Shown: piece after piece, positions 1 to 64,000 of the stretch
How positions within the stretch are numbered: position 1 is the stretch's first letter
Layout of the letters: each line of letters opens with the position of its first letter
Origin: Desulfuromonas acetoxidans DSM 684
GTDB taxonomy: Bacteria > Desulfobacterota > Desulfuromonadia > Desulfuromonadales > Desulfuromonadaceae
Assembly (NCBI RefSeq): GCF_000167355.1
Contig: NZ_AAEW02000003.1
Coordinates: 62,001 to 126,000, forward strand
Direction: 5' to 3'
DNA: 64,000 nucleotides
Made by a program: the position numbers and the translations under genes
The notes under the pieces: model-generated
What the model saw: the letters and a program-made list of their open reading frames with translations, nothing else
Database searches by the model: none
What the model was told of the DNA's origin: nothing

Positions 1-797
1 AGCAGCTTTTCTGCCTGCTGCAGCTGAGCAATGCGCTGATTTATTTTTTCGATTTCTTTGTTCAACTGCCCTCTCTCCGTTTCTTTGCCTTGCCTCTCCA
101 TGTTCGTCGCCGTTGGCCCTTCGTGCATGGTCGCCACTCGATCAATTCCCTGCGCTACTAACGTTCGCCGGTCAATACGAATATCTAAACCTTCGCGCTC
201 CAATTCAGCATTGCAGACTCGCTCCCAGGTGTCGCGCATCCACTCGGCGGGGTCTTCATATTTGCTTCCTCCTGGTTTGCGTTTCTTGCAGGCGATGGGG
301 TCAAGCTCGACAACCTTGTTGCCGAGACTTCCATCCTTTAAAATCTCACAAGCACTGTAGAGGATGTGCGAGTGATGGTTGCGGGGATCGCCGTATTCTT
401 TTTGTCGCATGTCGTTTGTCGGCCGATGCCTGGCTAAATCGGTCGCAACGTTGTACTTTTCGCGGATCGCCTTCGCCATATTTCGGGCAGCGCGGTTTTT
501 TCCCTTGTCGCTTAGCTGGTGAGGGATTGCGATTTCACATTCCCGGCTCGTCACGGCGTTGTCTTTTGTAAAATTCACTTCAACTGAATTCCAAAAATCC
601 TGCCTGCTGATTTCCTGCCCACCGGGCAGGGTGAGTTCGGCGAACTCAATTCCTTTTTTTCTCCGGTAGTCGTAGGTTTCACCGGTTCGGTGATCTTCGA
701 TTTTCTCCCCGGCCCGATAGGCCGCTTTTCCGCAGGAACTGGGGCCTTTGGACCGATTGAAAGCCTTCAAGCTGCAGTGAAAAAACCCTTTTTCCAT
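1..797 (-). CDS. mobA: MobA/MobL-family relaxase (MobQ type), C-terminus off the left edge
   Basis: Reading the minus strand from an ATG at 797 gives an open frame of 265 codons that leaves the window without a stop. The N-terminus has the MobA/MobL pattern: a Ser/Gly-rich stretch leading to AAYRAGEKI, with Tyr27 the candidate nicking tyrosine, followed by RTGE and YDY. A histidine motif NHHSHIL sits at residues 140-146 and matches the metal-binding motif III of these relaxases. Near the window edge QGIDR and HEGP resemble the conserved end of the relaxase domain, and a Glu/Lys-rich coiled coil begins after it. The protein should nick and bind the oriT lying directly upstream (798-933). The accessory mobilization gene 934-1212 lies beyond that. 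The C-terminal primase or helicase region, if any, cannot be seen. Confidence 0.9.
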   Translation of the reverse strand, partial: MEKGFFHCSLKAFNRSKGPSSCGKAAYRAGEKIEDHRTGETYDYRRKKGIEFAELTLPGGQEISRQDFWNSVEVNFTKDNAVTSRECEIAIPHQLSDKGKNRAARNMAKAIREKYNVATDLARHRPTNDMRQKEYGDPRNHHSHILYSACEILKDGSLGNKVVELDPIACKKRKPGGSKYEDPAEWMRDTWERVCNAELEREGLDIRIDRRTLVAQGIDRVATMHEGPTATNMERQGKETERGQLNKEIEKINQRIAQLQQAEKL

Positions 798-837
798 TAC
801 TGACAAATCCTTTGATTTGGCTTTTGGTTTTCGGCGC

Positions 838-910
838 AGCCCGCACGTGAACTCGAAGAGTTCACTCTAAGTGCGCCCTTCTGAACTTCGCTTCGCTCGT
901 TCAGTGCGGG
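838..910. other. oriT: Candidate oriT with RSF1010/R1162-type nic core
   Basis: Between the accessory mobilization gene and the relaxase gene lies a perfect 8-bp inverted repeat, GTGAACTC (847-854) and GAGTTCAC (858-865), with loop GAA. Three bases later comes TAAGTGCGCCCT (868-879). An inverted repeat with a CTCGAAGAG-like centre followed by this core is the arrangement of the RSF1010/R1162 origin of transfer, where MobA nicks inside the core. A wider pair, CCCGCAC (840-846) and GTGCGGG (904-910), encloses the site, and CTGAAC/GTTCAG (881-886/899-904) forms a further arm. The match is by eye and the exact nick base is inferred from the family. Confidence 0.8.
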
Positions 911-933
911 TCAACCACACCAGCGGCGACGGT

Positions 934-1212
934 TTAAATTTGCTGCGGTGTCGATTTATTGATTGGCTGCAAACCAAATAATTCTCGGTCCCTGTCGTTA
1001 TTTAGGTAATCATTTAGTTGCCGAATTAGCTTCACTCTAAAATCTGGGTCGGCTTTTGCCCGGCTGATAAAAAATGAACCAACCAAAATCTTGCGGCGGG
1101 TATCTTTCTTGCGTTCTGCTCCTGCAATTTTATTTTTTAGCTTGGCGAGTTTCGCTTTTTCCTGCTCGATCTTTTTCTGTTGTTTTGCTATTTGTTCGTT
1201 GACGTTATTCAC
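934..1212 (-). CDS. TraD/MobC-like mobilization accessory protein
   Basis: This 92-residue protein has a Lys/Glu-rich coiled coil over residues 6-38. The pattern DTRRKILVGS follows, and the end carries a DRELFGL motif. This is the signature of small proteins encoded next to MobQ relaxases (TraD/MobC-like), which are thought to help the relaxase at oriT. Its start overlaps the stop of the upstream membrane-protein gene by 4 bp, which suggests translational coupling. The oriT and the relaxase gene follow directly downstream. Function is inferred from pattern and position. Confidence 0.75.
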   Translation of the reverse strand: MNNVNEQIAKQQKKIEQEKAKLAKLKNKIAGAERKKDTRRKILVGSFFISRAKADPDFRVKLIRQLNDYLNNDRDRELFGLQPINKSTPQQI

Positions 1213-1520
1213 AGCCCCACCTCGTCATGCTCTTTTTCGATTTCGTCGATTTCATTTTGATCAGCTTTGAAAATTCGGATTCTTACCTTACCGAACAACA
1301 AGGCAAAACTTGGCGCTGACCAAAAAAATAGCCATCCAAACCACCAATAAGTAGGCTGGACCTCTTGCCAGTTGTACCTCGCGGCGCTGCAAGCATCTAG
1401 AAGCGGTTGCAGAGCGTGTTTTGCAGCCAGATCACCCGCAACCGCTGCTGAGATCATGGCTGCGAGTAAGAAAGCGAAAATCACCCCTGTGGCTGCTCCT
1501 TTTAGATCAATGCAAATCAT
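1209..1520 (-). CDS. Small membrane protein of the mobilization operon, function unknown
   Basis: The 103-residue product has one hydrophobic stretch at about residues 10-29 and a second, Trp/Phe-rich one at about 58-78. The C-terminal tail is charged and acidic. This predicts two membrane passes with a cytoplasmic tail. I do not recognise a family. It overlaps the upstream replication-type gene by 14 bp and the downstream accessory gene by 4 bp, so it belongs to the same transcript. A role in mating-pair contact or exclusion would be guesswork. Confidence 0.65.
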   Translation of the reverse strand: MICIDLKGAATGVIFAFLLAAMISAAVAGDLAAKHALQPLLDACSAARYNWQEVQPTYWWFGWLFFWSAPSFALLFGKVRIRIFKADQNEIDEIEKEHDEVGL

Positions 1521-2190
1521 TGTTTTCTCCTGCTATCTGTTTCATTATTTTTCTTATCTGACTTCTACCTTTTTTTAATTCTGAGTCTGTTATCCCTTTA
1601 TTTTGCAACTCGGGTTGTTTTCGAGTCGCAGACTCTAATAATTTCTTTTTTTCACTTTCACGCCACCTATATAGCTGCTTTCTGTCTATCGCTGATAAAT
1701 CCCCCTGGCTGGCCAGGCGGCGTTTTATTTTTGCCTGAAAAGCATCAGGATCATCGTTCACGCTGCTATATTTTTTGTGCTTAACTGCCAAACGGACGTA
1801 ATCATCTATTTCCAGCTTCGCAGCATGATTATCGTGCACCTTGGCATCCCCTTTTCTTATCATTTTCCTAGATTTTTTCTGATCAAGATAATCCCGATAA
1901 ATATCTAACAGTTTCGAGGTGTTAAGTTGATAACCATTACTTGTTCTGCCACCGTCTTGACGATAGCGAGGCTCAGTAGTCAGCCAGTTTTCTCTTCTCA
2001 GATCAGCAATCACTTTACGACATGCTCTTTCCTTGTTTTTCCCTGTAAAACCAGCTCGTTCTGCGATTGTGACAACAGATGGAAAACAATATCCTTCGTC
2101 GGTTGCCTGGTCTGCGAGGGCCAGAAAAGTCATCTTTGCCGTCCTAGGCAGCGGCAGCTGCCAAACTGCATTGACAAGCAAATTGCTCAT
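1507..2190 (-). CDS. Helix-turn-helix replication-type protein
   Basis: The first 90 residues fit the HTH_36 winged-helix type common in plasmid and phage replication proteins. They show the phrases KMTFLALADQATDEG and CFPSVVTIAERAGF, then a GGRTSNGYQL wing. The remaining 135 residues are Lys/Arg-rich and show no domain I know. Most relatives of this layout are annotated as replication initiators of mobilizable elements, but a purely regulatory role is possible. It lies 2 bp after the small HTH gene. The two repeat arrays at 2789-3130 lie upstream of the operon and could be its binding sites; that link is inference. Confidence 0.7.
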   Translation of the reverse strand: MSNLLVNAVWQLPLPRTAKMTFLALADQATDEGYCFPSVVTIAERAGFTGKNKERACRKVIADLRRENWLTTEPRYRQDGGRTSNGYQLNTSKLLDIYRDYLDQKKSRKMIRKGDAKVHDNHAAKLEIDDYVRLAVKHKKYSSVNDDPDAFQAKIKRRLASQGDLSAIDRKQLYRWRESEKKKLLESATRKQPELQNKGITDSELKKGRSQIRKIMKQIAGENNDLH

Positions 2191-2192
2191 TA

Positions 2193-2420
2193 CTATCCCT
2201 TGCTTGGCCGACCAGGGCGGCGGCGCTGGGGCACGGTTGACTCAAACTGGCGGTCAACCCACTCCTGAAGTTGATTTTTAGTCCAAAATGCCCTCTTCCC
2301 AATCCTGATACCCCGAGGAAACTCTCCTCGTGTCATCCTGTTTTTTAATGTCTGCGGCGCGATTTCGAACATTTCAGCAACCTCATCCACATCCAAAAGT
2401 CCCAATTCTTGTCTGTTCAT
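2193..2420 (-). CDS. AlpA/excisionase-type HTH regulator
   Basis: This is a 75-residue MerR-like helix-turn-helix protein. Residues 8-50 contain LLDVDEVAEMFEI, a turn, then RGEFPRGIRIGKRAFW, which is the AlpA/Xis-type fold. The C-terminus is basic, ending in RRRPGRPSKG. A clear AAGGAGG lies upstream, 10 bases before the ATG. It is the first gene of the mobile-element operon. AlpA-like proteins act as transcription regulators or recombination directionality factors. No integrase gene is visible in the window, so which role applies cannot be decided. Confidence 0.75.
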   Translation of the reverse strand: MNRQELGLLDVDEVAEMFEIAPQTLKNRMTRGEFPRGIRIGKRAFWTKNQLQEWVDRQFESTVPQRRRPGRPSKG

Positions 2421-2516
2421 TTCCCATTTACCTCCTTTTTTGATGTCACCCTATCCCCCCAAAATGAACTTGGCAACTAAAAAAATTCCGTAACTATTTG
2501 ATATTATTCTATTTTA

Positions 2517-2542
2517 TGTGTTATCAGATAACTAATAACACA
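2517..2542. promoter_or_regulatory. Inverted repeat upstream of the mobile-element operon
   Basis: TGTGTTAT and ATAACACA form a perfect 8-bp inverted repeat with a 10-base spacer, in a very AT-rich stretch about 100 bp before the first gene of the operon. The spacing suits a dimeric regulator, so it may be the operator of the small HTH protein. No experiment or known consensus supports this beyond symmetry and position. Confidence 0.4.
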
Positions 2543-2788
2543 CAATGAAACTTCTAACACCTACAGCAACGTCTTGGAATTTATGGTTTTCTAATTTTTC
2601 ATTGTGTGGATTCTGAGGTCGACAACAAAGGATGAAAAAAATTCATAATTCATTCAACAACTGGGTTTGGCGAGCGTAGCGAGTTGCTTTTCAGTAAGCC
2701 GAAGGCGAAAACCACCACGCAAAATTCGCGCGCGCGTTAGGTAGTGGTTATCTAGTGGTCAAGATTAGGGTTAACTACTGGTGGTTAC

Positions 2789-3001
2789 CCTGTCTCCCAG
2801 GACAGGGGGGGGCCTGTCTCCCTGGACAGGGGGGGGCCTGTCTCCCAGGACAGGGGGGACCTGTCTCCGAGGACAGGGGGGGGGCCTGTCTCCCAGGACA
2901 GGGGGGGGGCCTGTCTCCCAGGACAGGGGGGGGGCCTGTCTCCCAGGACAGGGGGGGGGCCTGTCTCCCAGGACAGGGGGGGGCCTGTCTCCCAGAACAG
3001 G
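2789..3001. repeat. Nine tandem hairpin units of 23-25 bp separated by G-runs
   Basis: Units start at 2789, 2813, 2837, 2860, 2885, 2910, 2935, 2960 and 2984. Each unit is CCTGTC, a six-base centre (mostly TCCCAG) and GACAGG, so it can fold into a 6-bp stem. Between units the G-run extends to 6-9 Gs. Units 2, 4 and 9 have single-base changes in the centre or right arm. Possible readings are iterons of a replication origin, a binding array for the HTH proteins, or a G-quadruplex-prone locus. The open frames across it only encode the repeat and are not genes. Confidence 0.9.
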
Positions 3002-3045
3002 AGAACTGAACGGTTTTACCCTTTATTTATCGAAAAATTTAAACG

Positions 3046-3130
3046 GGGACAAATCAGGGACGGACTCAATGGGACAGTACAGGGATAGTACGGGGACAAA
3101 ATGGGGACACTAGAGGGACACTTATGGACA
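3046..3130. repeat. GGGACA array with 11-bp helical phasing
   Basis: GGGACA or a one-base variant starts at 3046, 3057, 3071, 3082, 3093, 3104, 3115 and 3125. The spacings are 11, 14, 11, 11, 11, 11 and 10 bp, so most copies lie on the same face of the helix. An A/T-rich stretch follows directly (3131-3169). Phased short repeats beside AT-rich DNA resemble the layout of iteron origins. Similar GGGGACA-rich tracts also occur in REP-type repeats linked to IS200-like transposases, and no such transposase is seen here. Confidence 0.8.
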
Positions 3131-3164
3131 TTTTTTTCTAATATTCAAAAAAGTGATAAAAAAC

Positions 3165-3211
3165 AAAAAGCCAGTCGTTACAGACTAAAATACTGTAATA
3201 ACTGGCTTTTT
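3165..3211 (-). terminator. Terminator of tRNA-Leu
   Basis: AAAAAGCCAGT (3165-3175) and GTTACAG (3177-3183) pair with CTGTAAT (3193-3199) and ACTGGCTTTTT (3201-3211). A T-rich tract follows on the minus strand. The hairpin starts 4 bases after the tRNA 3' end, so it ends the tRNA transcript. It also marks the right limit of the mobile element. Confidence 0.85.
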
Positions 3212-3214
3212 TAA

Positions 3215-3301
3215 TGGTACCCGGGACGAGAATCGAACTCGTACAGTCTTACGACCGAGGGATTTTAAGTCCCTTGCGTCTACCAGTTCCGCCACCCGGG
3301 C
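3215..3301 (-). tRNA. tRNA-Leu (anticodon UAA)
   Basis: On the minus strand the 87-nt sequence starts GCCCGGGTGGCGGAA and ends CCCGGGTACCA with an encoded CCA. The acceptor stem GCCCGGG pairs with CCCGGGT (last pair G-T wobble). The anticodon arm reads GGGACTTAAAATCCC, giving anticodon UAA. The T arm is CGAGTTCGATTCTCG. The long variable arm is typical of a class II leucine tRNA. tRNA 3' ends are frequent integration sites, and the 3' end points toward the mobile element on the left, but no duplicated tRNA end is visible in the window. Confidence 0.97.
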
Positions 3302-3362
3302 AAGGTGTCGCTAGTTTTAATGCATTCTCCGGACACTGTCAAATAAAATTCCCTTATCATCC

Positions 3363-4202
3363 CTACGATATGTTAGCAACATCGACAAAGGTCAATTCAG
3401 GCATCTCGGTAAAGTAGCCATATTTAGTGCAAAGCTCAAAAAACAGTGTCAATCCCTTAACGTGAACAACATCAAGATCATAAGACATACAGTTCCAATA
3501 ATCGACGAGTTGCTTCCGTGACATCCATGGGCGATCAGCTACAGCTTCAGCAAGGGCATACAGATTTTGAAAAGCCTTATTTATGGAGTACTGCAGTTGT
3601 TTTTGCAACAACACAAACTCATTGGTCAAACGTTGATAAGCGTGTCGATGAACAATCCACAGGGCAAAAACAAATGGCAGCCCGGTGTGCTGATGCCACA
3701 ACTGGGCAAGATCATACTGGCGACCTTTTTCGGGACCGACGGTCAGAGAGGCTTTAAGTGCTCGATCACCAATCAATAAAACAGGCTTACCTTTATTGAG
3801 GTAGTTTTCGGCCGGCTGTTCGGGAACGCAGCTGTCGATTGTTTGGCAACCGTAAAATTCTTTTAAAATGACATAAAGTAGATGCACAGATGTGGCAGAC
3901 TCCCCAGTTAGATAAATTTTCTGGCCATCTAACTCTTCGAGTGGGGTTGAGCTGAAAAAAAGTACGCTCTGCACTTCATCAAAAGCACTAATGGAATAGT
4001 TTGGCAACAGGACGTAATCATGAAAATTGCGTCCATACTCAAAGGAAGAGGACGGACTCACATCCAATGTTCCTTGGGCAAGCATGGCATTAAGTTGAGC
4101 TGGAACATCTTTAACAATCGTTCCATCGAAACCAGCCTGTTGCAGATATTGGAAGAAAGGAACACAGTTCAGATAATCAATATGTCCTAATTTCATTTGC
4201 AT
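3363..4202 (-). CDS. mqnA: Chorismate dehydratase, futalosine pathway
   Basis: MqnA removes water from chorismate to give 3-enolpyruvyl-benzoate, the first step of the futalosine route to menaquinone. The product of 279 residues starts MQMKLGHIDYLNCVPFF, the standard MqnA N-terminus, and has the usual length. SPSSSFEYGRN around residues 58-68 fits the substrate-binding serine motif. I placed the start at the ATG 4202 because AGGAGG lies 7 bases before it; an upstream in-frame ATG at 4247 has no such site. The gene follows accC behind a terminator, so it probably has its own promoter. Menaquinone as the quinone fits an anaerobic respirer. Confidence 0.9.
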   Translation of the reverse strand: MQMKLGHIDYLNCVPFFQYLQQAGFDGTIVKDVPAQLNAMLAQGTLDVSPSSSFEYGRNFHDYVLLPNYSISAFDEVQSVLFFSSTPLEELDGQKIYLTGESATSVHLLYVILKEFYGCQTIDSCVPEQPAENYLNKGKPVLLIGDRALKASLTVGPEKGRQYDLAQLWHQHTGLPFVFALWIVHRHAYQRLTNEFVLLQKQLQYSINKAFQNLYALAEAVADRPWMSRKQLVDYWNCMSYDLDVVHVKGLTLFFELCTKYGYFTEMPELTFVDVANIS

Positions 4203-4257
4203 ACATCGCCCTCCTTTTAATCGAACCGGTTGGCGAAGGTTCAACATTCAGAATCAC

Positions 4258-4284
4258 GCAAAAAGCGGAGAAAAATCTCCGCTT
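4258..4284 (-). terminator. Terminator after accC
   Basis: On the minus strand AAGCGGAGA, loop TTTT and TCTCCGCTT form a perfect 9-bp stem followed by TTTGCG. It lies 33 bases after the accC stop and closes the leftward operon before mqnA. Confidence 0.8.
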
Positions 4285-4316
4285 CTTATACGTAGCACAA
4301 TTAAATAACAGGGAGT

Positions 4317-5654
4317 TTAAATCTTAACCCGTTCCAAAAATCCGGTGTCGATATCGCCTTCGATAAATTCTTTATTGTTCATGATTTTCTGATGGAACGA
4401 AATGGTTGTCTTGATCCCCTCGATCAGATATTCATCAAGAGCTCGCGACATCCTTTTAATGGCCTCCTCACGTGTTTCAGCATGAACAATCAATTTGGCA
4501 ATCATTGAATCATAGTGAGGCAACACCTTGTACTGATCGTAAACAGCGCTGTCAACACGCACCCCAAGTCCACCAGGGGTATGATAACCATTAATCAATC
4601 CCGGACACGGAGTAAATTTTTCAGGATCCTCAGCGTTGATCCGGCACTCAATGGCATGACCGTTGATTTTAATATCTTCCTGCTTAAAACGGAGTTCCTC
4701 GCCAGCCGCAGCAAGAATTTGCTCTTTAATAATATCAACGCCAGTGATCATTTCCGTTACAGGATGCTCTACCTGAACACGGGTATTCATCTCCATGAAA
4801 TAAAAATCATTGTTGGCATCGAGGAGAAACTCAATGGTGCCAACACTGGAATAATTGACCGCCTTGGCTGCAGCAACGGCACAATCTCCCATACGTTGAC
4901 GAACATCATCGGGCAGAATGGCGCACGGCGCTTCCTCGATCAACTTCTGATGGCGGCGTTGAATTGAACAATCACGCTCGCCAAGGTGGATCACATGACC
5001 ATGTTTGTCAGCAAGGATCTGAATTTCTACGTGGCGAGGACGCTCGCAATATTTTTCAATATACACTTCCGGATTACCAAATCCAGACTGTGCTTCGGAA
5101 CGCGCTGCAGCAAAAGCATTGGGCAAAGATGCCGGAGAATGAACAATTTTCATTCCACGGCCACCACCACCAGCCGTTGCTTTAATAATAACCGGATAAC
5201 CAATTTCGCCGGCAATGCGCACGGCTTCTTCAACATTAGGGACCCCATCTTTGGTGCCAGGAAGAATCGGCACTCCAGCGCTGGTGACCGTTTGACGGGC
5301 ACTGATCTTATCCCCCATCAAGCGCATATTTTCCGCGGTCGGGCCAATAAAGGTCAGGCCACAGTTATTGCAGATATCAGCAAACTCTGCATTTTCAGAA
5401 AGGAATCCATATCCGGGATGAATGGCATCGGCATCAGTCACTTCAGCAGCACTGATGATCGCCTTCATATTCAGATAGCTGTCAATACTCGGTGCCGGTC
5501 CGATACAAACGCTCTGGTCGGCGAGCTTGACATGCAAGGCCTCACTGTCCACATCGGAATGAACGGCGACGGTTTTGATGCCGAGCTCTTTGCAGGCACG
5601 CAGAATGCGTAGAGCAATCTCACCGCGATTAGCTATTACAACCTTGTGAATCAT
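4317..5654 (-). CDS. accC: Acetyl-CoA carboxylase, biotin carboxylase subunit
   Basis: AccC carboxylates the biotin on AccB with ATP and bicarbonate, the first half-reaction of malonyl-CoA formation for fatty-acid synthesis. The 445-residue product opens [14 protein letters not shown], as AccC proteins do. An ATP-grasp loop GGGGRGMK lies near residue 160, and the catalytic phrase [14 protein letters not shown] lies near 285. Length is normal. The start at 5654 follows GGAGAG by 3 bases; an in-frame ATG six codons earlier lacks a site. accB lies 56 bp upstream in the same direction, as in most bacteria. Confidence 0.96.
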
Positions 5655-5710
5655 AATCTCTCCAGAATTCATCGTTGCCGACAGATAACCATCGGCACGT
5701 GCGTCACGAG

Positions 5711-6187
5711 TTAAACCTTTTCGACAACAAACAAGGCATCTCCAAATTCAACCGGCTGAGCATTGGCTTTGGAAATCTCGATAATTTTGCACTTGAATTC
5801 AGCCTCGATTTCATTCATCAGCTTCATTGCTTCAACAATACACAAGGTCTGGCCGGCTTCGACAACATCACCAACCTTGACATACGGATCAGAATCCGGT
5901 GAAGGTGCGGCGTAAAAGGTCCCGACAATCGGAGACGGGATCGTATCGTATTGATCATTTACCGCTGCAGGGGCCACATCAGCTGGGGCTGCAGCAGCCG
6001 CAGGAGCAGCAGCCGGAACCGGTGCAGCAGGTTGAGCAGGAGCATAGGCCGGTGCAGAGACATGCACCACTTCAGGCTCACTGCCACGCTTGATGACAAT
6101 GCGCTGCTCTTCGTTTTCCATCTCAAATTCTGTAATATCCGTATCCGTAATAACCTTGATCAATGACTTGATATCTTTAATATCCAT
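5711..6187 (-). CDS. accB: Acetyl-CoA carboxylase biotin carboxyl carrier protein
   Basis: AccB carries the biotin that AccC carboxylates and the carboxyltransferase discharges. The 158-residue product has an N-terminal helical part, an Ala/Pro-rich linker at about residues 45-78, and a biotinyl domain at 80-158. The biotinylation motif [13 protein letters not shown] contains the target lysine. Length and domain order are typical. It sits directly upstream of accC and downstream of the M24 peptidase gene. Confidence 0.96.
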
Positions 6188-6254
6188 TTTCTTTTCTCTC
6201 CAAAGTGTGACCCTGCTGGCGCTTATTATGATATTCGACCAGACAGGGGGGGAA

Positions 6255-7325
6255 TCATGCCACCTGACGATAAGATTTGGGGATTTGCGTCAGGCAACGA
6301 TAACCATCCACTGTCATCACAACAGTGTCTTCAATACGAACCCCGCCGACTCCAGGAACATAAATACCAGGCTCGATGGTAAAAACCATTCCCGTTGTCA
6401 AAAAAGCCTCTGAGCGTGGCGATACGGTTGGAGCCTCATGAATTTCAAGACCTACGCCATGGCCAAGTCCATGGCCAAAATATTTACCGTATCCCTTTTT
6501 CTCAATATACTGCCGTGCCACGGCATCGATCTCACTGGCTTTGACAGACGGTATCAAGGCAGCTAAAGCCAGGTCATGAGCTTGCAGAACAACATCATAA
6601 ATTGCTCTGAGCTCGTTAGACACGTCTCCCACTGCAACCGTCACGGTTTCATCGGAATGGTACCGTTGGTAACGGGTACCAAAGTCGATGGTCACCAGAT
6701 CACCTGACTCAATCTTCTTGTCAGAAGCTACGCCATGAGGTAAAGCCCCTCGATCTCCAGAGGCGACGATCAGGTCAAAGGCTTTTTCCTCACCTCCTGC
6801 CCGGCGCAGAAAGCATTCCAACTCAAGGGCAATTTCTCGCTCAGAAATACCTGGCTTTATCAGCGGTATTACGGCATCAAAAGCCTGTTTATTCAGCTGA
6901 GCAGCTTTCTCAAGACAACGAATCTCTACATCGTCCTTCACTTGGCGAATCATCCCCAAAGGTGCATCCAGGGGTACCAAGTCAAATGAAGAGGCCTGCT
7001 TAAGCAATTTCTGATGGAGAGAAACCGTTACAAAATCGGCTTCAAACCCCACCCGTTTTACCGTGCATTCCGTTAAGGTCTCAATAACCCCTTCGACCTT
7101 TTGAGAATACTGGCGCTTATGCCCGGCGGATACTTGCGCTTCGGCCTGCGCAACATATCGCGAATCTGTTAAAAAATAACTCTGTTCGCGAGTCACCAAC
7201 AAGACACCATCAGTTCCGGTAAACCCGCAAAAATAAAGCAAATTTACAGGGTTAAAGAAAATAATGGCATCGACATCTTCACGATGCATGATTTCGCGTA
7301 AGCGATCAATCCGATACTCTAACAT
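6255..7325 (-). CDS. M24B aminopeptidase (Xaa-Pro peptidase type)
   Basis: The product is a metallopeptidase that probably removes N-terminal residues before proline, in the cytoplasm. From the ATG at 7325 it has 356 residues: a creatinase-like N domain, then a pita-bread domain from about residue 125. Metal ligands are visible in VTIDFG, HSDET, the GHGLGHGVGLEIHE stretch, TIEPGIY and RIEDTVV. The open frame extends 52 codons further upstream, but that part overlaps aroQ and looks like non-coding translation. The order aroQ, M24 peptidase, accB, accC is a known conserved neighbourhood in many bacteria. Confidence 0.9.
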   Translation of the reverse strand: MLEYRIDRLREIMHREDVDAIIFFNPVNLLYFCGFTGTDGVLLVTREQSYFLTDSRYVAQAEAQVSAGHKRQYSQKVEGVIETLTECTVKRVGFEADFVTVSLHQKLLKQASSFDLVPLDAPLGMIRQVKDDVEIRCLEKAAQLNKQAFDAVIPLIKPGISEREIALELECFLRRAGGEEKAFDLIVASGDRGALPHGVASDKKIESGDLVTIDFGTRYQRYHSDETVTVAVGDVSNELRAIYDVVLQAHDLALAALIPSVKASEIDAVARQYIEKKGYGKYFGHGLGHGVGLEIHEAPTVSPRSEAFLTTGMVFTIEPGIYVPGVGGVRIEDTVVMTVDGYRCLTQIPKSYRQVA

Positions 7326-7354
7326 AATGCTTTTTTGCAGCACACTTAAAAAGT

Positions 7355-7795
7355 TTATGCCTGCTTCACATGCTCTATTAGAGCAAGCAAGGCAAGACGG
7401 TAACCACGAGAGCCAAGACCACAAATCTGCCCCAGACAAACCGGTGCCAAATACGAGTGATGACGGAATTCTTCGCGACAATGAATATTGGACAGGTGAA
7501 CTTCAACTGTGGGAATTGAAACGGCACAGACGGCATCGCGCAAAGCAACACTTGTATGGGTATAGGCTCCGGGATTGATGACAATAGCGTCAACGCCATC
7601 GGTCATTGCCTGGTGGATTGCATCAACCAAGTCACCTTCATGATTGGACTGGTAACACTCAACAGCAACACCAAGCTCATCAGCATAACGACTTAATCCA
7701 TTGTTGATTTCATTCAAGGTCTCTTGGCCATACACTCCAGGCTCACGCACCCCTAATAGATTCAAATTCGGGCCATGGATGACTTTTATTTTCAT
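7355..7795 (-). CDS. aroQ: Type II 3-dehydroquinate dehydratase
   Basis: AroQ converts 3-dehydroquinate to 3-dehydroshikimate, step three of the shikimate pathway. The 146-residue product shows the type II marks: [18 protein letters not shown] with the active-site tyrosine, [20 protein letters not shown], and [18 protein letters not shown] with the catalytic histidine region. It lies 24 bp after the Roadblock gene and 29 bp before the peptidase gene. aroB and aroK are upstream in the same direction. Confidence 0.96.
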
Positions 7796-7819
7796 GATTC
7801 CGTCTCAATCGCGTTAGGT

Positions 7820-8182
7820 TTATTCAAGTTCTTTTTTTAACTTATGGGCATCACGCCGCAAGAGGTAGCGTCCCTTGCCAATATTGGCCTCATCATCAAA
7901 CAGAAGAGCAACAAAATATTCCTCACTGAGCATCTCAACAACAATGGTCAACTGTTCACACTTAACCATGACCTCTTTCAACGCTCCTGCTGAGAGCAGT
8001 TGAGTCGTGTGCATTAATTCTTTGACCACGGCTGCAAACTCGACGGTGATCGCCTGAGTCTCTTCAGCTGCAGTCCCCTGTCGAAACACCGAATCAACGG
8101 CAATCCCGTCACATCCCATTAAAACAATTGAGGTTGCACCGGGCGTCTGATCAACAATTTCCTGTAAAATCGCTTTAAACAT
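7820..8182 (-). CDS. Roadblock/LC7-domain protein (MglB-like)
   Basis: The 120-residue product is one Roadblock/LC7 domain, opening MFKAILQEIVDQTPGATSIV and continuing through a GCDGIAVDSV strand turn. Such proteins regulate small Ras-like GTPases; MglB with MglA sets pole identity and type IV pilus polarity in Myxococcus and relatives. No MglA-type GTPase is in the window. The start overlaps the end of the TPR gene by 8 bp, so the two are coupled. Its place between aroB and aroQ, downstream of pilMNOPQ, suggests a pilus-related role, but this is inference. Confidence 0.8.
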   Translation of the reverse strand: MFKAILQEIVDQTPGATSIVLMGCDGIAVDSVFRQGTAAEETQAITVEFAAVVKELMHTTQLLSAGALKEVMVKCEQLTIVVEMLSEEYFVALLFDDEANIGKGRYLLRRDAHKLKKELE

Positions 8183-8849
8183 GCGTCCTCCTGCGTTGTA
8201 TACTCAACAACCAACGGCTCAATTGCTGACGTTGGTTGTCCGGCGTTAGACTGTTTTTTGCATCCTCTGCGCCATGTTGTTCACCACGGATCTGCTTCAC
8301 ACGGTTCTGGTACAAAGCATTCTCCGGTTCCTGTTCCAAAAGCTTTAGATACAAAAGCAAAGCTTTTTCAACTAATCCCTGTCGAAAATAGAGGTCTGCC
8401 ATCGTAGGTGTGACAACAATCGGCTCATCAAATTCCTCATCTGCGTCCTGCTGATCCAACATCTCTTCCAGACGTTTCAATTCTTCGCCAGAACCATAAG
8501 AATGTCGCCAATCGGCACATTTTTGCTCAGCGAGATGAAAATTACCCAAACGGATCTCCAAGTCTATTTCAACAAGAAGCCCGGAACGCCAAGCTGATGA
8601 AGAAGCATCGAGCTGTTGCAGAGTTGAGCGAACTTCATCATACAGCGCATTTTCAAGGTAAACACGCGCGGCCAAAACCCGACCATCATCAGATTCTGGA
8701 TTATTTGCAGACCATTGTTTGACTGCGTCCAGAGCCGCATCAAGTAACCCAGCACTGAGGTAAAGGCCTACCAGTTCGGAAATAACATCTGAACTTGTAT
8801 CCGATGGAAGGCGCTCCACCAGCTCGCGAATTCGCTTCAGTTCTGACAT
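8175..8849 (-). CDS. Tetratricopeptide-repeat protein
   Basis: This 224-residue protein has helical pairs of the TPR type. Two are clear: residues 25-60 (a GLYLSAGLLDAAL helix and an NNPES turn) and about 148-185 (LYFRQGLVEKALLLYLKLL, then EQEPEN). The middle is acidic. No enzyme motif is seen. It overlaps the Roadblock gene by 8 bp and starts 9 bp after aroB. It is likely a cytoplasmic scaffold partner of the Roadblock protein. Confidence 0.7.
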   Translation of the reverse strand: MSELKRIRELVERLPSDTSSDVISELVGLYLSAGLLDAALDAVKQWSANNPESDDGRVLAARVYLENALYDEVRSTLQQLDASSSAWRSGLLVEIDLEIRLGNFHLAEQKCADWRHSYGSGEELKRLEEMLDQQDADEEFDEPIVVTPTMADLYFRQGLVEKALLLYLKLLEQEPENALYQNRVKQIRGEQHGAEDAKNSLTPDNQRQQLSRWLLSIQRRRTHV

Positions 8850-8858
8850 ATCTGACCG

Positions 8859-9935
8859 TCAACCCAATACAGATTTAAAAACAGATTCAGGATCTTCAAG
8901 AGAGACAATGCGACTCTCTCCAATCCCGACATTAACAATAAACCGCAAAATACCACCGTGGACCTTTTTATCTCGCCCCATCGCCGCTAAATAATCTTCA
9001 AGGGAAAATGGCGGTGGTTGAGTAACAAAGCCAAACGCCTCAAGCAGTCGGGTCAATCGTTCAACATCTGAATCCTGACAAAGCTCCATCAGACGTGAAA
9101 CGTTAGCAGCCACAAGCATACCGATAGCCACAGCTTCACCATGAAGAACAGTGCCATAACCGGATAATTGCTCAACGGCATGACCAAAAGTATGGCCGAA
9201 ATTCAATACTGCACGAACCGAAGATTCGCGTTCATCAGCAGCCACGACCTCGGCTTTCAACTCACAGGAACGGCGAACGGCATACGCCAATGCCTCGGTG
9301 TCCAACGATAACAACGGTTCAACATGTTCTTCCAACCAGGAAAAAAACGTCTCATCAAACATAACTCCATATTTGATGACCTCTGCAATCCCGGCCAAAA
9401 CATTGCGCTGATCCAAAGTCTCCAATGTCGCCACATTGATAAAAACAGCCCACGGTTGATAAAAAGCCCCAATCAGGTTTTTACCCAGCGGATGATTGAT
9501 CGCCGTTTTACCTCCAACAGAACTGTCAACCTGAGCAAGAACCGTCGTTGGAATCTGCACAAACGGTATACCGCGCAAAAAAGTCGCCGCGGCATAACCC
9601 GCCATATCTCCAACAACGCCGCCACCCAAAGCAATAATACCGGAATGACGATCACATCCCAATTCGATCAATCGTGTATAAATCGTATTGAGAGTCTCAG
9701 CATTTTTATATGATTCACCGTCCTCCACAACAATTTGTTCGACATCATATCCCGATTCCGTCAGCAACTGACTAACCAAAGAGCCATATAGAGGCAAAAC
9801 AGTTGTATTAGTAACAATGACAACCTTACCGGGAAATTGAATCCGTTGTAATTCTTCACTCAGACCGGAAAATCCATGATGAGTAATCAGGATCTGATAG
9901 CTGCGATCTCCTAGCCCTACACTCAGTTGTTCCAC
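8859..9935 (-). CDS. aroB: 3-dehydroquinate synthase
   Basis: AroB cyclises DAHP to 3-dehydroquinate with NAD and a divalent metal. The 358-residue product has the dehydroquinate synthase core: ALGGGVVGDMAGYAAATFLRG near residue 100, PTTVLAQVDSSVGGKTAINH with active-site lysine, a metal-binding Glu in GIAEVIKYG, and the metal histidines in FGHTFGHAVE and LHGEAVAIGM. Length is normal. aroK lies 3 bp upstream, an ancient aroK-aroB pair found with pil genes in many proteobacteria. Confidence 0.97.
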   Translation of the reverse strand: MEQLSVGLGDRSYQILITHHGFSGLSEELQRIQFPGKVVIVTNTTVLPLYGSLVSQLLTESGYDVEQIVVEDGESYKNAETLNTIYTRLIELGCDRHSGIIALGGGVVGDMAGYAAATFLRGIPFVQIPTTVLAQVDSSVGGKTAINHPLGKNLIGAFYQPWAVFINVATLETLDQRNVLAGIAEVIKYGVMFDETFFSWLEEHVEPLLSLDTEALAYAVRRSCELKAEVVAADERESSVRAVLNFGHTFGHAVEQLSGYGTVLHGEAVAIGMLVAANVSRLMELCQDSDVERLTRLLEAFGFVTQPPPFSLEDYLAAMGRDKKVHGGILRFIVNVGIGESRIVSLEDPESVFKSVLG

Positions 9936-9938
9936 ATT

Positions 9939-10484
9939 CTATCCTTGCGCAAGCTTTTGTTTGATTTCCAACACAACCTCTTCCGGGGTTAATTCATCAA
10001 CATCAATCTGCACATCAGCCCTTCGATAAAGCTCCTGACGGCTCTCATATAATGCCTTCAGCGACTCCAAGTCATTTTGGTTAACAAGAGGTCTCTCTGA
10101 TGACCCTTCTAGGCGTGCAAGAACTGTCGGCCATGAACACGCCAAAAAAACGACCACGCCGCAAGAGTTCATTATCTGCCAGTTTCTCTCAGAACCGATA
10201 ATACCGCCACCAGTTGAAAAAACCAGCCCTTCTTTTACTGAAAACTCTTTTAGGAGTTCAGATTCATAGCGACGAAAGACATCTTCGCCCTCTTCTCTGA
10301 AAATCGCATTTATTGAACGCTGCTGCCGCTTGACAACCTCATCATCAAGATCAATAAAGCCCATTCCTAGAGCATCGGCAAGTAGCTTACCCACTGTTGA
10401 TTTCCCAGACCCCATAAAACCTACAAAATAAATCTTTTTATACGTCACAAGAGTTCCCGATTGACAAGATAAAAGTTGAGTCAT
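9939..10484 (-). CDS. aroK: Shikimate kinase
   Basis: AroK phosphorylates shikimate with ATP. The P-loop GFMGSGKST lies at about residues 22-30, DLDDEVVKR contains the shikimate-binding aspartate, and GGGI follows near residue 90. The product of 181 residues has about 12 extra residues before the usual start; a GTG at residue 13 is an alternative start and would give a more typical N-terminus. aroB follows 3 bp later. pilQ lies upstream but a terminator (10558-10584) intervenes, so aroK probably has its own promoter. Confidence 0.93.
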   Translation of the reverse strand: MTQLLSCQSGTLVTYKKIYFVGFMGSGKSTVGKLLADALGMGFIDLDDEVVKRQQRSINAIFREEGEDVFRRYESELLKEFSVKEGLVFSTGGGIIGSERNWQIMNSCGVVVFLACSWPTVLARLEGSSERPLVNQNDLESLKALYESRQELYRRADVQIDVDELTPEEVVLEIKQKLAQG

Positions 10485-10557
10485 TACTAACGGAGCAGAA
10501 GCCCGTTATATCATCCGTAGTTTTGATAAAAACAGTTTAGAATTGACATCATACAAG

Positions 10558-10584
10558 AAAAGGACAGGCGATGCCTGTCCTTTT
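10558..10584 (-). terminator. Terminator after pilQ
   Basis: AAAAGGACAGGC and GCCTGTCCTTTT form a perfect 12-bp stem with a 3-base loop, 24 bases after the pilQ stop. It separates the pilMNOPQ transcript from aroK-aroB. The T tract within the stem makes it look bidirectional. Confidence 0.85.
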
Positions 10585-10608
10585 CTTTACCATTGGTAAA
10601 AAAATAAA

Positions 10609-12792
10609 CTAATCAACAATATGCGGCGTCAAGAAAATCAGAAGTTCTGTCCGATCGTTCGAGGACGTTTTATACTTAAAGAGATTTCCAATAAAGGGGA
10701 GATCTTTTAAATAAGGAGTACCCGAATCCGAATTTTGTTCATTCTCTGTATAGATACCACCAATAACAGTTGTTTCACCATTTTTCAAAAGCAACTTAGT
10801 TTCAGCTTCCTTTGTATTAATGGCAACACCATCAGTATAGGCCACTCCGGGAGAACTGTTAGTCGCCAAGATCTCAAGTAAAATGGTATTGTCGGGATTA
10901 ATCAACGGTGTTACTTCAAGAGCTAATTCTGCCTTTTTGAATTCTGTTGTTGTCCCGTTATCGCTCGTTGTTTTATAAGGAATTTCAGTCCCTTGCCCAA
11001 TTCTCGCAGTCTCACCATCCAAAGCCATAACTTTAGGGGATGAGATAACTTTACCACCCCCAGATGACTCAAGAGCAGACAGCTGCAAATCAAGTACAAT
11101 TGTATCCAACCCTACCCGACCAAACGTTAACGCAGTTCCAAGACCATCAGTCGCACTGGTCGGTGTAATAAAGTTCCCGCCAAGGCCGACAACCGCATTA
11201 TCCAGAGAAGAACCAATGCCACCACCGGAGCTTCCGGAATCATTATCAAACTCAAACCCCCAATGAATACCAAAAGTCTGTTCCGCGCTTGTGTCAGCCT
11301 CAACGATGCGGGCTTCAATTAGTACCTGCTTGACCGGCTCATCTAATTGGTTAATAAGCATCCTAATCTCTTCCAATTTCGAGGGAATATCATTCACCAT
11401 GATCTTCTTACTTCCCTCAATCAACTGGACCTCACCCTGATTACTCAACACATCATCAATGACATCTTCAATCGCTTCTGTATCTTTATAGTTAATGACA
11501 AAAATTTCTGTTCGCGTCTCCTCCAGCTTTTTAATATCTTTTGTAGCTTTAAGACGTTCAGCTTCCATTTTTTTAATTGTGCCCAATGGCAAAATACGCA
11601 CAACATTTCCCTGAGTAATTGTTCCTAATTGCTTGACATCAAGAATCAAATCCAAAGCTTGGTCCCAAGGAACATCATGAAGCCGCAGAGAAACCTTACC
11701 TTTAACATCATCGGATAGGATAATATTCAGATTACTGATTTCAGCGATAAGTTGCATCACTTTACGAATATCTGCATCATCCAATACGAGCGTTACAGGC
11801 TCACCAGTATAAACCTTCGGAGCATCCTTGTCCGCTGTTGCAGAAAGCAAACCAGCAGCAGATTCACCTTCAATACGGTTCAGAACCTGTGATACATCAT
11901 CCATATTTTCATCGTAGGCATAGGCGGGGTCAGAGATAGTTTCAACAATCCCATTCGATTGAGCAGCTTTCGTGGGTTGCACAGGAACATAAACTGAGTC
12001 CAAGGCACTTGGAGCAGTTTCAGCAAAAACGCCATCAACTGTGCTGAAAACCAACTGACTACCGTTTCTGCTCACACTGTACTGAACTAGTCCCTTCATT
12101 TTAGCCGAGAACATGACATTACGCGTTCCGTCTATAATCGTTGAATAAGGAGTGATTTGCAGAACTGAGCTGGGAAAAACAGATGCGTCAACAACACGCC
12201 TCAAAGAACGCGGAATAACAGTATCACTGGCACCAAACCTGATTGTACCATCTACAGTTTCAGCCTCAATCAAATCAAAACGACCATCAAAGTCTACCGT
12301 AAACGTTGATGCTCCGTCTTGTGCATCAAAATTAATCGATTTTACAGAAACCGGTTTCTCAACTCGAGGTTTTACCGCAACGGCAGTTTTCCCAGACCAG
12401 TCGATAACAATATCGTTTCCATAACGCTCGACTGTTGCTTCAGGTAGCTGACCAGAATTAGCATCAAAAACAAAGCGTGTTTTGTCGGCATAAATCCCAA
12501 CACGAATGGCTGAAAAGCCGGAGGCAACATCAAAAGCTCGTTCCTCGAACAAAGGCAATACGCCACTGACGTCAACGACTAAGCGGGGAGGAGCCCCTAG
12601 TGTATAAAAATCAAAAGCAACATCTGGACTATCAATTGCCAATACAGCTGAAGTCTCAGAAATAGTAACGCTTTCAACCGTTGCCATCGCTGCATGGGCA
12701 GCACTGTTGTCGATTCCGACAAGAGAGAAGAACAGTGACAGAACTACAGCAGCATAGCCCAGCGTTTTACGAACAGGTTTCAACACAGTCAT
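10609..12792 (-). CDS. pilQ: Type IV pilus secretin
   Basis: PilQ forms the outer-membrane channel through which the pilus passes. The 727-residue precursor has a signal peptide ending near residue 34. Two AMIN-type peptidoglycan-binding regions follow, about residues 38-110 and 150-230. An STN/N0 domain lies at about 335-405, an N1 domain near 430-490, and the secretin barrel at about 560-727, with the VPFIGNLF-like phrase (here DLPFIGNLF) and a LLIFLTPHIV end. Length and order are those of Geobacter- and Myxococcus-type PilQ. It is the last gene of pilMNOPQ, 3 bp after pilP. Confidence 0.95.
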   Translation of the reverse strand: MTVLKPVRKTLGYAAVVLSLFFSLVGIDNSAAHAAMATVESVTISETSAVLAIDSPDVAFDFYTLGAPPRLVVDVSGVLPLFEERAFDVASGFSAIRVGIYADKTRFVFDANSGQLPEATVERYGNDIVIDWSGKTAVAVKPRVEKPVSVKSINFDAQDGASTFTVDFDGRFDLIEAETVDGTIRFGASDTVIPRSLRRVVDASVFPSSVLQITPYSTIIDGTRNVMFSAKMKGLVQYSVSRNGSQLVFSTVDGVFAETAPSALDSVYVPVQPTKAAQSNGIVETISDPAYAYDENMDDVSQVLNRIEGESAAGLLSATADKDAPKVYTGEPVTLVLDDADIRKVMQLIAEISNLNIILSDDVKGKVSLRLHDVPWDQALDLILDVKQLGTITQGNVVRILPLGTIKKMEAERLKATKDIKKLEETRTEIFVINYKDTEAIEDVIDDVLSNQGEVQLIEGSKKIMVNDIPSKLEEIRMLINQLDEPVKQVLIEARIVEADTSAEQTFGIHWGFEFDNDSGSSGGGIGSSLDNAVVGLGGNFITPTSATDGLGTALTFGRVGLDTIVLDLQLSALESSGGGKVISSPKVMALDGETARIGQGTEIPYKTTSDNGTTTEFKKAELALEVTPLINPDNTILLEILATNSSPGVAYTDGVAINTKEAETKLLLKNGETTVIGGIYTENEQNSDSGTPYLKDLPFIGNLFKYKTSSNDRTELLIFLTPHIVD

Positions 12793-12795
12793 TTT

Positions 12796-13314
12796 CTATT
12801 CCCCTTCTCGTTGAGGAAGTGCAATTTCTTTCAATTCGGTGCGCAGAGCCCCCGAAAAATCACGATAACGTTCCTCGACAACAACTTTACTTTCTGTAAT
12901 TTCAACAACATGGCCACGGTTACGGCCGACCTTAACCCCGGCAACCAACGTGTAGGCTTTTTTATCAGGTGCAACCACCATCGCCCTAGGTTCATTTTGT
13001 CCCAGAACAACGGCAATCAATTGTAGTTCTTTCAAGCCAAAACGCTGCAATGGTGTTTCCGGCTCAGTCTCATCATTCAGGGGTTCACGTATCTTCAAAA
13101 GAGAGGCAAAAGGGTCACGACGGCCCTCTGCTATATATTTATATTTTATTTCATTTTTTTTCCCTTGAGGTGCCTCAACTACTTTCGCCTTAATTTTTTT
13201 AGACACAGCCTTGGGCGTTATTTTCTTAACTTTTTTGGGTGCTTTTTCATCTCCGCAAGCAGCAAGACTCAAAACAAGGGCGAGAAATAAAACAAGAGCA
13301 ATAATCCTCATCAT
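12796..13314 (-). CDS. pilP: Type IV pilus assembly lipoprotein PilP
   Basis: PilP links the inner-membrane PilNO complex to PilQ. The 172-residue precursor has a lipobox LAAC at residues 17-20, a Lys-rich segment, and a C-terminal beta domain starting at YKYIAEGRRDPFASL, the hallmark of PilP. It overlaps pilO by 4 bp and is followed by pilQ after 3 bp. Confidence 0.93.
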   Translation of the reverse strand: MMRIIALVLFLALVLSLAACGDEKAPKKVKKITPKAVSKKIKAKVVEAPQGKKNEIKYKYIAEGRRDPFASLLKIREPLNDETEPETPLQRFGLKELQLIAVVLGQNEPRAMVVAPDKKAYTLVAGVKVGRNRGHVVEITESKVVVEERYRDFSGALRTELKEIALPQREGE

Positions 13315-13913
13315 TTTCTTCTCCCTTTCTTCTTGGGAGCCGGTGGATTCTCAACAAAACGATAAGTCACCACAGTATTGGAAATTGACAACTGGGCGAC
13401 CCCGTCACTCATCTTCGGTTTACCTAAATCCAAGTTAGTGACATTAACAATACGAGCTAGATTCGATACTGCCTCACAAAAAAGGGCCATCTCATGATAA
13501 TTCCCTTTAAGCTTCAGCGAGACAGGCACCTCCGCATAAAATCCCTTTGTTCGTTCTTTGCCTGGCTTAAATTCCACAACTTCAAGGCCATTATCTCGAG
13601 CCAACCCCGCAACACTAGTCAATAAGTTGGGTATTTCACTTTCATTCGGCAATTCATTCAGGGCCAAATCAAGCTGTTTTTTCATCTTTTCATATTCAGC
13701 CTTAAACCTTGGGAGGTTATTGGCGATACGACGTTTCTCCTGCAGCTCAACGAGAACTTTTTTATTATTTTTCTGCTGTTTAGCAAGTTCTTTCTGAGCA
13801 GGCACATAAAGAAAATACGCATATCCGCCAGCAATTACACCCAAGATCAGCAACAACAGTAATACACGCTGATAGAGAGGCATTTTAAGAACTTTTTCAA
13901 CTCGTGGATCCAT
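13311..13913 (-). CDS. pilO: Type IV pilus inner-membrane protein PilO
   Basis: The 200-residue product has a short cytoplasmic N-terminus, one membrane helix at about residues 17-35, a coiled coil at 38-85 and a ferredoxin-like periplasmic domain containing ARDNGLEVVEFKPG. This is the PilO layout. PilO dimerises with PilN to form the alignment complex. It starts 14 bp after pilN and overlaps pilP. Confidence 0.93.
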   Translation of the reverse strand: MDPRVEKVLKMPLYQRVLLLLLILGVIAGGYAYFLYVPAQKELAKQQKNNKKVLVELQEKRRIANNLPRFKAEYEKMKKQLDLALNELPNESEIPNLLTSVAGLARDNGLEVVEFKPGKERTKGFYAEVPVSLKLKGNYHEMALFCEAVSNLARIVNVTNLDLGKPKMSDGVAQLSISNTVVTYRFVENPPAPKKKGRRK

Positions 13914-13927
13914 CTTATTGATCCTCC

Positions 13928-14488
13928 CTATTTTTTCACCCCTGAAGAAGGCTGCTCAACCTTGCATGACAATTCAAAATTTTGGAGTCTTAATCCGCCA
14001 GATGTTTTTTGTTTCGTCACCTTTAAACGAACATTTTTATAATATGCAGAAGCGTCAAGATTTGTCATGAAATCGGCAACATCATCTTCACTTAAGCCAA
14101 CCCCCTTTAAAGTTATATTGCCACCCTTCTCTTTAAAATCAGTAACCCATAAATTGTCCGGCAAAGCCGTGATCAAATCATCCATAATATGAACAGGCCC
14201 AGACTTCGCCTTTTTCAAAGTTTCAAGAACATCAAGTTTATTTTTCAATTCTTCCTGAAGTGCTTTGAATTTATTTACTTCACCAATCTTTTTTTGCAGG
14301 CTTTTTATCTCAGCCTTATTTTTTCTTATCTGAGACTTAACCGTGTCGATATCAGATTGAATCGACATTTGCATAACCACGCATCCGACAATGATGATAG
14401 CAAGTGCAACGCCCGCAACAACAAACTGATTACGTAACTGCTCTTTTTTTTGGGCTGCTTTTACCGGAAGCAGATTTATACGGATCAT
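13928..14488 (-). CDS. pilN: Type IV pilus inner-membrane protein PilN
   Basis: The product of 186 residues opens MIRINLLP, the conserved PilN tail that binds PilM in the cytoplasm. A membrane helix at residues 23-44, a coiled coil at 50-95 and a ferredoxin-like periplasmic domain follow. Its start overlaps the pilM stop by 4 bp. Confidence 0.95.
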   Translation of the reverse strand: MIRINLLPVKAAQKKEQLRNQFVVAGVALAIIIVGCVVMQMSIQSDIDTVKSQIRKNKAEIKSLQKKIGEVNKFKALQEELKNKLDVLETLKKAKSGPVHIMDDLITALPDNLWVTDFKEKGGNITLKGVGLSEDDVADFMTNLDASAYYKNVRLKVTKQKTSGGLRLQNFELSCKVEQPSSGVKK

Positions 14489-15543
14489 AATTTATCTCCC
14501 AACTTACGCGTTGCCAATCCGGCAGCGACAGAAAAGAATGGGGCAACTGATTTCACATAATCAAGATCAAAATCTTTTTCATTGACCGTCATGCGGCTGA
14601 AAGGATCCAAAATTTCTACCGCAACATCCAACCCCTCAGACAACGAAGGGACGATATTCGTAATTAAGGAAACACCGCCTGTTATATACACCTTTTCAAC
14701 ACGTTCATCTGCAAAGGTCGCGGAAAAGAAATCCAAAGATCGACGAATTTCTTGAACCAGGTTGTTCGTAACATTCTGGAGCGCATCCTGAACCGCCTCA
14801 TCATCCATACTCAATGAATCTGCACCCAACTTAAGGGATTCGGCATCTTCACTGTTGATACCAAAACGTTTTTGCAACTCCTCGTTATAGCTATTCCCTC
14901 CCAGCTGAATTTCGCGGGTAAAAACAGAAACACTGTTTTTCAAAACATTAACCTGAATCCCACTAGCACCCATGTCAATCAGTGCAACAACATTCGCAGA
15001 CTCATCGTCATAAACAGAGCAATAGATATTTTCAATTGAGAAACAATCCACATCAACAATGACCGGATTAAGACCGCTTTCCTTAAAAACTGCTACATAT
15101 TCATCAACAAAGTCTTTTTTGGCAGCGATCAGTATAACTTCCATCTGCCCTTGATCATTTGGATCGGGTCCTAAAATATGATAATCAAGAAAAACCTCTG
15201 ACATTTCAAATGGGATATACTGTTCCGCTTCCCACTGAATCGAGTTTTCCAGTTCGTCTTCAGTCATCAAAGCCAGTGAAATTTTGCGAATAATGACTGA
15301 ATGCCCTGACACAGATGTCGCCACATCTGCAGCCTTAATATGATTGCGTGTCATCAAATCGCGAATTGCCATAACAACAGCACTTGAGTCCATAATTGAA
15401 CTGTCAACAACCGCCTCGGGTGGCAAAGGCTCACGATCCAATCGCAACAGATGGAATCCGGACTTACCTTCATGAAGCTGCACCAGCTTGACTGCACTGG
15501 CCCCGATATCAATACCGACAATATCTTTCTTTGATCCAAACAT
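14485..15543 (-). CDS. pilM: Type IV pilus actin-like ATPase PilM
   Basis: PilM is the cytoplasmic actin-like protein that holds the PilN tail. The 352-residue product begins MFGSKKDIVGIDIGASAVKLVQL, with the phosphate-1 loop DIGAS, and continues with LIDMGASGIQVNV (phosphate 2) and YITGGVSLI (adenosine loop). An ATG five codons further upstream is an equally possible start; neither has a strong ribosome site. The promoter at 15635-15662 lies about 90 bp upstream. It heads pilMNOPQ. Confidence 0.94.
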   Translation of the reverse strand: MFGSKKDIVGIDIGASAVKLVQLHEGKSGFHLLRLDREPLPPEAVVDSSIMDSSAVVMAIRDLMTRNHIKAADVATSVSGHSVIIRKISLALMTEDELENSIQWEAEQYIPFEMSEVFLDYHILGPDPNDQGQMEVILIAAKKDFVDEYVAVFKESGLNPVIVDVDCFSIENIYCSVYDDESANVVALIDMGASGIQVNVLKNSVSVFTREIQLGGNSYNEELQKRFGINSEDAESLKLGADSLSMDDEAVQDALQNVTNNLVQEIRRSLDFFSATFADERVEKVYITGGVSLITNIVPSLSEGLDVAVEILDPFSRMTVNEKDFDLDYVKSVAPFFSVAAGLATRKLGDKL

Positions 15544-15634
15544 AAGACAAGATCCCATTGTGAAAGATGCTAAAAGACGTACTCGCCATTAGGGAACATA
15601 AAAATCAAATGTTCCATGCAGTTATACTCTGTCG

Positions 15635-15662
15635 ATTATAAGCAAAATCATAACATCGTCAA
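15635..15662 (-). promoter_or_regulatory. Sigma70-type promoter of pilMNOPQ
   Basis: On the minus strand TTGACG is followed after 16 bases by a perfect TATAAT. It lies between pilD and pilM, about 92 bases before the pilM start. A second TTATAC-like AT-rich stretch lies just upstream. No sigma54-type site was seen here. Confidence 0.75.
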
Positions 15663-15725
15663 GTATAATTAAAAAAAAACAAGCTATAGCGAAACCATAT
15701 TCTACTGGCGGGATATCAGAGTTTT

Positions 15726-16520
15726 TTAAATGACAAATAAATTAAAATACCACCGCACAAGAACTTCCCCCCAAAATAAATAAATCAACGTTCCTGCAAC
15801 AAGGAAAGGCCCAAAAGGTAGTGCCATTTTTGAATCTCCTTTTTGTAACAACATCACTGGAATACCCACCAGTGAGCCCAGCAGTGAACTTAAGAAAACC
15901 ACCGGAAGAATGACACGCCAACCACAAAAAGCGCCAATCATTGCCAATAGCTTAATGTCACCTCCGCCCATCCCCTCTTTTTTAGTAAAAAATTCATACA
16001 GAAAGGCAACTGCAAAAAGACTCCCCCCGCCAACAAGAACCCCGATCAACGAATCCTTCCAACTGACCCAGGGAATGGCAAAAGAGCAGATAAAGCCGAT
16101 CGGGATACCAGGCAAAGTAATTACATCAGGAATAATCTGATGGTCATAATCAATAAACGTGACAACAACAAGTGCCGAAACAAACAGAAAAAGAACCAAA
16201 GTCACCATGGAAAAGCGCGCGTAGTAAAAAACCAGACAATAAAGTGCCCCATTAAGAGCTTCGATACCAGGGTAGCGCCAACTAAACGAAGCACCACAGA
16301 AAGCACAACGTCCACGCAAAAAAAGAAAGCTCAAAATCGGAATATTATGATACCAGCGAAGTCGACTATCACAGCTAAAACAATGTGAGGGCGGAAACAC
16401 AACGGACTTCCCAAGGGGAATCCGATAAATGCACACATTCAAAAAAGAGCCAATAACAGCGCCCAAGACAAACACAAATAGCCAAATCATCATCAACGTC
16501 TCATCCGCAAACAGTCCCAT
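15726..16520 (-). CDS. pilD: Prepilin peptidase
   Basis: PilD cleaves and N-methylates type IV prepilins at the inner membrane. The 264-residue product has 7-8 membrane segments. The N-terminal cytoplasmic loop carries paired cysteines (CFSCDSRL and CAFCGASFSWRYP), the zinc-type motif of bifunctional PilD. The two catalytic aspartates are visible in FIDYDHQIIPD and GMGGGDIKLLAMIGAF. Its start overlaps the GT9 gene by 20 bp, so it lies at the end of the glycan transcript. pilM follows behind its own promoter. Confidence 0.95.
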   Translation of the reverse strand: MGLFADETLMMIWLFVFVLGAVIGSFLNVCIYRIPLGKSVVFPPSHCFSCDSRLRWYHNIPILSFLFLRGRCAFCGASFSWRYPGIEALNGALYCLVFYYARFSMVTLVLFLFVSALVVVTFIDYDHQIIPDVITLPGIPIGFICSFAIPWVSWKDSLIGVLVGGGSLFAVAFLYEFFTKKEGMGGGDIKLLAMIGAFCGWRVILPVVFLSSLLGSLVGIPVMLLQKGDSKMALPFGPFLVAGTLIYLFWGEVLVRWYFNLFVI

Positions 16521-17619
16521 GCTCTCCCCTCAACAAACCCTCTTTACACGCTTCAAAAACTCGACTTACCGAAATATCCTGAACACAACGATATTCAATT
16601 AAACATGGAGGAATCGTTCCAAAACGACTACATGGAGAACAAGGCAAACCCAAGCTCACGACACGATGTCCGCTTCCTCGTGGTGCCCATTTATCAATAC
16701 TGCTGGGACCAAACAAAGCAACAGTTCTACTACCGACAGCAACCGCCAAATGCAACAAACCCGAATCAGCACCAACAAACAATTTACCTTCAGAGATAAC
16801 TCGTGCGACCTGAGGCAAGGAAGTTTTCCCAGCAATACTAATTCCACCACAACGCTTAGCTACAAGCGATGCCGACTCTAAATCTTGATGGCCACCAACC
16901 ACAACGACCTGACAATCCATCCCCCTTAAAGCAACAGCAAGTTGCGCCCATCTCTCAACCGGCCAGCGCTTATCTGCAACACTCGCCCCAGGAAAAAGAA
17001 CAACATAAGGAGTTTGCGGTATCACTGAAGTCAGACATCCCAGCGAGGATCCACATAAATTTTGTGCGGAGATAAAAGGCGCCTGAACAGATGTCGGGCG
17101 AGGAACTTCCAGAGAGTCTAACAGACTCAAGAACGATTCAACTTCATAAGATTTCTGATCGTAGGCAGAGACACAATCAAATAATAGACGTCTTTTGTTA
17201 GAAGCAAAACCACAACGTCGACCAGCCCGCAAAAGCTTTGAAATTACAGCAGAAAGGTAATGTGACTGCTCCGTATCAATAATCAGATCGTAATCTTTAA
17301 AAAAGAAATCTTTCCAATCCCCCAGCTTGTCATAACACCAAACCTCGGCAACTCCTTCACAAAGATCAAACACTTGAGCATTTCTTTTTTCAGCCAATAT
17401 ATAAATTGAGGCACCTTCAAAAAAGTCTCTACATGCTTGCAAAGTGGGTAACAGCAAAACCGCATCACCTATCCCACCAGGACGCACAATTAAAATGCTC
17501 CGGCAATGGATCGCTGACCAGGAAGTCGACCTCACTGGCAGCAGTCCCAACAACCACACCAACAAAGGCCCAACAAGCCCATCAAGCTTTTTCAAAAAAG
17601 AGATCTGATTCAAAAACAA
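16501..17619 (-). CDS. GT9 glycosyltransferase (heptosyltransferase-like)
   Basis: The 372-residue product is a GT-B enzyme of the ADP-heptose:LPS heptosyltransferase type. Marks are ILIVRPGGIGDAVLLLPTL at about residues 42-60, LFPGASVADKRWPVERWA near 207, and FVGADSGLLHLAVAVGSRTVALFGPS near 280-305. A CSPCSR segment follows, as in WaaF/RfaQ relatives. It is likely to build the LPS core or a surface glycan in the cytoplasm. The first usable codon is TTG at 17619, 9 bp after the upstream gene; there is no in-frame ATG near. It overlaps pilD. Confidence 0.85.
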   Translation of the reverse strand: MFLNQISFLKKLDGLVGPLLVWLLGLLPVRSTSWSAIHCRSILIVRPGGIGDAVLLLPTLQACRDFFEGASIYILAEKRNAQVFDLCEGVAEVWCYDKLGDWKDFFFKDYDLIIDTEQSHYLSAVISKLLRAGRRCGFASNKRRLLFDCVSAYDQKSYEVESFLSLLDSLEVPRPTSVQAPFISAQNLCGSSLGCLTSVIPQTPYVVLFPGASVADKRWPVERWAQLAVALRGMDCQVVVVGGHQDLESASLVAKRCGGISIAGKTSLPQVARVISEGKLFVGADSGLLHLAVAVGSRTVALFGPSSIDKWAPRGSGHRVVSLGLPCSPCSRFGTIPPCLIEYRCVQDISVSRVFEACKEGLLRGEHGTVCG

Positions 17620-17628
17620 CTCAACACA

Positions 17629-18351
17629 TTAAGGGAAAAAAGTTTCTGCGGTATGAATCGTCACAAACGATGCCAGGACTGTATATAAAATGATAATCAG
17701 CAAAAAATAAAACCCAACAGAAAGCCCTACCGATGGTATTCCCAATAAAGGACATAAAACAAAAACAAGAGCGGTATAATCTGGGAAAGAAAAAAACGAC
17801 TTCACGTTCTTAGCAAAAAACCACTGTCGATAGTGATTAAAGCGACGAAAAAGGGAAAAGCCCCCTAAAGTCCCCTCATGACTACTTATAGCAAAACCAG
17901 CAAGGTAGCTCATGTAGCATTCAGCTATATGCATAAAAGCCATCGCCCAAACCCAAGGCTCCATCAAAAGATTTTGCGACCAAGATAAAGCACCAAGAAT
18001 CAATACATCGCCAACAAGATCTGAGACATGATCTAAATAACGCCCCAGCTCAGAAGACTCATTTTTTATCCTAGCAATTGTACCGTCAGCACAATCACAT
18101 ACATATGCAAAAAAATAGCTAATTGCTCCAACAACTAGTAAAGACCGGCTTGCGAAGAGAAAACAAAAAAAAGTCACCAAACGAAAGGCAATTGCCATCA
18201 TGGTGACATGATTTGCTGTCAACGAGGTACGGTTGACCACAAGAACAACCAATTGTCGTGCCATAGGTTGTATTAACGGTAATGCCCACCATGTCTTTAA
18301 CGACATAGCACGATCAGCTTCTCTGGATGTTACGGTGCCAGCAATTGACAA
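17629..18351 (-). CDS. CDP-alcohol phosphatidyltransferase-family protein
   Basis: This 240-residue membrane protein carries the family motif with its aspartates at DCADGTIARI and GRYLDHVSD (pattern D-G-x2-A-R-x8-G-x3-D-x3-D, four conserved Asp). About six membrane helices follow. Such enzymes move a phospho-alcohol from a CDP-alcohol to an acceptor. The neighbouring TagD-like gene could supply the CDP-alcohol. I used the TTG at 18351 because AAAGGAT lies 8 bases upstream; an ATG at 18306 is the alternative. Substrate is unknown. Confidence 0.8.
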   Translation of the reverse strand: MSIAGTVTSREADRAMSLKTWWALPLIQPMARQLVVLVVNRTSLTANHVTMMAIAFRLVTFFCFLFASRSLLVVGAISYFFAYVCDCADGTIARIKNESSELGRYLDHVSDLVGDVLILGALSWSQNLLMEPWVWAMAFMHIAECYMSYLAGFAISSHEGTLGGFSLFRRFNHYRQWFFAKNVKSFFSFPDYTALVFVLCPLLGIPSVGLSVGFYFLLIIILYTVLASFVTIHTAETFFP

Positions 18352-18356
18352 GACAA

Positions 18357-18758
18357 TTATCCTTTCATCATCCCCTTAAGTAGAGATGTCGAAATATCTT
18401 CAGTACGTGACAAATAAATAACCTCGCAATACTCTTTTAAAAAATCAAACTCTCCAAGCCAATCATCACCTATCGTAAAAATATCAACCTTATATTTTCT
18501 CACATCTGATCTTTTCTGGTCCCAATTGTTTTCTGGAATTACTTTATCGACATATCGGATCGATTCGAGAATTTCTTTACGCTGTTCATAGGGCAAAAAG
18601 GAACTTTTATGCTTCACAGCATTGAACTCATCTGTAGAGAGGCCAACAATCAGCACATCGCCTAAAGACTTAGCTCGCTTTAAAAGTCTAACATGTCCGA
18701 CATGCAACAAATCAAAAGTACCGTAAGTAATTACAATCTTTAGTTGTTTATTTTCCAT
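18357..18758 (-). CDS. TagD-like glycerol-3-phosphate cytidylyltransferase family
   Basis: The 133-residue product is a nucleotidyltransferase of the cytidylyltransferase fold. TYGTFDLLHVGHVRLLKRAK contains the HxGH motif, and SRTEDISTSLL matches the RTxGISTT signature with Asp in place of Gly. Size fits TagD, which makes CDP-glycerol. Other CDP-alcohols cannot be excluded because of the changed signature. It lies 5 bp upstream of the CDP-alcohol transferase gene, suggesting sequential steps in surface-polymer decoration. Confidence 0.8.
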   Translation of the reverse strand: MENKQLKIVITYGTFDLLHVGHVRLLKRAKSLGDVLIVGLSTDEFNAVKHKSSFLPYEQRKEILESIRYVDKVIPENNWDQKRSDVRKYKVDIFTIGDDWLGEFDFLKEYCEVIYLSRTEDISTSLLKGMMKG

Positions 18759-18786
18759 AGAAAACCTACCGGATACGATGGTGTAC

Positions 18787-19878
18787 TTATAGTGTAATCA
18801 AATCTGATTGAACAACAGATGCTACACGCTTTATTTCCGACTGAAGCTTATTTGAAAATCTAGACGACGTGTAAAAACCGATGTCAACCCCATCATAACC
18901 TTTAAAAGAAATTAGTGCAGTAGACGCTACACCAACCATTCTTTTAATATCTAAGCAACCATAAAACACCTCTACTGGACATGCAATCAACACATCGTCC
19001 TCAACAAAGTGAACCCTCGCTAGAGCATTCGAAGGTAAACTTTTCTTCAATTCCTCAATTTCTAATGGTGTAGACCGCGGATGGGGCTTTACTATCAAAA
19101 GATATGGGCTAATCTCAAGTTCACTATCAATAACCTTTGAAAAAAAGCTAAGATAATAATCTTTATCAGAAAAAAACTTAGGAAATAAGTTTTGCCAAAC
19201 AAGAACAGAGACAGGTTTATGGAGGAGGTCAATGCAATTTTCTTCGATCACCTCTAAAACATTCGACCTCAACACGTCATAAACATTTTGAAGTGATTCG
19301 ACATGAAGAGAATTTACATCGAAAGGAATCATTTCTTGCGAAGCAAGATACGGTGGTAAATAAAATTTACAAAGTCCTTTTTTCAGGAAGTTTTCGACTC
19401 CAAACATCTTAAAAAAAATACGTTTGGCAATATTTTTATTTAAAGAAAGATATGCTCCATCAGGGACAAAAAGAACTTCCTGCGGTGCAACAGAATTCAA
19501 TAAGATATTATCGGAAACCAAATTTTTCCGGTATGGCATAACAAGAGTTGAACAGTGAAGCAGGGATGCGAAGCCTTTACCGTGAAGCCACAAGCGAATT
19601 TCCCCGACAAGGTCTTTCCGGAAAAATGACTTTATCAACTGCCCTAAGCTACCAATGCAAACCTCTGAAATTTCATCTTTGAGATTTTCTATTGATCCTA
19701 AATACTTGTAGCCAAAACATCGACAAACATATTTTTCAAAATCAACAATTCGCCGATCTCCTCCTACATAGCTTAAAACACCAGCAACATCGTCCCCTCT
19801 ATCCAATTGTTGCAACAAAGCAATTGAAGACAACAACTGCTGAGGTCCACCTGAAATTAAAAAAACTAATTTAGCCAT
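18787..19878 (-). CDS. Polysialyltransferase-like putative glycosyltransferase
   Basis: The 363-residue product begins MAKLVFLISGGPQQLLSSIA, close in style to the N-terminus of bacterial alpha-2,8-polysialyltransferase and GT52 proteins. LFVPDGAYLSL in the middle and LIVKPHPRSTPLEI in the second half fit a GT-B sialyltransferase-like fold (D/E-D/E-G and HP motifs). No membrane segment is clear. It overlaps the CMP-sialate synthetase gene by 8 bp, which supports use of a CMP-activated nine-carbon sugar. The assignment rests on motifs and context. Confidence 0.5.
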   Translation of the reverse strand: MAKLVFLISGGPQQLLSSIALLQQLDRGDDVAGVLSYVGGDRRIVDFEKYVCRCFGYKYLGSIENLKDEISEVCIGSLGQLIKSFFRKDLVGEIRLWLHGKGFASLLHCSTLVMPYRKNLVSDNILLNSVAPQEVLFVPDGAYLSLNKNIAKRIFFKMFGVENFLKKGLCKFYLPPYLASQEMIPFDVNSLHVESLQNVYDVLRSNVLEVIEENCIDLLHKPVSVLVWQNLFPKFFSDKDYYLSFFSKVIDSELEISPYLLIVKPHPRSTPLEIEELKKSLPSNALARVHFVEDDVLIACPVEVFYGCLDIKRMVGVASTALISFKGYDGVDIGFYTSSRFSNKLQSEIKRVASVVQSDLITL

Positions 19879-21034
19879 CTGCCAAAATCATGTCAGCAAA
19901 TGCACGTACGGCCCCCTGGCCTCCCTTTACATCTAGAACGATATCAACACAATCCCTCACCTCTTTTGAGGCGTCCATTGGACATGCTGTAACACCACAT
20001 AGCTTTATGGCAGGCAAATCATTCACATCATCACCAATATAAGCAATTTGATTCAATGAAATACCGATATTGCGGGCAAAATTCATTAGGGTTTTATCTT
20101 TTTGTTTTATTCCCATAAAGACAAAATCAATACCCACTTTTTCCGCCCTACGTTTAACAAATAGTGTTTCTTCACCTGTAACAATAGCAGACTGGATACC
20201 CTTCCCACGAAGGAGCTCTACAGCTTTCCCATCTTTGGTGTTGAATTTTTTAAATGCCTCACCATCTTCATTGTAGTACATCCCTGCATCAGTCATGACA
20301 CCATCGCAGTCCATGACAAGCATCTTGATATTCGAAAAGTCATGTTTTCTGCCTTCCCTATTTAACAAAAGGGCTTCCACAATTTTCCAATCACTTACTT
20401 CATCTATCTCATAATATGTTTCATCATCCATTTCATAACAGGTAATCTCACCAGAAATACGACATTGAGACTTTAATATTCCCTCCCTTGAAGATAGATA
20501 AAAAGCTCCATTTTCTACAAGATATCCATCAAACTGCTGACGCCTTGGGCGATTAAACGGATCATAATTTACAGATTCTGCATTTCCAGGAGAAGATTCT
20601 CTCCAGATAAAACGCTTTTGCCGCACAACAGAGATGAGTGAATCACAGCAAGTATCTTCGAAAAGTTTCCAAGCATTGTCAAAATCTTCACTTGACACCA
20701 AAGGAGATGTCGCTTGAACTAAAAAAACCTTGTCAAACGAATAATTATTACAAAACTCCAAAAGAGCAGATTCCGTACTAGCAACATCTGTGGCAGTTTC
20801 GACTGATCGTCCAATGACCTTTAGTTTTGGAAACTGCAATATCTCAACAATCTCAGAAATAACAGGAGAGTCTGTCGACACATAAACTGCATCAATACAC
20901 TCCGCCGCACAAGCAGCCTCGACAACCCATTGAACTAATGGTTTTCCAGCAATCGATTTGACATTTTTCAGGGGAATCGATTTGCTTCCTCCGCGAACAG
21001 GGATAAAAGCAACCACTTTTCCTCTATCAGTCAT
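19871..21034 (-). CDS. neuA: CMP-sialate-type synthetase fused to KdsC-like HAD phosphatase
   Basis: This 387-residue protein has two domains. Residues 1-225 are an acylneuraminate cytidylyltransferase (IPVRGGSKSIPLKN at 11-24, QATSPL at 107-112), which activates a nonulosonate with CTP. Residues 235-387 are a KdsC-type HAD phosphatase with MDCDGVMTD (Asp242, Asp244), KDGKAVELL, VTGEE and GDDVNDLP (335-341). All HAD catalytic residues look intact. The ATG at 21034 overlaps the neuB stop by 8 bp (AATGACTGA); the open frame extends 17 codons further but into neuB. The fusion suggests dephosphorylation of a 9-phosphate sugar before or with CMP transfer. Confidence 0.87.
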   Translation of the reverse strand: MTDRGKVVAFIPVRGGSKSIPLKNVKSIAGKPLVQWVVEAACAAECIDAVYVSTDSPVISEIVEILQFPKLKVIGRSVETATDVASTESALLEFCNNYSFDKVFLVQATSPLVSSEDFDNAWKLFEDTCCDSLISVVRQKRFIWRESSPGNAESVNYDPFNRPRRQQFDGYLVENGAFYLSSREGILKSQCRISGEITCYEMDDETYYEIDEVSDWKIVEALLLNREGRKHDFSNIKMLVMDCDGVMTDAGMYYNEDGEAFKKFNTKDGKAVELLRGKGIQSAIVTGEETLFVKRRAEKVGIDFVFMGIKQKDKTLMNFARNIGISLNQIAYIGDDVNDLPAIKLCGVTACPMDASKEVRDCVDIVLDVKGGQGAVRAFADMILADG

Positions 21035-21905
21035 TTTTATTATACTCTCCCCACTTGAGCTTTTTTCTTTGTGGCAATTCAACATTGAGAAGCTCAGCAG
21101 ATTTATATCTCAAAGACTTTGAAACATTGCGCAAATCACGAGTCAGCCGACGCATACCATCAGGCTCCAAAGATGCTGCGTGATCCGTTCCTTTCCAAGT
21201 TCTATCCAAAGTAAAATGTCGCTCAAAATAGGTTGCACCTAAAGTTAATGCCCCGATATCTGCTGCGATACCAAGATGATGCCCGGAAAAGCCAATAGCC
21301 TTCACTCGCTGTTCAAACTGTTCTTTCAGACGAGTTACCTCCAGCAAACAAATATCTTCGAATGATACAGGGTAACCAGAAGTACATGAATAAATGACAA
21401 GATCCTTGGCACGGCCATGTTTTTCAAAAAATCGCACCAAGGCCTGTTCCTCCTGATGAGTGGTCATCCCAACTGAAGCATGAATCTCTCCATCATAGTG
21501 CTTGCAAAGGTATTCCAACATTTCATAATGCTGGTTGGAAGCCGATGGAATTTTAATAAACTTAGGTTCTAACTCGGCAATCTCTTTTGCTGAAGTCAAA
21601 TCCCAAACAGAACACGAATAAACAACACCAAGCTCATCGCACCATTGTTTCAACTGCCGGTGCTGGTCTTGGTCAAACTCTAGAAACTCTCTATGTTCAC
21701 CATAAGTTGCCCCATAAGAATTCATAGGGTTAGGATGTGGTGTATTATACTGTTCGGGTGTGAGCAATTCACGATTGCTCCTTTTTTGGAATTTTACTGC
21801 ATCGACTTTACAAAAAATCGCTGCAGTGGCTATCAGCTCCTTAGCAATAGTCATATCACCTTTATGATTACACCCGACCTCAGCGACAACAGTAATTTTA
21901 TCCAT
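21027..21905 (-). CDS. neuB: NeuB-family nonulosonate synthase, without SAF domain
   Basis: NeuB enzymes condense phosphoenolpyruvate with a hexosamine or hexose to give a sialic-acid-type nine-carbon sugar. The 292-residue product opens VVAEVGCNHKGD and contains AVKFQKR, KIPSASN, GFSGHHLGI and ERHFTLDRTWKGTDHAASLEP, all in the TIM-barrel catalytic core. Usual NeuB proteins have about 340-360 residues with a C-terminal antifreeze-like SAF domain; here the protein stops after the barrel. AGGAGAAACC precedes the ATG. It is followed, overlapping, by the CMP-synthetase fusion. Confidence 0.9.
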   Translation of the reverse strand: MDKITVVAEVGCNHKGDMTIAKELIATAAIFCKVDAVKFQKRSNRELLTPEQYNTPHPNPMNSYGATYGEHREFLEFDQDQHRQLKQWCDELGVVYSCSVWDLTSAKEIAELEPKFIKIPSASNQHYEMLEYLCKHYDGEIHASVGMTTHQEEQALVRFFEKHGRAKDLVIYSCTSGYPVSFEDICLLEVTRLKEQFEQRVKAIGFSGHHLGIAADIGALTLGATYFERHFTLDRTWKGTDHAASLEPDGMRRLTRDLRNVSKSLRYKSAELLNVELPQRKKLKWGEYNKND

Positions 21906-21913
21906 GGTTTCTC

Positions 21914-23152
21914 CTATTCAATAAAACCCTTAATTTTTAGAAAATAATAAACTTTAAGAAGAAAGTTTTTAACAATAGATTTATATCCTAAAGATAAATC
22001 CTGCTCAATGAAATCACAGTATGATTTAGTAATTGCCTTTAGATGATTATAGCGAAACGGAAAAGTCCTAGCCTCTCCTGAAACATCATTAACCAAAGAA
22101 TCTACCTCTTGAAAAACTCGAAAAGAATTCTTTCCATCAGACAAAAAGTGGTTGTCCCACCATGAACGATCTGGTTCGACCATACGATCATCTAACAAAT
22201 CTGTGAATGTCATAGCACAACCACTAGCTGCGAAATAATTGGTTCCATAATCTTCACGGATACCGAAATCCATTAGAAACCCGACATGGACGCCCTTATT
22301 TACTGCCTCAAATGCTGCAGTAGAACTCACAGTCAAACAAAGATCAACCATATCTAATAGATCGACAATTGGATCATAAGTGAGCATAAAATTCTGAGGG
22401 ATCTCGTGTTTTCTTGAAAGACATTCAACTATCTTCTGATAATGAAAAACCGTCTTATGGACGGAATCTTGATTAAGACGATGACGTGGCTTAAAGTATA
22501 CTGTTCTTTCAGGATATTTTTCACAGTATTTAAACAATGAGTAAACCAAACTAGCTCTCTCAGACAAAGTTTCAGGAACTGTTGGTTGTCCCGCAAATAA
22601 AACATTTTTTTTATTATCATGAGGACTAGGGTTATTTTGTTTAAAGCTTAAATCCAACAACGGCAACCCTGTAAGGGTTATATTGCTACTATCAGACACT
22701 TTGTAATCCGATAACAACTTACAAAACAACTCATAATCATACTTTGAGTTAACAAAGAAAATATCTAGCGGTTGCCGAAAAAGTAATCCCATTGAGAACT
22801 TTTCATATACAATGCCACAATACCCTCCAAAAAAAACAGGTCTCTGAACATCAGCAGGATAGACATCCGACAACCGAGAAAGAATTCGGTTTATTTCATT
22901 GCCTTTTAGACTCAACATGACAGCGTCAAATTGACTTATAAAATTCATATCGTAAATTTTTTTTACATCACTGGATATATAGTGGTGACTGAACCCAATA
23001 TCATTAAGGTGCTCTTTATCTACAACACCGTTATCCGTAAGTATTAAATACTCAACGCGGTATGAATTATGTTCGAAAATATTGCAGACTGGAATACTTG
23101 CTTTAATAAAACTATCAGACCGACAACATATTAAAAGTTTATTTATTTTCAA
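21914..23152 (-). CDS. Unassigned transferase of the glycan cluster
   Basis: I do not firmly recognise this 412-residue protein. It has a two-half layout. LLICCRSDSF opens a first Rossmann-like half. The second half contains VLFAGQP, VYFKPRHRL and LTVSSTAAFEAVNKGVHVGFLMDFG, which resembles the donor-binding part of GT-B transferases and of CDP-glycerophosphotransferases. Relatives may sit in an uncharacterised DUF6716-type family. The start is probably TTG 23152 behind AGAGG; another TTG at 23170 is possible. It lies between neuB and the broken pyruvyltransferase gene, so a nonulosonate-glycan role is likely. Confidence 0.6.
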   Translation of the reverse strand: MKINKLLICCRSDSFIKASIPVCNIFEHNSYRVEYLILTDNGVVDKEHLNDIGFSHHYISSDVKKIYDMNFISQFDAVMLSLKGNEINRILSRLSDVYPADVQRPVFFGGYCGIVYEKFSMGLLFRQPLDIFFVNSKYDYELFCKLLSDYKVSDSSNITLTGLPLLDLSFKQNNPSPHDNKKNVLFAGQPTVPETLSERASLVYSLFKYCEKYPERTVYFKPRHRLNQDSVHKTVFHYQKIVECLSRKHEIPQNFMLTYDPIVDLLDMVDLCLTVSSTAAFEAVNKGVHVGFLMDFGIREDYGTNYFAASGCAMTFTDLLDDRMVEPDRSWWDNHFLSDGKNSFRVFQEVDSLVNDVSGEARTFPFRYNHLKAITKSYCDFIEQDLSLGYKSIVKNFLLKVYYFLKIKGFIE

Positions 23153-23184
23153 AATACCTCTAATCCTCAATTCAAAAAATAATT

Positions 23185-23895
23185 CTACAACGCATCTAAA
23201 ATAGAGTTAACATTATTCTTTGTGATTTTATAAATATCTGTCTGACATCTAGCAATGTCTACTTCTAAATTTCTACGATTATCTAGGCAATAACGAATTT
23301 TATCTTCAAGCCTGGCCCCTAAATCTTTATCATGTATATTTATTGCCAAATCAGGACGATTGATATCTTCAAAAAAAGCTTTAACTTTCCGATGAGTCAC
23401 AAGCCCAATCGGCACAGTTCCTACCCCAAAAGGGATCAAACCGGCATGTCCTCGCACTCCAACAGACAGATAAGGAGTTCTATAGGACTTTATGATCTCA
23501 TCTGGTTTCATACGGTATAAATCTTCACACCTTAATAGTATGTCGTAGGCACCCCTCAAAGCATTCAAAAATCTTTTATCCCCTGGGCTATGGGCGTAAT
23601 AAACAATTTCAAAATCTTTTCCAATTGTGCTTATTACATTGGCTATTTCTTGTAAAACCATATCAAAACGACCTGAATATCTTTCCTCAAAACGGTCAAA
23701 AGCAAAATTCAATGAAACGATAGGTTTTTTATCAATTGGTGGCAAGTCAGAATAAATCGAATTTATTAATGTCGTTGGACAAGGTTGATAAACAACTTTA
23801 TCTTTCAATGAACCAGGAAGAGCATCACGAACAATATTCACATCATCTAGGTGCCTAAACCCAAGAAATAGAGACTTTTCTGCACAAATAGACAA
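23185..23895 (-). pseudogene. Polysaccharide pyruvyltransferase-like gene, 5' end missing
   Basis: The 236 codons match the C-terminal two thirds of polysaccharide pyruvyltransferase/CsaB-type proteins: FLGFRHLDDVNIVRDAL, VVYQPCPTTL, a conserved FERYSGR-like segment (FEERYSGR), YYAHSPGDK and SVGVRGHAGLIPFGVGTVP near residue 150. Intact relatives have about 350-400 residues. The missing N-terminal third would have been upstream of 23897, where the sequence is instead the inside of pilT. The only start available is a TTG at 23895 with no ribosome site. A non-functional fragment is the likeliest state. Confidence 0.75.
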
Positions 23896-24203
23896 ATATA
23901 TGGGATACGGCGAAAGGCCCCGGCAACGGCACCACGTTGGATATAAACGTTGCCACGAAAACGCGCTAGCCCTTTAACGCCAAAGGAAAGGTCCAGTTCA
24001 TTTTCTTCTTCGAGTTTGCGTTTTTGCGCATCGGTGAGAATGCTGTAGCACAATTTTTTTGTATCGGCCGGCATCAATACCGGATGATTGAGCGGTTTGA
24101 TCCCGCCGTCGATACGTATCTGCGGCGGAGCTCCGGTGGTCACATGAAGATCCGACGCTCCGGAGTCGACCATCACCTTGAGAAAATCATGTATCGTTGC
24201 CAT
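23847..24203 (-). pseudogene. pilT: Truncated pilT (pilus retraction ATPase), first 102 codons only
   Basis: Residues 1-102 match PilT closely: MATIHDFLKVMVDSGASDLH, APPQIRIDG, LCYSILTDAQ, ELDLSFG and RFRGNVYIQRGAVAGAFRRIPY. The match stops at codon 102 (ends at 23898). Sixteen unrelated residues follow to a stop at 23847. Intact PilT has about 350 residues, so the whole P-loop ATPase core is lost. GGGAGA lies 4 bases before the ATG at 24203. It follows pilB, as in related genomes, but pilC is absent and a broken pyruvyltransferase gene starts at the junction. Confidence 0.9.
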
Positions 24204-24325
24204 GCAATCTCCCATTGTACTCCAGCAAGGTGCTGGACGGTGCTAAGGATTAATTAGATAAACATCTATTGTGCTGATTATGACAAATTTTTTTAATTTC
24301 TCAAATTATTTCAAAGATTTTCCGA

Positions 24326-26026
24326 TCAATCATCGGCCACGGTACAACGGATCACCTCTTCAAAAGACGTAACGCCTTCCTTAAGCGTCTTCAAGGCGGC
24401 CTGACGCATGGTTCGCACGCCGAGTCGCATGGATTCGCGCTTAATTTCAGCCGTATTTGCTCCGGCTAAAACCATTTCACGGATTTCGTCAAACATCGGC
24501 ATGACTTGGTAAATACCAACACGCCCTTTGTAACCACTATCGTTGCAGTTACTGCACCCTTTGCCTTTGTAGCAGACAAAATCATCCACCTCGTCAGGGG
24601 CAACACCGGCATCGAGAAGAGCCTGCTTGGACACCTCCTCAACTTCTTTACATTCTGAACACAGTCGACGGCCGAGGCGCTGTGCGGTAATCAGGTTGAC
24701 GGCAGAAGCGACCAGGAAAGGTTCAATGCCCATATTCAACAAGCGGTTGATGGTACTGGGCGCATCGTTCGTATGCAGGGTCGAAAGTACCAAGTGACCG
24801 GTCAGGGCCGCCTTGACACCGATTTCCGCTGTTTCAAAGTCACGGATCTCACCAATCATGATGATATCAGGATCCTGACGCAGAAAAGCGCGCAACGCGC
24901 TGGCAAAGTTGAGGCCGATCTCTTCGTGCATCTGCACTTGGTTGATGCCGGCAAAGTTAAACTCGACCGGGTCTTCCGCCGTTGAAATATTCTCCGTGGT
25001 TTTGTTCAGTTCGCCAAGCGCTGAGTACAGCGAAACAGTTTTACCACTCCCCGTCGGACCAGTAACCAGAACCATGCCGAACGGCTTGCTAATCTCCTGC
25101 TTGAACCATTTAAGAGATTCCTCTTCATAACCCAGCTTGGTCATATCCAATTGCAGATTGGACTTATCAAGAAGTCGCAGACAGATTTTTTCGCCAAACA
25201 ATGTCGGCAGACAATTAACCCGGTAGTCCATGTCTTTACCACCAGGCAGTTTGATCTTAATTCGGCCGTCTTGCGGAAGACGCCGCTCGGCAATATCCAT
25301 CTCAGACAGAATTTTGATCCGAGAGGTGATGGCGTTCTTCAGTTTGATCGGCGGCTTCATCACCTCATAAAGCACACCGTCAATCCGATAACGGACACGG
25401 AAGGATTTTTCATAGGGCTCAATATGAATATCGGATGCCCCTTTTTTGATGGCATCAGTAAGAATCAGATTAACCAGCTTAACGACCGGGGCCTCTTCCG
25501 TGGCCATCTGCAGTTCATTAAGGTCAACCTGATCATCATCATCAATAACTTCAAGGTCAATGTCGTCCAGATCACCCATGACATCGGCTAAGGAGGCCGA
25601 CTGGTCGTAATAACGATCAATGGCGTCTTTGATAGCACTTTCCGTTGCTACCACAACCTCGACATTGTGACCGGTCATGAACTTGATATCATCAATGGCG
25701 AAAATATTGGAGGGGTCGCTCATGGCGACAATCAGAGTGGAACCGGCTCGATTGATGGGAACCAGATGATATTTTTGGACGACATCAGCAGAGATCAGCT
25801 TGACGACATCGGTATCGACTTCAAATTCAGCAAGGTTGATCGCCGGTGCGCCATACTGACGTGACAAAAATGCAGCAAGGTCATCTTCACTGATATATTT
25901 CAAACGGATCAATGTTGCAACGAACCGTTCCTTATTCATTTTTTGTTCACCGATCGCCTTGCTGACCTGATCTTCCGTCAACAGGTTACTGCGAACCAGC
26001 AGTTCCCCTAACCGATTAGTTGCCAT
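24326..26026 (-). CDS. pilB: Type IV pilus extension ATPase
   Basis: PilB is the cytoplasmic motor that polymerises pilin. The 566-residue product has an MshEN-type N domain (residues 1-150), then the GspE core with GPTGSGKTVSLYSAL (Walker A, about residue 325), an Asp box, IMIGEIRDFETAEIGVKAALTGH (Walker B) and STLHTNDA (His box). A zinc tetracysteine motif is formed by CSECKE and KGCSNCNDSG near 455-490. Length is typical. aroE lies 50 bp upstream; the truncated pilT lies 122 bp downstream. Confidence 0.97.
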   Translation of the reverse strand: MATNRLGELLVRSNLLTEDQVSKAIGEQKMNKERFVATLIRLKYISEDDLAAFLSRQYGAPAINLAEFEVDTDVVKLISADVVQKYHLVPINRAGSTLIVAMSDPSNIFAIDDIKFMTGHNVEVVVATESAIKDAIDRYYDQSASLADVMGDLDDIDLEVIDDDDQVDLNELQMATEEAPVVKLVNLILTDAIKKGASDIHIEPYEKSFRVRYRIDGVLYEVMKPPIKLKNAITSRIKILSEMDIAERRLPQDGRIKIKLPGGKDMDYRVNCLPTLFGEKICLRLLDKSNLQLDMTKLGYEEESLKWFKQEISKPFGMVLVTGPTGSGKTVSLYSALGELNKTTENISTAEDPVEFNFAGINQVQMHEEIGLNFASALRAFLRQDPDIIMIGEIRDFETAEIGVKAALTGHLVLSTLHTNDAPSTINRLLNMGIEPFLVASAVNLITAQRLGRRLCSECKEVEEVSKQALLDAGVAPDEVDDFVCYKGKGCSNCNDSGYKGRVGIYQVMPMFDEIREMVLAGANTAEIKRESMRLGVRTMRQAALKTLKEGVTSFEEVIRCTVADD

Positions 26027-26076
26027 AAAGTTCTTCCGCCTAGCTGTTTAATTGATAACTCAAACGAATCTGCCGA

Positions 26077-26919
26077 TCAACGCAGAGCCTGCGCCATAGC
26101 CCGCCCGGGATCTTTTCCAGTCCACAAGCGAAACGCCGCCTCGCCTTGGGCGATCAACATCCCCAGTCCATCACAGCAGCGATATCCCCGTTCGCGGGCC
26201 GCCAGGACAAGAGGTGTTCCCTGAGCTGAATAAATCATGTCGTAGATATAACACGGCCTCCCTACAACGTGCCATGGTAGCACATTAAAGGATTCACCGG
26301 AAAGACCTAATGATGTTGAATTGACAATTAAATCGGTTTCAGAGACAACCGAGGTCAATGCTTCGCATGTCAGTGAACTGACAAGGAAATCGACATCTGG
26401 AAAAGAAGGTTGATAACGCTCCACCAGTTGCTGCGCCCGGTCGACAGTACGATTAGCAATCGTCAACTTTCTTACGCCCTGTCGAGCCAGGGCGACAATG
26501 GCTGACCGGGCTGCACCACCAGCGCCGAGCACCATGACATTTTTCTGACAGACATCAATATTAAGATCCGCTTTAAGCGAATCTACCAGCCCCAATCCGT
26601 CGGTATTGTATCCAACAAACTCACTCCCTTCGCGGACAACCGTGTTCACCGCACCGATCAAAGCAGCCTCATCATCCAGACGATCCATAAAAGCGCAAAC
26701 CATCTCCTTGTGAGGCACAGTGACATTAACACCCTGGACCTGCAACGCTTTCAAACCGGCAACAGCGTCTTCCAAATCGTTTGGCACAACATGAAAAGGC
26801 ACATACACCGCGTCAAGACCCAAAGCGGTAAAAGCAGCATTTTGCATCACCGGTGACAGAGAATGTTGTACTGGATCACCCAAAATGCCGTAAATCTTTG
26901 TTTCCCCTGAAACGGTCAT
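26077..26919 (-). CDS. aroE: Shikimate dehydrogenase
   Basis: AroE reduces 3-dehydroshikimate with NADPH. The 280-residue product has the substrate domain with HSLSPVMQNAAF and VTVPHKE (catalytic lysine), and the cofactor domain with GAGGAARSAIVAL and NRTVDRAQQL; NSTSLGL and YDMIYSAQGTPL complete the pattern. Length is normal. It overlaps ribF by 4 bp and precedes pilB. It is the fourth shikimate gene within 20 kb on this strand. Confidence 0.96.
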   Translation of the reverse strand: MTVSGETKIYGILGDPVQHSLSPVMQNAAFTALGLDAVYVPFHVVPNDLEDAVAGLKALQVQGVNVTVPHKEMVCAFMDRLDDEAALIGAVNTVVREGSEFVGYNTDGLGLVDSLKADLNIDVCQKNVMVLGAGGAARSAIVALARQGVRKLTIANRTVDRAQQLVERYQPSFPDVDFLVSSLTCEALTSVVSETDLIVNSTSLGLSGESFNVLPWHVVGRPCYIYDMIYSAQGTPLVLAARERGYRCCDGLGMLIAQGEAAFRLWTGKDPGRAMAQALR

Positions 26920-27899
26920 GCCTCGTCCTGTTTAAACGTGAGGTACTCACGATATTCAATAATCCGGGTCCGCTCCAAGCAATGATGCGCCTCGGTGACA
27001 TCCTGCTCAATGGCACCAATCAATGCATCTTTATCGGAAAAAGTTTTTTGATTCCGCAGTTTTTTAACAAAATACAACCGCATGGTCTGATCATACACAT
27101 CCTCTTTAAAATCAAACAGATGCGCTTCAATCGTCAACGGATGGTCACCAAAGGTTGTTTTGCAACCGATACTCACCACCGATTTGTACTCTTTGCCATG
27201 GACCATGGCAATACAAGCATAAACACCGCTGGCTGGAATGAGTTCTTTTTCAGTGGCAAGGTTAGCTGTGGCAAAACCGAGATTATGTCCACGGCCATCG
27301 CCATGCACCACTTGTCCTTCAAAGTTAAAATGCCGTCCCAACAACGCAACCACGCCCTCGACATCCCCTGAAAGAACATGCTGGCGCACTCGCGTCGAGC
27401 TGATCACCTGTCCTTGCTTCTGCACAGGACCAAACACATCGACAATAAAGCCCTTACGCTGTCCCTGTTCGCGCAAGAACTCAATGGAACCGCTGCGCCC
27501 CTTGCCGAAAGCATAATCATAACCGACAACCAGATGTTTTAGCCCAATGCGCTCGATAAGAATCTGATCGACAAACTGTTCCGGATCCAACGCCGCCAAT
27601 TCAGGGGTAAAAGGGAGAACCAGCAAGACATCGACACAGGATGCGCCTATCAGCCGTTCACGCTCCTGAGGCGTATTGATCAACCGTGGCGCACGGTCAG
27701 CGGCCAACAATTTCAGCGGATGGGGCTCAAAAGTGCAAACAATAGAAGTCCCTCCTTCGTTGCGAGCACTCTCTACCACGGACCGAAAAATTTCCCGATG
27801 ACCAAGATGGACACCATCAAAATTTCCCAGCGTGACCACAGCATGGTCAAAAGGATGGTCTATTTCAGATAAATTGCGAATTACTTTCATACCATTCAA
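26916..27899 (-). CDS. ribF: Bifunctional riboflavin kinase/FAD synthetase
   Basis: RibF makes FMN and then FAD. The 327-residue product has the FAD synthetase nucleotidyltransferase domain first (TLGNFDGVHLGH near residue 22 and ISSTRVRQ near 168), then the riboflavin kinase domain (GDGRGHNLGFATANL, ASGVYACIA and FGDHPLTIEAHLFDF, residues about 185-300). Length is normal. An alternative ATG lies at codon 4. It follows rnr after 10 bp and overlaps aroE. Confidence 0.95.
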   Translation of the reverse strand: MNGMKVIRNLSEIDHPFDHAVVTLGNFDGVHLGHREIFRSVVESARNEGGTSIVCTFEPHPLKLLAADRAPRLINTPQERERLIGASCVDVLLVLPFTPELAALDPEQFVDQILIERIGLKHLVVGYDYAFGKGRSGSIEFLREQGQRKGFIVDVFGPVQKQGQVISSTRVRQHVLSGDVEGVVALLGRHFNFEGQVVHGDGRGHNLGFATANLATEKELIPASGVYACIAMVHGKEYKSVVSIGCKTTFGDHPLTIEAHLFDFKEDVYDQTMRLYFVKKLRNQKTFSDKDALIGAIEQDVTEAHHCLERTRIIEYREYLTFKQDEA

Positions 27900-27909
27900 T
27901 CACTCAAAT

Positions 27910-30078
27910 CTACCGTCGCCGTTTGCGACGTTCCCCCAGTCGACGCCGTCGCGACACATGCAGCGACACCTCCAGATCAGGCAAAACAAAATCGATCTCA
28001 CGAGCTGCAGATTTAATCTGCCACACCTCAACCTCAACCGTATCACCAACCTGAAACGTCTTTCTTCGGGCCTGTCCGACCAGAATCAGTCTCTCTTCAT
28101 CAAAAACATAATAGTCATCGCTCAAGGTGCGGATATGAACCAACCCTTCGACAAAAAACTCATCCAGCTCAACGAAAAAACCAAACGCATTCACCGAAGT
28201 AATGTAGCCACTGTATCGGGTACCTATCTTGTCTTCCATAAACTGACACTTGCGCAAATCGACAATATCACGCTCAGCTTCCATGGCTCGCCGTTCCGCT
28301 GCAGTCGCCGCATCCGCCAGTCGCGGCAACGGTTCATCCGCTTCCCAGTCTGCACGACCATCGAGTATCTGCAGCAACAACCGATGAACCAGCAGATCGG
28401 GATAGCGTCGAATCGGCGACGTAAAGTGGCAATAGGCATCGCTGGCTAAACCGAAATGACCTGAATTTTCAGCATCATAACGTGCTTGCTTCATACTGCG
28501 CAACAGAATACGATTTACACTGAACTCCAGGCTGGTACCTTCCACTTCATGAAGGAGGCGACGCAATTCTCGCGCTGAAATGCCGTCTTCATCCAAAGTA
28601 ATTCCCAGATTGAGTGTTGCCAGAAACTGCTGAAACGATTGCATGGAGCGGATGTCGGGAGATTCATGAATTCGAAACATCCCTGTCTCGCGCCGCGAAA
28701 GGATAAACTCCGCCACAGCTTCGTTGGCACACAGCATAAACTCTTCAATCAAACGATGTGAATCCAAGCGACTGCGCCGGCCAATACGTACAATGCGTCC
28801 TTCATCGTCAAAAATAACATTTGCTTCCGGCAGATCAAAATCGATGGCACCACGGTGCAAACGGCGATGCCGCAACGACTGCGCCAGATGCTGCATCTGG
28901 TGTAGCATTTCCGTCAGAGGCTCACTCACCGGTATTTCCGGAACCTGGCCATCAAGCACCTGCTGTACCTGTTCATAAATAAGACGTTGCCGGCTACGGA
29001 TCGTCGCCCGGTACGCCTCAAAATTCAGACGTCGTCCGAGATCATCAAAGGTTATTTCTGCAACAACGACCAACCGCTCTTTTTCAGGCTGCAACGAACA
29101 GATGCCGTTGCTGAGCGCCTGGGGGAGCATAGGCAGGCAACGACTGGGGAAATAAACGCTGGTTCCCCGCTCTCGTGCTTCGAGATCCAGTGCAGACCCT
29201 TCCTCGACATAATAACCCACATCGGCAATGGCCACATGAAGCCTCCAATGACCGTCTTCTGAGCGCGCCAGACACACCGCATCATCAAAATCACGTGCAT
29301 CGGCACCATCAATTGTCACAAACGGCAGTGAACACAAATCCGCTCGAGCAGCAACAACCTCCGGTGGCACCTCCGCAGCGATCGCAGATGCAGCCTGCTC
29401 GACTGCCGCTGAAAACCGGTTGGGAATCCCCAGCCGGTGAACCGTGCTGAGAATATCAACTTCCGGACTCCCCGCATGTCCGAGAACATCGACGATATGA
29501 CCAAGTCCGTTCTCATGCATGGCCGGATAACGGTCGATCCGCAAGACAACAACCTGCCCCACAAGCAAAGAGACATCTCGACTACGATCATCAACATCGA
29601 AGGTCAACCCACCCTGTTCGCTACGAAAAACCACGCCTCCCTGGCGGGAATTTTTTTCGCACACTCCGAGGAGTGTCTCACGTGAGCGTTTGACAACTTC
29701 GACAATCCACCCTTCAGGTCGCCGACCGCGTGACTCCGGCAGCTCCAAGGCCATCACCTCATCACCATCCATGGCACCGCCAAGACGAAACGTAGCGACA
29801 TAAAGCTCATGGCCATCATCGCAGTCGGTCAACACGCCATGGCCGGAAGATTGATGTTTCAGTCTGGCACAAACCAGCTTCAATGGCCTGTTTACCCGAT
29901 AGCGACCGCGCCGCATATGCTTAATCAGACCAGCGACAACCAGCGAATCGAGAAACTGCACCAATTTACGACGCAGCGACCGCGACAAATTCAGTTCACC
30001 AAGCAACTCGTTAATACTGAACGGTTGACGTTCAAAGCGCTGCAACTGGCGTATAACTTCTGCAATTGAAAATGGCAT
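27910..30078 (-). CDS. rnr: Ribonuclease R
   Basis: This 722-residue exoribonuclease degrades structured RNA from the 3' end. It has an N-terminal winged helix (residues 1-70), cold-shock-like domains, the RNB catalytic domain (TIDGADARDFDDAVCL near residue 268, with the metal aspartates), and a C-terminal S1 domain (YSGYITSVNAFGFFVELDEFFVEGLVHI at about 625-655). The basic tail RRRRLGERRKRRR is short. Size is slightly below E. coli RNase R. It lies between the DUF1015 gene and ribF. Confidence 0.93.
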   Translation of the reverse strand: MPFSIAEVIRQLQRFERQPFSINELLGELNLSRSLRRKLVQFLDSLVVAGLIKHMRRGRYRVNRPLKLVCARLKHQSSGHGVLTDCDDGHELYVATFRLGGAMDGDEVMALELPESRGRRPEGWIVEVVKRSRETLLGVCEKNSRQGGVVFRSEQGGLTFDVDDRSRDVSLLVGQVVVLRIDRYPAMHENGLGHIVDVLGHAGSPEVDILSTVHRLGIPNRFSAAVEQAASAIAAEVPPEVVAARADLCSLPFVTIDGADARDFDDAVCLARSEDGHWRLHVAIADVGYYVEEGSALDLEARERGTSVYFPSRCLPMLPQALSNGICSLQPEKERLVVVAEITFDDLGRRLNFEAYRATIRSRQRLIYEQVQQVLDGQVPEIPVSEPLTEMLHQMQHLAQSLRHRRLHRGAIDFDLPEANVIFDDEGRIVRIGRRSRLDSHRLIEEFMLCANEAVAEFILSRRETGMFRIHESPDIRSMQSFQQFLATLNLGITLDEDGISARELRRLLHEVEGTSLEFSVNRILLRSMKQARYDAENSGHFGLASDAYCHFTSPIRRYPDLLVHRLLLQILDGRADWEADEPLPRLADAATAAERRAMEAERDIVDLRKCQFMEDKIGTRYSGYITSVNAFGFFVELDEFFVEGLVHIRTLSDDYYVFDEERLILVGQARRKTFQVGDTVEVEVWQIKSAAREIDFVLPDLEVSLHVSRRRRLGERRKRRR

Positions 30079-30109
30079 AAAAAAGACGGACAGCTATCCG
30101 GCTCCCTTG

Positions 30110-31429
30110 TTAGAGAAAATCGCCGATCTGCTCACCTGACACGATGGGATTGATCACCAGCCCACTGAGGACACTGGGAAAAAAACATGTTGAACATTCC
30201 GGAATCTTCCCCCCCGCATTGGCAATATCCCGAACCGTTGCCACACTCAGGGCTGGGAACAAAAGAGCGCCGCGGGCCATGCCCTGATCCACACACGTCA
30301 AAGCGTCAGCAACCTGGTGCACAATCCCTCCGTCTTCTTCGTTGGCCACGTCACACAGCAATTGCTCCAAAACAGCACGATACAAAATTGCACGATGCGT
30401 TGCTGACGGAGCATGAACCAGCAGATGACGATAGCGTTGGGACTGTTCCTCAAGGTCTTTCAACGTCAGGACATATCCTTTGCCGTTGCCGACATATAAA
30501 AGAATCTCCATGTCATGACCATCACCCGGCGTCGGCACCTGATCCACCCTCTCTTGCCAGGCGTCTCCCTGCAAAGCAACGACATTAAACACTATTGTCG
30601 CCTGCGCCCAGAAAGGATCATAGGTCCGCGCAGAAATCAAACGATGCTGAGCAACGGTCTGACAACTGGGATCTTCCATATTGGAAAAATACATGGAGAT
30701 ATAATTGAAGGTTTCTTTGCCACTGAATTCCCCTTGTTTTTCGCGCTGTTCATCACGATAATTTAAAGCGGTTTCATAACGGTGATGCCCATCCGCAATC
30801 AACAGGGGCTTGGCATCCAGCACTTCACTAATTGTCATGATCAAACGACGATCATGGATCTTCCAGAGTTTATGCCGAACACCCTGATCATCGGACACCT
30901 CCAAATCAGGAGCCTCCTTGCGAACACCACTGGTCATGGCCTCAACCACACAACAGGGATCGGAATACAGAGAAAAGACCGGACTGAAATTGGCACGGCA
31001 ATGGCGCAGTAACTGCAACCGGTCCCGACACCAGTCAAATCGAGTCTGTTCATGGGGTTTGACCATTCCCGAAGCAAATTCTTCAATACGGGCCAACGCA
31101 ATAAACCCCTTGCGAACAATGGCTTGCTCACCGATCTGGTAGTGCTGATCGTAAAGATAGATCGCCGGCTCCTCATCACGCACCAGAACCTGTTCATCCC
31201 GCCACTGCTGAAACAACACGGCGGAGCGCGTATAACGGTTATTCTCCGCATCATCGCCATCGTGAGTTGTACCCAGAATGAGGCGGACAATATTATAAGA
31301 ACTGCGATCAAACAGACGTTGTTGTAACGTGGAGTCAATCACGTCGTAGGGCGGTGAGACAACCAGATCCAGGCCGTCACCCCTGGAGGGATTAAAGCAG
31401 ATACCCCGGAACGGAGCAATTTGAGCCAT
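30110..31429 (-). CDS. DUF1015 family protein
   Basis: The 439-residue product from the ATG at 31429 starts MAQIAPFRGICFNPSRGD, typical of DUF1015 proteins, and includes VVSPPYDVID, FDRSSYNIVRLILG, KPHEQTR and the conserved ADGHHRYETAL. The function of the family is not established. GAGG lies before this ATG. The frame is open for 35 codons upstream without family resemblance. It is the first gene of the leftward series and lies back to back with the HD-domain gene. Confidence 0.88.
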   Translation of the reverse strand: MAQIAPFRGICFNPSRGDGLDLVVSPPYDVIDSTLQQRLFDRSSYNIVRLILGTTHDGDDAENNRYTRSAVLFQQWRDEQVLVRDEEPAIYLYDQHYQIGEQAIVRKGFIALARIEEFASGMVKPHEQTRFDWCRDRLQLLRHCRANFSPVFSLYSDPCCVVEAMTSGVRKEAPDLEVSDDQGVRHKLWKIHDRRLIMTISEVLDAKPLLIADGHHRYETALNYRDEQREKQGEFSGKETFNYISMYFSNMEDPSCQTVAQHRLISARTYDPFWAQATIVFNVVALQGDAWQERVDQVPTPGDGHDMEILLYVGNGKGYVLTLKDLEEQSQRYRHLLVHAPSATHRAILYRAVLEQLLCDVANEEDGGIVHQVADALTCVDQGMARGALLFPALSVATVRDIANAGGKIPECSTCFFPSVLSGLVINPIVSGEQIGDFL

Positions 31430-31621
31430 AAAAAACCTCGCAAATATGCAGCAAAAGAAAGGATTCCGCCACTGCAATATCTCTCGCAAAAAAGCAAAAA
31501 TTCCTGTAAAATCAATCATTCTTGCTTTGTCCACATATAATCAGAGCTGGACTCCGGTTGCAAGTAAAAAGCCGCCTCTCACCGTCTTCACATGCAAGGC
31601 CAGCAGGAGAACAAACGATCC

Positions 31622-32176
31622 ATGACCGATCCCATCGAGATCATTACAGCTTACTACCCGCCCCACACTAGAGCGCATCATATTTTATTGCGTCACAGTC
31701 AACAGGTCGCCGAAAAAGCCATTTCGATCGCCGAACACCTGTGTCGCCAAGGTGAGATCATCGACCTGGAATTTATCCAACAGGCGGCCCTGCTCCATGA
31801 TATCGGAATTTTTCGCGTGCATGCGCCCGCCCTGGGCTGTTATGGTCAGCTCCCTTATCTTCACCATGGTATCGAGGGGGCTAAAATCCTCCAGGCGGAA
31901 GGACTTCCACGCCACGCCAACGTATGCGAGCGACATACCGGCGTTGGTCTGACTGCCGAAGAAATTACACAAAACAAATTGGGCCTGCCACGTCGCAATA
32001 TGATTCCAACCACCGTTGAAGAGCAGATCATCGCTTACGCTGACCTGTTCTTTTCCAAAAACCCTCACCACCTCGACCGACAACGCCCTGTAGAAAAGGT
32101 GCGTATGTCGTTATGCACGTTTGGTGAGGAAAAAGGTGAGATTTTTGACCGTTGGCACCGACGATTTCACTCATGA
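31622..32176 (+). CDS. HD-domain phosphohydrolase
   Basis: The 184-residue product has an HD domain: RHSQQVAEKAI, LLHDIGIF (metal HD pair), then HGIEGAKIL, CERHTGVG and IIAYADLFF. Relatives are small cytoplasmic phosphohydrolases, often annotated YedJ/UPF-like, with unknown substrate. I chose the ATG at 31622 after AGGAGA; an ATG ten codons earlier lacks a site. ftsE follows 82 bp later. Confidence 0.82.
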   Translation: MTDPIEIITAYYPPHTRAHHILLRHSQQVAEKAISIAEHLCRQGEIIDLEFIQQAALLHDIGIFRVHAPALGCYGQLPYLHHGIEGAKILQAEGLPRHANVCERHTGVGLTAEEITQNKLGLPRRNMIPTTVEEQIIAYADLFFSKNPHHLDRQRPVEKVRMSLCTFGEEKGEIFDRWHRRFHS

Positions 32177-32258
32177 GAGATCAAGACTTCACCTCTCAGG
32201 TTAAACGTGATAAATATTTGAGCGCATTCAGTTTTGACTCGCGTGGAGAAAGCTCACC

Positions 32259-32960
32259 ATGATCCAGCTTTTTAATATCGGCAAAATCTACCAGAACGGA
32301 GCACCGGCGCTTCACGATATCAGCCTGAAAATTCCGGATGGCGATTTTGTCTACGTCACCGGCTCCTCAGGTGCCGGCAAATCAACCCTGCTCAGACTCT
32401 TGTATTGCGCTGAAAAACCCTCGCGCGGTCAGATTCTCATGGGCGAGCGTAACACCACACGACTCCGTGGACGCAATGTCTCGTATTTACGCCGCGATAT
32501 CGGCTTCGTCTTCCAGGACTTTAAGCTGCTCAACAGCCGAACGGTTTTAGAAAATGTCGCTCTCCCCCTGCAGGTGCAAGGATTGTCTCGTCATGAAATC
32601 AGCACCCGGGTGTATCAGATGCTGCAATATGTCGGTCTGGAGTACAAACTTCAGCGCAAACCCTTGGAACTCTCCGGCGGAGAGCAACAGCGTGTTGCCA
32701 TTGCCAGAGCCATGATTGTCAACCCCCGATTGCTGCTGGCCGATGAACCAACCGGCAACCTGGATCATGAACTCGCCGTAGAGATCATGGAGATGTTTAC
32801 CCGGATCAACGAAACCGGGACAACAGTTCTGATCGCCACCCACGACAAAGAGATGTTGGAACTGTTTCCCCATCGCACTGTCGTGCTCCATGCCGGCAAC
32901 GTTGTTTCCGATGTCACACCGGACGGTGTTGCAACTGCGATAGCGCCGGAGGAAGAATGA
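32259..32960 (+). CDS. ftsE: Cell-division ABC transporter ATPase FtsE
   Basis: FtsE with FtsX controls murein hydrolases at the septum. The 233-residue ATPase has Walker [13 protein letters not shown]-loop FQDFKLL, signature [14 protein letters not shown] and Walker [13 protein letters not shown], with the FtsE-type opening [19 protein letters not shown] precedes the ATG. ftsX follows after 1 bp, and the EnvC-like activator and ctpA come next in a tight operon. Confidence 0.95.
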
Positions 32961-32961
32961 T

Positions 32962-33855
32962 ATGGAACGGCTAAGATATTTTATTCAGCGCACCATCTTC
33001 AGCATGAAGCAAAGTCCCTTGCTGTGCAGCGCGACCATCGGAACAGTCGCCATCGCACTGATGTTGCTGTCGTTTTTTACGCTGATTGTCCTTAATGTGC
33101 AAAACCTGACCAAGCAGTGGAGCCGCGACATTCAAGTGGTGGTTTATCTTGATCAGGTACCTAGCCAAAGCGCCCTGGAACAGTGGCTTGAAGAGATTCA
33201 AACCTATCCGGAGGTCGAATCCGTCTCCTATGTTTCCCAGCACGAAGCATTCGAACGGTTCAGGGTCCGTTTGGGACAAAATAAAGATCTGCTCGAAGGA
33301 CTGATGCCGGAGATTCTGCCGGCCGCATTGGAAGTCAGCTTAAAAGAAAGTGCCCGCTCGCGTGAAGGAACAGAAAGCCTGATCTCCCTGCTTAAAAGCA
33401 ATAAGGAATTCCACAATTTTCGTTATGGCCAAGAATGGTTGGATCGCTACGATGCCTTTATTTTCCTGCTGCAACTGACCGGCAGTATGGCCGGGGGGTT
33501 CCTGATTTTCGCCACCTTGTTTATCATCTCCAACACTATAAAACTGACCATCTATGCCCGCCGTGATGAATTGGAAATCATGGGGCTCATCGGAGCAACA
33601 CCGTTTTTCATCAAGGCGCCGTTCATGGCTGAAGGCGCGTTTCAAGGGACCATTGGAGCCATTCTCGCTCTGGGCGGCTGCCACATGCTGTATTACTTTT
33701 TCCTGAAAAAAGGGCTGGCAGCCCTGCTCACCACAGCGGCCGCAGAAAACATCCACTTTCTGCCAGTCACGGTACAGGTTGGCGTGATTGTCATCGGGCT
33801 TCTTCTCGGTTTTATCGGCAGCTTACTGCCATTACGCAAATTTGTCCGGATTTAA
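32962..33855 (+). CDS. ftsX: Cell-division protein FtsX
   Basis: This 297-residue membrane protein has four helices: one near residues 20-42 and three in the C-terminal half (about 168-190, 215-245 and 265-290). A periplasmic loop lies between helix 1 and 2 and starts with IQVVVYLDQ. This is the FtsX layout, in which the loop contacts the hydrolase activator encoded next. The frame starts 1 bp after ftsE. Confidence 0.93.
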   Translation: MERLRYFIQRTIFSMKQSPLLCSATIGTVAIALMLLSFFTLIVLNVQNLTKQWSRDIQVVVYLDQVPSQSALEQWLEEIQTYPEVESVSYVSQHEAFERFRVRLGQNKDLLEGLMPEILPAALEVSLKESARSREGTESLISLLKSNKEFHNFRYGQEWLDRYDAFIFLLQLTGSMAGGFLIFATLFIISNTIKLTIYARRDELEIMGLIGATPFFIKAPFMAEGAFQGTIGAILALGGCHMLYYFFLKKGLAALLTTAAAENIHFLPVTVQVGVIVIGLLLGFIGSLLPLRKFVRI

Positions 33856-33867
33856 CGGCGACTCGAT

Positions 33868-35055
33868 ATGACCTTTAGAGCAATGTTCACGGCGCAATCC
33901 TTGATAAAGCACCTCGCCCTACACTCTTTAGTCGGAGTGATTCTGCTGGGGGGCTTTTCTGCCCATGGCGATGAAATTGCCAAAAAAAAAGAAACCCTGC
34001 AACAGGTGAAACAGCAGATCTCTGAAACAGCCAGTGAAATCAAAGAAAAAAAGCACAAGGAACGCACCCTGCTGCAACAGCTTGACCAGTTGGAACAACA
34101 GATGGCTAATAGTGATGCAGCAGTCAGACACGCCAGCCGAGCATTGGGGGAAGCCAAAGAGAAGATTGCCGGACTTGAAGAAAAAATCACCCGCTACGAA
34201 TCGATTCTCAAACGATCCCAGAAGGATGTTGAACAACGGTTGCGCACTCTGTACACCAGTGGCGACATCACTTCATTACGATTGATTTTCTCCACGGAAA
34301 CCCCGCTGCAACTGGCGGAAAACCTCGATTTTCTCAGCCGCATCGCTGCTCACGACAAAAATCTTTTGTCCAGTTATCGTCAGCAAACACGCCAGTTGCA
34401 ACGAGCACGTCTCGATCTGCACAATGAATTGTCCCGCCAGGAACTGGCCTTGACCGAAAAAAAACAACACAAACAAACCCTGGCCAAGAACAAAACCCGT
34501 AAAGCGCAACTGGTCACACAAATCAAACGTGACCAACAGGCACTTAAACACCGACTGACACAACTGGAAGAACGATCGAAAAACCTGTCGGCGCTGGTCA
34601 GCAAGCTCAAACAAGACAAACGAAATGCAGCCTATGTTCCAACGAATCAGCCGTTCATCTCAGCAAAAGGCAAAATCCCCTGGCCATCGTCCGGAGCCGT
34701 CCGGGAGGGATTCGGCACCCACAAGGATCGCACCTTCGGCACCAAATACAAAAGTAACGGTCTGGAGATTGCCGCAGTTCCCGGCACACCAATTAAAGCA
34801 ATCTGGCCGGGAAAAGTGGTTTTCTCATCACCATTTAAAGGGTACGGTAACCTGATCATCATTGATCACGGCAGCCAGTATTACAGCTTGTATGCTCAGG
34901 TCACCAACCTGAAGCATTCCGTGGGCACCATCGTCAATGCCGGCGATGTCATTGCTACCTCGGGATACGAACAACGCGACAGCTTTCATCTTGAAATCCG
35001 CCATCGCGGCACGCCTGTCGATCCAAAAGACTGGTTGAGGCCACGCAATGGATAA
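33868..35055 (+). CDS. EnvC-like murein hydrolase activator (coiled coil plus LytM)
   Basis: The 395-residue precursor has a hydrophobic signal at about residues 12-32, a long coiled coil (about 35-250) rich in Gln, Lys and Glu, and a C-terminal M23/LytM domain (about 270-390). In an active M23 enzyme the motif is HxxxD and HxH; here SNGLEIAAVPGTP and FHLEIRH replace it, so the domain lacks the first zinc histidine. This is the degenerate EnvC type, which activates amidases instead of cutting itself. ftsX precedes it; ctpA overlaps its end by 8 bp. Confidence 0.9.
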   Translation: MTFRAMFTAQSLIKHLALHSLVGVILLGGFSAHGDEIAKKKETLQQVKQQISETASEIKEKKHKERTLLQQLDQLEQQMANSDAAVRHASRALGEAKEKIAGLEEKITRYESILKRSQKDVEQRLRTLYTSGDITSLRLIFSTETPLQLAENLDFLSRIAAHDKNLLSSYRQQTRQLQRARLDLHNELSRQELALTEKKQHKQTLAKNKTRKAQLVTQIKRDQQALKHRLTQLEERSKNLSALVSKLKQDKRNAAYVPTNQPFISAKGKIPWPSSGAVREGFGTHKDRTFGTKYKSNGLEIAAVPGTPIKAIWPGKVVFSSPFKGYGNLIIIDHGSQYYSLYAQVTNLKHSVGTIVNAGDVIATSGYEQRDSFHLEIRHRGTPVDPKDWLRPRNG

Positions 35056-36394
35056 TTTATCGATGCGATTACACCTTGTTATAGTGTTAGGTCTGTGCCT
35101 TTTGCTTTCGGACCCGGCCCGCGTGCTGGCCCAAGCGAAAACATCAGATTCCGGAGATCAACCGGCAGAGCAACTCAGTGCCTATGAACACCTCGACCAG
35201 TTCATTGACGTGCTGACCCTGATTCAGAAGAATTATGTCGAACAGCCCCCCATGGATCAGCTTATGTCAGGAGCGATCAAAGGGATGCTCAGCGAACTGG
35301 ATCCCCATTCCGCGTATATGCCTCCAAAGATGTTTGAGGAGATGCAAATTGAAACTATGGGGGAATTCAACGGCCTCGGCGTCGAAATCACCGTCAAAGA
35401 CCACCTCATCACTGTGATTGCCCCCATCGCCGACACCCCGGCCGACCGAGCCGGGATCCGTGCAGGTGATATTATTGTCGAAATCGACGGCACCTTGACC
35501 AAAGACATGTCAATCATGGACGCTATCAACCAGATGCGCGGACCACGCGGCAGTGAAATCACTTTGGGGATTATGCGTCACGGCGAAACAGCGCCCCTCT
35601 CCTTCACCCTAACGCGTGAAACCATCCGAGTGGACAGCATCCGTGAGCGCCTTTTCGAGCCGGCCATCGGCTATGTCCGCATCAGCCAGTTTCAACAACG
35701 GACAGCGCGAGAATTTAAAGCGGCACTCAAAACGTTACACGACAAAGCAGGGACGCCACTGCAAGGGTTACTGATCGACCTGCGCAACAATCCCGGCGGT
35801 CTGCTTGACCAGGCCATTCAGGTCTGTGATCTTTTTCTGAACTCGGGAAAAATCGTTTCAACAGAAGGGCGACGTAAAACGGATAACTTCACCTATAATG
35901 CCACAGCAGCCGACACACAGCCCGGCTACCCGATTGTTGTGCTCATCAATGAAGGAAGCGCCAGTGCTTCGGAAATTGTTGCCGGCGCCCTGCAAAATCA
36001 TAAACGCGCCGTTATCCTCGGCACCGGCAGCTTCGGCAAGGGCTCCGTACAAAGCATCATCCCCCTCGCCGATCACTCCGGACTCCGTCTGACCACAGCA
36101 TATTACTATACGCCCAATGGCACCTCGATCCAGGCACGCGGAATTGTTCCGGATGTCAATGTGGAACAAGCGATCTGGAAAAAGACAGCCACCTATGAAC
36201 TCACTAAGGAAAAAGATCTGAACAACCATCTGGAGCCACCAAGCCCGTTAGATCCTAAAAAACAGGACGTGGCCGATCCGGATAAAATTGAATCGGACTT
36301 TCAACTGCTCAGAGCATTGGATCTGCTGCGAGGCTGGCAACAAATGAAACACCTTCAACCCTGTCCGATTGACGGGGAGCAAGCGGCATCATGA
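35048..36394 (+). CDS. ctpA: Carboxyl-terminal processing protease (S41)
   Basis: The 448-residue precursor has a signal peptide (about residues 1-28). A PDZ domain with FNGLGVEI and GDIIVEIDG follows at about 105-185. The S41 core has LRNNPGGLLDQAI, INEGSASASEIVAGAL (catalytic Ser) and GTGSFGKGSVQ (catalytic Lys). It trims periplasmic proteins, often peptidoglycan hydrolases. It overlaps the EnvC-like gene by 8 bp and the deacetylase gene by 4 bp. Confidence 0.95.
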   Translation: MDNLSMRLHLVIVLGLCLLLSDPARVLAQAKTSDSGDQPAEQLSAYEHLDQFIDVLTLIQKNYVEQPPMDQLMSGAIKGMLSELDPHSAYMPPKMFEEMQIETMGEFNGLGVEITVKDHLITVIAPIADTPADRAGIRAGDIIVEIDGTLTKDMSIMDAINQMRGPRGSEITLGIMRHGETAPLSFTLTRETIRVDSIRERLFEPAIGYVRISQFQQRTAREFKAALKTLHDKAGTPLQGLLIDLRNNPGGLLDQAIQVCDLFLNSGKIVSTEGRRKTDNFTYNATAADTQPGYPIVVLINEGSASASEIVAGALQNHKRAVILGTGSFGKGSVQSIIPLADHSGLRLTTAYYYTPNGTSIQARGIVPDVNVEQAIWKKTATYELTKEKDLNNHLEPPSPLDPKKQDVADPDKIESDFQLLRALDLLRGWQQMKHLQPCPIDGEQAAS

Positions 36395-37377
36395 CTCAGA
36401 AAAAACGTAAAAAAGCGCCGACAAAAAAGAAGACAGCCGCAAAAAAAAACCATAACAACCGCCTGTCCTGGCTCAGTCACCCGTTAACCGCGCTGGCGTT
36501 TCTGCTGCTATTGCTGCTTGTCGGCGGCTATATTATTACCCGCTGGTCGCTCCCCGAGCCAGTGCCACAACAGCAGCCACAGCCGGTCATCACCTATCCA
36601 ATGGAAGAGTATCCTGCAGAAGTAGACAAGCCGCAACCGCCCCAGATCACTCCGCCGGATCATGTCCCCAAGGTAGCCATCATCATGGATGATATCGGCA
36701 TCAATCGCGCAGCCGCGCTTGACGCCCTGCAATTGCAGATGCCGCTGGCCCTGGCTATCATTCCTGGCGAAGCCCATTCGACGGAGATTATGAATCTGGC
36801 TTATCAGCAGCACAGCGAGATTTTGATCCATATCCCGATGGAACCAGTCAGTTATCCCAAAAACAATCCAGGCCCCTTGGGGCTCTTTGTTCATCAATCT
36901 GACAGTCAGATCAAACGGCGGATTGACGATATTATTACCGCCCTCCCCTATGCCATTGGCGGCAATAACCATATGGGCTCTGAGTTTACCCAGCATGCTG
37001 ACAAGTTGCGCCCGGTGCTGCTGGCCCTGAAGCAATCAGGGCTGTTCTTTGTCGACAGCCTCACCAGCAAAGATTCCGTCGCCTACCAACAGGCGCAAAA
37101 ACTGGGTCTGAGCTGTGCATTGCGCGATGTTTTTCTCGACAATGTGCGCCAGGTCGAACCAATTCTTTTTCAACTCGACCGCTTGGTCACCTTGGCCCAC
37201 CGTCACGGCAGTGCTATCGCCATCTGCCACCCGTACCCGCAAACAATTGAGGCGTTGCAGCAGTTTATTGCCGACCCACAACGTTTTGATGTTGAAATCG
37301 TTCCAATCAGCCAACTTGTCCATCCACCTGTGCCAAGCTCTGACAAACACACTGCCGCCCCGGCCGTTCATCATTAA
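36391..37377 (+). CDS. Divergent polysaccharide deacetylase family protein
   Basis: The 328-residue product has a very basic N-terminus, one membrane helix at about residues 35-52, a Pro/Gln-rich spacer and a divergent polysaccharide deacetylase domain from about residue 90: VAIIMDDIGIN, LALAIIPGEAHS, ILIHIPMEP, GGNNHMGSEFT and FFVDSLTSKDS. The family (YibQ-like) has unknown substrate and usually lies with ftsEX/envC/ctpA. It starts inside ctpA by an ATGA overlap. Confidence 0.9.
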   Translation: MTQKKRKKAPTKKKTAAKKNHNNRLSWLSHPLTALAFLLLLLLVGGYIITRWSLPEPVPQQQPQPVITYPMEEYPAEVDKPQPPQITPPDHVPKVAIIMDDIGINRAAALDALQLQMPLALAIIPGEAHSTEIMNLAYQQHSEILIHIPMEPVSYPKNNPGPLGLFVHQSDSQIKRRIDDIITALPYAIGGNNHMGSEFTQHADKLRPVLLALKQSGLFFVDSLTSKDSVAYQQAQKLGLSCALRDVFLDNVRQVEPILFQLDRLVTLAHRHGSAIAICHPYPQTIEALQQFIADPQRFDVEIVPISQLVHPPVPSSDKHTAAPAVHH

Positions 37378-37468
37378 CCCTATTTTTTAACTCGTGATGA
37401 CCAAACAACATAGCCGGTTTTACAAAACCTCATCGTTTTTCTTTCTGACACGTTGATAAGAGTCGCCC

Positions 37469-38686
37469 ATGCTTATTGAAGCCCCCCCGATCCTCACCAT
37501 TGGCCAGCTCAATGAACTGATCCGCGAAACACTCGAAGACAATTTTGTTCAGGTGCGTGTTCGTGGTGAGATCTCTAACTTGTCACGTCCAGGATCGGGG
37601 CACTGGTATTTTACCCTCAAAGATGAAAAAGGGCAGATCCGCAGCGTGATGTTTCGCAGCGCTAACCGCCAGGTGCCCTTTCAACCTGAGCATGGCCAGC
37701 AAGTGATCTGCAACGGCCGTATTTCTCTCTACGAAGCCCGTGGCGATATCCAATTGATCTGCGATACAATGGAGGCCGAAGGTTACGGCGGTTTGCAGTT
37801 GGCTTTTGAACAACTGAAAAAGAAACTCGACGCAGAGGGTTTGTTCGCTCTGGAGCACAAAAGAACTCTGCCGCCACACCCGCAATGCATTGGGGTGATC
37901 ACCTCTGCCACCGGAGCGGCGATTCACGACATTCTCAACATCCTGCAACGCCGCGCTCACGGTTTACGGGTCGTATTGCGCCCCGTTCTGGTTCAGGGCG
38001 ATTTGGCACCACAACAGATTGTGATGGCACTGAAGGAACTGAACGAGTACGGCCAATGCGAAGCGATCATTGTCGGTCGAGGCGGTGGTTCTCTGGAAGA
38101 TTTGCAAGCATTCAACAGCGAAGAGGTGGCGCAGGCGATTTTCGCTTCTGCATGCCCGATCATCTCAGCAGTGGGCCATGAAACCGACTTCACCATTGCC
38201 GATTTTGTTGCCGACCTAAGGGCGCCCACCCCCAGTGCGGCGGCAGAACTGGTCGTAAAAAATCGCCAGGAACTTGAACAGCACCTGGATCAACTGTCCA
38301 TCCGACTCAATACGGCAATGAACCGCCAGTTAACCCTCAAACAACAACATCTCGAAGCATTAAGCAAGCGGTTGCGCAGTCCACAGGCGCGCCTGCAACA
38401 GCAACAACAACGCTGCGATGATCTGGCCCGCCGTCTGCAACAGGCCATTGCTCACGATCTGGAACGGTGCCAGCACCAGTTACAGCAGCTTGCCGGCCGT
38501 CTTCACGCCCTCAGCCCACTCAATACCATGCAGCGGGGATTCAGCGTTGTAGCAACCGAAGACACGCCACCGGCCCTAGTGCGTCATGCCGATCAATTGC
38601 ACGTTGGACAACGGGTTTCATTACAATTTCATCAGGGTTCGGCCAAGGCAACGATCGACGCCGTTTCTCCCGTCGATCCATCTTGA
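37469..38686 (+). CDS. xseA: Exodeoxyribonuclease VII large subunit
   Basis: With XseB this subunit degrades single-stranded DNA. The 405-residue product has an OB-fold N domain (VQVRVRGEISNLSRPGSGHWYF), then the catalytic core with GVITSATGAAIHDIL, IVGRGGGSLEDLQAFN and AVGHETDFTIADFVADLRAPTPSAAAEL, and a Gln-rich helical C-terminus. xseB follows 137 bp later. Confidence 0.96.
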   Translation: MLIEAPPILTIGQLNELIRETLEDNFVQVRVRGEISNLSRPGSGHWYFTLKDEKGQIRSVMFRSANRQVPFQPEHGQQVICNGRISLYEARGDIQLICDTMEAEGYGGLQLAFEQLKKKLDAEGLFALEHKRTLPPHPQCIGVITSATGAAIHDILNILQRRAHGLRVVLRPVLVQGDLAPQQIVMALKELNEYGQCEAIIVGRGGGSLEDLQAFNSEEVAQAIFASACPIISAVGHETDFTIADFVADLRAPTPSAAAELVVKNRQELEQHLDQLSIRLNTAMNRQLTLKQQHLEALSKRLRSPQARLQQQQQRCDDLARRLQQAIAHDLERCQHQLQQLAGRLHALSPLNTMQRGFSVVATEDTPPALVRHADQLHVGQRVSLQFHQGSAKATIDAVSPVDPS

Positions 38687-38823
38687 CTCACTGCAGCGAA
38701 ACGGCCATAATCAAGTGTTTAACGTAAACGTAAATCTGGAACCTGGGTTGAACCTCAACCTGCTCTGTTTGACAGCGTCTCACAGGACTGCGTTCAGGGT
38801 AAATCCACAGGAGAAAAGATATC

Positions 38824-39048
38824 ATGGCTAAGGGCCCCTCTTTTGAAGACGCCATTAAAACTCTGGAAGCCTGTGTCGAACATCTCGAGCAGGACGATCT
38901 GCCCATTGACGAGGCACTCAAACAGTTTGAGACCGGCGTAAAAAACGTCCAGAAGTGCCAAAAAGCCCTGGAGGGTGCCAGACTGAAAATTGAACAATTG
39001 ACCCGGGACCAGAACCAACAGCTCACAACGGAAACTCTGGACCTGTAA
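38824..39048 (+). CDS. xseB: Exodeoxyribonuclease VII small subunit
   Basis: The 74-residue helical protein contains the XseB pattern SFEDAIKTLEACVEHLEQDDLPIDEALKQFE-type core (residues 5-36). AGGAGA lies 9 bases before the ATG. It lies between xseA and ispA, the usual order. Confidence 0.95.
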   Translation: MAKGPSFEDAIKTLEACVEHLEQDDLPIDEALKQFETGVKNVQKCQKALEGARLKIEQLTRDQNQQLTTETLDL

Positions 39049-39087
39049 AACGGCATCATCACGGTATTCAGCGATACGGAATCACTC

Positions 39088-39981
39088 ATGGATTTGAAAA
39101 ACTATCTCACCAGCCAGCGCCAACGCGTCGAGGAGGCCTTGGCGCAAACTCTGCCGCCAAAACAACAGCACCCCACCCAACTGCACGAAGCCATGCATTA
39201 TTCGGTTTTTGCCGGGGGCAAGCGACTGCGTCCCATCCTGATGATGGCGGCATGTGAAGCGGTTGGCGGAGATATCGAAAATGTGCTACCAGCAGCCTGC
39301 GCCATGGAGATGATCCATACCTATTCACTGATCCATGACGATCTTCCGGCGATGGATGACGATGATTTACGGCGTGGACAACCAACAAACCATAAAGTGT
39401 TTGGTGAGGCCACAGCCATTCTCGCTGGAGACGCCCTGCTGACGGAAGCCTTTGTTGTGCTGTCGGCTCCGTCTGACTCAGTACAAATCAATGACCGTAC
39501 CCGCCGTGAAGTGATTCAACTGCTGGCCCGTGCCGCAGGAGCAGCAGGGATGGTCGGTGGTCAAATTGTCGATATGGAAGCAGAAGGGATGGAGCAACCG
39601 GATCTGGCGACGGTGGACTATATTCACGCCCATAAAACCGGAGCCTTAATCCTCGCCTCCATTCGTGCCGGAGCCCTGCTTGGCGGTGCGAATACGGAAC
39701 AATATGAAGCCTTAAGCCGGTTCGGAAAACTCGCTGGACTCGCGTTTCAGATTGCCGACGACATTCTCGACATCACCGGAGATCAGGAACAGCTCGGTAA
39801 AGATATCGGCAGTGATCAGGAACGGGGTAAGGCTACCTATCCGGCCGTTCTCGGTTTAAGCGAATCGATCCGCCGGGCCACAGAACTGCACCAACAAGCC
39901 TTGAAAGCGCTGGAGCCGCTGGCAGATGCGGCAGAACCTTTGCGACAAATTTCGCATTACATTATTAATCGCTCGTCGTAG
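39088..39981 (+). CDS. ispA: Farnesyl/geranylgeranyl diphosphate synthase
   Basis: The 297-residue prenyltransferase has GGKRLRPIL near residue 48, the first aspartate-rich motif DDLPAMDDDDLRRG (about 85-98) and the second DDILDITGD (about 228-236). The residues and length fit short-chain IspA. It supplies prenyl chains for quinones and undecaprenyl lipids. dxs starts 25 bp after its stop, coupling supply and use of isoprenoid units. Confidence 0.95.
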   Translation: MDLKNYLTSQRQRVEEALAQTLPPKQQHPTQLHEAMHYSVFAGGKRLRPILMMAACEAVGGDIENVLPAACAMEMIHTYSLIHDDLPAMDDDDLRRGQPTNHKVFGEATAILAGDALLTEAFVVLSAPSDSVQINDRTRREVIQLLARAAGAAGMVGGQIVDMEAEGMEQPDLATVDYIHAHKTGALILASIRAGALLGGANTEQYEALSRFGKLAGLAFQIADDILDITGDQEQLGKDIGSDQERGKATYPAVLGLSESIRRATELHQQALKALEPLADAAEPLRQISHYIINRSS

Positions 39982-40006
39982 CGTTGAGAAAAACAATATA
40001 CAGCTT

Positions 40007-41884
40007 ATGAGTCATTTACTTGAAAATTTGGAAACACCGGCAGACCTGAAGGATTTCTCTCTCAATGAGTTGACTGTCCTGGCGCAGGAACTGCGCGATG
40101 AAATTATCAACACGGTCTCCCATACCGGTGGGCATCTGGCGAGCTCATTGGGCATTGTCGAACTGACAATCGCCCTGCACTACGTCATGAATTCACCGCG
40201 TGACAAGATCATCTGGGATGTCGGCCATCAGGCCTATGCCCACAAACTCCTGACCGGTCGTCTGAATCTGTTTAACACCCTGCGTCAACTTGACGGAATC
40301 AGCGGCTTTCCCAAACGCAAGGAAAGCCCCCACGACTGCTTTGATGTCGGTCACTCAAGCACCTCGATCTCCGCAGCTCTGGGCATGGCGGTTGGCCGCG
40401 ACTGCAAAGAGCTCAACAATAAAGTGGTTGCGGTGATCGGCGACGGTTCACTGACGGCTGGACTGGCCTTTGAAGCGCTCAACCATGCCGGCCACCTCGA
40501 CCGCAACATGATCATCATTCTCAACGACAATGAGATGTCGATCTCACCCAACGTCGGCGCCCTGTCCTCATTTCTCAGTCGCAAGATGACGTCACGGCTG
40601 TTTGTCCGTTTCAAACGGGAGACCGAGATCTTCCTCAAGAGTGTGCCGCGCTTCGGCAAAGACTTGGTTCAACTGGCAAAACGCACCGAAGACTCCTTTA
40701 AGGCGTTTGTCACTCCAGGGATGCTGTTTGAAGCCTTCGGCATCGAGTATGTCGGTCCGATTGACGGCCATTCCATGGATGAGCTGATTGAAACCCTGCA
40801 GAACGTTTCGCGCCTCGATGGCCCATCATTGATCCACGTAGTGACCCGCAAAGGCAAAGGCTACCAACCTGCTGAAGACAACCCAGCCCTGTTCCATGGG
40901 GTTGGACCGTTTGACAAAACCAGCGGCAAAGTAAAAACCACAACGGGAGCCCCCCCCAGTTACACCTCTGTTTTCGGTGAGTATCTCTGTCAATTGGCGG
41001 AAAAAGATTCGCGTCTGGTGGCCATTACGGCTGCAATGTGCACCGGCACCGGCCTGGTTCCCTTTGCCGAACGTTTTCCCAAGCGTTTCTTTGATGTCGG
41101 TATTGCCGAGCAACATGCGGTCACATTGGCCGCAGGCATGGCCTGTGAAGAACTGCGCCCGGTTGTTGCCATCTATTCGACCTTCCTGCAACGGGCTTAT
41201 GACAATGTGTTACACGATGTCTGCCTGCAAAACCTGCCGGTCACGTTTGCCCTGGACCGGGGAGGCTTGGTCGGCGCTGACGGGCCAACACATCACGGCG
41301 TCTTTGATCTGTCGTATCTGCGCCATATTCCCAATGTGACGGTTGCCGTCCCGCGCGACGAGTTGGAGCTGAAACGCGCCATGCTCACAGCCACCACCAG
41401 CGACGGCCCCTTTGTTTATCGCTACCCACGCGGCAACGGTTTGGGCTTGCAGCAAACCGATGATTTCAAACCACTTACCATCGGTCAGGGGGAAAAACTA
41501 CGCGAGGGTCAGGCGGCCACGTTGGTCAGCATCGGTACCTTTGCCGAGACAGCCATGGATGTTGCTGTTAAACTGTCTGAAAAAGGCATTGAAATTGCCG
41601 TTGTCGATGCCCGGTTCCTTAAACCACTCGATCAGGAACTCTTGATTGCTGAAGCGCGTCGTACCGGTAACATCATTACGCTGGAGGAAAATGTTCTTGC
41701 CGGCGGGTTTGGCAGTGCGGTAATGGAATTGATGGAGAAAAACCGCCTCTATCCGCGCGTTATGCGCCTAGGCTTACCCGATGAATTTATTCAGCAAGGA
41801 AGTCACGACGAGCTGTTAAAACTGCACGGTCTGGATGTGGATGGCCTCACTGAAAAGATTGCTGAATTTCTTGAGAACAACTGA
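40007..41884 (+). CDS. dxs: 1-deoxy-D-xylulose-5-phosphate synthase
   Basis: Dxs makes the first MEP-pathway intermediate from pyruvate and glyceraldehyde 3-phosphate with thiamine diphosphate. The 625-residue product shows SHTGGHLASSLG, DVGHQAYAHKLLTGR, VIGDGSLTAGLAFEALNHAG (TPP motif), DVGIAEQHAVTLAAG and DRGGLVGADGPTHHG. I placed the start at ATG 40007 (MSHLLENLETP); the frame is open 27 codons upstream into ispA. Confidence 0.96.
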   Translation: MSHLLENLETPADLKDFSLNELTVLAQELRDEIINTVSHTGGHLASSLGIVELTIALHYVMNSPRDKIIWDVGHQAYAHKLLTGRLNLFNTLRQLDGISGFPKRKESPHDCFDVGHSSTSISAALGMAVGRDCKELNNKVVAVIGDGSLTAGLAFEALNHAGHLDRNMIIILNDNEMSISPNVGALSSFLSRKMTSRLFVRFKRETEIFLKSVPRFGKDLVQLAKRTEDSFKAFVTPGMLFEAFGIEYVGPIDGHSMDELIETLQNVSRLDGPSLIHVVTRKGKGYQPAEDNPALFHGVGPFDKTSGKVKTTTGAPPSYTSVFGEYLCQLAEKDSRLVAITAAMCTGTGLVPFAERFPKRFFDVGIAEQHAVTLAAGMACEELRPVVAIYSTFLQRAYDNVLHDVCLQNLPVTFALDRGGLVGADGPTHHGVFDLSYLRHIPNVTVAVPRDELELKRAMLTATTSDGPFVYRYPRGNGLGLQQTDDFKPLTIGQGEKLREGQAATLVSIGTFAETAMDVAVKLSEKGIEIAVVDARFLKPLDQELLIAEARRTGNIITLEENVLAGGFGSAVMELMEKNRLYPRVMRLGLPDEFIQQGSHDELLKLHGLDVDGLTEKIAEFLENN

Positions 41885-41920
41885 TACGAACACAATGAAT
41901 TGAGGATTTGTAAAGCGCTT

Positions 41921-42784
41921 ATGAATTGTTCCGTTGTCGACAGCATCCGAAAGATTAAACAACTCCCGCCACCCAGCGGCTTGTGTCGGGAAATCATCCA
42001 GATCGTCTCGGATGAGCAGGTTGATCTGATCGACCTGGTCAGCATCATCAATAAAAGTCCGGCGATAACCGCGCGAATACTGCGCTGCGCCAACTCCGCC
42101 TACTATGGACAACGCGGCGAGATTACCACGGTGCGCGAAGCGATCATTCGCGTTCTCGGACTGGCGATCACCCGCAGTCTGTCTCTAGCCATGGCTTTAA
42201 GCGGCAATTTTGATGTTCAACAGAGCCGCCTGTTTAATTGTCACCGTTACTGGTTTAATGCCGTCACAACAGCCGGTATGGCGCAAAGCCTGTCCCACTT
42301 TCTGTTTGTACGGGAAAAACCGGCTCCGGCCACAGCGTACACAGCGGGCTTACTACATAATCTCGGTTTACAGGCCTTGGTGCACTGTTTTCCCTTGGAG
42401 ATGGAAAAAGTCTTTGCCTCCAGCCAAGGCAGTTTAAGCGAGCGCATCAATAATCAGCTCGGCATTAACCACCATCAGGCCGCCAATCTGCTGGCGGAAG
42501 CCTGGGATCTTCCCCAGCCCATTTCTCAAGCCTTAAACGGTCTGGCCTGCGATGACGACCTTGAAACATCTTCACCGCTGACTCAATTGATCTGGATCAG
42601 TTCCCAGCTTTCCGACACGCTTTATCACGAACAGTGCGATCCCTTTGCCAGCCTAGTCATCCCGGAAACGGTGATCAGTATGGAACATGTTCAAAAAGTC
42701 TACTCCGATACGCGCGACCAGCTTGAGTCGTTACACGAAATGGCCCAACTCATTACCGGCTGCGGAGGACAAGATGAGCAATAA
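41921..42784 (+). CDS. HDOD-domain signalling protein
   Basis: The 287-residue product is mainly an HDOD domain: LPPPSGLCREII, DLVSIINKSPAITARILRCANSAYYG, VREAIIRVLGL, then AYTAGLLHNLGLQ and EAWDLPQPI. HDOD proteins lack full HD phosphohydrolase sites and act in signalling, often with stress or motility. I used the ATG at 41921; a TTG at 41900 is the alternative. It overlaps the next gene by 11 bp. Confidence 0.85.
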   Translation: MNCSVVDSIRKIKQLPPPSGLCREIIQIVSDEQVDLIDLVSIINKSPAITARILRCANSAYYGQRGEITTVREAIIRVLGLAITRSLSLAMALSGNFDVQQSRLFNCHRYWFNAVTTAGMAQSLSHFLFVREKPAPATAYTAGLLHNLGLQALVHCFPLEMEKVFASSQGSLSERINNQLGINHHQAANLLAEAWDLPQPISQALNGLACDDDLETSSPLTQLIWISSQLSDTLYHEQCDPFASLVIPETVISMEHVQKVYSDTRDQLESLHEMAQLITGCGGQDEQ

Positions 42785-43340
42785 GTACCCTTTTTCAGAC
42801 ATTATTCTCAATCTCTCGGATAACTTTGACGACCTGCTTGAGTCCTTATCCACGCTGCAACGGCTGGGAGAATTACCGGCTCACCGTCTGACCGAACAGG
42901 TGCTATTGGAAAATGCCCTGGAGATTTTGCACCACTCCATCAAGGCGACCCGCTGTTGCATTTACACGTTGCCGCCCCAAGAACTCACGCTGCTGGAAAA
43001 CGCCCCACTGGGAAGCGTGCTTGCCATTGATTGTGAAGGAATTCCGAAACAATGCAATGCAACCCGCATTGAAGATATGTTTATACGCACCACTCTGGAA
43101 AAAGGCACCATGCAAGACTGTGACGACTGCACCACCCTCGACCTCGGCTCCGACCTGTTAGAAAACGAAACATCGATCATCAGCGTTCCCTTAATGGTCA
43201 CAGAGCAACTGTGCGGCGTGATTACCACCAGCCATAGTGGTCGCCAACATTTTAATGCCTGGGGGTACCGACTGGTTGAACTGTTCAGCACGTTTCTCGG
43301 CCAACAGCTTGCGTTGTGCCGTTGCCAAAATCAGGCTTAA
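42774..43340 (+). CDS. GAF-like sensory protein with cysteine pairs
   Basis: The 188-residue product resembles a single GAF-type domain (residues about 40-180): VLLENALEILHHSIKA, IISVPLMVTEQLCGVITTSH and FSTFLGQQLALC. It carries CDDC near the middle and CRCQ at the end, so redox or metal sensing is possible. GGAGGA lies before the ATG. It is coupled to the HDOD gene by overlap, suggesting a two-protein signalling unit. Ligand unknown. Confidence 0.65.
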   Translation: MSNKYPFSDIILNLSDNFDDLLESLSTLQRLGELPAHRLTEQVLLENALEILHHSIKATRCCIYTLPPQELTLLENAPLGSVLAIDCEGIPKQCNATRIEDMFIRTTLEKGTMQDCDDCTTLDLGSDLLENETSIISVPLMVTEQLCGVITTSHSGRQHFNAWGYRLVELFSTFLGQQLALCRCQNQA

Positions 43341-43402
43341 CACAAAGTGTAAAACTCCCAGCCATAGGCTGCATAGCCTGTTAATCACATCTATTCGACA
43401 AT

Positions 43403-43442
43403 AAAAAAATCCGATGCGGCTTAACCACATCGGATTTTTTTT
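43403..43442. terminator. Bidirectional terminator between the GAF-like gene and fbp
   Basis: AAAAAATCCGATG and CATCGGATTTTTT form a 13-bp stem around an 11-base loop, with A and T tracts on the two sides. It lies between convergent genes and can serve both. Confidence 0.85.
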
Positions 43443-43471
43443 GCATAACCACCGCGAAAATTACTCACACA

Positions 43472-44410
43472 CTATTCCTGGGCAATAAACGATTCGGCCA
43501 GCGCCACATCTTCACGACAACCGATAAACACCGGCGAGCAATCATCAATGCCCTCCGGATCGATATCAAGAATCGGCTTGCTCCCGGTTGAAGCGGCACC
43601 ACCGGCCTGCTCAATCAAGAAAGCCATCGGATTCAGTTCATACAACAGACGCAACTTACCATCTGGGCGCCCCTGAAGATGCGGATACATAAAAATACCA
43701 CGCCCCTTCATCAGGATCTGGTTAATATCCGGAACAAACCCTCCGCTATAACGCAGCTTATGACCTTTTTCCTCCAGTGAGCGCACAAACGCTTCCGTTC
43801 CCGACGTGTAGAGATTGCGCTGACCGCCGGGAGAGTAAATACCACCTACCTTATCGATAGTGACATTCTCTTTAACCAGGGTGTATTCCATCAACTGATT
43901 CATGCCAAATTCATGAACGCCATCTCCAGTCGAATACACCAGCGTGGTCCGCGGGCCGTAAAGAATGTACATGGCTGCCGCCTGGTTGCGTCCACACTGC
44001 AAGATATTATCCCCCTCATAGATGGAAATAATCGTGCCGACAGCCAGATTGACATCAACCAGTGACGATCCGTCAAGAGGATCATAGGCAACCGAATAAC
44101 AGACTTTATTAGTACACTCGAAGTTGATGATTTCGTTGTTCTCTTCAGAAACAACATTGGACACAACACCGGAATTTTTCAAACGTTTCTGCAAAATACG
44201 ATCAGAGAGCACATCCAGTGCCAGCTGTTCTTCACCGTAAAGATTGGACGTACCTGCCACACCCAGATCACCGGTTCGAATTGAGTTGATAATATATTTG
44301 GAAGCTTCAGCGATTTCGCAGATCACCTCACGGAGTCGACGTTCGACTTTTCGTTCACGTAAATGCCTGCGTAAATCGATCTGAAACTTCGTTGTTCCCG
44401 GTGCGCCCAT
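43472..44410 (-). CDS. fbp: Class I fructose-1,6-bisphosphatase
   Basis: The enzyme hydrolyses fructose 1,6-bisphosphate in gluconeogenesis. The 312-residue product has VSEENNEII (metal Glu), YDPLDGSSLVDVNLAVGTI (metal and phosphate motif), a YSGGFVPDINQIL segment and GRPDGKLRLLYELNPMAFLIEQAGG. The start at 44410 follows AAGGAG; the frame runs 20 codons further upstream into the next gene. Length is slightly below the E. coli enzyme. Confidence 0.95.
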   Translation of the reverse strand: MGAPGTTKFQIDLRRHLRERKVERRLREVICEIAEASKYIINSIRTGDLGVAGTSNLYGEEQLALDVLSDRILQKRLKNSGVVSNVVSEENNEIINFECTNKVCYSVAYDPLDGSSLVDVNLAVGTIISIYEGDNILQCGRNQAAAMYILYGPRTTLVYSTGDGVHEFGMNQLMEYTLVKENVTIDKVGGIYSPGGQRNLYTSGTEAFVRSLEEKGHKLRYSGGFVPDINQILMKGRGIFMYPHLQGRPDGKLRLLYELNPMAFLIEQAGGAASTGSKPILDIDPEGIDDCSPVFIGCREDVALAESFIAQE

Positions 44411-44438
44411 GAATGAATACTCCTTGGTAAGAAGAAAG

Positions 44439-45218
44439 TTAACGCCCTGACAATTCCGTTTCCGGATCACACAGACAGCACAAACGGGTTGCGGCGATCA
44501 CTGCAATGGGAATTGTCACAAACTGCACAAACGGAATCATTAACATACACATCACAGCCAGACCGAAACCAACGGAGGCCATGAAATTTCCTTTGATAAA
44601 ACGTTTTTGATCCGCAAAACCCAGATGCTTGCGACCAAAAACGAAGCCGGTATATTCGACCACCAGAAAAAACAGCGTCAAGGCAACAGAAAAAAACGCG
44701 TACACCGGTGACCCGACGACAGGAATCATATTAAACAGCAACAAAAAAACCATCAACGCGACAAAAATTGACATTTTGCGCAGTTCATCCCTGAGGACCC
44801 GCCACACATCGGCCATAAACATTTTCAGCGAAAAGGGCTCGGTATTCGGCTGGCCGGTTAAAATCTCTTCGGTGCGCTCGGAAAGGATATCGTTAAATGG
44901 TGAAGCAATCAGGTTACCAACCACAGTAAAGGTAAAAAACACAATCACCGCCGTTAATAACCCTGCAATGACTTTGACAACAACCGCCAGAATCTGCCAG
45001 TACCAAGCATCTTGAGGTGCAAGATACTCACCAACCATGCCGTTGAACAAATCAACCCCCCAATACAACGTTGCCGAAAACACCACAACATTGATCACAA
45101 ACGGAATCGCCACATATTTAAGGAGCGAGGGATTGCCACCGAGAAAACGAAAGGCGTGCAACAACGAGAAAAAACCGGTACTGAACCGACGAACACCCGT
45201 AAACGGTATGGACTTCAT
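44439..45218 (-). CDS. CysZ/EI24-family membrane protein
   Basis: The 259-residue product has four or five membrane helices. It opens with FSTGFFSLLHAFRFLGGNPSLLKY, typical of EI24/CysZ proteins, and contains NLIASPFNDILSERTEEIL in the middle. CysZ is a sulfate permease; many family members in anaerobes are uncharacterised. It lies 28 bp upstream of fbp on the same strand. Substrate cannot be told from the sequence. Confidence 0.8.
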   Translation of the reverse strand: MKSIPFTGVRRFSTGFFSLLHAFRFLGGNPSLLKYVAIPFVINVVVFSATLYWGVDLFNGMVGEYLAPQDAWYWQILAVVVKVIAGLLTAVIVFFTFTVVGNLIASPFNDILSERTEEILTGQPNTEPFSLKMFMADVWRVLRDELRKMSIFVALMVFLLLFNMIPVVGSPVYAFFSVALTLFFLVVEYTGFVFGRKHLGFADQKRFIKGNFMASVGFGLAVMCMLMIPFVQFVTIPIAVIAATRLCCLCDPETELSGR

Positions 45219-45372
45219 GGATCGATTAAAGCCTTTTTAGAGAGGAGATAACTTAGCGTAACAAAAAACGAAAATAATCCTAACACGTCACAAAGGGAAA
45301 ACCAAGTTCCGACAACTTTTTGTGTTACTTTGTTACGATGGCAAACGAACCAGTAAGGCAACGACTTTAACC

Positions 45373-45401
45373 TTGCCACGCCTGCATCGTTTACCTATAC
45401 T
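45373..45401 (+). promoter_or_regulatory. Sigma70-type promoter of the candidate structured RNA
   Basis: TTGCCA (45373-45378) and TATACT (45396-45401) are separated by 17 bases, near the ideal bacterial promoter. No protein gene starts within 300 bases downstream; the next feature is the structured RNA candidate, so transcription from about 45407 would produce it. Confidence 0.7.
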
Positions 45402-45406
45402 GACAG

Positions 45407-45650
45407 ACAGTAAGATTGCTCTCTACGCGGCAGGTGATATCTAAACGCCCACGCGGAATAATTTTACATCCGGGGTTCTTTTTCAGTGATGATGTGTGCC
45501 AGCCCTCCTCTGCAGAGGGACGCCTGATTCGTCGCTCAGGAACCCCACCTAATGGCTCTCGTTGTGAGGCCAAAGATTCACGGCAGGCGTGGAGAGCTCT
45601 ACTAAGTAAAGGCATCTGGATGGTTTCCGATGCCTTTTCTACTGTCCGGC
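45407..45650 (+). ncRNA. Candidate 6S-like structured RNA
   Basis: Between the promoter and a terminator lies one long imperfect hairpin. The closing stem is 45418-45428 with 45597-45607 (11 bp, one G-U). A small loop with ggcag on both sides follows. The second stem is 45434-45442 with 45584-45591 (8 bp, one bulge). Then comes a large central bubble whose 3' side can itself fold (GGCTCTC...GAGGCC). The apical part has GGGGTTC (45472-45478) pairing GAACCCC (45540-45546) and a tip CCCTC...GAGGG. A closing stem, central bubble and apical stem in about 190 nt is the plan of 6S RNA. I cannot test sequence homology, so another regulatory RNA is possible. Confidence 0.55.
45618..45650 (+). terminator. 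Terminator of the candidate RNA
   Basis: AAAGGCATC (45618-45626) and GATGCCTTT (45639-45647) form a 9-bp stem followed by TTCT. It ends the transcript started at the 45373-45401 promoter and lies about 115 bases before the next gene. Confidence 0.75.
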
Positions 45651-45765
45651 TTCTGTGAGTGAACATCGTGTTTGCCGCAAACGTTGCCGTTTAAACGATG
45701 TATGCTCTTTTAACCAAACACGTTTCTGCCCCGGCAGACGCTATAGGACGATACGGTTTTTATCC

Positions 45766-46983
45766 ATGTCTCAATCCTCCCCCTTGGCAGATTCACCAGA
45801 ATCGCAGAATAATACGAACGAATCATCCGACATCCACCGTTTAACCCATCACGGCAAAGAGATTATCCTCATCGGCACTGCGCATATCTCCAAAGAATCA
45901 GTTGCCACCGTCACCCGTGCCATTGAACAAGAGCAGCCGGATTGTGTCTGTGTTGAACTGGATGAACAACGCTATCAGACCCTTAAGGATCGCAACCGCT
46001 GGGAAAAACTCAACATTCTCCAGGTGGTCAAAAATGGGCAGGTACCGTTCCTCATGGCCAACCTGGCCTTGGCATCGTTCCAGAAACGGATGGGCTTACA
46101 GACCGGCGTCAAGCCGGGTGAGGAACTTGCTGCCGCAGCACAAACGGCTGAAGACCATGACATCCGTGTCGCTTTGGTGGACCGAAACATCCGCGTTACC
46201 CTGTTGCGTGCCTGGCGCAAAACCGGGCTGTGGAAAAAAATGAATCTGGTCGCTACGCTGTTTGCAGGCATGTTTGAAAAACAGGAACTCGACGAGGAGG
46301 AACTCAGCCAATTACGCCAGACCGACAGCCTTTCCTCAATGCTCGAAGAGATGGGCGAGCTGCTTCCCGCTGCAAAAACTATCCTGGTCGATGAACGCGA
46401 TGCTTGGATGACCTACCACATTCTTCAAGCCGCTGGAGAAAAAACCGTTGCCGTGGTCGGTGCAGCTCATGTCCCAGGGATCAAAAGATGTCTGGACGAT
46501 CCACCACACGATGATGCCATTGGAGAGATGGGGACAATCCCCCCCAAAAGCGCTCTTTCAAAAGCGATTCCGTGGATCATCCCGGCAATTGTTGCACTCA
46601 TGTTTATCGTCGGTTTCTTTTATGGCGACCGCAGCCGACTGATGGATGCCGCCACGGCGTGGGTCCTGGCCAACGGCGCTCTTTCCGCACTGGGTGCCTT
46701 TATCGCCCTGGGACATCCCTTGACTGTCCTCTCTGCCTTTATTGCTGCGCCATTGACCTCACTCAATCCCACCATTGGTGCCGGCTTTGTCACGGCACTG
46801 GTTCAAGCCATGATGGCACCACCAACAGTTGCTGACATGGAGAACGTCAGTGACGATATTGCCCAACTACGCGGCTGGTGGTGTAATCGGGTGACCCGGG
46901 TTCTGCTGGTCTTCTTTCTCTCCTCCATAGGATCAACCATTGGCACCTTTGTTGCTTTTGGCTGGCTGAAAGATCTTATCTAA
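45766..46983 (+). CDS. TraB/PrgY-family membrane protein
   Basis: The 405-residue product has a TraB domain: HHGKEIILIGTAHISKESV, VCVELDEQRY (Glu), then DERDAWMTYHI and VGAAHVPGI. Four or five membrane helices follow in residues about 265-400. Family members include the pheromone-shutdown protein PrgY; in this group the role is unknown and a protease-like (EreA/ChaN/GumN-type) fold is suspected. The start at 45766 gives the standard length; the frame is open 37 codons upstream without resemblance. Confidence 0.82.
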   Translation: MSQSSPLADSPESQNNTNESSDIHRLTHHGKEIILIGTAHISKESVATVTRAIEQEQPDCVCVELDEQRYQTLKDRNRWEKLNILQVVKNGQVPFLMANLALASFQKRMGLQTGVKPGEELAAAAQTAEDHDIRVALVDRNIRVTLLRAWRKTGLWKKMNLVATLFAGMFEKQELDEEELSQLRQTDSLSSMLEEMGELLPAAKTILVDERDAWMTYHILQAAGEKTVAVVGAAHVPGIKRCLDDPPHDDAIGEMGTIPPKSALSKAIPWIIPAIVALMFIVGFFYGDRSRLMDAATAWVLANGALSALGAFIALGHPLTVLSAFIAAPLTSLNPTIGAGFVTALVQAMMAPPTVADMENVSDDIAQLRGWWCNRVTRVLLVFFLSSIGSTIGTFVAFGWLKDLI

Positions 46984-47028
46984 GGACTACCGGCCCCATA
47001 AGCAGGACCGTTAGGCCTCTTAAAGAAT

Positions 47029-47053
47029 GTTGCTGAGCACAGCAGCGTTTTTT
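47029..47053 (+). terminator. Terminator after the TraB-family gene
   Basis: GTTGCTG, loop AGCA and CAGCAGC form a 7-bp stem with one wobble, followed by GTTTTTT, 46 bases after the stop codon. Confidence 0.65.
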
Positions 47054-47143
47054 AAACCCTTTTTCAAACCAAAGAGTTGCAGTCACGGTTCGTCTTCCCC
47101 TGACGTATTAAGGTGTTAATTACACATTGCATCTGAACGCGAT

Positions 47144-47155
47144 ATTGTATACAAT
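47144..47155. promoter_or_regulatory. Palindrome ATTGTATACAAT before the ferritin-like gene
   Basis: This perfect 12-bp palindrome lies 44 bases before the ferritin-like start and directly after a TTGCAT element, so it overlaps the probable -10 region. Its T-x-GT...AC-x-A core resembles GntR/FCD-type operators. The regulator is not in view. Confidence 0.4.
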
Positions 47156-47198
47156 CTCGACGATTTGTTTATGTACCTATCGTGGAGGGAGTGAGCAC

Positions 47199-47666
47199 AT
47201 GTCTGAAAAAATTGATCTGCAACAAGCCATTAAAGAAGCCATGCAAACTGAAAAAGATGCCATGGACTACTATAAATACGGTGCTGAAAAGATGTTTGAC
47301 GAAAAAGCCAAACGATCTTTTGAGATCCTCGCTAAAGAGGAAAAGCAGCATGCGCACATGTTTTACGCCATCTACAAAGGCGACGATATTCCCGACTTTG
47401 AAGCTTTTATCGCCTCGGCACCAAATACCGAGTCAAGCTGGTGGAAAGCACTTCAACAAGCCATGCTTGGTGACTTTGATGAGCGTAAAGCCATTGAACT
47501 GGCCATTGACCAGGAACTTGAACTGGAAAAAAATCTGCGCGCCATGGCAGAGAAGATCGATGATCCTGAAGTTAAGAAAATTTATCTGGCCAATGCCCGC
47601 TCAACGCATCACCATTATGAACTGTGTCAGGAAGAGCACAACGCGATCCTCGGCCAATCGAGCTGA
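47199..47666 (+). CDS. Ferritin-like/rubrerythrin-type diiron protein
   Basis: The 155-residue four-helix protein has the diiron carboxylate motifs of the rubrerythrin domain: TEKDAMDYY, EKQHAHMFY (ExxH), LAIDQELELEKN and ARSTHHHYEL. No rubredoxin-type CxxC domain is present. It likely detoxifies peroxide or handles iron in this anaerobe. The start at 47199 follows GGAGGGAG; the frame is open 24 codons upstream. The operator-like palindrome at 47144 suggests control. Confidence 0.85.
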   Translation: MSEKIDLQQAIKEAMQTEKDAMDYYKYGAEKMFDEKAKRSFEILAKEEKQHAHMFYAIYKGDDIPDFEAFIASAPNTESSWWKALQQAMLGDFDERKAIELAIDQELELEKNLRAMAEKIDDPEVKKIYLANARSTHHHYELCQEEHNAILGQSS

Positions 47667-47670
47667 TTTT

Positions 47671-47704
47671 AAAGCCCGCCCTGTGTGACAGCGGCGGGCT
47701 TTTT
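47671..47704 (+). terminator. Terminator after the ferritin-like gene
   Basis: AAAGCCCGCC and GGCGGGCTTT form a perfect 10-bp stem with a 12-base loop and a T tract, a few bases after the stop. Confidence 0.85.
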
Positions 47705-47861
47705 CATTACCAACTAAAACCATATCGAGTAAAAAACATCAATATTTATATCCGGGCTGCAGTCTGAGAAACACGTGGTATACTCCTCCCATTAGTCAGA
47801 GTACTGAAATCATTCATGTTTCAGTTTTTCTCATTTCACGACACACACAGGGAGTTACTGC

Positions 47862-48149
47862 ATGGCCGTCAAAATCATTATCATCCGTCAGGTCCCCCAG
47901 GAAAAAGAACCGGAAATCCGCCCATTACTCCTCAAAATGCGCTCTCTGGCCCACGCCCAGAACGGCTACATCTCTGGCGAAACCTTGATCAACTTCGATA
48001 ATCCCAGCGAACGTATCGTTATCAGCACCTGGAAAACTCTCGAAAACTGGAACGACTGGCTCAACAACGATCAGCGTATCACTTTACAAAGTGAGGTTGA
48101 TCGTATTCTCGGTCATGAGACCCTCTATCAAATTTACTATAACGGTTAA
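47862..48149 (+). CDS. Antibiotic biosynthesis monooxygenase (ABM) domain protein
   Basis: The 95-residue product is one ABM/dimeric alpha-beta-barrel domain: IIIIRQVPQEKEPEIRPLLL, GYISGETLI and IVISTWKTLENWNDWL. Small ABM proteins are mostly uncharacterised. GGGAG lies about 9 bases before the ATG. It lies upstream of the methylmalonyl-CoA decarboxylase genes but separated by 94 bp, so co-transcription is uncertain. Confidence 0.8.
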   Translation: MAVKIIIIRQVPQEKEPEIRPLLLKMRSLAHAQNGYISGETLINFDNPSERIVISTWKTLENWNDWLNNDQRITLQSEVDRILGHETLYQIYYNG

Positions 48150-48243
48150 TCGGCGGTTACCTGGCGGTTAACGGGTCCGCAACGACGTTCGCGGCCCCTC
48201 CCGACATCTCCTTTTTTCAATGCATTCCACGTGGAGAGACACC

Positions 48244-49779
48244 ATGGAAAATAAAATAGATCAACTTCTGGCACTGCGACAACAAGCGTTGCAGGGTGGC
48301 GGATTAGAGCGTCAGAAAAAACGCCACAGTTCCGGACGCTATACGGCCAGAGAACGGATCGATCTGTTGCTTGATGAAAACAGTTTCGAAGAGTTTGACA
48401 TGTTCAAAACACATCGCTGTACCCATTTTGACATGGGAAAAAATAAGTGGCCGGGTGACGGTGTCATTACCGGATACGGCACCATCAATGGCCGGTTGGT
48501 GTATATTTTCTCCCAGGATTTTACCGTCATCGGCGGTTCCCTGTCAGAAACCCATGCGGAAAAGATCTGTAAGATCATGGATATGGCCCTGAAGAACGGC
48601 GCTCCGATCATCGGCCTTAATGATTCGGGCGGTGCCCGGATTCAAGAAGGGATCGAAAGTCTGGCCGGCTATGCAGAGATTTTTCAGCGCAATGTCATGT
48701 GCTCCGGGGTGATCCCGCAGCTTTCGGCTATTTTCGGACCTTGTGCCGGTGGTGCAGTGTACAGTCCGGCATTGACCGACTTTACCGTGATGGTGCGAGA
48801 TCACAGTTATATGTTTCTCACCGGTCCCAAAGTGGTGAAAAGCGTCACTGGTGAGCAGGTGGACGTAGAGCAGCTCGGCGGCGCCGAGATTCACACCACC
48901 CGCAGCGGTGTCGCTCATCTGGCTGTTGAAAATGAGTTCACGGCTCTGGATACGCTCAAACAACTGATCAGCTATCTGCCACAAAACAATATGGCATCTG
49001 CCCCGCTGGTGGAAAACGATGACCCGCCAACCCGGACAGTTCCAGAACTCAGTCAACTGGTGCCGGTTGACGCCAATCAACCCTACGATATGAAAACCGT
49101 GATTGCCCCCCTGGTGGATGACGGCAGTTTTTTCGAAATCCAGCCGGATTTTGCCCCAAACCTGATCATCGGCTTTGCCCGCTTCAACGGCCAGAGCGTT
49201 GGTCTGGTAGCCAACCAGCCCGCCCACATGGCCGGTGTTCTCGATAACGATGCATCGATTAAAGGCGCCCGCTTTGTGCGTTGTTGCGATGCCTTCAATA
49301 TTCCACTGATCACCCTGGTAGATGTTCCGGGGTTCATGCCCGGCACAGTTCAGGAATATGGCGGCATCATCCGCAATGGCGCCAAACTGTTATATGCCTA
49401 TGCTGAAGCCACGGTTCCCAAAATCACCATCACCACGCGCAAAGCCTATGGCGGTGCTTATTGCGTCATGAGTTCCAAGCACCTGCGCGGCGATATCAAT
49501 TACGCCTGGCCCTCAGCCGAAATCGCCGTCATGGGGGCCAAAGGGGCGGTTGAACTGATTTACGGCCGCAGCCTCGAAGGTCAAACCGACGCCCTCTCCC
49601 AACGGGAAGCGGAATACAGCGAGGCGTTTGCCAATCCCTATGCCGCTGCTGAGCGCGGTTATGTCGATGATGTGATTCTTCCGGAGCGCACTCGGCTGCG
49701 CATTTGCAAGGCTCTGGCCATGTTGGCGGATAAGCGCGACAGCAACCCGCCGCGTAAACACGGCAACATCCCGCTGTAA
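48244..49779 (+). CDS. mmdA: Methylmalonyl-CoA decarboxylase alpha subunit (carboxyltransferase)
   Basis: MmdA moves the carboxyl of methylmalonyl-CoA to the biotin of MmdC. The 511-residue product has the acyl-CoA carboxyltransferase double crotonase fold: [73 protein letters not shown]-type oxyanion segments and [21 protein letters not shown] precedes the ATG at 48244; an in-frame ATG 8 codons earlier has none. A propionyl-CoA carboxylase beta role is excluded by the neighbouring OadG- and OadB-like genes. Confidence 0.92.
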
Positions 49780-49794
49780 CCGACAGGAGCATGT

Positions 49795-50160
49795 ATGATC
49801 CATTTTGACCTGACCAACGTTCTACGCGGTGACGGCATCACCACTACCATCATCGGCATGACCATTGTCTTCAGTGGTCTGTTGTTGATCAGCCTGTTTA
49901 TCCGACTGTTACCTAAAGCCCTCACGGCATTGGATCGCATCACCTCACCGCAGCAAGCCTCTGCGTCCCAACCGGCACCGAATACAGTTCCCAGCGAAGA
50001 GGAGATCCATGCTGCGATCTGTCTGGCCATCCATATGGAACTGGAGCGGTGTGGTGGTGACCTGCAGCGCATCACCATTGCCCAACGTCCCGCTTCTGGC
50101 TCGTTCTGGAATTCGGCAGGAAAAATGAGAAGTCTTTCGGACAGGAGTCCCCATGCGTAA
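49795..50160 (+). CDS. mmdD: Methylmalonyl-CoA decarboxylase delta subunit (OadG family)
   Basis: The 121-residue product has one N-terminal membrane helix (about residues 15-40, TIIGMTIVFSGLLLISLFI) and a polar C-terminus typical of the OadG/MmdD assembly subunit. It holds the complex together at the membrane. It lies 15 bp after mmdA and overlaps mmdC by 8 bp. Confidence 0.85.
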   Translation: MIHFDLTNVLRGDGITTTIIGMTIVFSGLLLISLFIRLLPKALTALDRITSPQQASASQPAPNTVPSEEEIHAAICLAIHMELERCGGDLQRITIAQRPASGSFWNSAGKMRSLSDRSPHA

Positions 50161-50632
50161 ATATCAACTGACCATCAACAAAAAATCGATCACTGTCAAC
50201 CTCAAGGAACTGACCGCCGAAGCTGCCGAAGTTGAAGTAAACGGCACCAGATATCAGGTAACCATTGAGGATATCCATCAGGATGAAGAAACAATGACCG
50301 GTCCAACCAGCCGCAGCCTCACTCGGCCGGTAAATGCGGTCACGCCATCAGCACAAACGTCGCCTACACAGGGAGACCAGAGTGGTTCGGTGTGCGCCCC
50401 TATTCCCGGATCCATCATTGCCGTCCTTGTTAAAACCGGCGACGAGGTCCAGGCTGGGCAACCGCTGTTCAAGATGGAAGCGATGAAAATGGAGAATGAG
50501 ATCAACAGTCGAGTCAACGGCACCGTTGCCGCTATCCATGTCCAGCAAGGCGATAGTGTGGCTCAGGGGCAGGAGATCCTGTTGATTGAAGTCAAGCCGC
50601 CGCGTCGTCGCCAATCCGACCTGAAAGATTAA
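50153..50632 (+). CDS. mmdC: Methylmalonyl-CoA decarboxylase biotin carrier
   Basis: The 159-residue protein ends in a biotinyl domain (about residues 80-150) with MEAMKMENEI, where the lysine carries biotin. A Thr/Ser/Pro-rich linker precedes it. It carries the carboxyl from MmdA to MmdB. It overlaps mmdD and precedes mmdB by 11 bp. Confidence 0.92.
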   Translation: MRKYQLTINKKSITVNLKELTAEAAEVEVNGTRYQVTIEDIHQDEETMTGPTSRSLTRPVNAVTPSAQTSPTQGDQSGSVCAPIPGSIIAVLVKTGDEVQAGQPLFKMEAMKMENEINSRVNGTVAAIHVQQGDSVAQGQEILLIEVKPPRRRQSDLKD

Positions 50633-50643
50633 AGGATCCGCGC

Positions 50644-51771
50644 ATGGAAATGTTCAGTCAATTCATCAATGGAACCGGATTTGTCTCGTTAAGCTGGGGC
50701 AATCTAATCATGCTGATCATCGGCATCATCTTCATAACTCTGGCCATCATAAAAGATTATGAACCGTTGCTGCTGGTGCCCATCGGCTTCGGGGTTCTGG
50801 TCGGCAACATTCCGCCGGTCGCCGGTATGGCGTTGAGTGTTTATGATGACGGCAGCGTACTGCGCTATATCTACTACGGTGTCAGCGAAGGAATTTATCC
50901 GCCGCTGATCTTTCTCGGCATCGGCGCTATGACCGATTTTTCCGCCATGTTATCCAACCCCAAGTTGGTGCTGCTCGGTGCCGCCGCTCAGGTTGGTATT
51001 TTTCTCACCCTGATCGGTGCTCTTGCGTTAGGGTTCACACCTCAGGAGGCCGGGGCTATCGGCATTATCGGTGGTGCAGACGGCCCGACGGCCATCTTCC
51101 TGTCGTCCAAACTGGCTCCCCATCTGCTTGGATCCATTGCCATTGCCGCCTATTCCTACATGGCCTTGGTTCCGGTGATTCAGCCGCCGATCATGAAACT
51201 GCTCACCACCCGCGAGGAGCGTCTGATCCGTATGGCCGCGCCACGCAGCGTCAGTAAGCGGGAACGGGTCATCTTTCCGGTCGGTGCGTTTCTGATCTGT
51301 GCCATGATCGCGCCCGGCTCCATGGTCTTGATCGGTATGCTGTTTTTTGGCAACCTGCTCAAAGAGAGTCTGGTCACCGACCGATTGGCCAATACAGCAC
51401 GTAATGCCATGATCGATATCGTCACCATCCTGTTGGGCTTTTCCGTTGGCGCCAGCACCAGTGCTGATCATTTTTTGACACCACAGTCCATTCTGATCTT
51501 TGCGCTTGGCGCCCTGTCCTTCTGCATTGCCACTGCCGGAGGAATCCTATTTGCCAAATTTATGAACCTGTTTTTGAAGGATAAGATTAACCCACTGGTC
51601 GGCGCTGCTGGAGTCTCAGCCGTGCCCGATTCAGCCCGAGTGGTTCACAACGTGGGGCAAAAAGAGGATCCCGGCAATTTTCTGCTCATGCACGCCATGG
51701 CGCCCAATGTTTCCGGGGTCATCGGCTCGGCCATTGGTGCCGGTGTGCTGTGGACGGTCTTGGTCAAATAA
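50644..51771 (+). CDS. mmdB: Sodium-translocating decarboxylase beta subunit
   Basis: This 375-residue integral membrane protein of about ten helices decarboxylates carboxybiotin and pumps sodium out. Family marks are IKDYEPLLLVPIGFGVLVGNIP, FLGIGAMTDFSAML, GGADGPTAIFLSSKLAP (sodium and proton aspartate) and the SAVPDSARV and PNVSGVIGSAI segments near the end. The Mmd set lets the cell gain energy from succinate or propionate metabolism. A bidirectional terminator follows. Confidence 0.95.
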   Translation: MEMFSQFINGTGFVSLSWGNLIMLIIGIIFITLAIIKDYEPLLLVPIGFGVLVGNIPPVAGMALSVYDDGSVLRYIYYGVSEGIYPPLIFLGIGAMTDFSAMLSNPKLVLLGAAAQVGIFLTLIGALALGFTPQEAGAIGIIGGADGPTAIFLSSKLAPHLLGSIAIAAYSYMALVPVIQPPIMKLLTTREERLIRMAAPRSVSKRERVIFPVGAFLICAMIAPGSMVLIGMLFFGNLLKESLVTDRLANTARNAMIDIVTILLGFSVGASTSADHFLTPQSILIFALGALSFCIATAGGILFAKFMNLFLKDKINPLVGAAGVSAVPDSARVVHNVGQKEDPGNFLLMHAMAPNVSGVIGSAIGAGVLWTVLVK

Positions 51772-51817
51772 TCGCGCTCACCTCTACGGCGGTCACAGGA
51801 CAGCACACACCCGAAAA

Positions 51818-51856
51818 ATAAGAAAAGCGGCGTCATCACGACGCCGCTTTTCTTAT
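51818..51856. terminator. Bidirectional terminator between mmdB and purB
   Basis: ATAAGAAAAGCGGCGTC and GACGCCGCTTTTCTTAT form a perfect 17-bp stem with a 5-base loop, with A/T tracts on both sides. It lies between convergent genes. Confidence 0.9.
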
Positions 51857-51881
51857 AACAAACACACTCTGTTTCTTAAAA

Positions 51882-53621
<1,740 letters not shown>

Positions 53622-54869
53622 ATGAAAAAGTGGCACTTAGCAGCCCTGCTGTTCTGTCTCATTCCCCTCAATCTGTTCGCTGCACAGTCCAATCAAGCGG
53701 CTCAAACCGGCCGGTTCTTTGTCAACCCGATGGTCGGCATCATTGACATGGAAAGCAGCAGCTACGATCCCGAACTCAACTACAGCCTCGGCGGTGGGTA
53801 CAACTATAACGCCAACCTCAGTAGCGAAATTCTGGCAACCTACGCCGAAGACAAAAGTGGTTCAGACAGTGATGTGTACAGTATCTCCATTGGCGGCATC
53901 TACCACCTGATCCCGGAAGAAAGCCTGGTGCCTTATCTGGTCGCCGGACTCGGACTGTTGACCGTTGATGAGGATGGTGAAGACAATGACCACCATGGCC
54001 AGCTCAATTATGGTGCAGGTCTGAAATACTTCCTCTCCGATGACTTTGCCGTCAACACGGAAGTCCGTCACATGCTGGCCACCAGTGGTGAATCCAACAA
54101 CCTGCTGGCCAGCGCCGGTCTGGTTTACTATTTCGGCGGCCAGAAACCGGCACCGGCACCGTTGGACAGCGATGGCGACGGCGTCATCGATGCTGACGAT
54201 CAATGCCCCAACACTCCGGCTGGTGTCACGGTAAACAGCATGGGTTGTCCGTTGGATACCGATGGCGACGGTGTCTATGATTATCTTGATAAATGCCCCG
54301 GAACACCTGCAGGCGTTGCCGTTGATGGCAAAGGGTGCCCGCTGGATACCGATGGCGATGGCGTCTATGATTACCTCGACAAGTGCCCGGGCACACCGAA
54401 AGGCGTGGCTGTCGATGCCGTGGGTTGCCCGTTGCCAATGGATAGTGACGGCGATGGCGTTTATGACGATGTTGACCGCTGCCCCAACTCTCCGGCGGGA
54501 GCTCATGTCGATGAATATGGCTGCCAACTGGTCCTGACCCTGTTGATTGAGTTTGACACCAATAAAGCGGATATCCGCCCGCAGCACATTCAGGACATGA
54601 CCAACGCCGCCGCGTTCATCAACAAATATCCGGGCGAAAAGATCCTTATTTCCGGGCATACCGACAGCGACGGCAGTGAAGCCTACAACCAACAACTGTC
54701 GCAACGTCGTGCTGATGCCGTCAAAGCGTACTTGATCCAGAACTACGCTATTGACGGAACCAATCTGACCGCCAAAGGTTTTGGTGAAAGTCAACCGATC
54801 GCCGACAACACCACGGCTGCCGGCAAGCAGAAAAACCGCCGCGTTGAACTGAGCCTGTTTAACAACTAA
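53622..54869 (+). CDS. OmpA-family outer-membrane protein with TSP3 repeats
   Basis: The 415-residue precursor has a signal peptide (residues 1-20, ending FAA). An eight-strand beta-barrel of about 150 residues is next. Four thrombospondin-3-like calcium repeats follow (DxDGDGVxDxxDxCPxTP pattern, about residues 182-305). The C-terminal OmpA peptidoglycan-binding domain (LLIEFDTNKADIRP, ISGHTDSDGSEAYNQQLSQRRADAV) ends the protein. This OprF-like layout ties outer membrane to peptidoglycan. GGAGG precedes the ATG. Confidence 0.93.
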   Translation: MKKWHLAALLFCLIPLNLFAAQSNQAAQTGRFFVNPMVGIIDMESSSYDPELNYSLGGGYNYNANLSSEILATYAEDKSGSDSDVYSISIGGIYHLIPEESLVPYLVAGLGLLTVDEDGEDNDHHGQLNYGAGLKYFLSDDFAVNTEVRHMLATSGESNNLLASAGLVYYFGGQKPAPAPLDSDGDGVIDADDQCPNTPAGVTVNSMGCPLDTDGDGVYDYLDKCPGTPAGVAVDGKGCPLDTDGDGVYDYLDKCPGTPKGVAVDAVGCPLPMDSDGDGVYDDVDRCPNSPAGAHVDEYGCQLVLTLLIEFDTNKADIRPQHIQDMTNAAAFINKYPGEKILISGHTDSDGSEAYNQQLSQRRADAVKAYLIQNYAIDGTNLTAKGFGESQPIADNTTAAGKQKNRRVELSLFNN

Positions 54870-54886
54870 TCCACACAAAACTTAAT

Positions 54887-54924
54887 ACAGCCGTCCTGAG
54901 CACTCAGGGCGGCTGTGTTTTTTT
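54887..54924 (+). terminator. Terminator after the OmpA-like gene
   Basis: ACAGCCGTCCTGAG and CTCAGGGCGGCTGT form a 14-bp stem with one wobble and a two-base gap, followed by GTTTTTTT. Confidence 0.9.
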
Positions 54925-55010
54925 AATGGAAAACTAACCCTCGCATCAGCTGCTTTTTCTTACAATCAGGTCTATAGATCGCGGCTTGTGCCCCCGTCAT
55001 GGAGTCTGCT

Positions 55011-55874
55011 ATGAAAACTCTTATCAAGCTCGTCGTTGTGCTACTGGTTATTGTCGCAGTGATCGTTGGAGCAGCAACCTTCTATCTCGATTCCATTGCC
55101 AAAAAAGCCGTCGAATATGGGGGAGAAAAAGCGCTCGGGGTTACAACCAAGGTTGACAGCCTGCATATTTCCCTGCTCGGCGGCAGCAGTGAACTTGGAG
55201 GTTTTACCATTGCTAATCCGCAAGGATTTGAGCAACAACACTTTATGAAACTCGACAATGCTGCGGTGGCCATCAATCTGCAGTCCCTGACATCGCAGAC
55301 CATCCGTATCTCTAAAGTCGCTCTGTCCGGCTTGCACCTGGCCATCGAACAACAGGATCAGGCATCTAATGTCCAGGCGTTACTGAAAAACGTGCCGAAA
55401 TCTCAAGGATCGACGCCCGCGAGCACTTCAAGCGATTCCAGCACAACTGACAGCGGTAAAAAATTCATCATTGAACACCTGATCCTTGAAGATATCAATG
55501 TTTCGGCCCAACTGACGGCGTTGGGCAACAAAGTCAGCCAGGTCAGCCTGACGGTTCCGCCCATCAACATGACCAATGTCGGCGAAAAAAACGGCGGCAT
55601 GACCATGGAACAACTGATCGAATTCATTGTCCAAACCGTTGTCGAAGCCACAGCCAACAATTCAAGCGGACTTTCCCCAGCCCTGTCGCAATTACTTAAC
55701 GCCGACCTGGCAAGCTTGGACAGCTTAAAAGGAAGTGCATCCGAAGCCGTGAGTAAAAAGATTGATGAAGCTCGCCAGAAAGCTCTCAAAAATATCCAGT
55801 TACCGGAAGGCAGCGACGAACAGTTAAAACAAACGACCGACAGCTTGCTCAAAGACTTACTCAACGACAAATAA
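55011..55874 (+). CDS. AsmA/DUF748-like membrane-anchored protein
   Basis: The 287-residue product has one N-terminal helix (about residues 4-24) and then a chain of beta strands with the opening KVDSLHISLLGGSSELGGFTI and repeated pattern of AsmA-like proteins, followed by a Ser/Thr-rich spacer and a helical C-terminus. AsmA-like proteins are periplasmic and help outer-membrane lipid or protein handling. GGAG lies 6 bases before the ATG at 55011; an ATG 4 codons upstream is less likely. Function is inferred from the layout only. Confidence 0.65.
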   Translation: MKTLIKLVVVLLVIVAVIVGAATFYLDSIAKKAVEYGGEKALGVTTKVDSLHISLLGGSSELGGFTIANPQGFEQQHFMKLDNAAVAINLQSLTSQTIRISKVALSGLHLAIEQQDQASNVQALLKNVPKSQGSTPASTSSDSSTTDSGKKFIIEHLILEDINVSAQLTALGNKVSQVSLTVPPINMTNVGEKNGGMTMEQLIEFIVQTVVEATANNSSGLSPALSQLLNADLASLDSLKGSASEAVSKKIDEARQKALKNIQLPEGSDEQLKQTTDSLLKDLLNDK

Positions 55875-55883
55875 CCGTAACCA

Positions 55884-55919
55884 TCGCGACCTGACAACTC
55901 ATCAGGTCGCGAATTTTTT
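55884..55919 (+). terminator. Terminator after the AsmA-like gene
   Basis: TCGCGACCTGA and TCAGGTCGCGA form a perfect 11-bp stem with a 7-base loop, followed by ATTTTTT, 10 bases after the stop. Confidence 0.88.
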
Positions 55920-55933
55920 CAACAGGATCACGA

Positions 55934-56374
55934 ATGACCGATACATTCACCCTTAATCAGCAACTGGCCAAGGACTGCATCGTCCTCGGCTCTCTCGGTG
56001 ACAGTCTGTTACTTTTACTCAACAACTCTCTGGTTCCCTGGTTTATTCTGGTGCCACGCACCAACGCGTGTGAAATTCACGATATGCCCGCCGAAGAGCA
56101 ACAACGGCTATTTGCCGAAATGATGGAACTGGCACGTTTTGTCGATAACGAATTCAAACCGGACAAAGTCAATACCGGTGCCATCGGCAATATGGTCCGC
56201 CAACTCCACGTCCATATCATTGCCCGTTACGAAGATGATTATTGCTGGCCACAGGTGGTTTGGGGGCGCCCGGAAAAGAAAGTTTACACCCAGAAGGAAA
56301 TTGATAGGATTGTCACCCGACTGACATCACGCTTAAAAGAACGGTTTGTTGTCGACCAAAACTTGAATAAATAA
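55934..56374 (+). CDS. HIT-family hydrolase
   Basis: The 146-residue product has the histidine-triad motif QLHVHIIARYEDD (HxHxH) near residue 95 and a PRTNACEIHDM segment near 35-46. HIT enzymes cleave nucleotide phosphoramidates or Ap4A. The exact substrate is unknown. It ends in front of a shared terminator with the convergent aldehyde dehydrogenase gene. Confidence 0.88.
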   Translation: MTDTFTLNQQLAKDCIVLGSLGDSLLLLLNNSLVPWFILVPRTNACEIHDMPAEEQQRLFAEMMELARFVDNEFKPDKVNTGAIGNMVRQLHVHIIARYEDDYCWPQVVWGRPEKKVYTQKEIDRIVTRLTSRLKERFVVDQNLNK

Positions 56375-56461
56375 GGTGAATAAAACGCCATAAAAGACTG
56401 AAACAACAACTAAAAAATGATGTTCGACGTGCCGAACTTTTCAGTCTCAGGTACGCTCCAC

Positions 56462-56494
56462 AAAAAAGCACCGATCAGAGGATCGGTGCTTTTT
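56462..56494. terminator. Bidirectional terminator between HIT and aldehyde dehydrogenase genes
   Basis: AAAAAGCACCGATC and GATCGGTGCTTTTT form a perfect 14-bp stem with loop AGAG, with A and T tracts on either side. The two genes converge on it. Confidence 0.92.
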
Positions 56495-56522
56495 ACGTGA
56501 ATGGGTTGATGGGAGCAAGCGC

Positions 56523-57881
56523 TTATTTGATCCATACAGTCTGGATGTTAACAAACTCCTTAATACCGTAATGGGATAATTCACGGCCAAATCCAGAGAT
56601 GCCAACACCACCAAACGGCAGGCGAGGATCACTCTTGGTCATACCATTAACGAACACCGCACCGGAACGGATCTGTCCAGCAATCTTTTCACCTTTCTCG
56701 ATATCCGTTGTCCACACAGAACCGCCCAGGCCAAACTCAGTATCGTTGGCGACAAAAAGTGCCTCTTCGGCGTCCTTAACACGGATCACAATCGCCACCG
56801 GGCCAAAGAACTCTTCGCTGTAGGCCGGCATCCCCTTTGCAACTTCAGTGAGAATGGTAGGCGGATAAAACGCCGCTTCGCCGGGAACACCGCCCAGCGC
56901 AACCTTAGCGCCTTTAGCCACAGATGCTTCCACCTGGTCATGCAATTCACGCATCAGGTCCTCGCGTGCCTGCGGGCCGACCTGGGTAGATTCATCACAG
57001 GGATCTCCAACCTTCAGTGCTGCCATATTGGCTTTAAATTTCTCCAAAAAGGACTCATAAACCCCATCTTCAACGATGAAGCGCTTGGCCGCAATGCAGC
57101 TTTGCCCTGAGTTAATACAGCGTGCCGTCACGGCAACAGATGCAGCCAGATCGAGATCGGCATCATTCAACACGATAAACGGATCACTGCCACCCAGCTC
57201 CATCACCGATTTTTTCAGCATGGCTCCCGACTTTTCCGCGACCTTACGCCCGGCGATATCACTACCGGTCAAGGTGGTGGCCACCACATAGGGATGCTCG
57301 ATCACTTGGGCCACTTTGCGTGAGCCGATCATCAGCGTGCGAAATACATCGGCCGGGAAGCCCGCCTGAACAAACACCTCTTCAATCGCCAGAGCACAGC
57401 GCGGCACATTTGAAGCATGCTTGAGTACGCCAACATTGCCAGCCATCAGTGCCGGAGCGGCAAAACGAAACACCTGCCAAAACGGAAAGTTCCACGGCAT
57501 GACCGCCAACACAATCCCTTGCGGTCGAAAGGCCACATAGGAACGACTGGCATCACTTTCGATCGGCTCCGGGGCCAACATCTGCTCGGCATTGTCCGCA
57601 TAGTATTCACAGACCAGAGCGCATTTCTCAACTTCGGCGCGCCCTTCCACCACCGGTTTCCCCATCTCCAGGGCCATCATTGTGGCAAATTCATCTTTGC
57701 GTCGTCGCAGCACCTCAGCAGCCTTAAGCATCAACGGCTTGCGCTCGGCAAACGTTGTGGTTCGCCATTTCAAGTAAGCGTTATGAACCGTTTCAACGGT
57801 GGAGACCACCTGCTCATCAGACCATTCTGCAAAAGTTTCCAGCACGTCACCTGTCGCCGGATTCAGAGATTCCAGAGCCAT
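56523..57881 (-). CDS. NAD(P)-dependent aldehyde dehydrogenase (succinate-semialdehyde type)
   Basis: The 452-residue enzyme has the aldehyde dehydrogenase fold: [23 protein letters not shown] near residue 126, TLTGSDIAG, the catalytic glutamate in MELGGSDPF (about 228), the catalytic cysteine in [12 protein letters not shown] (about 263) and [10 protein letters not shown] near 360. The length and MPWNFPFWQ fit the GabD1/YneI-like succinate-semialdehyde dehydrogenases. The substrate is inferred. Confidence 0.85.
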
Positions 57882-58155
57882 CGTTTCCCTCCTTATTCAT
57901 TCGCAACAAAATTGTGTTCAGCTTTATTTATAGACCGCCTTCAGCATAACCGCCAAAAGCGCTGTATACAACTGTGTATCATAACGTCATCACAAGGGCC
58001 AGATCAACAAAATAACATTGTTAACTTATTGGTTTTAAAGGCATCTAGCTAAAAAACTCAGTGACTTCTCTTGATTGGCAGACAAATTTCTGCAATAGTC
58101 TGACTTCAAACAGAATCACCCCCTTAAGCTTTTTGATCGGCAAGGAGACCAGCAC
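57882..58155. other. Divergent intergenic region between aldehyde dehydrogenase and rhomboid genes
   Basis: It holds the upstream parts of the two divergent genes. I see AT-rich stretches but no convincing promoter pair, and no further gene. AAGGAG at its right end is the ribosome site of the rhomboid gene. Confidence 0.4.
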
Positions 58156-58956
58156 GTGGATTGGAAACGTTTTTTCGATAACCTGGGCATGAATGGGACA
58201 CGTTGGCAATGGCGCATTATGAAATGGCAGCGTCAATGGAAGCAGGTCAAACGTGGTGAAGGGGTTGCCAGCAGTAACTTCTCCATCTCCCAGGTACTAC
58301 TGTTTGTCAATCTGGTCCTGTTCTCAGTGATGATCCTGCGCGGTATGGCAACGGGAGGCGGTATGTCCAGCCTGCTCAGTCCCAATGCCGAGTTACTGGT
58401 TATCTCAGGTGGACAATGGTGGCCGCTTGTCATTCAGAACGGTGAATGGTGGCGTTGCATTACGTACGCCTATACCCATGCTGGACTGATCCATATCGGT
58501 TTCAATATGATGGTGCTTTATCAAGTCGGCCCCATGCTGGAGCGGGAGATCGGCCCGAGTGGCTTCATCTCCCTGTATACCATCACGGCACTGGCCGCGA
58601 CCGGACTCGGCTATTTCTGGCACCCCATGACCGTGGTCATTGGCGCTTCCGGTGCCCTGTTCGGCATGATCGGCTTTTCCATCACCTATTTTCACCGAAT
58701 TGGTGGCCACCAAGCACTTGCCCAGCGTGACTTCATGATCCGTTGGGCCATCTTCGCCTTTATCTTCGGCTTTCTTGTCGGAGCCGATAATGCCGCTCAT
58801 TTGGGCGGTGCCGTCAGTGGTGCCGTATTTGGATTGGTCTACCCGATCGCTCTGCGCACCCGACGCACTCTGGCTCCGCTGACCAACACCCTGGCGGCCG
58901 TGAGTCTGATTGCGACTGTTGCCAGCCTGGTGTTTCTGGTGCTGAGCTGGTTTTAA
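58156..58956 (+). CDS. Rhomboid-family intramembrane protease
   Basis: The 266-residue product has a polar N-terminus of about 45 residues and six membrane helices. Helix 4 carries the catalytic serine in IGASGALFGMIGF, and helix 6 the histidine in AHLGGAVSGAVFG. HAGLIHIGFNMMVLYQVG is the L1/helix 2 signature. It cleaves membrane proteins within or near the bilayer. The start is GTG at 58156 with AAGGAG eight bases before it. Confidence 0.92.
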   Translation: MDWKRFFDNLGMNGTRWQWRIMKWQRQWKQVKRGEGVASSNFSISQVLLFVNLVLFSVMILRGMATGGGMSSLLSPNAELLVISGGQWWPLVIQNGEWWRCITYAYTHAGLIHIGFNMMVLYQVGPMLEREIGPSGFISLYTITALAATGLGYFWHPMTVVIGASGALFGMIGFSITYFHRIGGHQALAQRDFMIRWAIFAFIFGFLVGADNAAHLGGAVSGAVFGLVYPIALRTRRTLAPLTNTLAAVSLIATVASLVFLVLSWF

Positions 58957-58981
58957 CCCCGTTTCTTATAGATCGACTGTT

Positions 58982-59464
58982 ATGGCTAAAGTTAAATTTC
59001 CAACAACACAGGCTGTTCGCCAACTGAAACAGCACAAAGTCCGCTACACCCCACAACTCTATGCCTATGAGGAAAAAGGGGGAACACGCGTATCGGCACG
59101 AGAGTTGGGCGTTGAGGAACACGCTGTGATCAAAACCTTGGTCATGGAGGATGAACACCAATCACCGCTGATTATCCTCATGCACGGTGATTGCGAGGTT
59201 TCCACCAAAGAGATGGCCCGTACTCTCAATGTCAAACGGATCGCCCCGTGCAGTCCAGACATCGCTCACAAGCATACCGGCTACCAGGTCGGCGGCACCT
59301 CCCCTTTCGGCACCTTAAAGCCTTTGCCCGTTTATGTGGAACGCACCATTCTTGATTTGCCGTTGATTTATATCAATGGCGGGAAACGGGGCTTTCTGGT
59401 CAGTCTGGCTCCTGAAGTGTTGGTGAATGTGTTACAGGCAACGCCTGTTGAGGTGGCGATCTAA
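58982..59464 (+). CDS. ybaK: YbaK/EbsC aminoacyl-tRNA deacylase (Cys-tRNA(Pro) type)
   Basis: The 160-residue product matches the YbaK editing domain: TQAVRQLKQHKVRYTP, YEEKGGTRVSARELG, HAVIKTLVM, VKRIAPCSPDIAHKHTGYQVGGTSPFG and INGGKRGFLVSL. YbaK removes cysteine from mischarged tRNA-Pro. It follows the rhomboid gene by 25 bp, perhaps in one transcript. Confidence 0.92.
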   Translation: MAKVKFPTTQAVRQLKQHKVRYTPQLYAYEEKGGTRVSARELGVEEHAVIKTLVMEDEHQSPLIILMHGDCEVSTKEMARTLNVKRIAPCSPDIAHKHTGYQVGGTSPFGTLKPLPVYVERTILDLPLIYINGGKRGFLVSLAPEVLVNVLQATPVEVAI

Positions 59465-60038
59465 CACTTATCCTCCGCACAGAATTCGCTGATCCGGTCC
59501 AAGTGGTTCATCTTACGGAACAGCCCGCATCAGTCCTCAAGCAGGTTGCCGATACCCATCGCGCTGACGTTCATTGCGTTCGGTGCTGCTGAACGGGAGT
59601 GCTTGGCTGCTCAATGACAGACGAACAAAGGGGTGGGCACCGTCCCACCCGTTTGATCGGTGCCACACCAGAGATAAAGCGCGACTTAAGGTTGTTATCA
59701 ACGTTTTATGCCATTGCAGATGAGTTGCACGATTCGTCGACCTAAAGGGCGGCGAGCCGAATCTGTGAAGCATCACGGAAACAGACACAGTGTCGGTGGA
59801 TCCAGGTTCAGGAGGTGTTCAAGCCGGTTTTTGCATCTTTTGAGCGGCCAGTCAAAAGGATGTCGGCTGCCGGGGCGAAACCCGGCGACCTTGACTGTGA
59901 TCTTCATTTTACTTGGTCCGCAGTTCACTCCATTCGATGCTGCTAAGCGGAAGGCTTCGCTGCTATAAGTCATAGAGCGGCACAACAAAGCGCCCCTGCC
60001 ATAAGGTCAGAAGACGCTTTGTTGATAAAAACATTGTA
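59465..60038. other. Gene-poor region between ybaK and the enoyl-CoA hydratase gene
   Basis: No convincing gene is seen. Short frames on both strands lack ribosome sites and family features. A minus-strand frame at 59773-59988 (71 codons, with LAASNGVNCGPSKM and HPFDWPLKRCKNRLEHLL) reads like a piece of translated repeat DNA that I suspect is dispersed in related genomes; I cannot check this. A stem-loop lies at its right end. Confidence 0.45.
59983..60024 (-). terminator. Stem-loop after the enoyl-CoA hydratase gene
   Basis: CAACAAAGCG and CGCTTTGTTG form a perfect 10-bp stem around a 22-base loop, 14 bases after the stop of the minus-strand gene. No T tract follows, so a role in mRNA stability is as likely as termination. 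Confidence 0.5.
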
Positions 60039-60815
60039 TTACCGCCGTTGCCACTGCGGCTGTCGTTTCTCAAGAAACGCCCGCACGCCCTCTTCGGCAT
60101 CTTCAGTGGAACACAACGCAGCAAACAGATCATCCATGCTCTCTAAGCCCTGATGATATGGCACATCCTGCAAACGTCGCAGCCCCTCTTTGCCGATGCT
60201 CAACGCCAGCGGGCTTTTCTTCACTAGCTTTTTCGCCAATTTGAGGGTTTCCTCCTCAAGCTCATCATCAGCCACGGCTTTATTGATCAAGCCCAGCCGT
60301 TCCGCTTCTTGGGCCGTGATCATGTCACCGCTCAACACCATCTCCATCGTCTTTTTGCGACCGATCAACTTTGTCATCGGTGCTGCCGGTCCCAGACAGA
60401 TCAGGCCAACATTAATCGCCGTGGTGCCAAACATGGAGGATTCAGCAGCCACGGTCAGATCACAACCAAATGAGAGCCCGGCCCCATTGGCCACGGCATA
60501 GCCCTGCACAGAAGCGATTGTCGGCGTATTCAGACGGTTGAGAGTATGATAAAACGCATCAATACCGTAAAGGAACTGCCGGTATTCCAAAGAGCTTTTG
60601 TTGTTGAACTGATCAAGCGAAATCCCGGTGCAGAAATGTTTTCCCGCCGCTTTGACAACAATCACGCGGATATCCTCATCACGTTCGAAATCCCACAACG
60701 CCTGATCCAGCAAGTCGGCAAACTCTGGGGTGAAAGTGTTCATATGTTCAGGACGGTTTAAGGTGATAAAACCGATCTGATCTTGTCGATCCGTCAAAAT
60801 ACAGGGGTCTGCCAT
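60039..60815 (-). CDS. Enoyl-CoA hydratase/isomerase family protein
   Basis: The 258-residue crotonase-fold enzyme has FITLNRPEHMNTFTPEF, GKHFCTGISLDQF (oxyanion hole), VQGYAVANGAGLSFGCDLTVA and a MFGTTAINVGLICLGPA segment. The usual second glutamate of hydratases is not obvious at its place, where GLICLGPA stands, so an isomerase or other crotonase activity is possible. GGAGGAG precedes the ATG at 60815; the frame is open 29 codons upstream. Confidence 0.85.
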   Translation of the reverse strand: MADPCILTDRQDQIGFITLNRPEHMNTFTPEFADLLDQALWDFERDEDIRVIVVKAAGKHFCTGISLDQFNNKSSLEYRQFLYGIDAFYHTLNRLNTPTIASVQGYAVANGAGLSFGCDLTVAAESSMFGTTAINVGLICLGPAAPMTKLIGRKKTMEMVLSGDMITAQEAERLGLINKAVADDELEEETLKLAKKLVKKSPLALSIGKEGLRRLQDVPYHQGLESMDDLFAALCSTEDAEEGVRAFLEKRQPQWQRR

Positions 60816-61167
60816 GGTCTCCTCCATAAATAGGTCAATTTTAAAACATCGTTTAAATAATAACACATCATATTCAGAAGACACGATATACGTCAATGCC
60901 AATGGTGAAGAAAAGTGCCTATCAGTGGCTCCCCGTTGTCATAAAACAGATATGTAAAAACGTCATACAGAAATAGTAATAGACAGCTGCAATCAAACCT
61001 GTTAGTGTGTTTCATTCTTGGTGCCCATCGGTCGGCACCCGTTGTGTCCTCGGTAGTATCTCTTTTTTGCGACATTCCCCTGACACCCTGTTACAGCGTC
61101 TCCCGCCTCATCGACCGATCCTCGGCACTGCCCAGGATAGGCTGGTTACCATTTTGGAGTACAATTT
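60816..61167. other. Divergent intergenic region between crotonase and rhlE genes
   Basis: The left part holds the candidate crotonase promoter (60867-60896). GGTGCC (61020-61025) and GGCACC (61034-61039) form a 6-bp inverted repeat. GGAG near 61155 serves the TTG start of rhlE. The rhlE leader may be up to 200 bases long, which would suit cold-shock control, but no CspA-type element is recognisable by eye. Confidence 0.4.
60867..60896 (-). promoter_or_regulatory. Candidate promoter of the enoyl-CoA hydratase gene
   Basis: On the minus strand TTGACG and TATGAT are 18 bases apart, ending about 50 bases before the start codon. The match is fair. Confidence 0.4.
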
Positions 61168-62448
61168 TTGACGAAGTTTAACGACCTCGGCCTGTCGGCC
61201 GAACTGTTGCGTGCTGTTGCCGATCAAGGTTACAGCGAGCCCACCCCGATTCAAGCACAAGCCATTCCCGCCGTCCTTAATGGTGGCGACATTCTCGCCG
61301 CAGCGCAAACCGGCACCGGTAAAACCGCCGGTTTTACTTTGCCCGTCCTGCAGCGACTCAGCGACACTCCGGTGTCTTCAGGACGCCGCCCGGTACGCGC
61401 GCTGGTTCTGACACCGACACGTGAACTGGCGGCCCAAGTCGGTGCCAGTGTTGCTGATTACGGTAAATATCTGCCGTTGCGCAGCGCCATTGTTTTTGGT
61501 GGTGTTAAAATCAATCCGCAAATCAGCATGTTGCGCAAAGGTGTGGACATTTTGGTGGCAACCCCCGGCCGTCTGCTTGACCATGTGTCGCAGAAGACCG
61601 TTGATCTGTCCAAGGTGGAAATTCTTATCCTTGACGAGGCAGACCGGATGTTGGATATGGGATTTATCCGCGACATCCGCAAAGTCCTTGCCCTGCTGCC
61701 CAAGAAACGCCAGAACCTGTTGTTTTCGGCAACCTTTTCCGATGACATCAAACGTCTGGCGGATTCACTGTTGAATACACCGACTCTGATTGAGGTTGCC
61801 CGTCGCAATACGGCATCCGAACAGGTGGAACAAAGCGTTCACCTGATTGAAAAAAGTCGCAAGAGGGAGCTGCTCTCTCATATGATCGGCTCACAAAACT
61901 GGCAGCAGGTACTGGTCTTTACCCGTACCAAGCGCGGTGCCAACCGTCTGGCCCAACAGTTGGAAAAAGATGGCCTCAAATCCACAGCCATCCACGGCAA
62001 CAAAACCCAGGGTGCACGCACCAAGGCGTTGGCTGATTTCAAAGCAGGCCGAGCACGGGTCCTGGTTGCCACGGATATTGCCGCACGTGGTCTGGATATT
62101 GATCAGCTACCCAATGTCGTTAACTACGAGCTTCCCGATGTGCCGGAGGATTATGTCCATCGCATTGGCCGCACTGGTCGTGCCGGACGTGACGGCAAAG
62201 CGGTATCTCTGGTGTGCAGTGAGGAAAAAAAGCAGCTGCGCGACATTGAGCGGTTACTAAAACGGCCCATCGCCAAAGAGGTGATCGCCGGTTATGAGGT
62301 GAGTACGACCAACAAACCTACGGCCCGGCCTGCGTCTCAGCCGAGAAAGAGTGCTCAGCGCAACCAACGCCCCAACCGTAACGCCGACGCTGGCCAAAAA
62401 AACGCGTGGTCAGGACGACGTAAGCCCTCATCGAGAGCCGCTGTTTAA
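61168..62448 (+). CDS. rhlE: DEAD-box RNA helicase, RhlE type
   Basis: The 426-residue helicase has the Q motif ([11 protein letters not shown] to TPIQAQAIP), motif [10 protein letters not shown], Ia [41 protein letters not shown] and [14 protein letters not shown] basic, Arg/Lys-rich tail of about 50 residues follows. It unwinds RNA in ribosome assembly or decay. The start is a TTG at 61168 behind GGAG, with no in-frame ATG nearby. Confidence 0.94.
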
Positions 62449-62475
62449 CAGCCAGCTCCCTGACCAATACACCTT

Positions 62476-62515
62476 AAAAAGACCTTCCGAAAAAGCGTTC
62501 GGAAGGTCTTTTTTT
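62476..62515 (+). terminator. Terminator after rhlE
   Basis: AAAAAGACCTTCCGAA and TTCGGAAGGTCTTTTT form a perfect 16-bp stem with a 6-base loop and a T tract. Confidence 0.93.
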
Positions 62516-62658
62516 ATTGCAATAGTCCTCACTCAAGTGCAAACGAGAGGACTTCTATCTTGCCCAGAACCCCGGTTGCCACTATTCTGAAAAGAGAACA
62601 GCTCCTCATCCAGTCCATAAATCAGGATAATTCGAAAGACTTTTGCGGAGACAAAGAC

Positions 62659-63483
62659 ATGGCACAAAAGAGCTTACAGAAAGCGGTCGACTATCTGCAG
62701 CAGGCGGAAGCGTTAGTAATCAGCACAGGTGCCGGCATGGGCGTGGATTCAGGCCTGCCTGATTTTCGTGGCGACGAAGGGTTCTGGAATGCCTATCCCA
62801 TGTATAAAAACCTCGGCATCAACTTTTACGACGCTGCCAACCCTATCCACTTTTCCCGCGATCCGGAATTCGGCTGGGGATTCTACGGCCACCGTACCAA
62901 TCTGTATCGTGAAACCGTACCCCATAACGGGTTTTCCCTGCTCCAAAAATGGATAAACACATTGGGACTGGACAGTTTTGTGGTCACATCCAATGTCGAC
63001 GGTCAATTTCAAAAGGCGGGCTTTGACGTTGAACGGATTGTTGAGGTGCATGGTTCCATTCATCACCTGCAATGCCAGCGCCCCTGCCGTCGCGACATCT
63101 GGCGCAACAACGAGGAGATTCCCGTTGATTTTACCACCATGCGCGCCCAGCATCTGCCCCACTGTCCCCATTGCGGCGAGATTGCCCGACCCAATATTCT
63201 CATGTTCGGTGATTTTTCGTGGATAGGCGATCGTAGTGCCGCCCAGGAGAAACGCTTCAATGAGTTTCTCATCCGCCATAACGGCAAACGGCTGGTGATT
63301 ATTGAAATGGGTGCCGGAACGGCAGTTCCGACCATTCGCCACTTAACTCAAACGTTAGCCCAGAAACCCAATGCAATAGCGATCCGCATCAATCCACGCG
63401 AGCCACAGATTTCCGCGCCAAACATCGGTCTTTCACTCGGCGCTCTGGAAGGACTGATGGCCATTGATCAGGAATTATTCTGA
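62659..63483 (+). CDS. Sir2-family NAD-dependent protein deacylase
   Basis: The 274-residue sirtuin has STGAGMGVDSGLPDFRG (NAD motif), TSNVDGQFQKAGF, VHGSIHHLQC with the catalytic histidine, and a zinc knuckle made by the HLQCQRPC pair and the CPHC pair. RPNILMFGDFSW and IIEMGAGTAVPTIRHL finish the Rossmann fold. GGAG lies 8 bases before the ATG at 62659; the frame is open 33 codons upstream without family features. Its end overlaps the convergent yihY-like gene by 16 bp. Confidence 0.9.
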   Translation: MAQKSLQKAVDYLQQAEALVISTGAGMGVDSGLPDFRGDEGFWNAYPMYKNLGINFYDAANPIHFSRDPEFGWGFYGHRTNLYRETVPHNGFSLLQKWINTLGLDSFVVTSNVDGQFQKAGFDVERIVEVHGSIHHLQCQRPCRRDIWRNNEEIPVDFTTMRAQHLPHCPHCGEIARPNILMFGDFSWIGDRSAAQEKRFNEFLIRHNGKRLVIIEMGAGTAVPTIRHLTQTLAQKPNAIAIRINPREPQISAPNIGLSLGALEGLMAIDQELF

Positions 63484-64000
63484 GGCGAATCGTTGACTGA
63501 TGTCTTGTCGATCAATTCCGGGAGGTTAAAACCACTCAGATAATCATGATAGAAGCGGTTAAGGGGGCCGACAACCGCACTCACCTCCCGATCAAGCGTC
63601 TGAGAAATCCCAGGTTCAAGGATCAGCTCCAGGTCGATAATTTCTGCAGATTTCTGTGGAACCACCACCAGAGCATCTTGTGTTTCATCATCCGCCACCA
63701 CCACAATGTCGCAGGCTTTGAGGCGTTCCAGCGCCAGAAGCGCCTGGGCTTTCGGCATGGAAGCCGCTTCCAGCAGCTCCTCCATCGGCCAGGGTGTCCG
63801 CCCCTGTTCGAAGCGATTATAAATCAACAGCAACAGCTCCAGCACATGCATCGGTTCCCACTCGTCATCGCGACTCCCCTTGCCCAGCAGACGACTGATA
63901 TGACCACGAAACTGAAACGCCCAGCACAGTTCTACACCCAGCAAGGTGATCATCCACGACACATACAGCCAGATCATGAAAATCGGCAGCGCCGCCATAG
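63468..64000 (-). CDS. YihY/BrkB-family membrane protein, N-terminus off the right edge
   Basis: Only the last 176 or so codons are in the window. They begin in the last membrane helices (LPIFMIWLYVSWMITLLGVELCWA), a strong YihY/UPF0761 mark, and continue with a soluble C-terminal domain resembling a winged helix (WEPMHVLELLLLIYNRFEQG, MPKAQALLALERLKACDI). Older annotations call the family RNase BN, which is incorrect. The frame remains open to the window end. Confidence 0.85.
   Translation of the reverse strand, partial: MAALPIFMIWLYVSWMITLLGVELCWAFQFRGHISRLLGKGSRDDEWEPMHVLELLLLIYNRFEQGRTPWPMEELLEAASMPKAQALLALERLKACDIVVVADDETQDALVVVPQKSAEIIDLELILEPGISQTLDREVSAVVGPLNRFYHDYLSGFNLPELIDKTSVNDSPQNNS

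Follow-up and report, generated by a model that had tools for sequence, protein, structure and literature searches.

Why does pilT at this locus of Desulfuromonas acetoxidans DSM 684 stop after its 102nd codon and run directly into a polysaccharide pyruvyltransferase gene that lacks its beginning, and does the loss between the two belong to the strain or to its draft genome? We addressed this question in a stretch of 64,000 nucleotides (hereafter, the window) by comparing it with related genomes and with the rest of the assembly.

Two gene remnants at the junction

The features surrounding the junction are as follows:

23898..24215, minus strand: 5' remnant of pilT, codons 1-102 counted from MATIHDF, plus four in-frame codons upstream
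23897..23898: putative deletion junction; the final codon in common with relatives, TAT, has its last base at 23898
23847..23897, minus strand: out-of-frame tail after the junction, closing the truncated PilT reading frame at 122 aa (from the ORF list and the codon alignment)
23185..23895, minus strand: headless polysaccharide pyruvyltransferase, missing ~124 N-terminal residues and out of frame with pilT

PilT homology ends after codon 102 of 369, its final base being 23898. The reading frame at 24215-23847 (minus strand) matched the NCBIfam model pilT_fam (TIGR01420; E = 4.9e-27) over profile positions 2-102 of 343 only, so that the N-terminal part of the profile (positions 1-102) is represented; the intact PilT of the relative G002 covers positions 2-343. 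The RecA-like ATPase core was not found in the remnant, which scored 95 bits on TIGR01420 against a cut-off of 319 and left T2SSE unmatched. At the codon level, Tyr102 (counted from MATIHDF) is the last codon common to the remnant and four relatives, and the codons that follow, up to the stop at 23847, are unrelated to the PilT of those relatives. DNA alignments to G007, G008 and G002 start at window positions 23898, 23899 and 23880, respectively. The profile match and the codon alignment agree on the endpoint given in the preliminary description of this DNA, namely codon 102 at 23898. Within its preserved part, the remnant shares 98-99% amino acid identity with the intact PilT of G002, G007 and G008. 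Chance is not an issue for the truncation because pilT runs past codon 102 in every close relative that is readable across that point: the short pilT frame of G010 stops at a contig end, and in G012 and G023 homologous pilT resumes after the short frame and is followed by pilC. The junction itself lies deep inside a 244-kb contig.

On the other side of the junction, the frame at 23895-23185 aligned with residues 125-365 of a 418-aa polysaccharide pyruvyl transferase from S. meliloti (29% identity, 8e-29), which is itself a PF04230 member (1.8e-16). The C-terminal two thirds of the window gene are therefore homologous to this family, but ~124 N-terminal residues are lacking, in line with the earlier remark that its first third was gone. 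Taken alone, the headless frame gave no Pfam match at E 0.1 and no NCBIfam match, and a full PF04230 domain was not recovered from it; the remnant is unlikely to be active. We found no close relatives of this gene in 39 related genomes, in genome contigs or in phages, the matches being two distant ones in Sinorhizobium.

No direct repeats occur within 23700-24100, and the junction bears no transposon scar, as had been noted before. G002 carries an IS30-like transposase beside pilA (L037 6849-7841), and 282 bp from that region recur with 99% identity at C8:70846-71127 in the genome of the window, which suggests recent transfer or activity; we rejected this element as the cause of the junction because its match is on contig C8 and not here. 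Another mobile-looking sequence is a dispersed repeat of ~150 bp with two REP-like hairpins (TGTAGGAGCGAATTTATTCGCGAAT ... ATTCGCGGCTAAAGCCGCTCCTACA), which resembles the REPINs of Pseudomonas and had no Rfam match. It sits between pilC and pilT in G008 and also on several contigs of the window's genome (sites: L039 ~15200-15352; contigs C8, C12 and C15, L094-L098). It was likewise dismissed as a cause, given that the breakpoints are inside genes and that the core motif of the repeat is absent from the window.

Gene order of the pilus locus and the extent of the apparent loss

Beyond the junction, the window holds the following:

24326..26026, minus strand: pilB, intact (TIGR02538 type_IV_pilB, 838 bits, above cut-off)
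16501..23170, minus strand: remaining polysaccharide island (Pfam/NCBIfam)
15726..16520, minus strand: pilD prepilin peptidase, intact, the far flank of the island (PF06750/PF01478; colinear with G002, G007 and G008)
10609..15558, minus strand: pilM-pilN-pilO-pilP-pilQ, intact (ORFs and homology to G002/G008)

G007 and G008 are complete genomes of the same genus as the window. Both carry on one strand a ribF-like gene, an aroE-like gene, pilB-pilT-pilC-pilS-pilR-galU, a pilin-sized ORF, pilGHI-like ABC-transporter genes, a variable polysaccharide island, a GT9 gene, pilD and pilM-N-O-P-Q; genes were named after their homologues in G002 and the window, whereas the labels ribF, aroE and pilGHI are presumptive, resting on recognition rather than family search. 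This layout likely represents the ancestral arrangement. G002 has the same pil genes without the island, its pilGHI-like genes adjoining pilD, and among the 19 nearest named loci, all whose contigs are long enough preserve the order pilB-pilT-pilC. Of this arrangement, the window has only the two ends: pilB with the first 102 codons of pilT and, across the junction, the island genes nearest pilD followed by pilD-pilMNOPQ. Everything between pilT codon 103 and the first island genes is absent, a stretch that would hold roughly half of the pilus genes. Similarly, window positions 3208-16464 and 23880-27689 align to G002, where they flank an 11.9-kb pil segment absent from the window. Measured against the type IVa pilus (T4aP) cluster of the Desulfuromonadales/Myxococcus type (pilB-T-C-S-R-A-G-H-I-D-M-N-O-P-Q), the locus retains gene order, strand, the flanking ribF-like gene and intact pilB, pilD and pilMNOPQ, but it is missing the 3' part of pilT, pilC, pilS, pilR and galU. 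No major pilin gene pilA was found at the window locus. We also noticed that the pilD-pilO region (window 13300-16520 against G008 C1:2933718-2936898) is 97% identical, compared with ~88% on the pilT-pilB side, hinting at recombination around the island.

Because the window holds both ends of the order seen in relatives without its middle, one deletion would explain the junction, and both flanks and the intervening genes lie on one strand in those relatives. The G007/G008 order and the colinear flanks bear out the earlier proposal of a same-strand deletion that took pilC and further genes along with the ATPase core of PilT. We consider a single deletion within the T4aP locus, starting at pilT codon 103 and ending near codon 125 of the pyruvyltransferase gene, close to the start of the island, to be the best explanation, and a probable one. 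Such an event would have fused the two gene remnants out of frame and removed at one stroke the pilT ATPase core, pilC, pilS, pilR and galU, and probably also the local pilin and pilGHI genes. Based on G007 and G008, the loss would amount to ~6.3 kb if counted to the end of galU and ~10 kb if the pilGHI-like genes are included, to which any island genes lost would have to be added. Mechanistically such a deletion, which takes out a gene cluster where it borders a polysaccharide island, is ordinary and implies nothing new.

Unrelated gene halves would also meet at one base if contigs that do not belong together, or DNA from two organisms, had been joined at random, and the preliminary description had cautioned that an assembly join error could not be told apart from a deletion. 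For a random misjoin this does not hold: in relatives the sequences on either side form part of one locus, with strand and order as seen here, colinearity with relatives extends to both flanks of the 7.4-kb polysaccharide block, and the junction is contig-internal, which makes such a join very improbable. The caution stands if the deletion arose in a clone or during assembly but at the right locus, a case to which we return below.

The island consists of genes for a DUF6716 glycosyltransferase, a NeuB-like synthase, a CMP-nonulosonate synthetase/phosphatase fusion, a POLYST-like protein, a cytidylyltransferase, a CDP-alcohol phosphatidyltransferase and GT9. In the fusion, a CMP-nonulosonate cytidylyltransferase is joined to a KDN-9-phosphatase-like HAD domain, and the POLYST-like protein belongs to the alpha-2,8-polysialyltransferase family; this gene content suggests that the island makes a nonulosonic-acid (KDN- or sialic-acid-like) surface polymer. 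GC is ~0.34-0.42 over most of 17.5-23.5 kb versus ~0.49 at pilB, and the island DNA is mostly not common to relatives. Both properties, together with a pyruvyltransferase gene that has no relative in the 39 related genomes, would fit a replacement of the island, in which incoming polysaccharide DNA recombined near pilD and illegitimately inside pilT, bringing an already cut pyruvyltransferase gene and displacing the pil genes. However, the end of the island is positionally conserved: the window GT9 is 44% and 49% identical to the pilD-adjoining GT9 of G007 and G008, respectively, and the CDP-alcohol transferase and cytidylyltransferase are each 41% identical to their G007 counterparts, in conserved order. 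The island therefore appears properly placed and only its pilT side abnormal; since a deletion also takes fewer steps, we regard replacement as improbable. In this genus, the space from the pilGHI-like genes to pilD is taken up by a variable polysaccharide island, which exposes the pil genes to losses of the kind proposed here.

Missing genes and the quality of the draft

Probing the assembly with 11.8 kb of G002 DNA and 12.6 kb of G008 DNA, a search that could miss a diverged pilin or pilGHI copy, did not reveal the orthologous pilT 3' part, pilC, pilS, pilR or galU; the matches obtained were paralogues, a transposase stretch and the dispersed repeat. Searches with T2SSF and T2SSE returned only paralogues as well. 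Besides the remnant, the assembly encodes three PilB/GspE-type proteins (that of the window included), three of PilT type and two of PilC/GspF type, the latter 35% and 30% identical to the PilC of G002. The pair on contig C30 adjoins T2SS-like genes, the pair on C4 adjoins MSHA-like pilins, and PilT paralogues are found on C2 and C1. Accordingly, the assembly lacks the orthologous pilC and pilT by which a functional T4aP cluster would be recognized. Nor does it supply the first third of the pyruvyltransferase: elsewhere in the assembly, PF04230 picks out a single gene, a separate one on C6. We rejected the absence of galU as an indicator of an artefact because it is uninformative: a clear galU sits at the pil locus in all three complete relatives, and several draft relatives are likewise without one.

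The assembly is an old draft in 51 contigs. This 2005 JGI draft of DSM 684 is reported to lack cytochrome c-551.5, possibly through assembly (PMC7762298), and in our own search the exact cytochrome was not found in the assembly, the best match reaching 66%. Given the date of the draft, a clone or assembly deletion is possible, meaning that the locus is intact in the strain and that its middle was lost from the draft, for example by deletion in an E. coli clone or by assembler bridging. The state of the pilT remnant bears on this reading. Compared with relatives, its codons 1-102 carry 25-49 synonymous changes and 0-4 nonsynonymous codons, as in pairs of intact PilT; differences that are almost only synonymous imply an event that is either recent or artefactual. 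The remnant was under selection until very recently, or is so even now, should the living strain carry an intact pilT. Its lack of decay fits an artefact and a very recent deletion equally well, and pilB, pilD and pilM-Q still have uninterrupted reading frames, which is what a recent event would predict. Against an artefact, the c-551.5 gap falls at contig ends, unlike the present junction inside its 244-kb contig with colinear flanks, and the G002 and G008 probes found no contig with the missing genes. Nor have near-identical strains been published with larger genomes (3.80-3.81 versus 3.83 Mb), which is weak evidence in the same direction. Taken together, we judge an artefact of the draft unlikely, and the deletion is probably present in the living strain.

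Predicted consequences for the type IVa pilus

PilC is the inner-membrane platform of the pilus. In the available passages of PMC6060248, PilC is counted with PilB and PilT among the parts of the minimal T4aP motor complex. With PilC lost, assembly of the T4aP is predicted to fail, rather than merely the retraction motor to change, and the strain is predicted to have no functional T4aP of this type. The earlier suggestion that retraction depends on another PilT is right insofar as the paralogues on C2 and C1 exist, but it understates the loss, as the PilC and PilSR orthologues are gone too, and these paralogues would have no pilus of this type left to retract. The MSHA-like and T2SS-like machines encoded elsewhere remain, and their pilins may still need PilD.

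The published T4aP layout of D. acetoxidans, as given in the same passages, places pilT and pilA apart from the main cluster and lists three unlinked pilA genes (PMC6060248). An unlinked pilT fits the truncation described here, although those passages make no mention of the junction or of a loss of pilC. This layout probably rests on the same draft; if the junction is an artefact, gene inventories published from the draft, such as that with pilT 'unlinked', would be wrong.

In syntrophy, D. acetoxidans has been proposed to form type IV pili that transfer electrons. A more far-reaching view, which we hold to be doubtful, is that every D. acetoxidans strain carries the deletion as a real, fixed change, so that the species has lost the canonical platform, retraction motor and regulator of the pilus; any such filaments would then have to be products of MSHA or type II secretion machinery, or be something else. 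If the deletion is real, DSM 684, probably the type strain, would be without a canonical T4aP, which would bear on claims of conductive pili and of syntrophy for D. acetoxidans.
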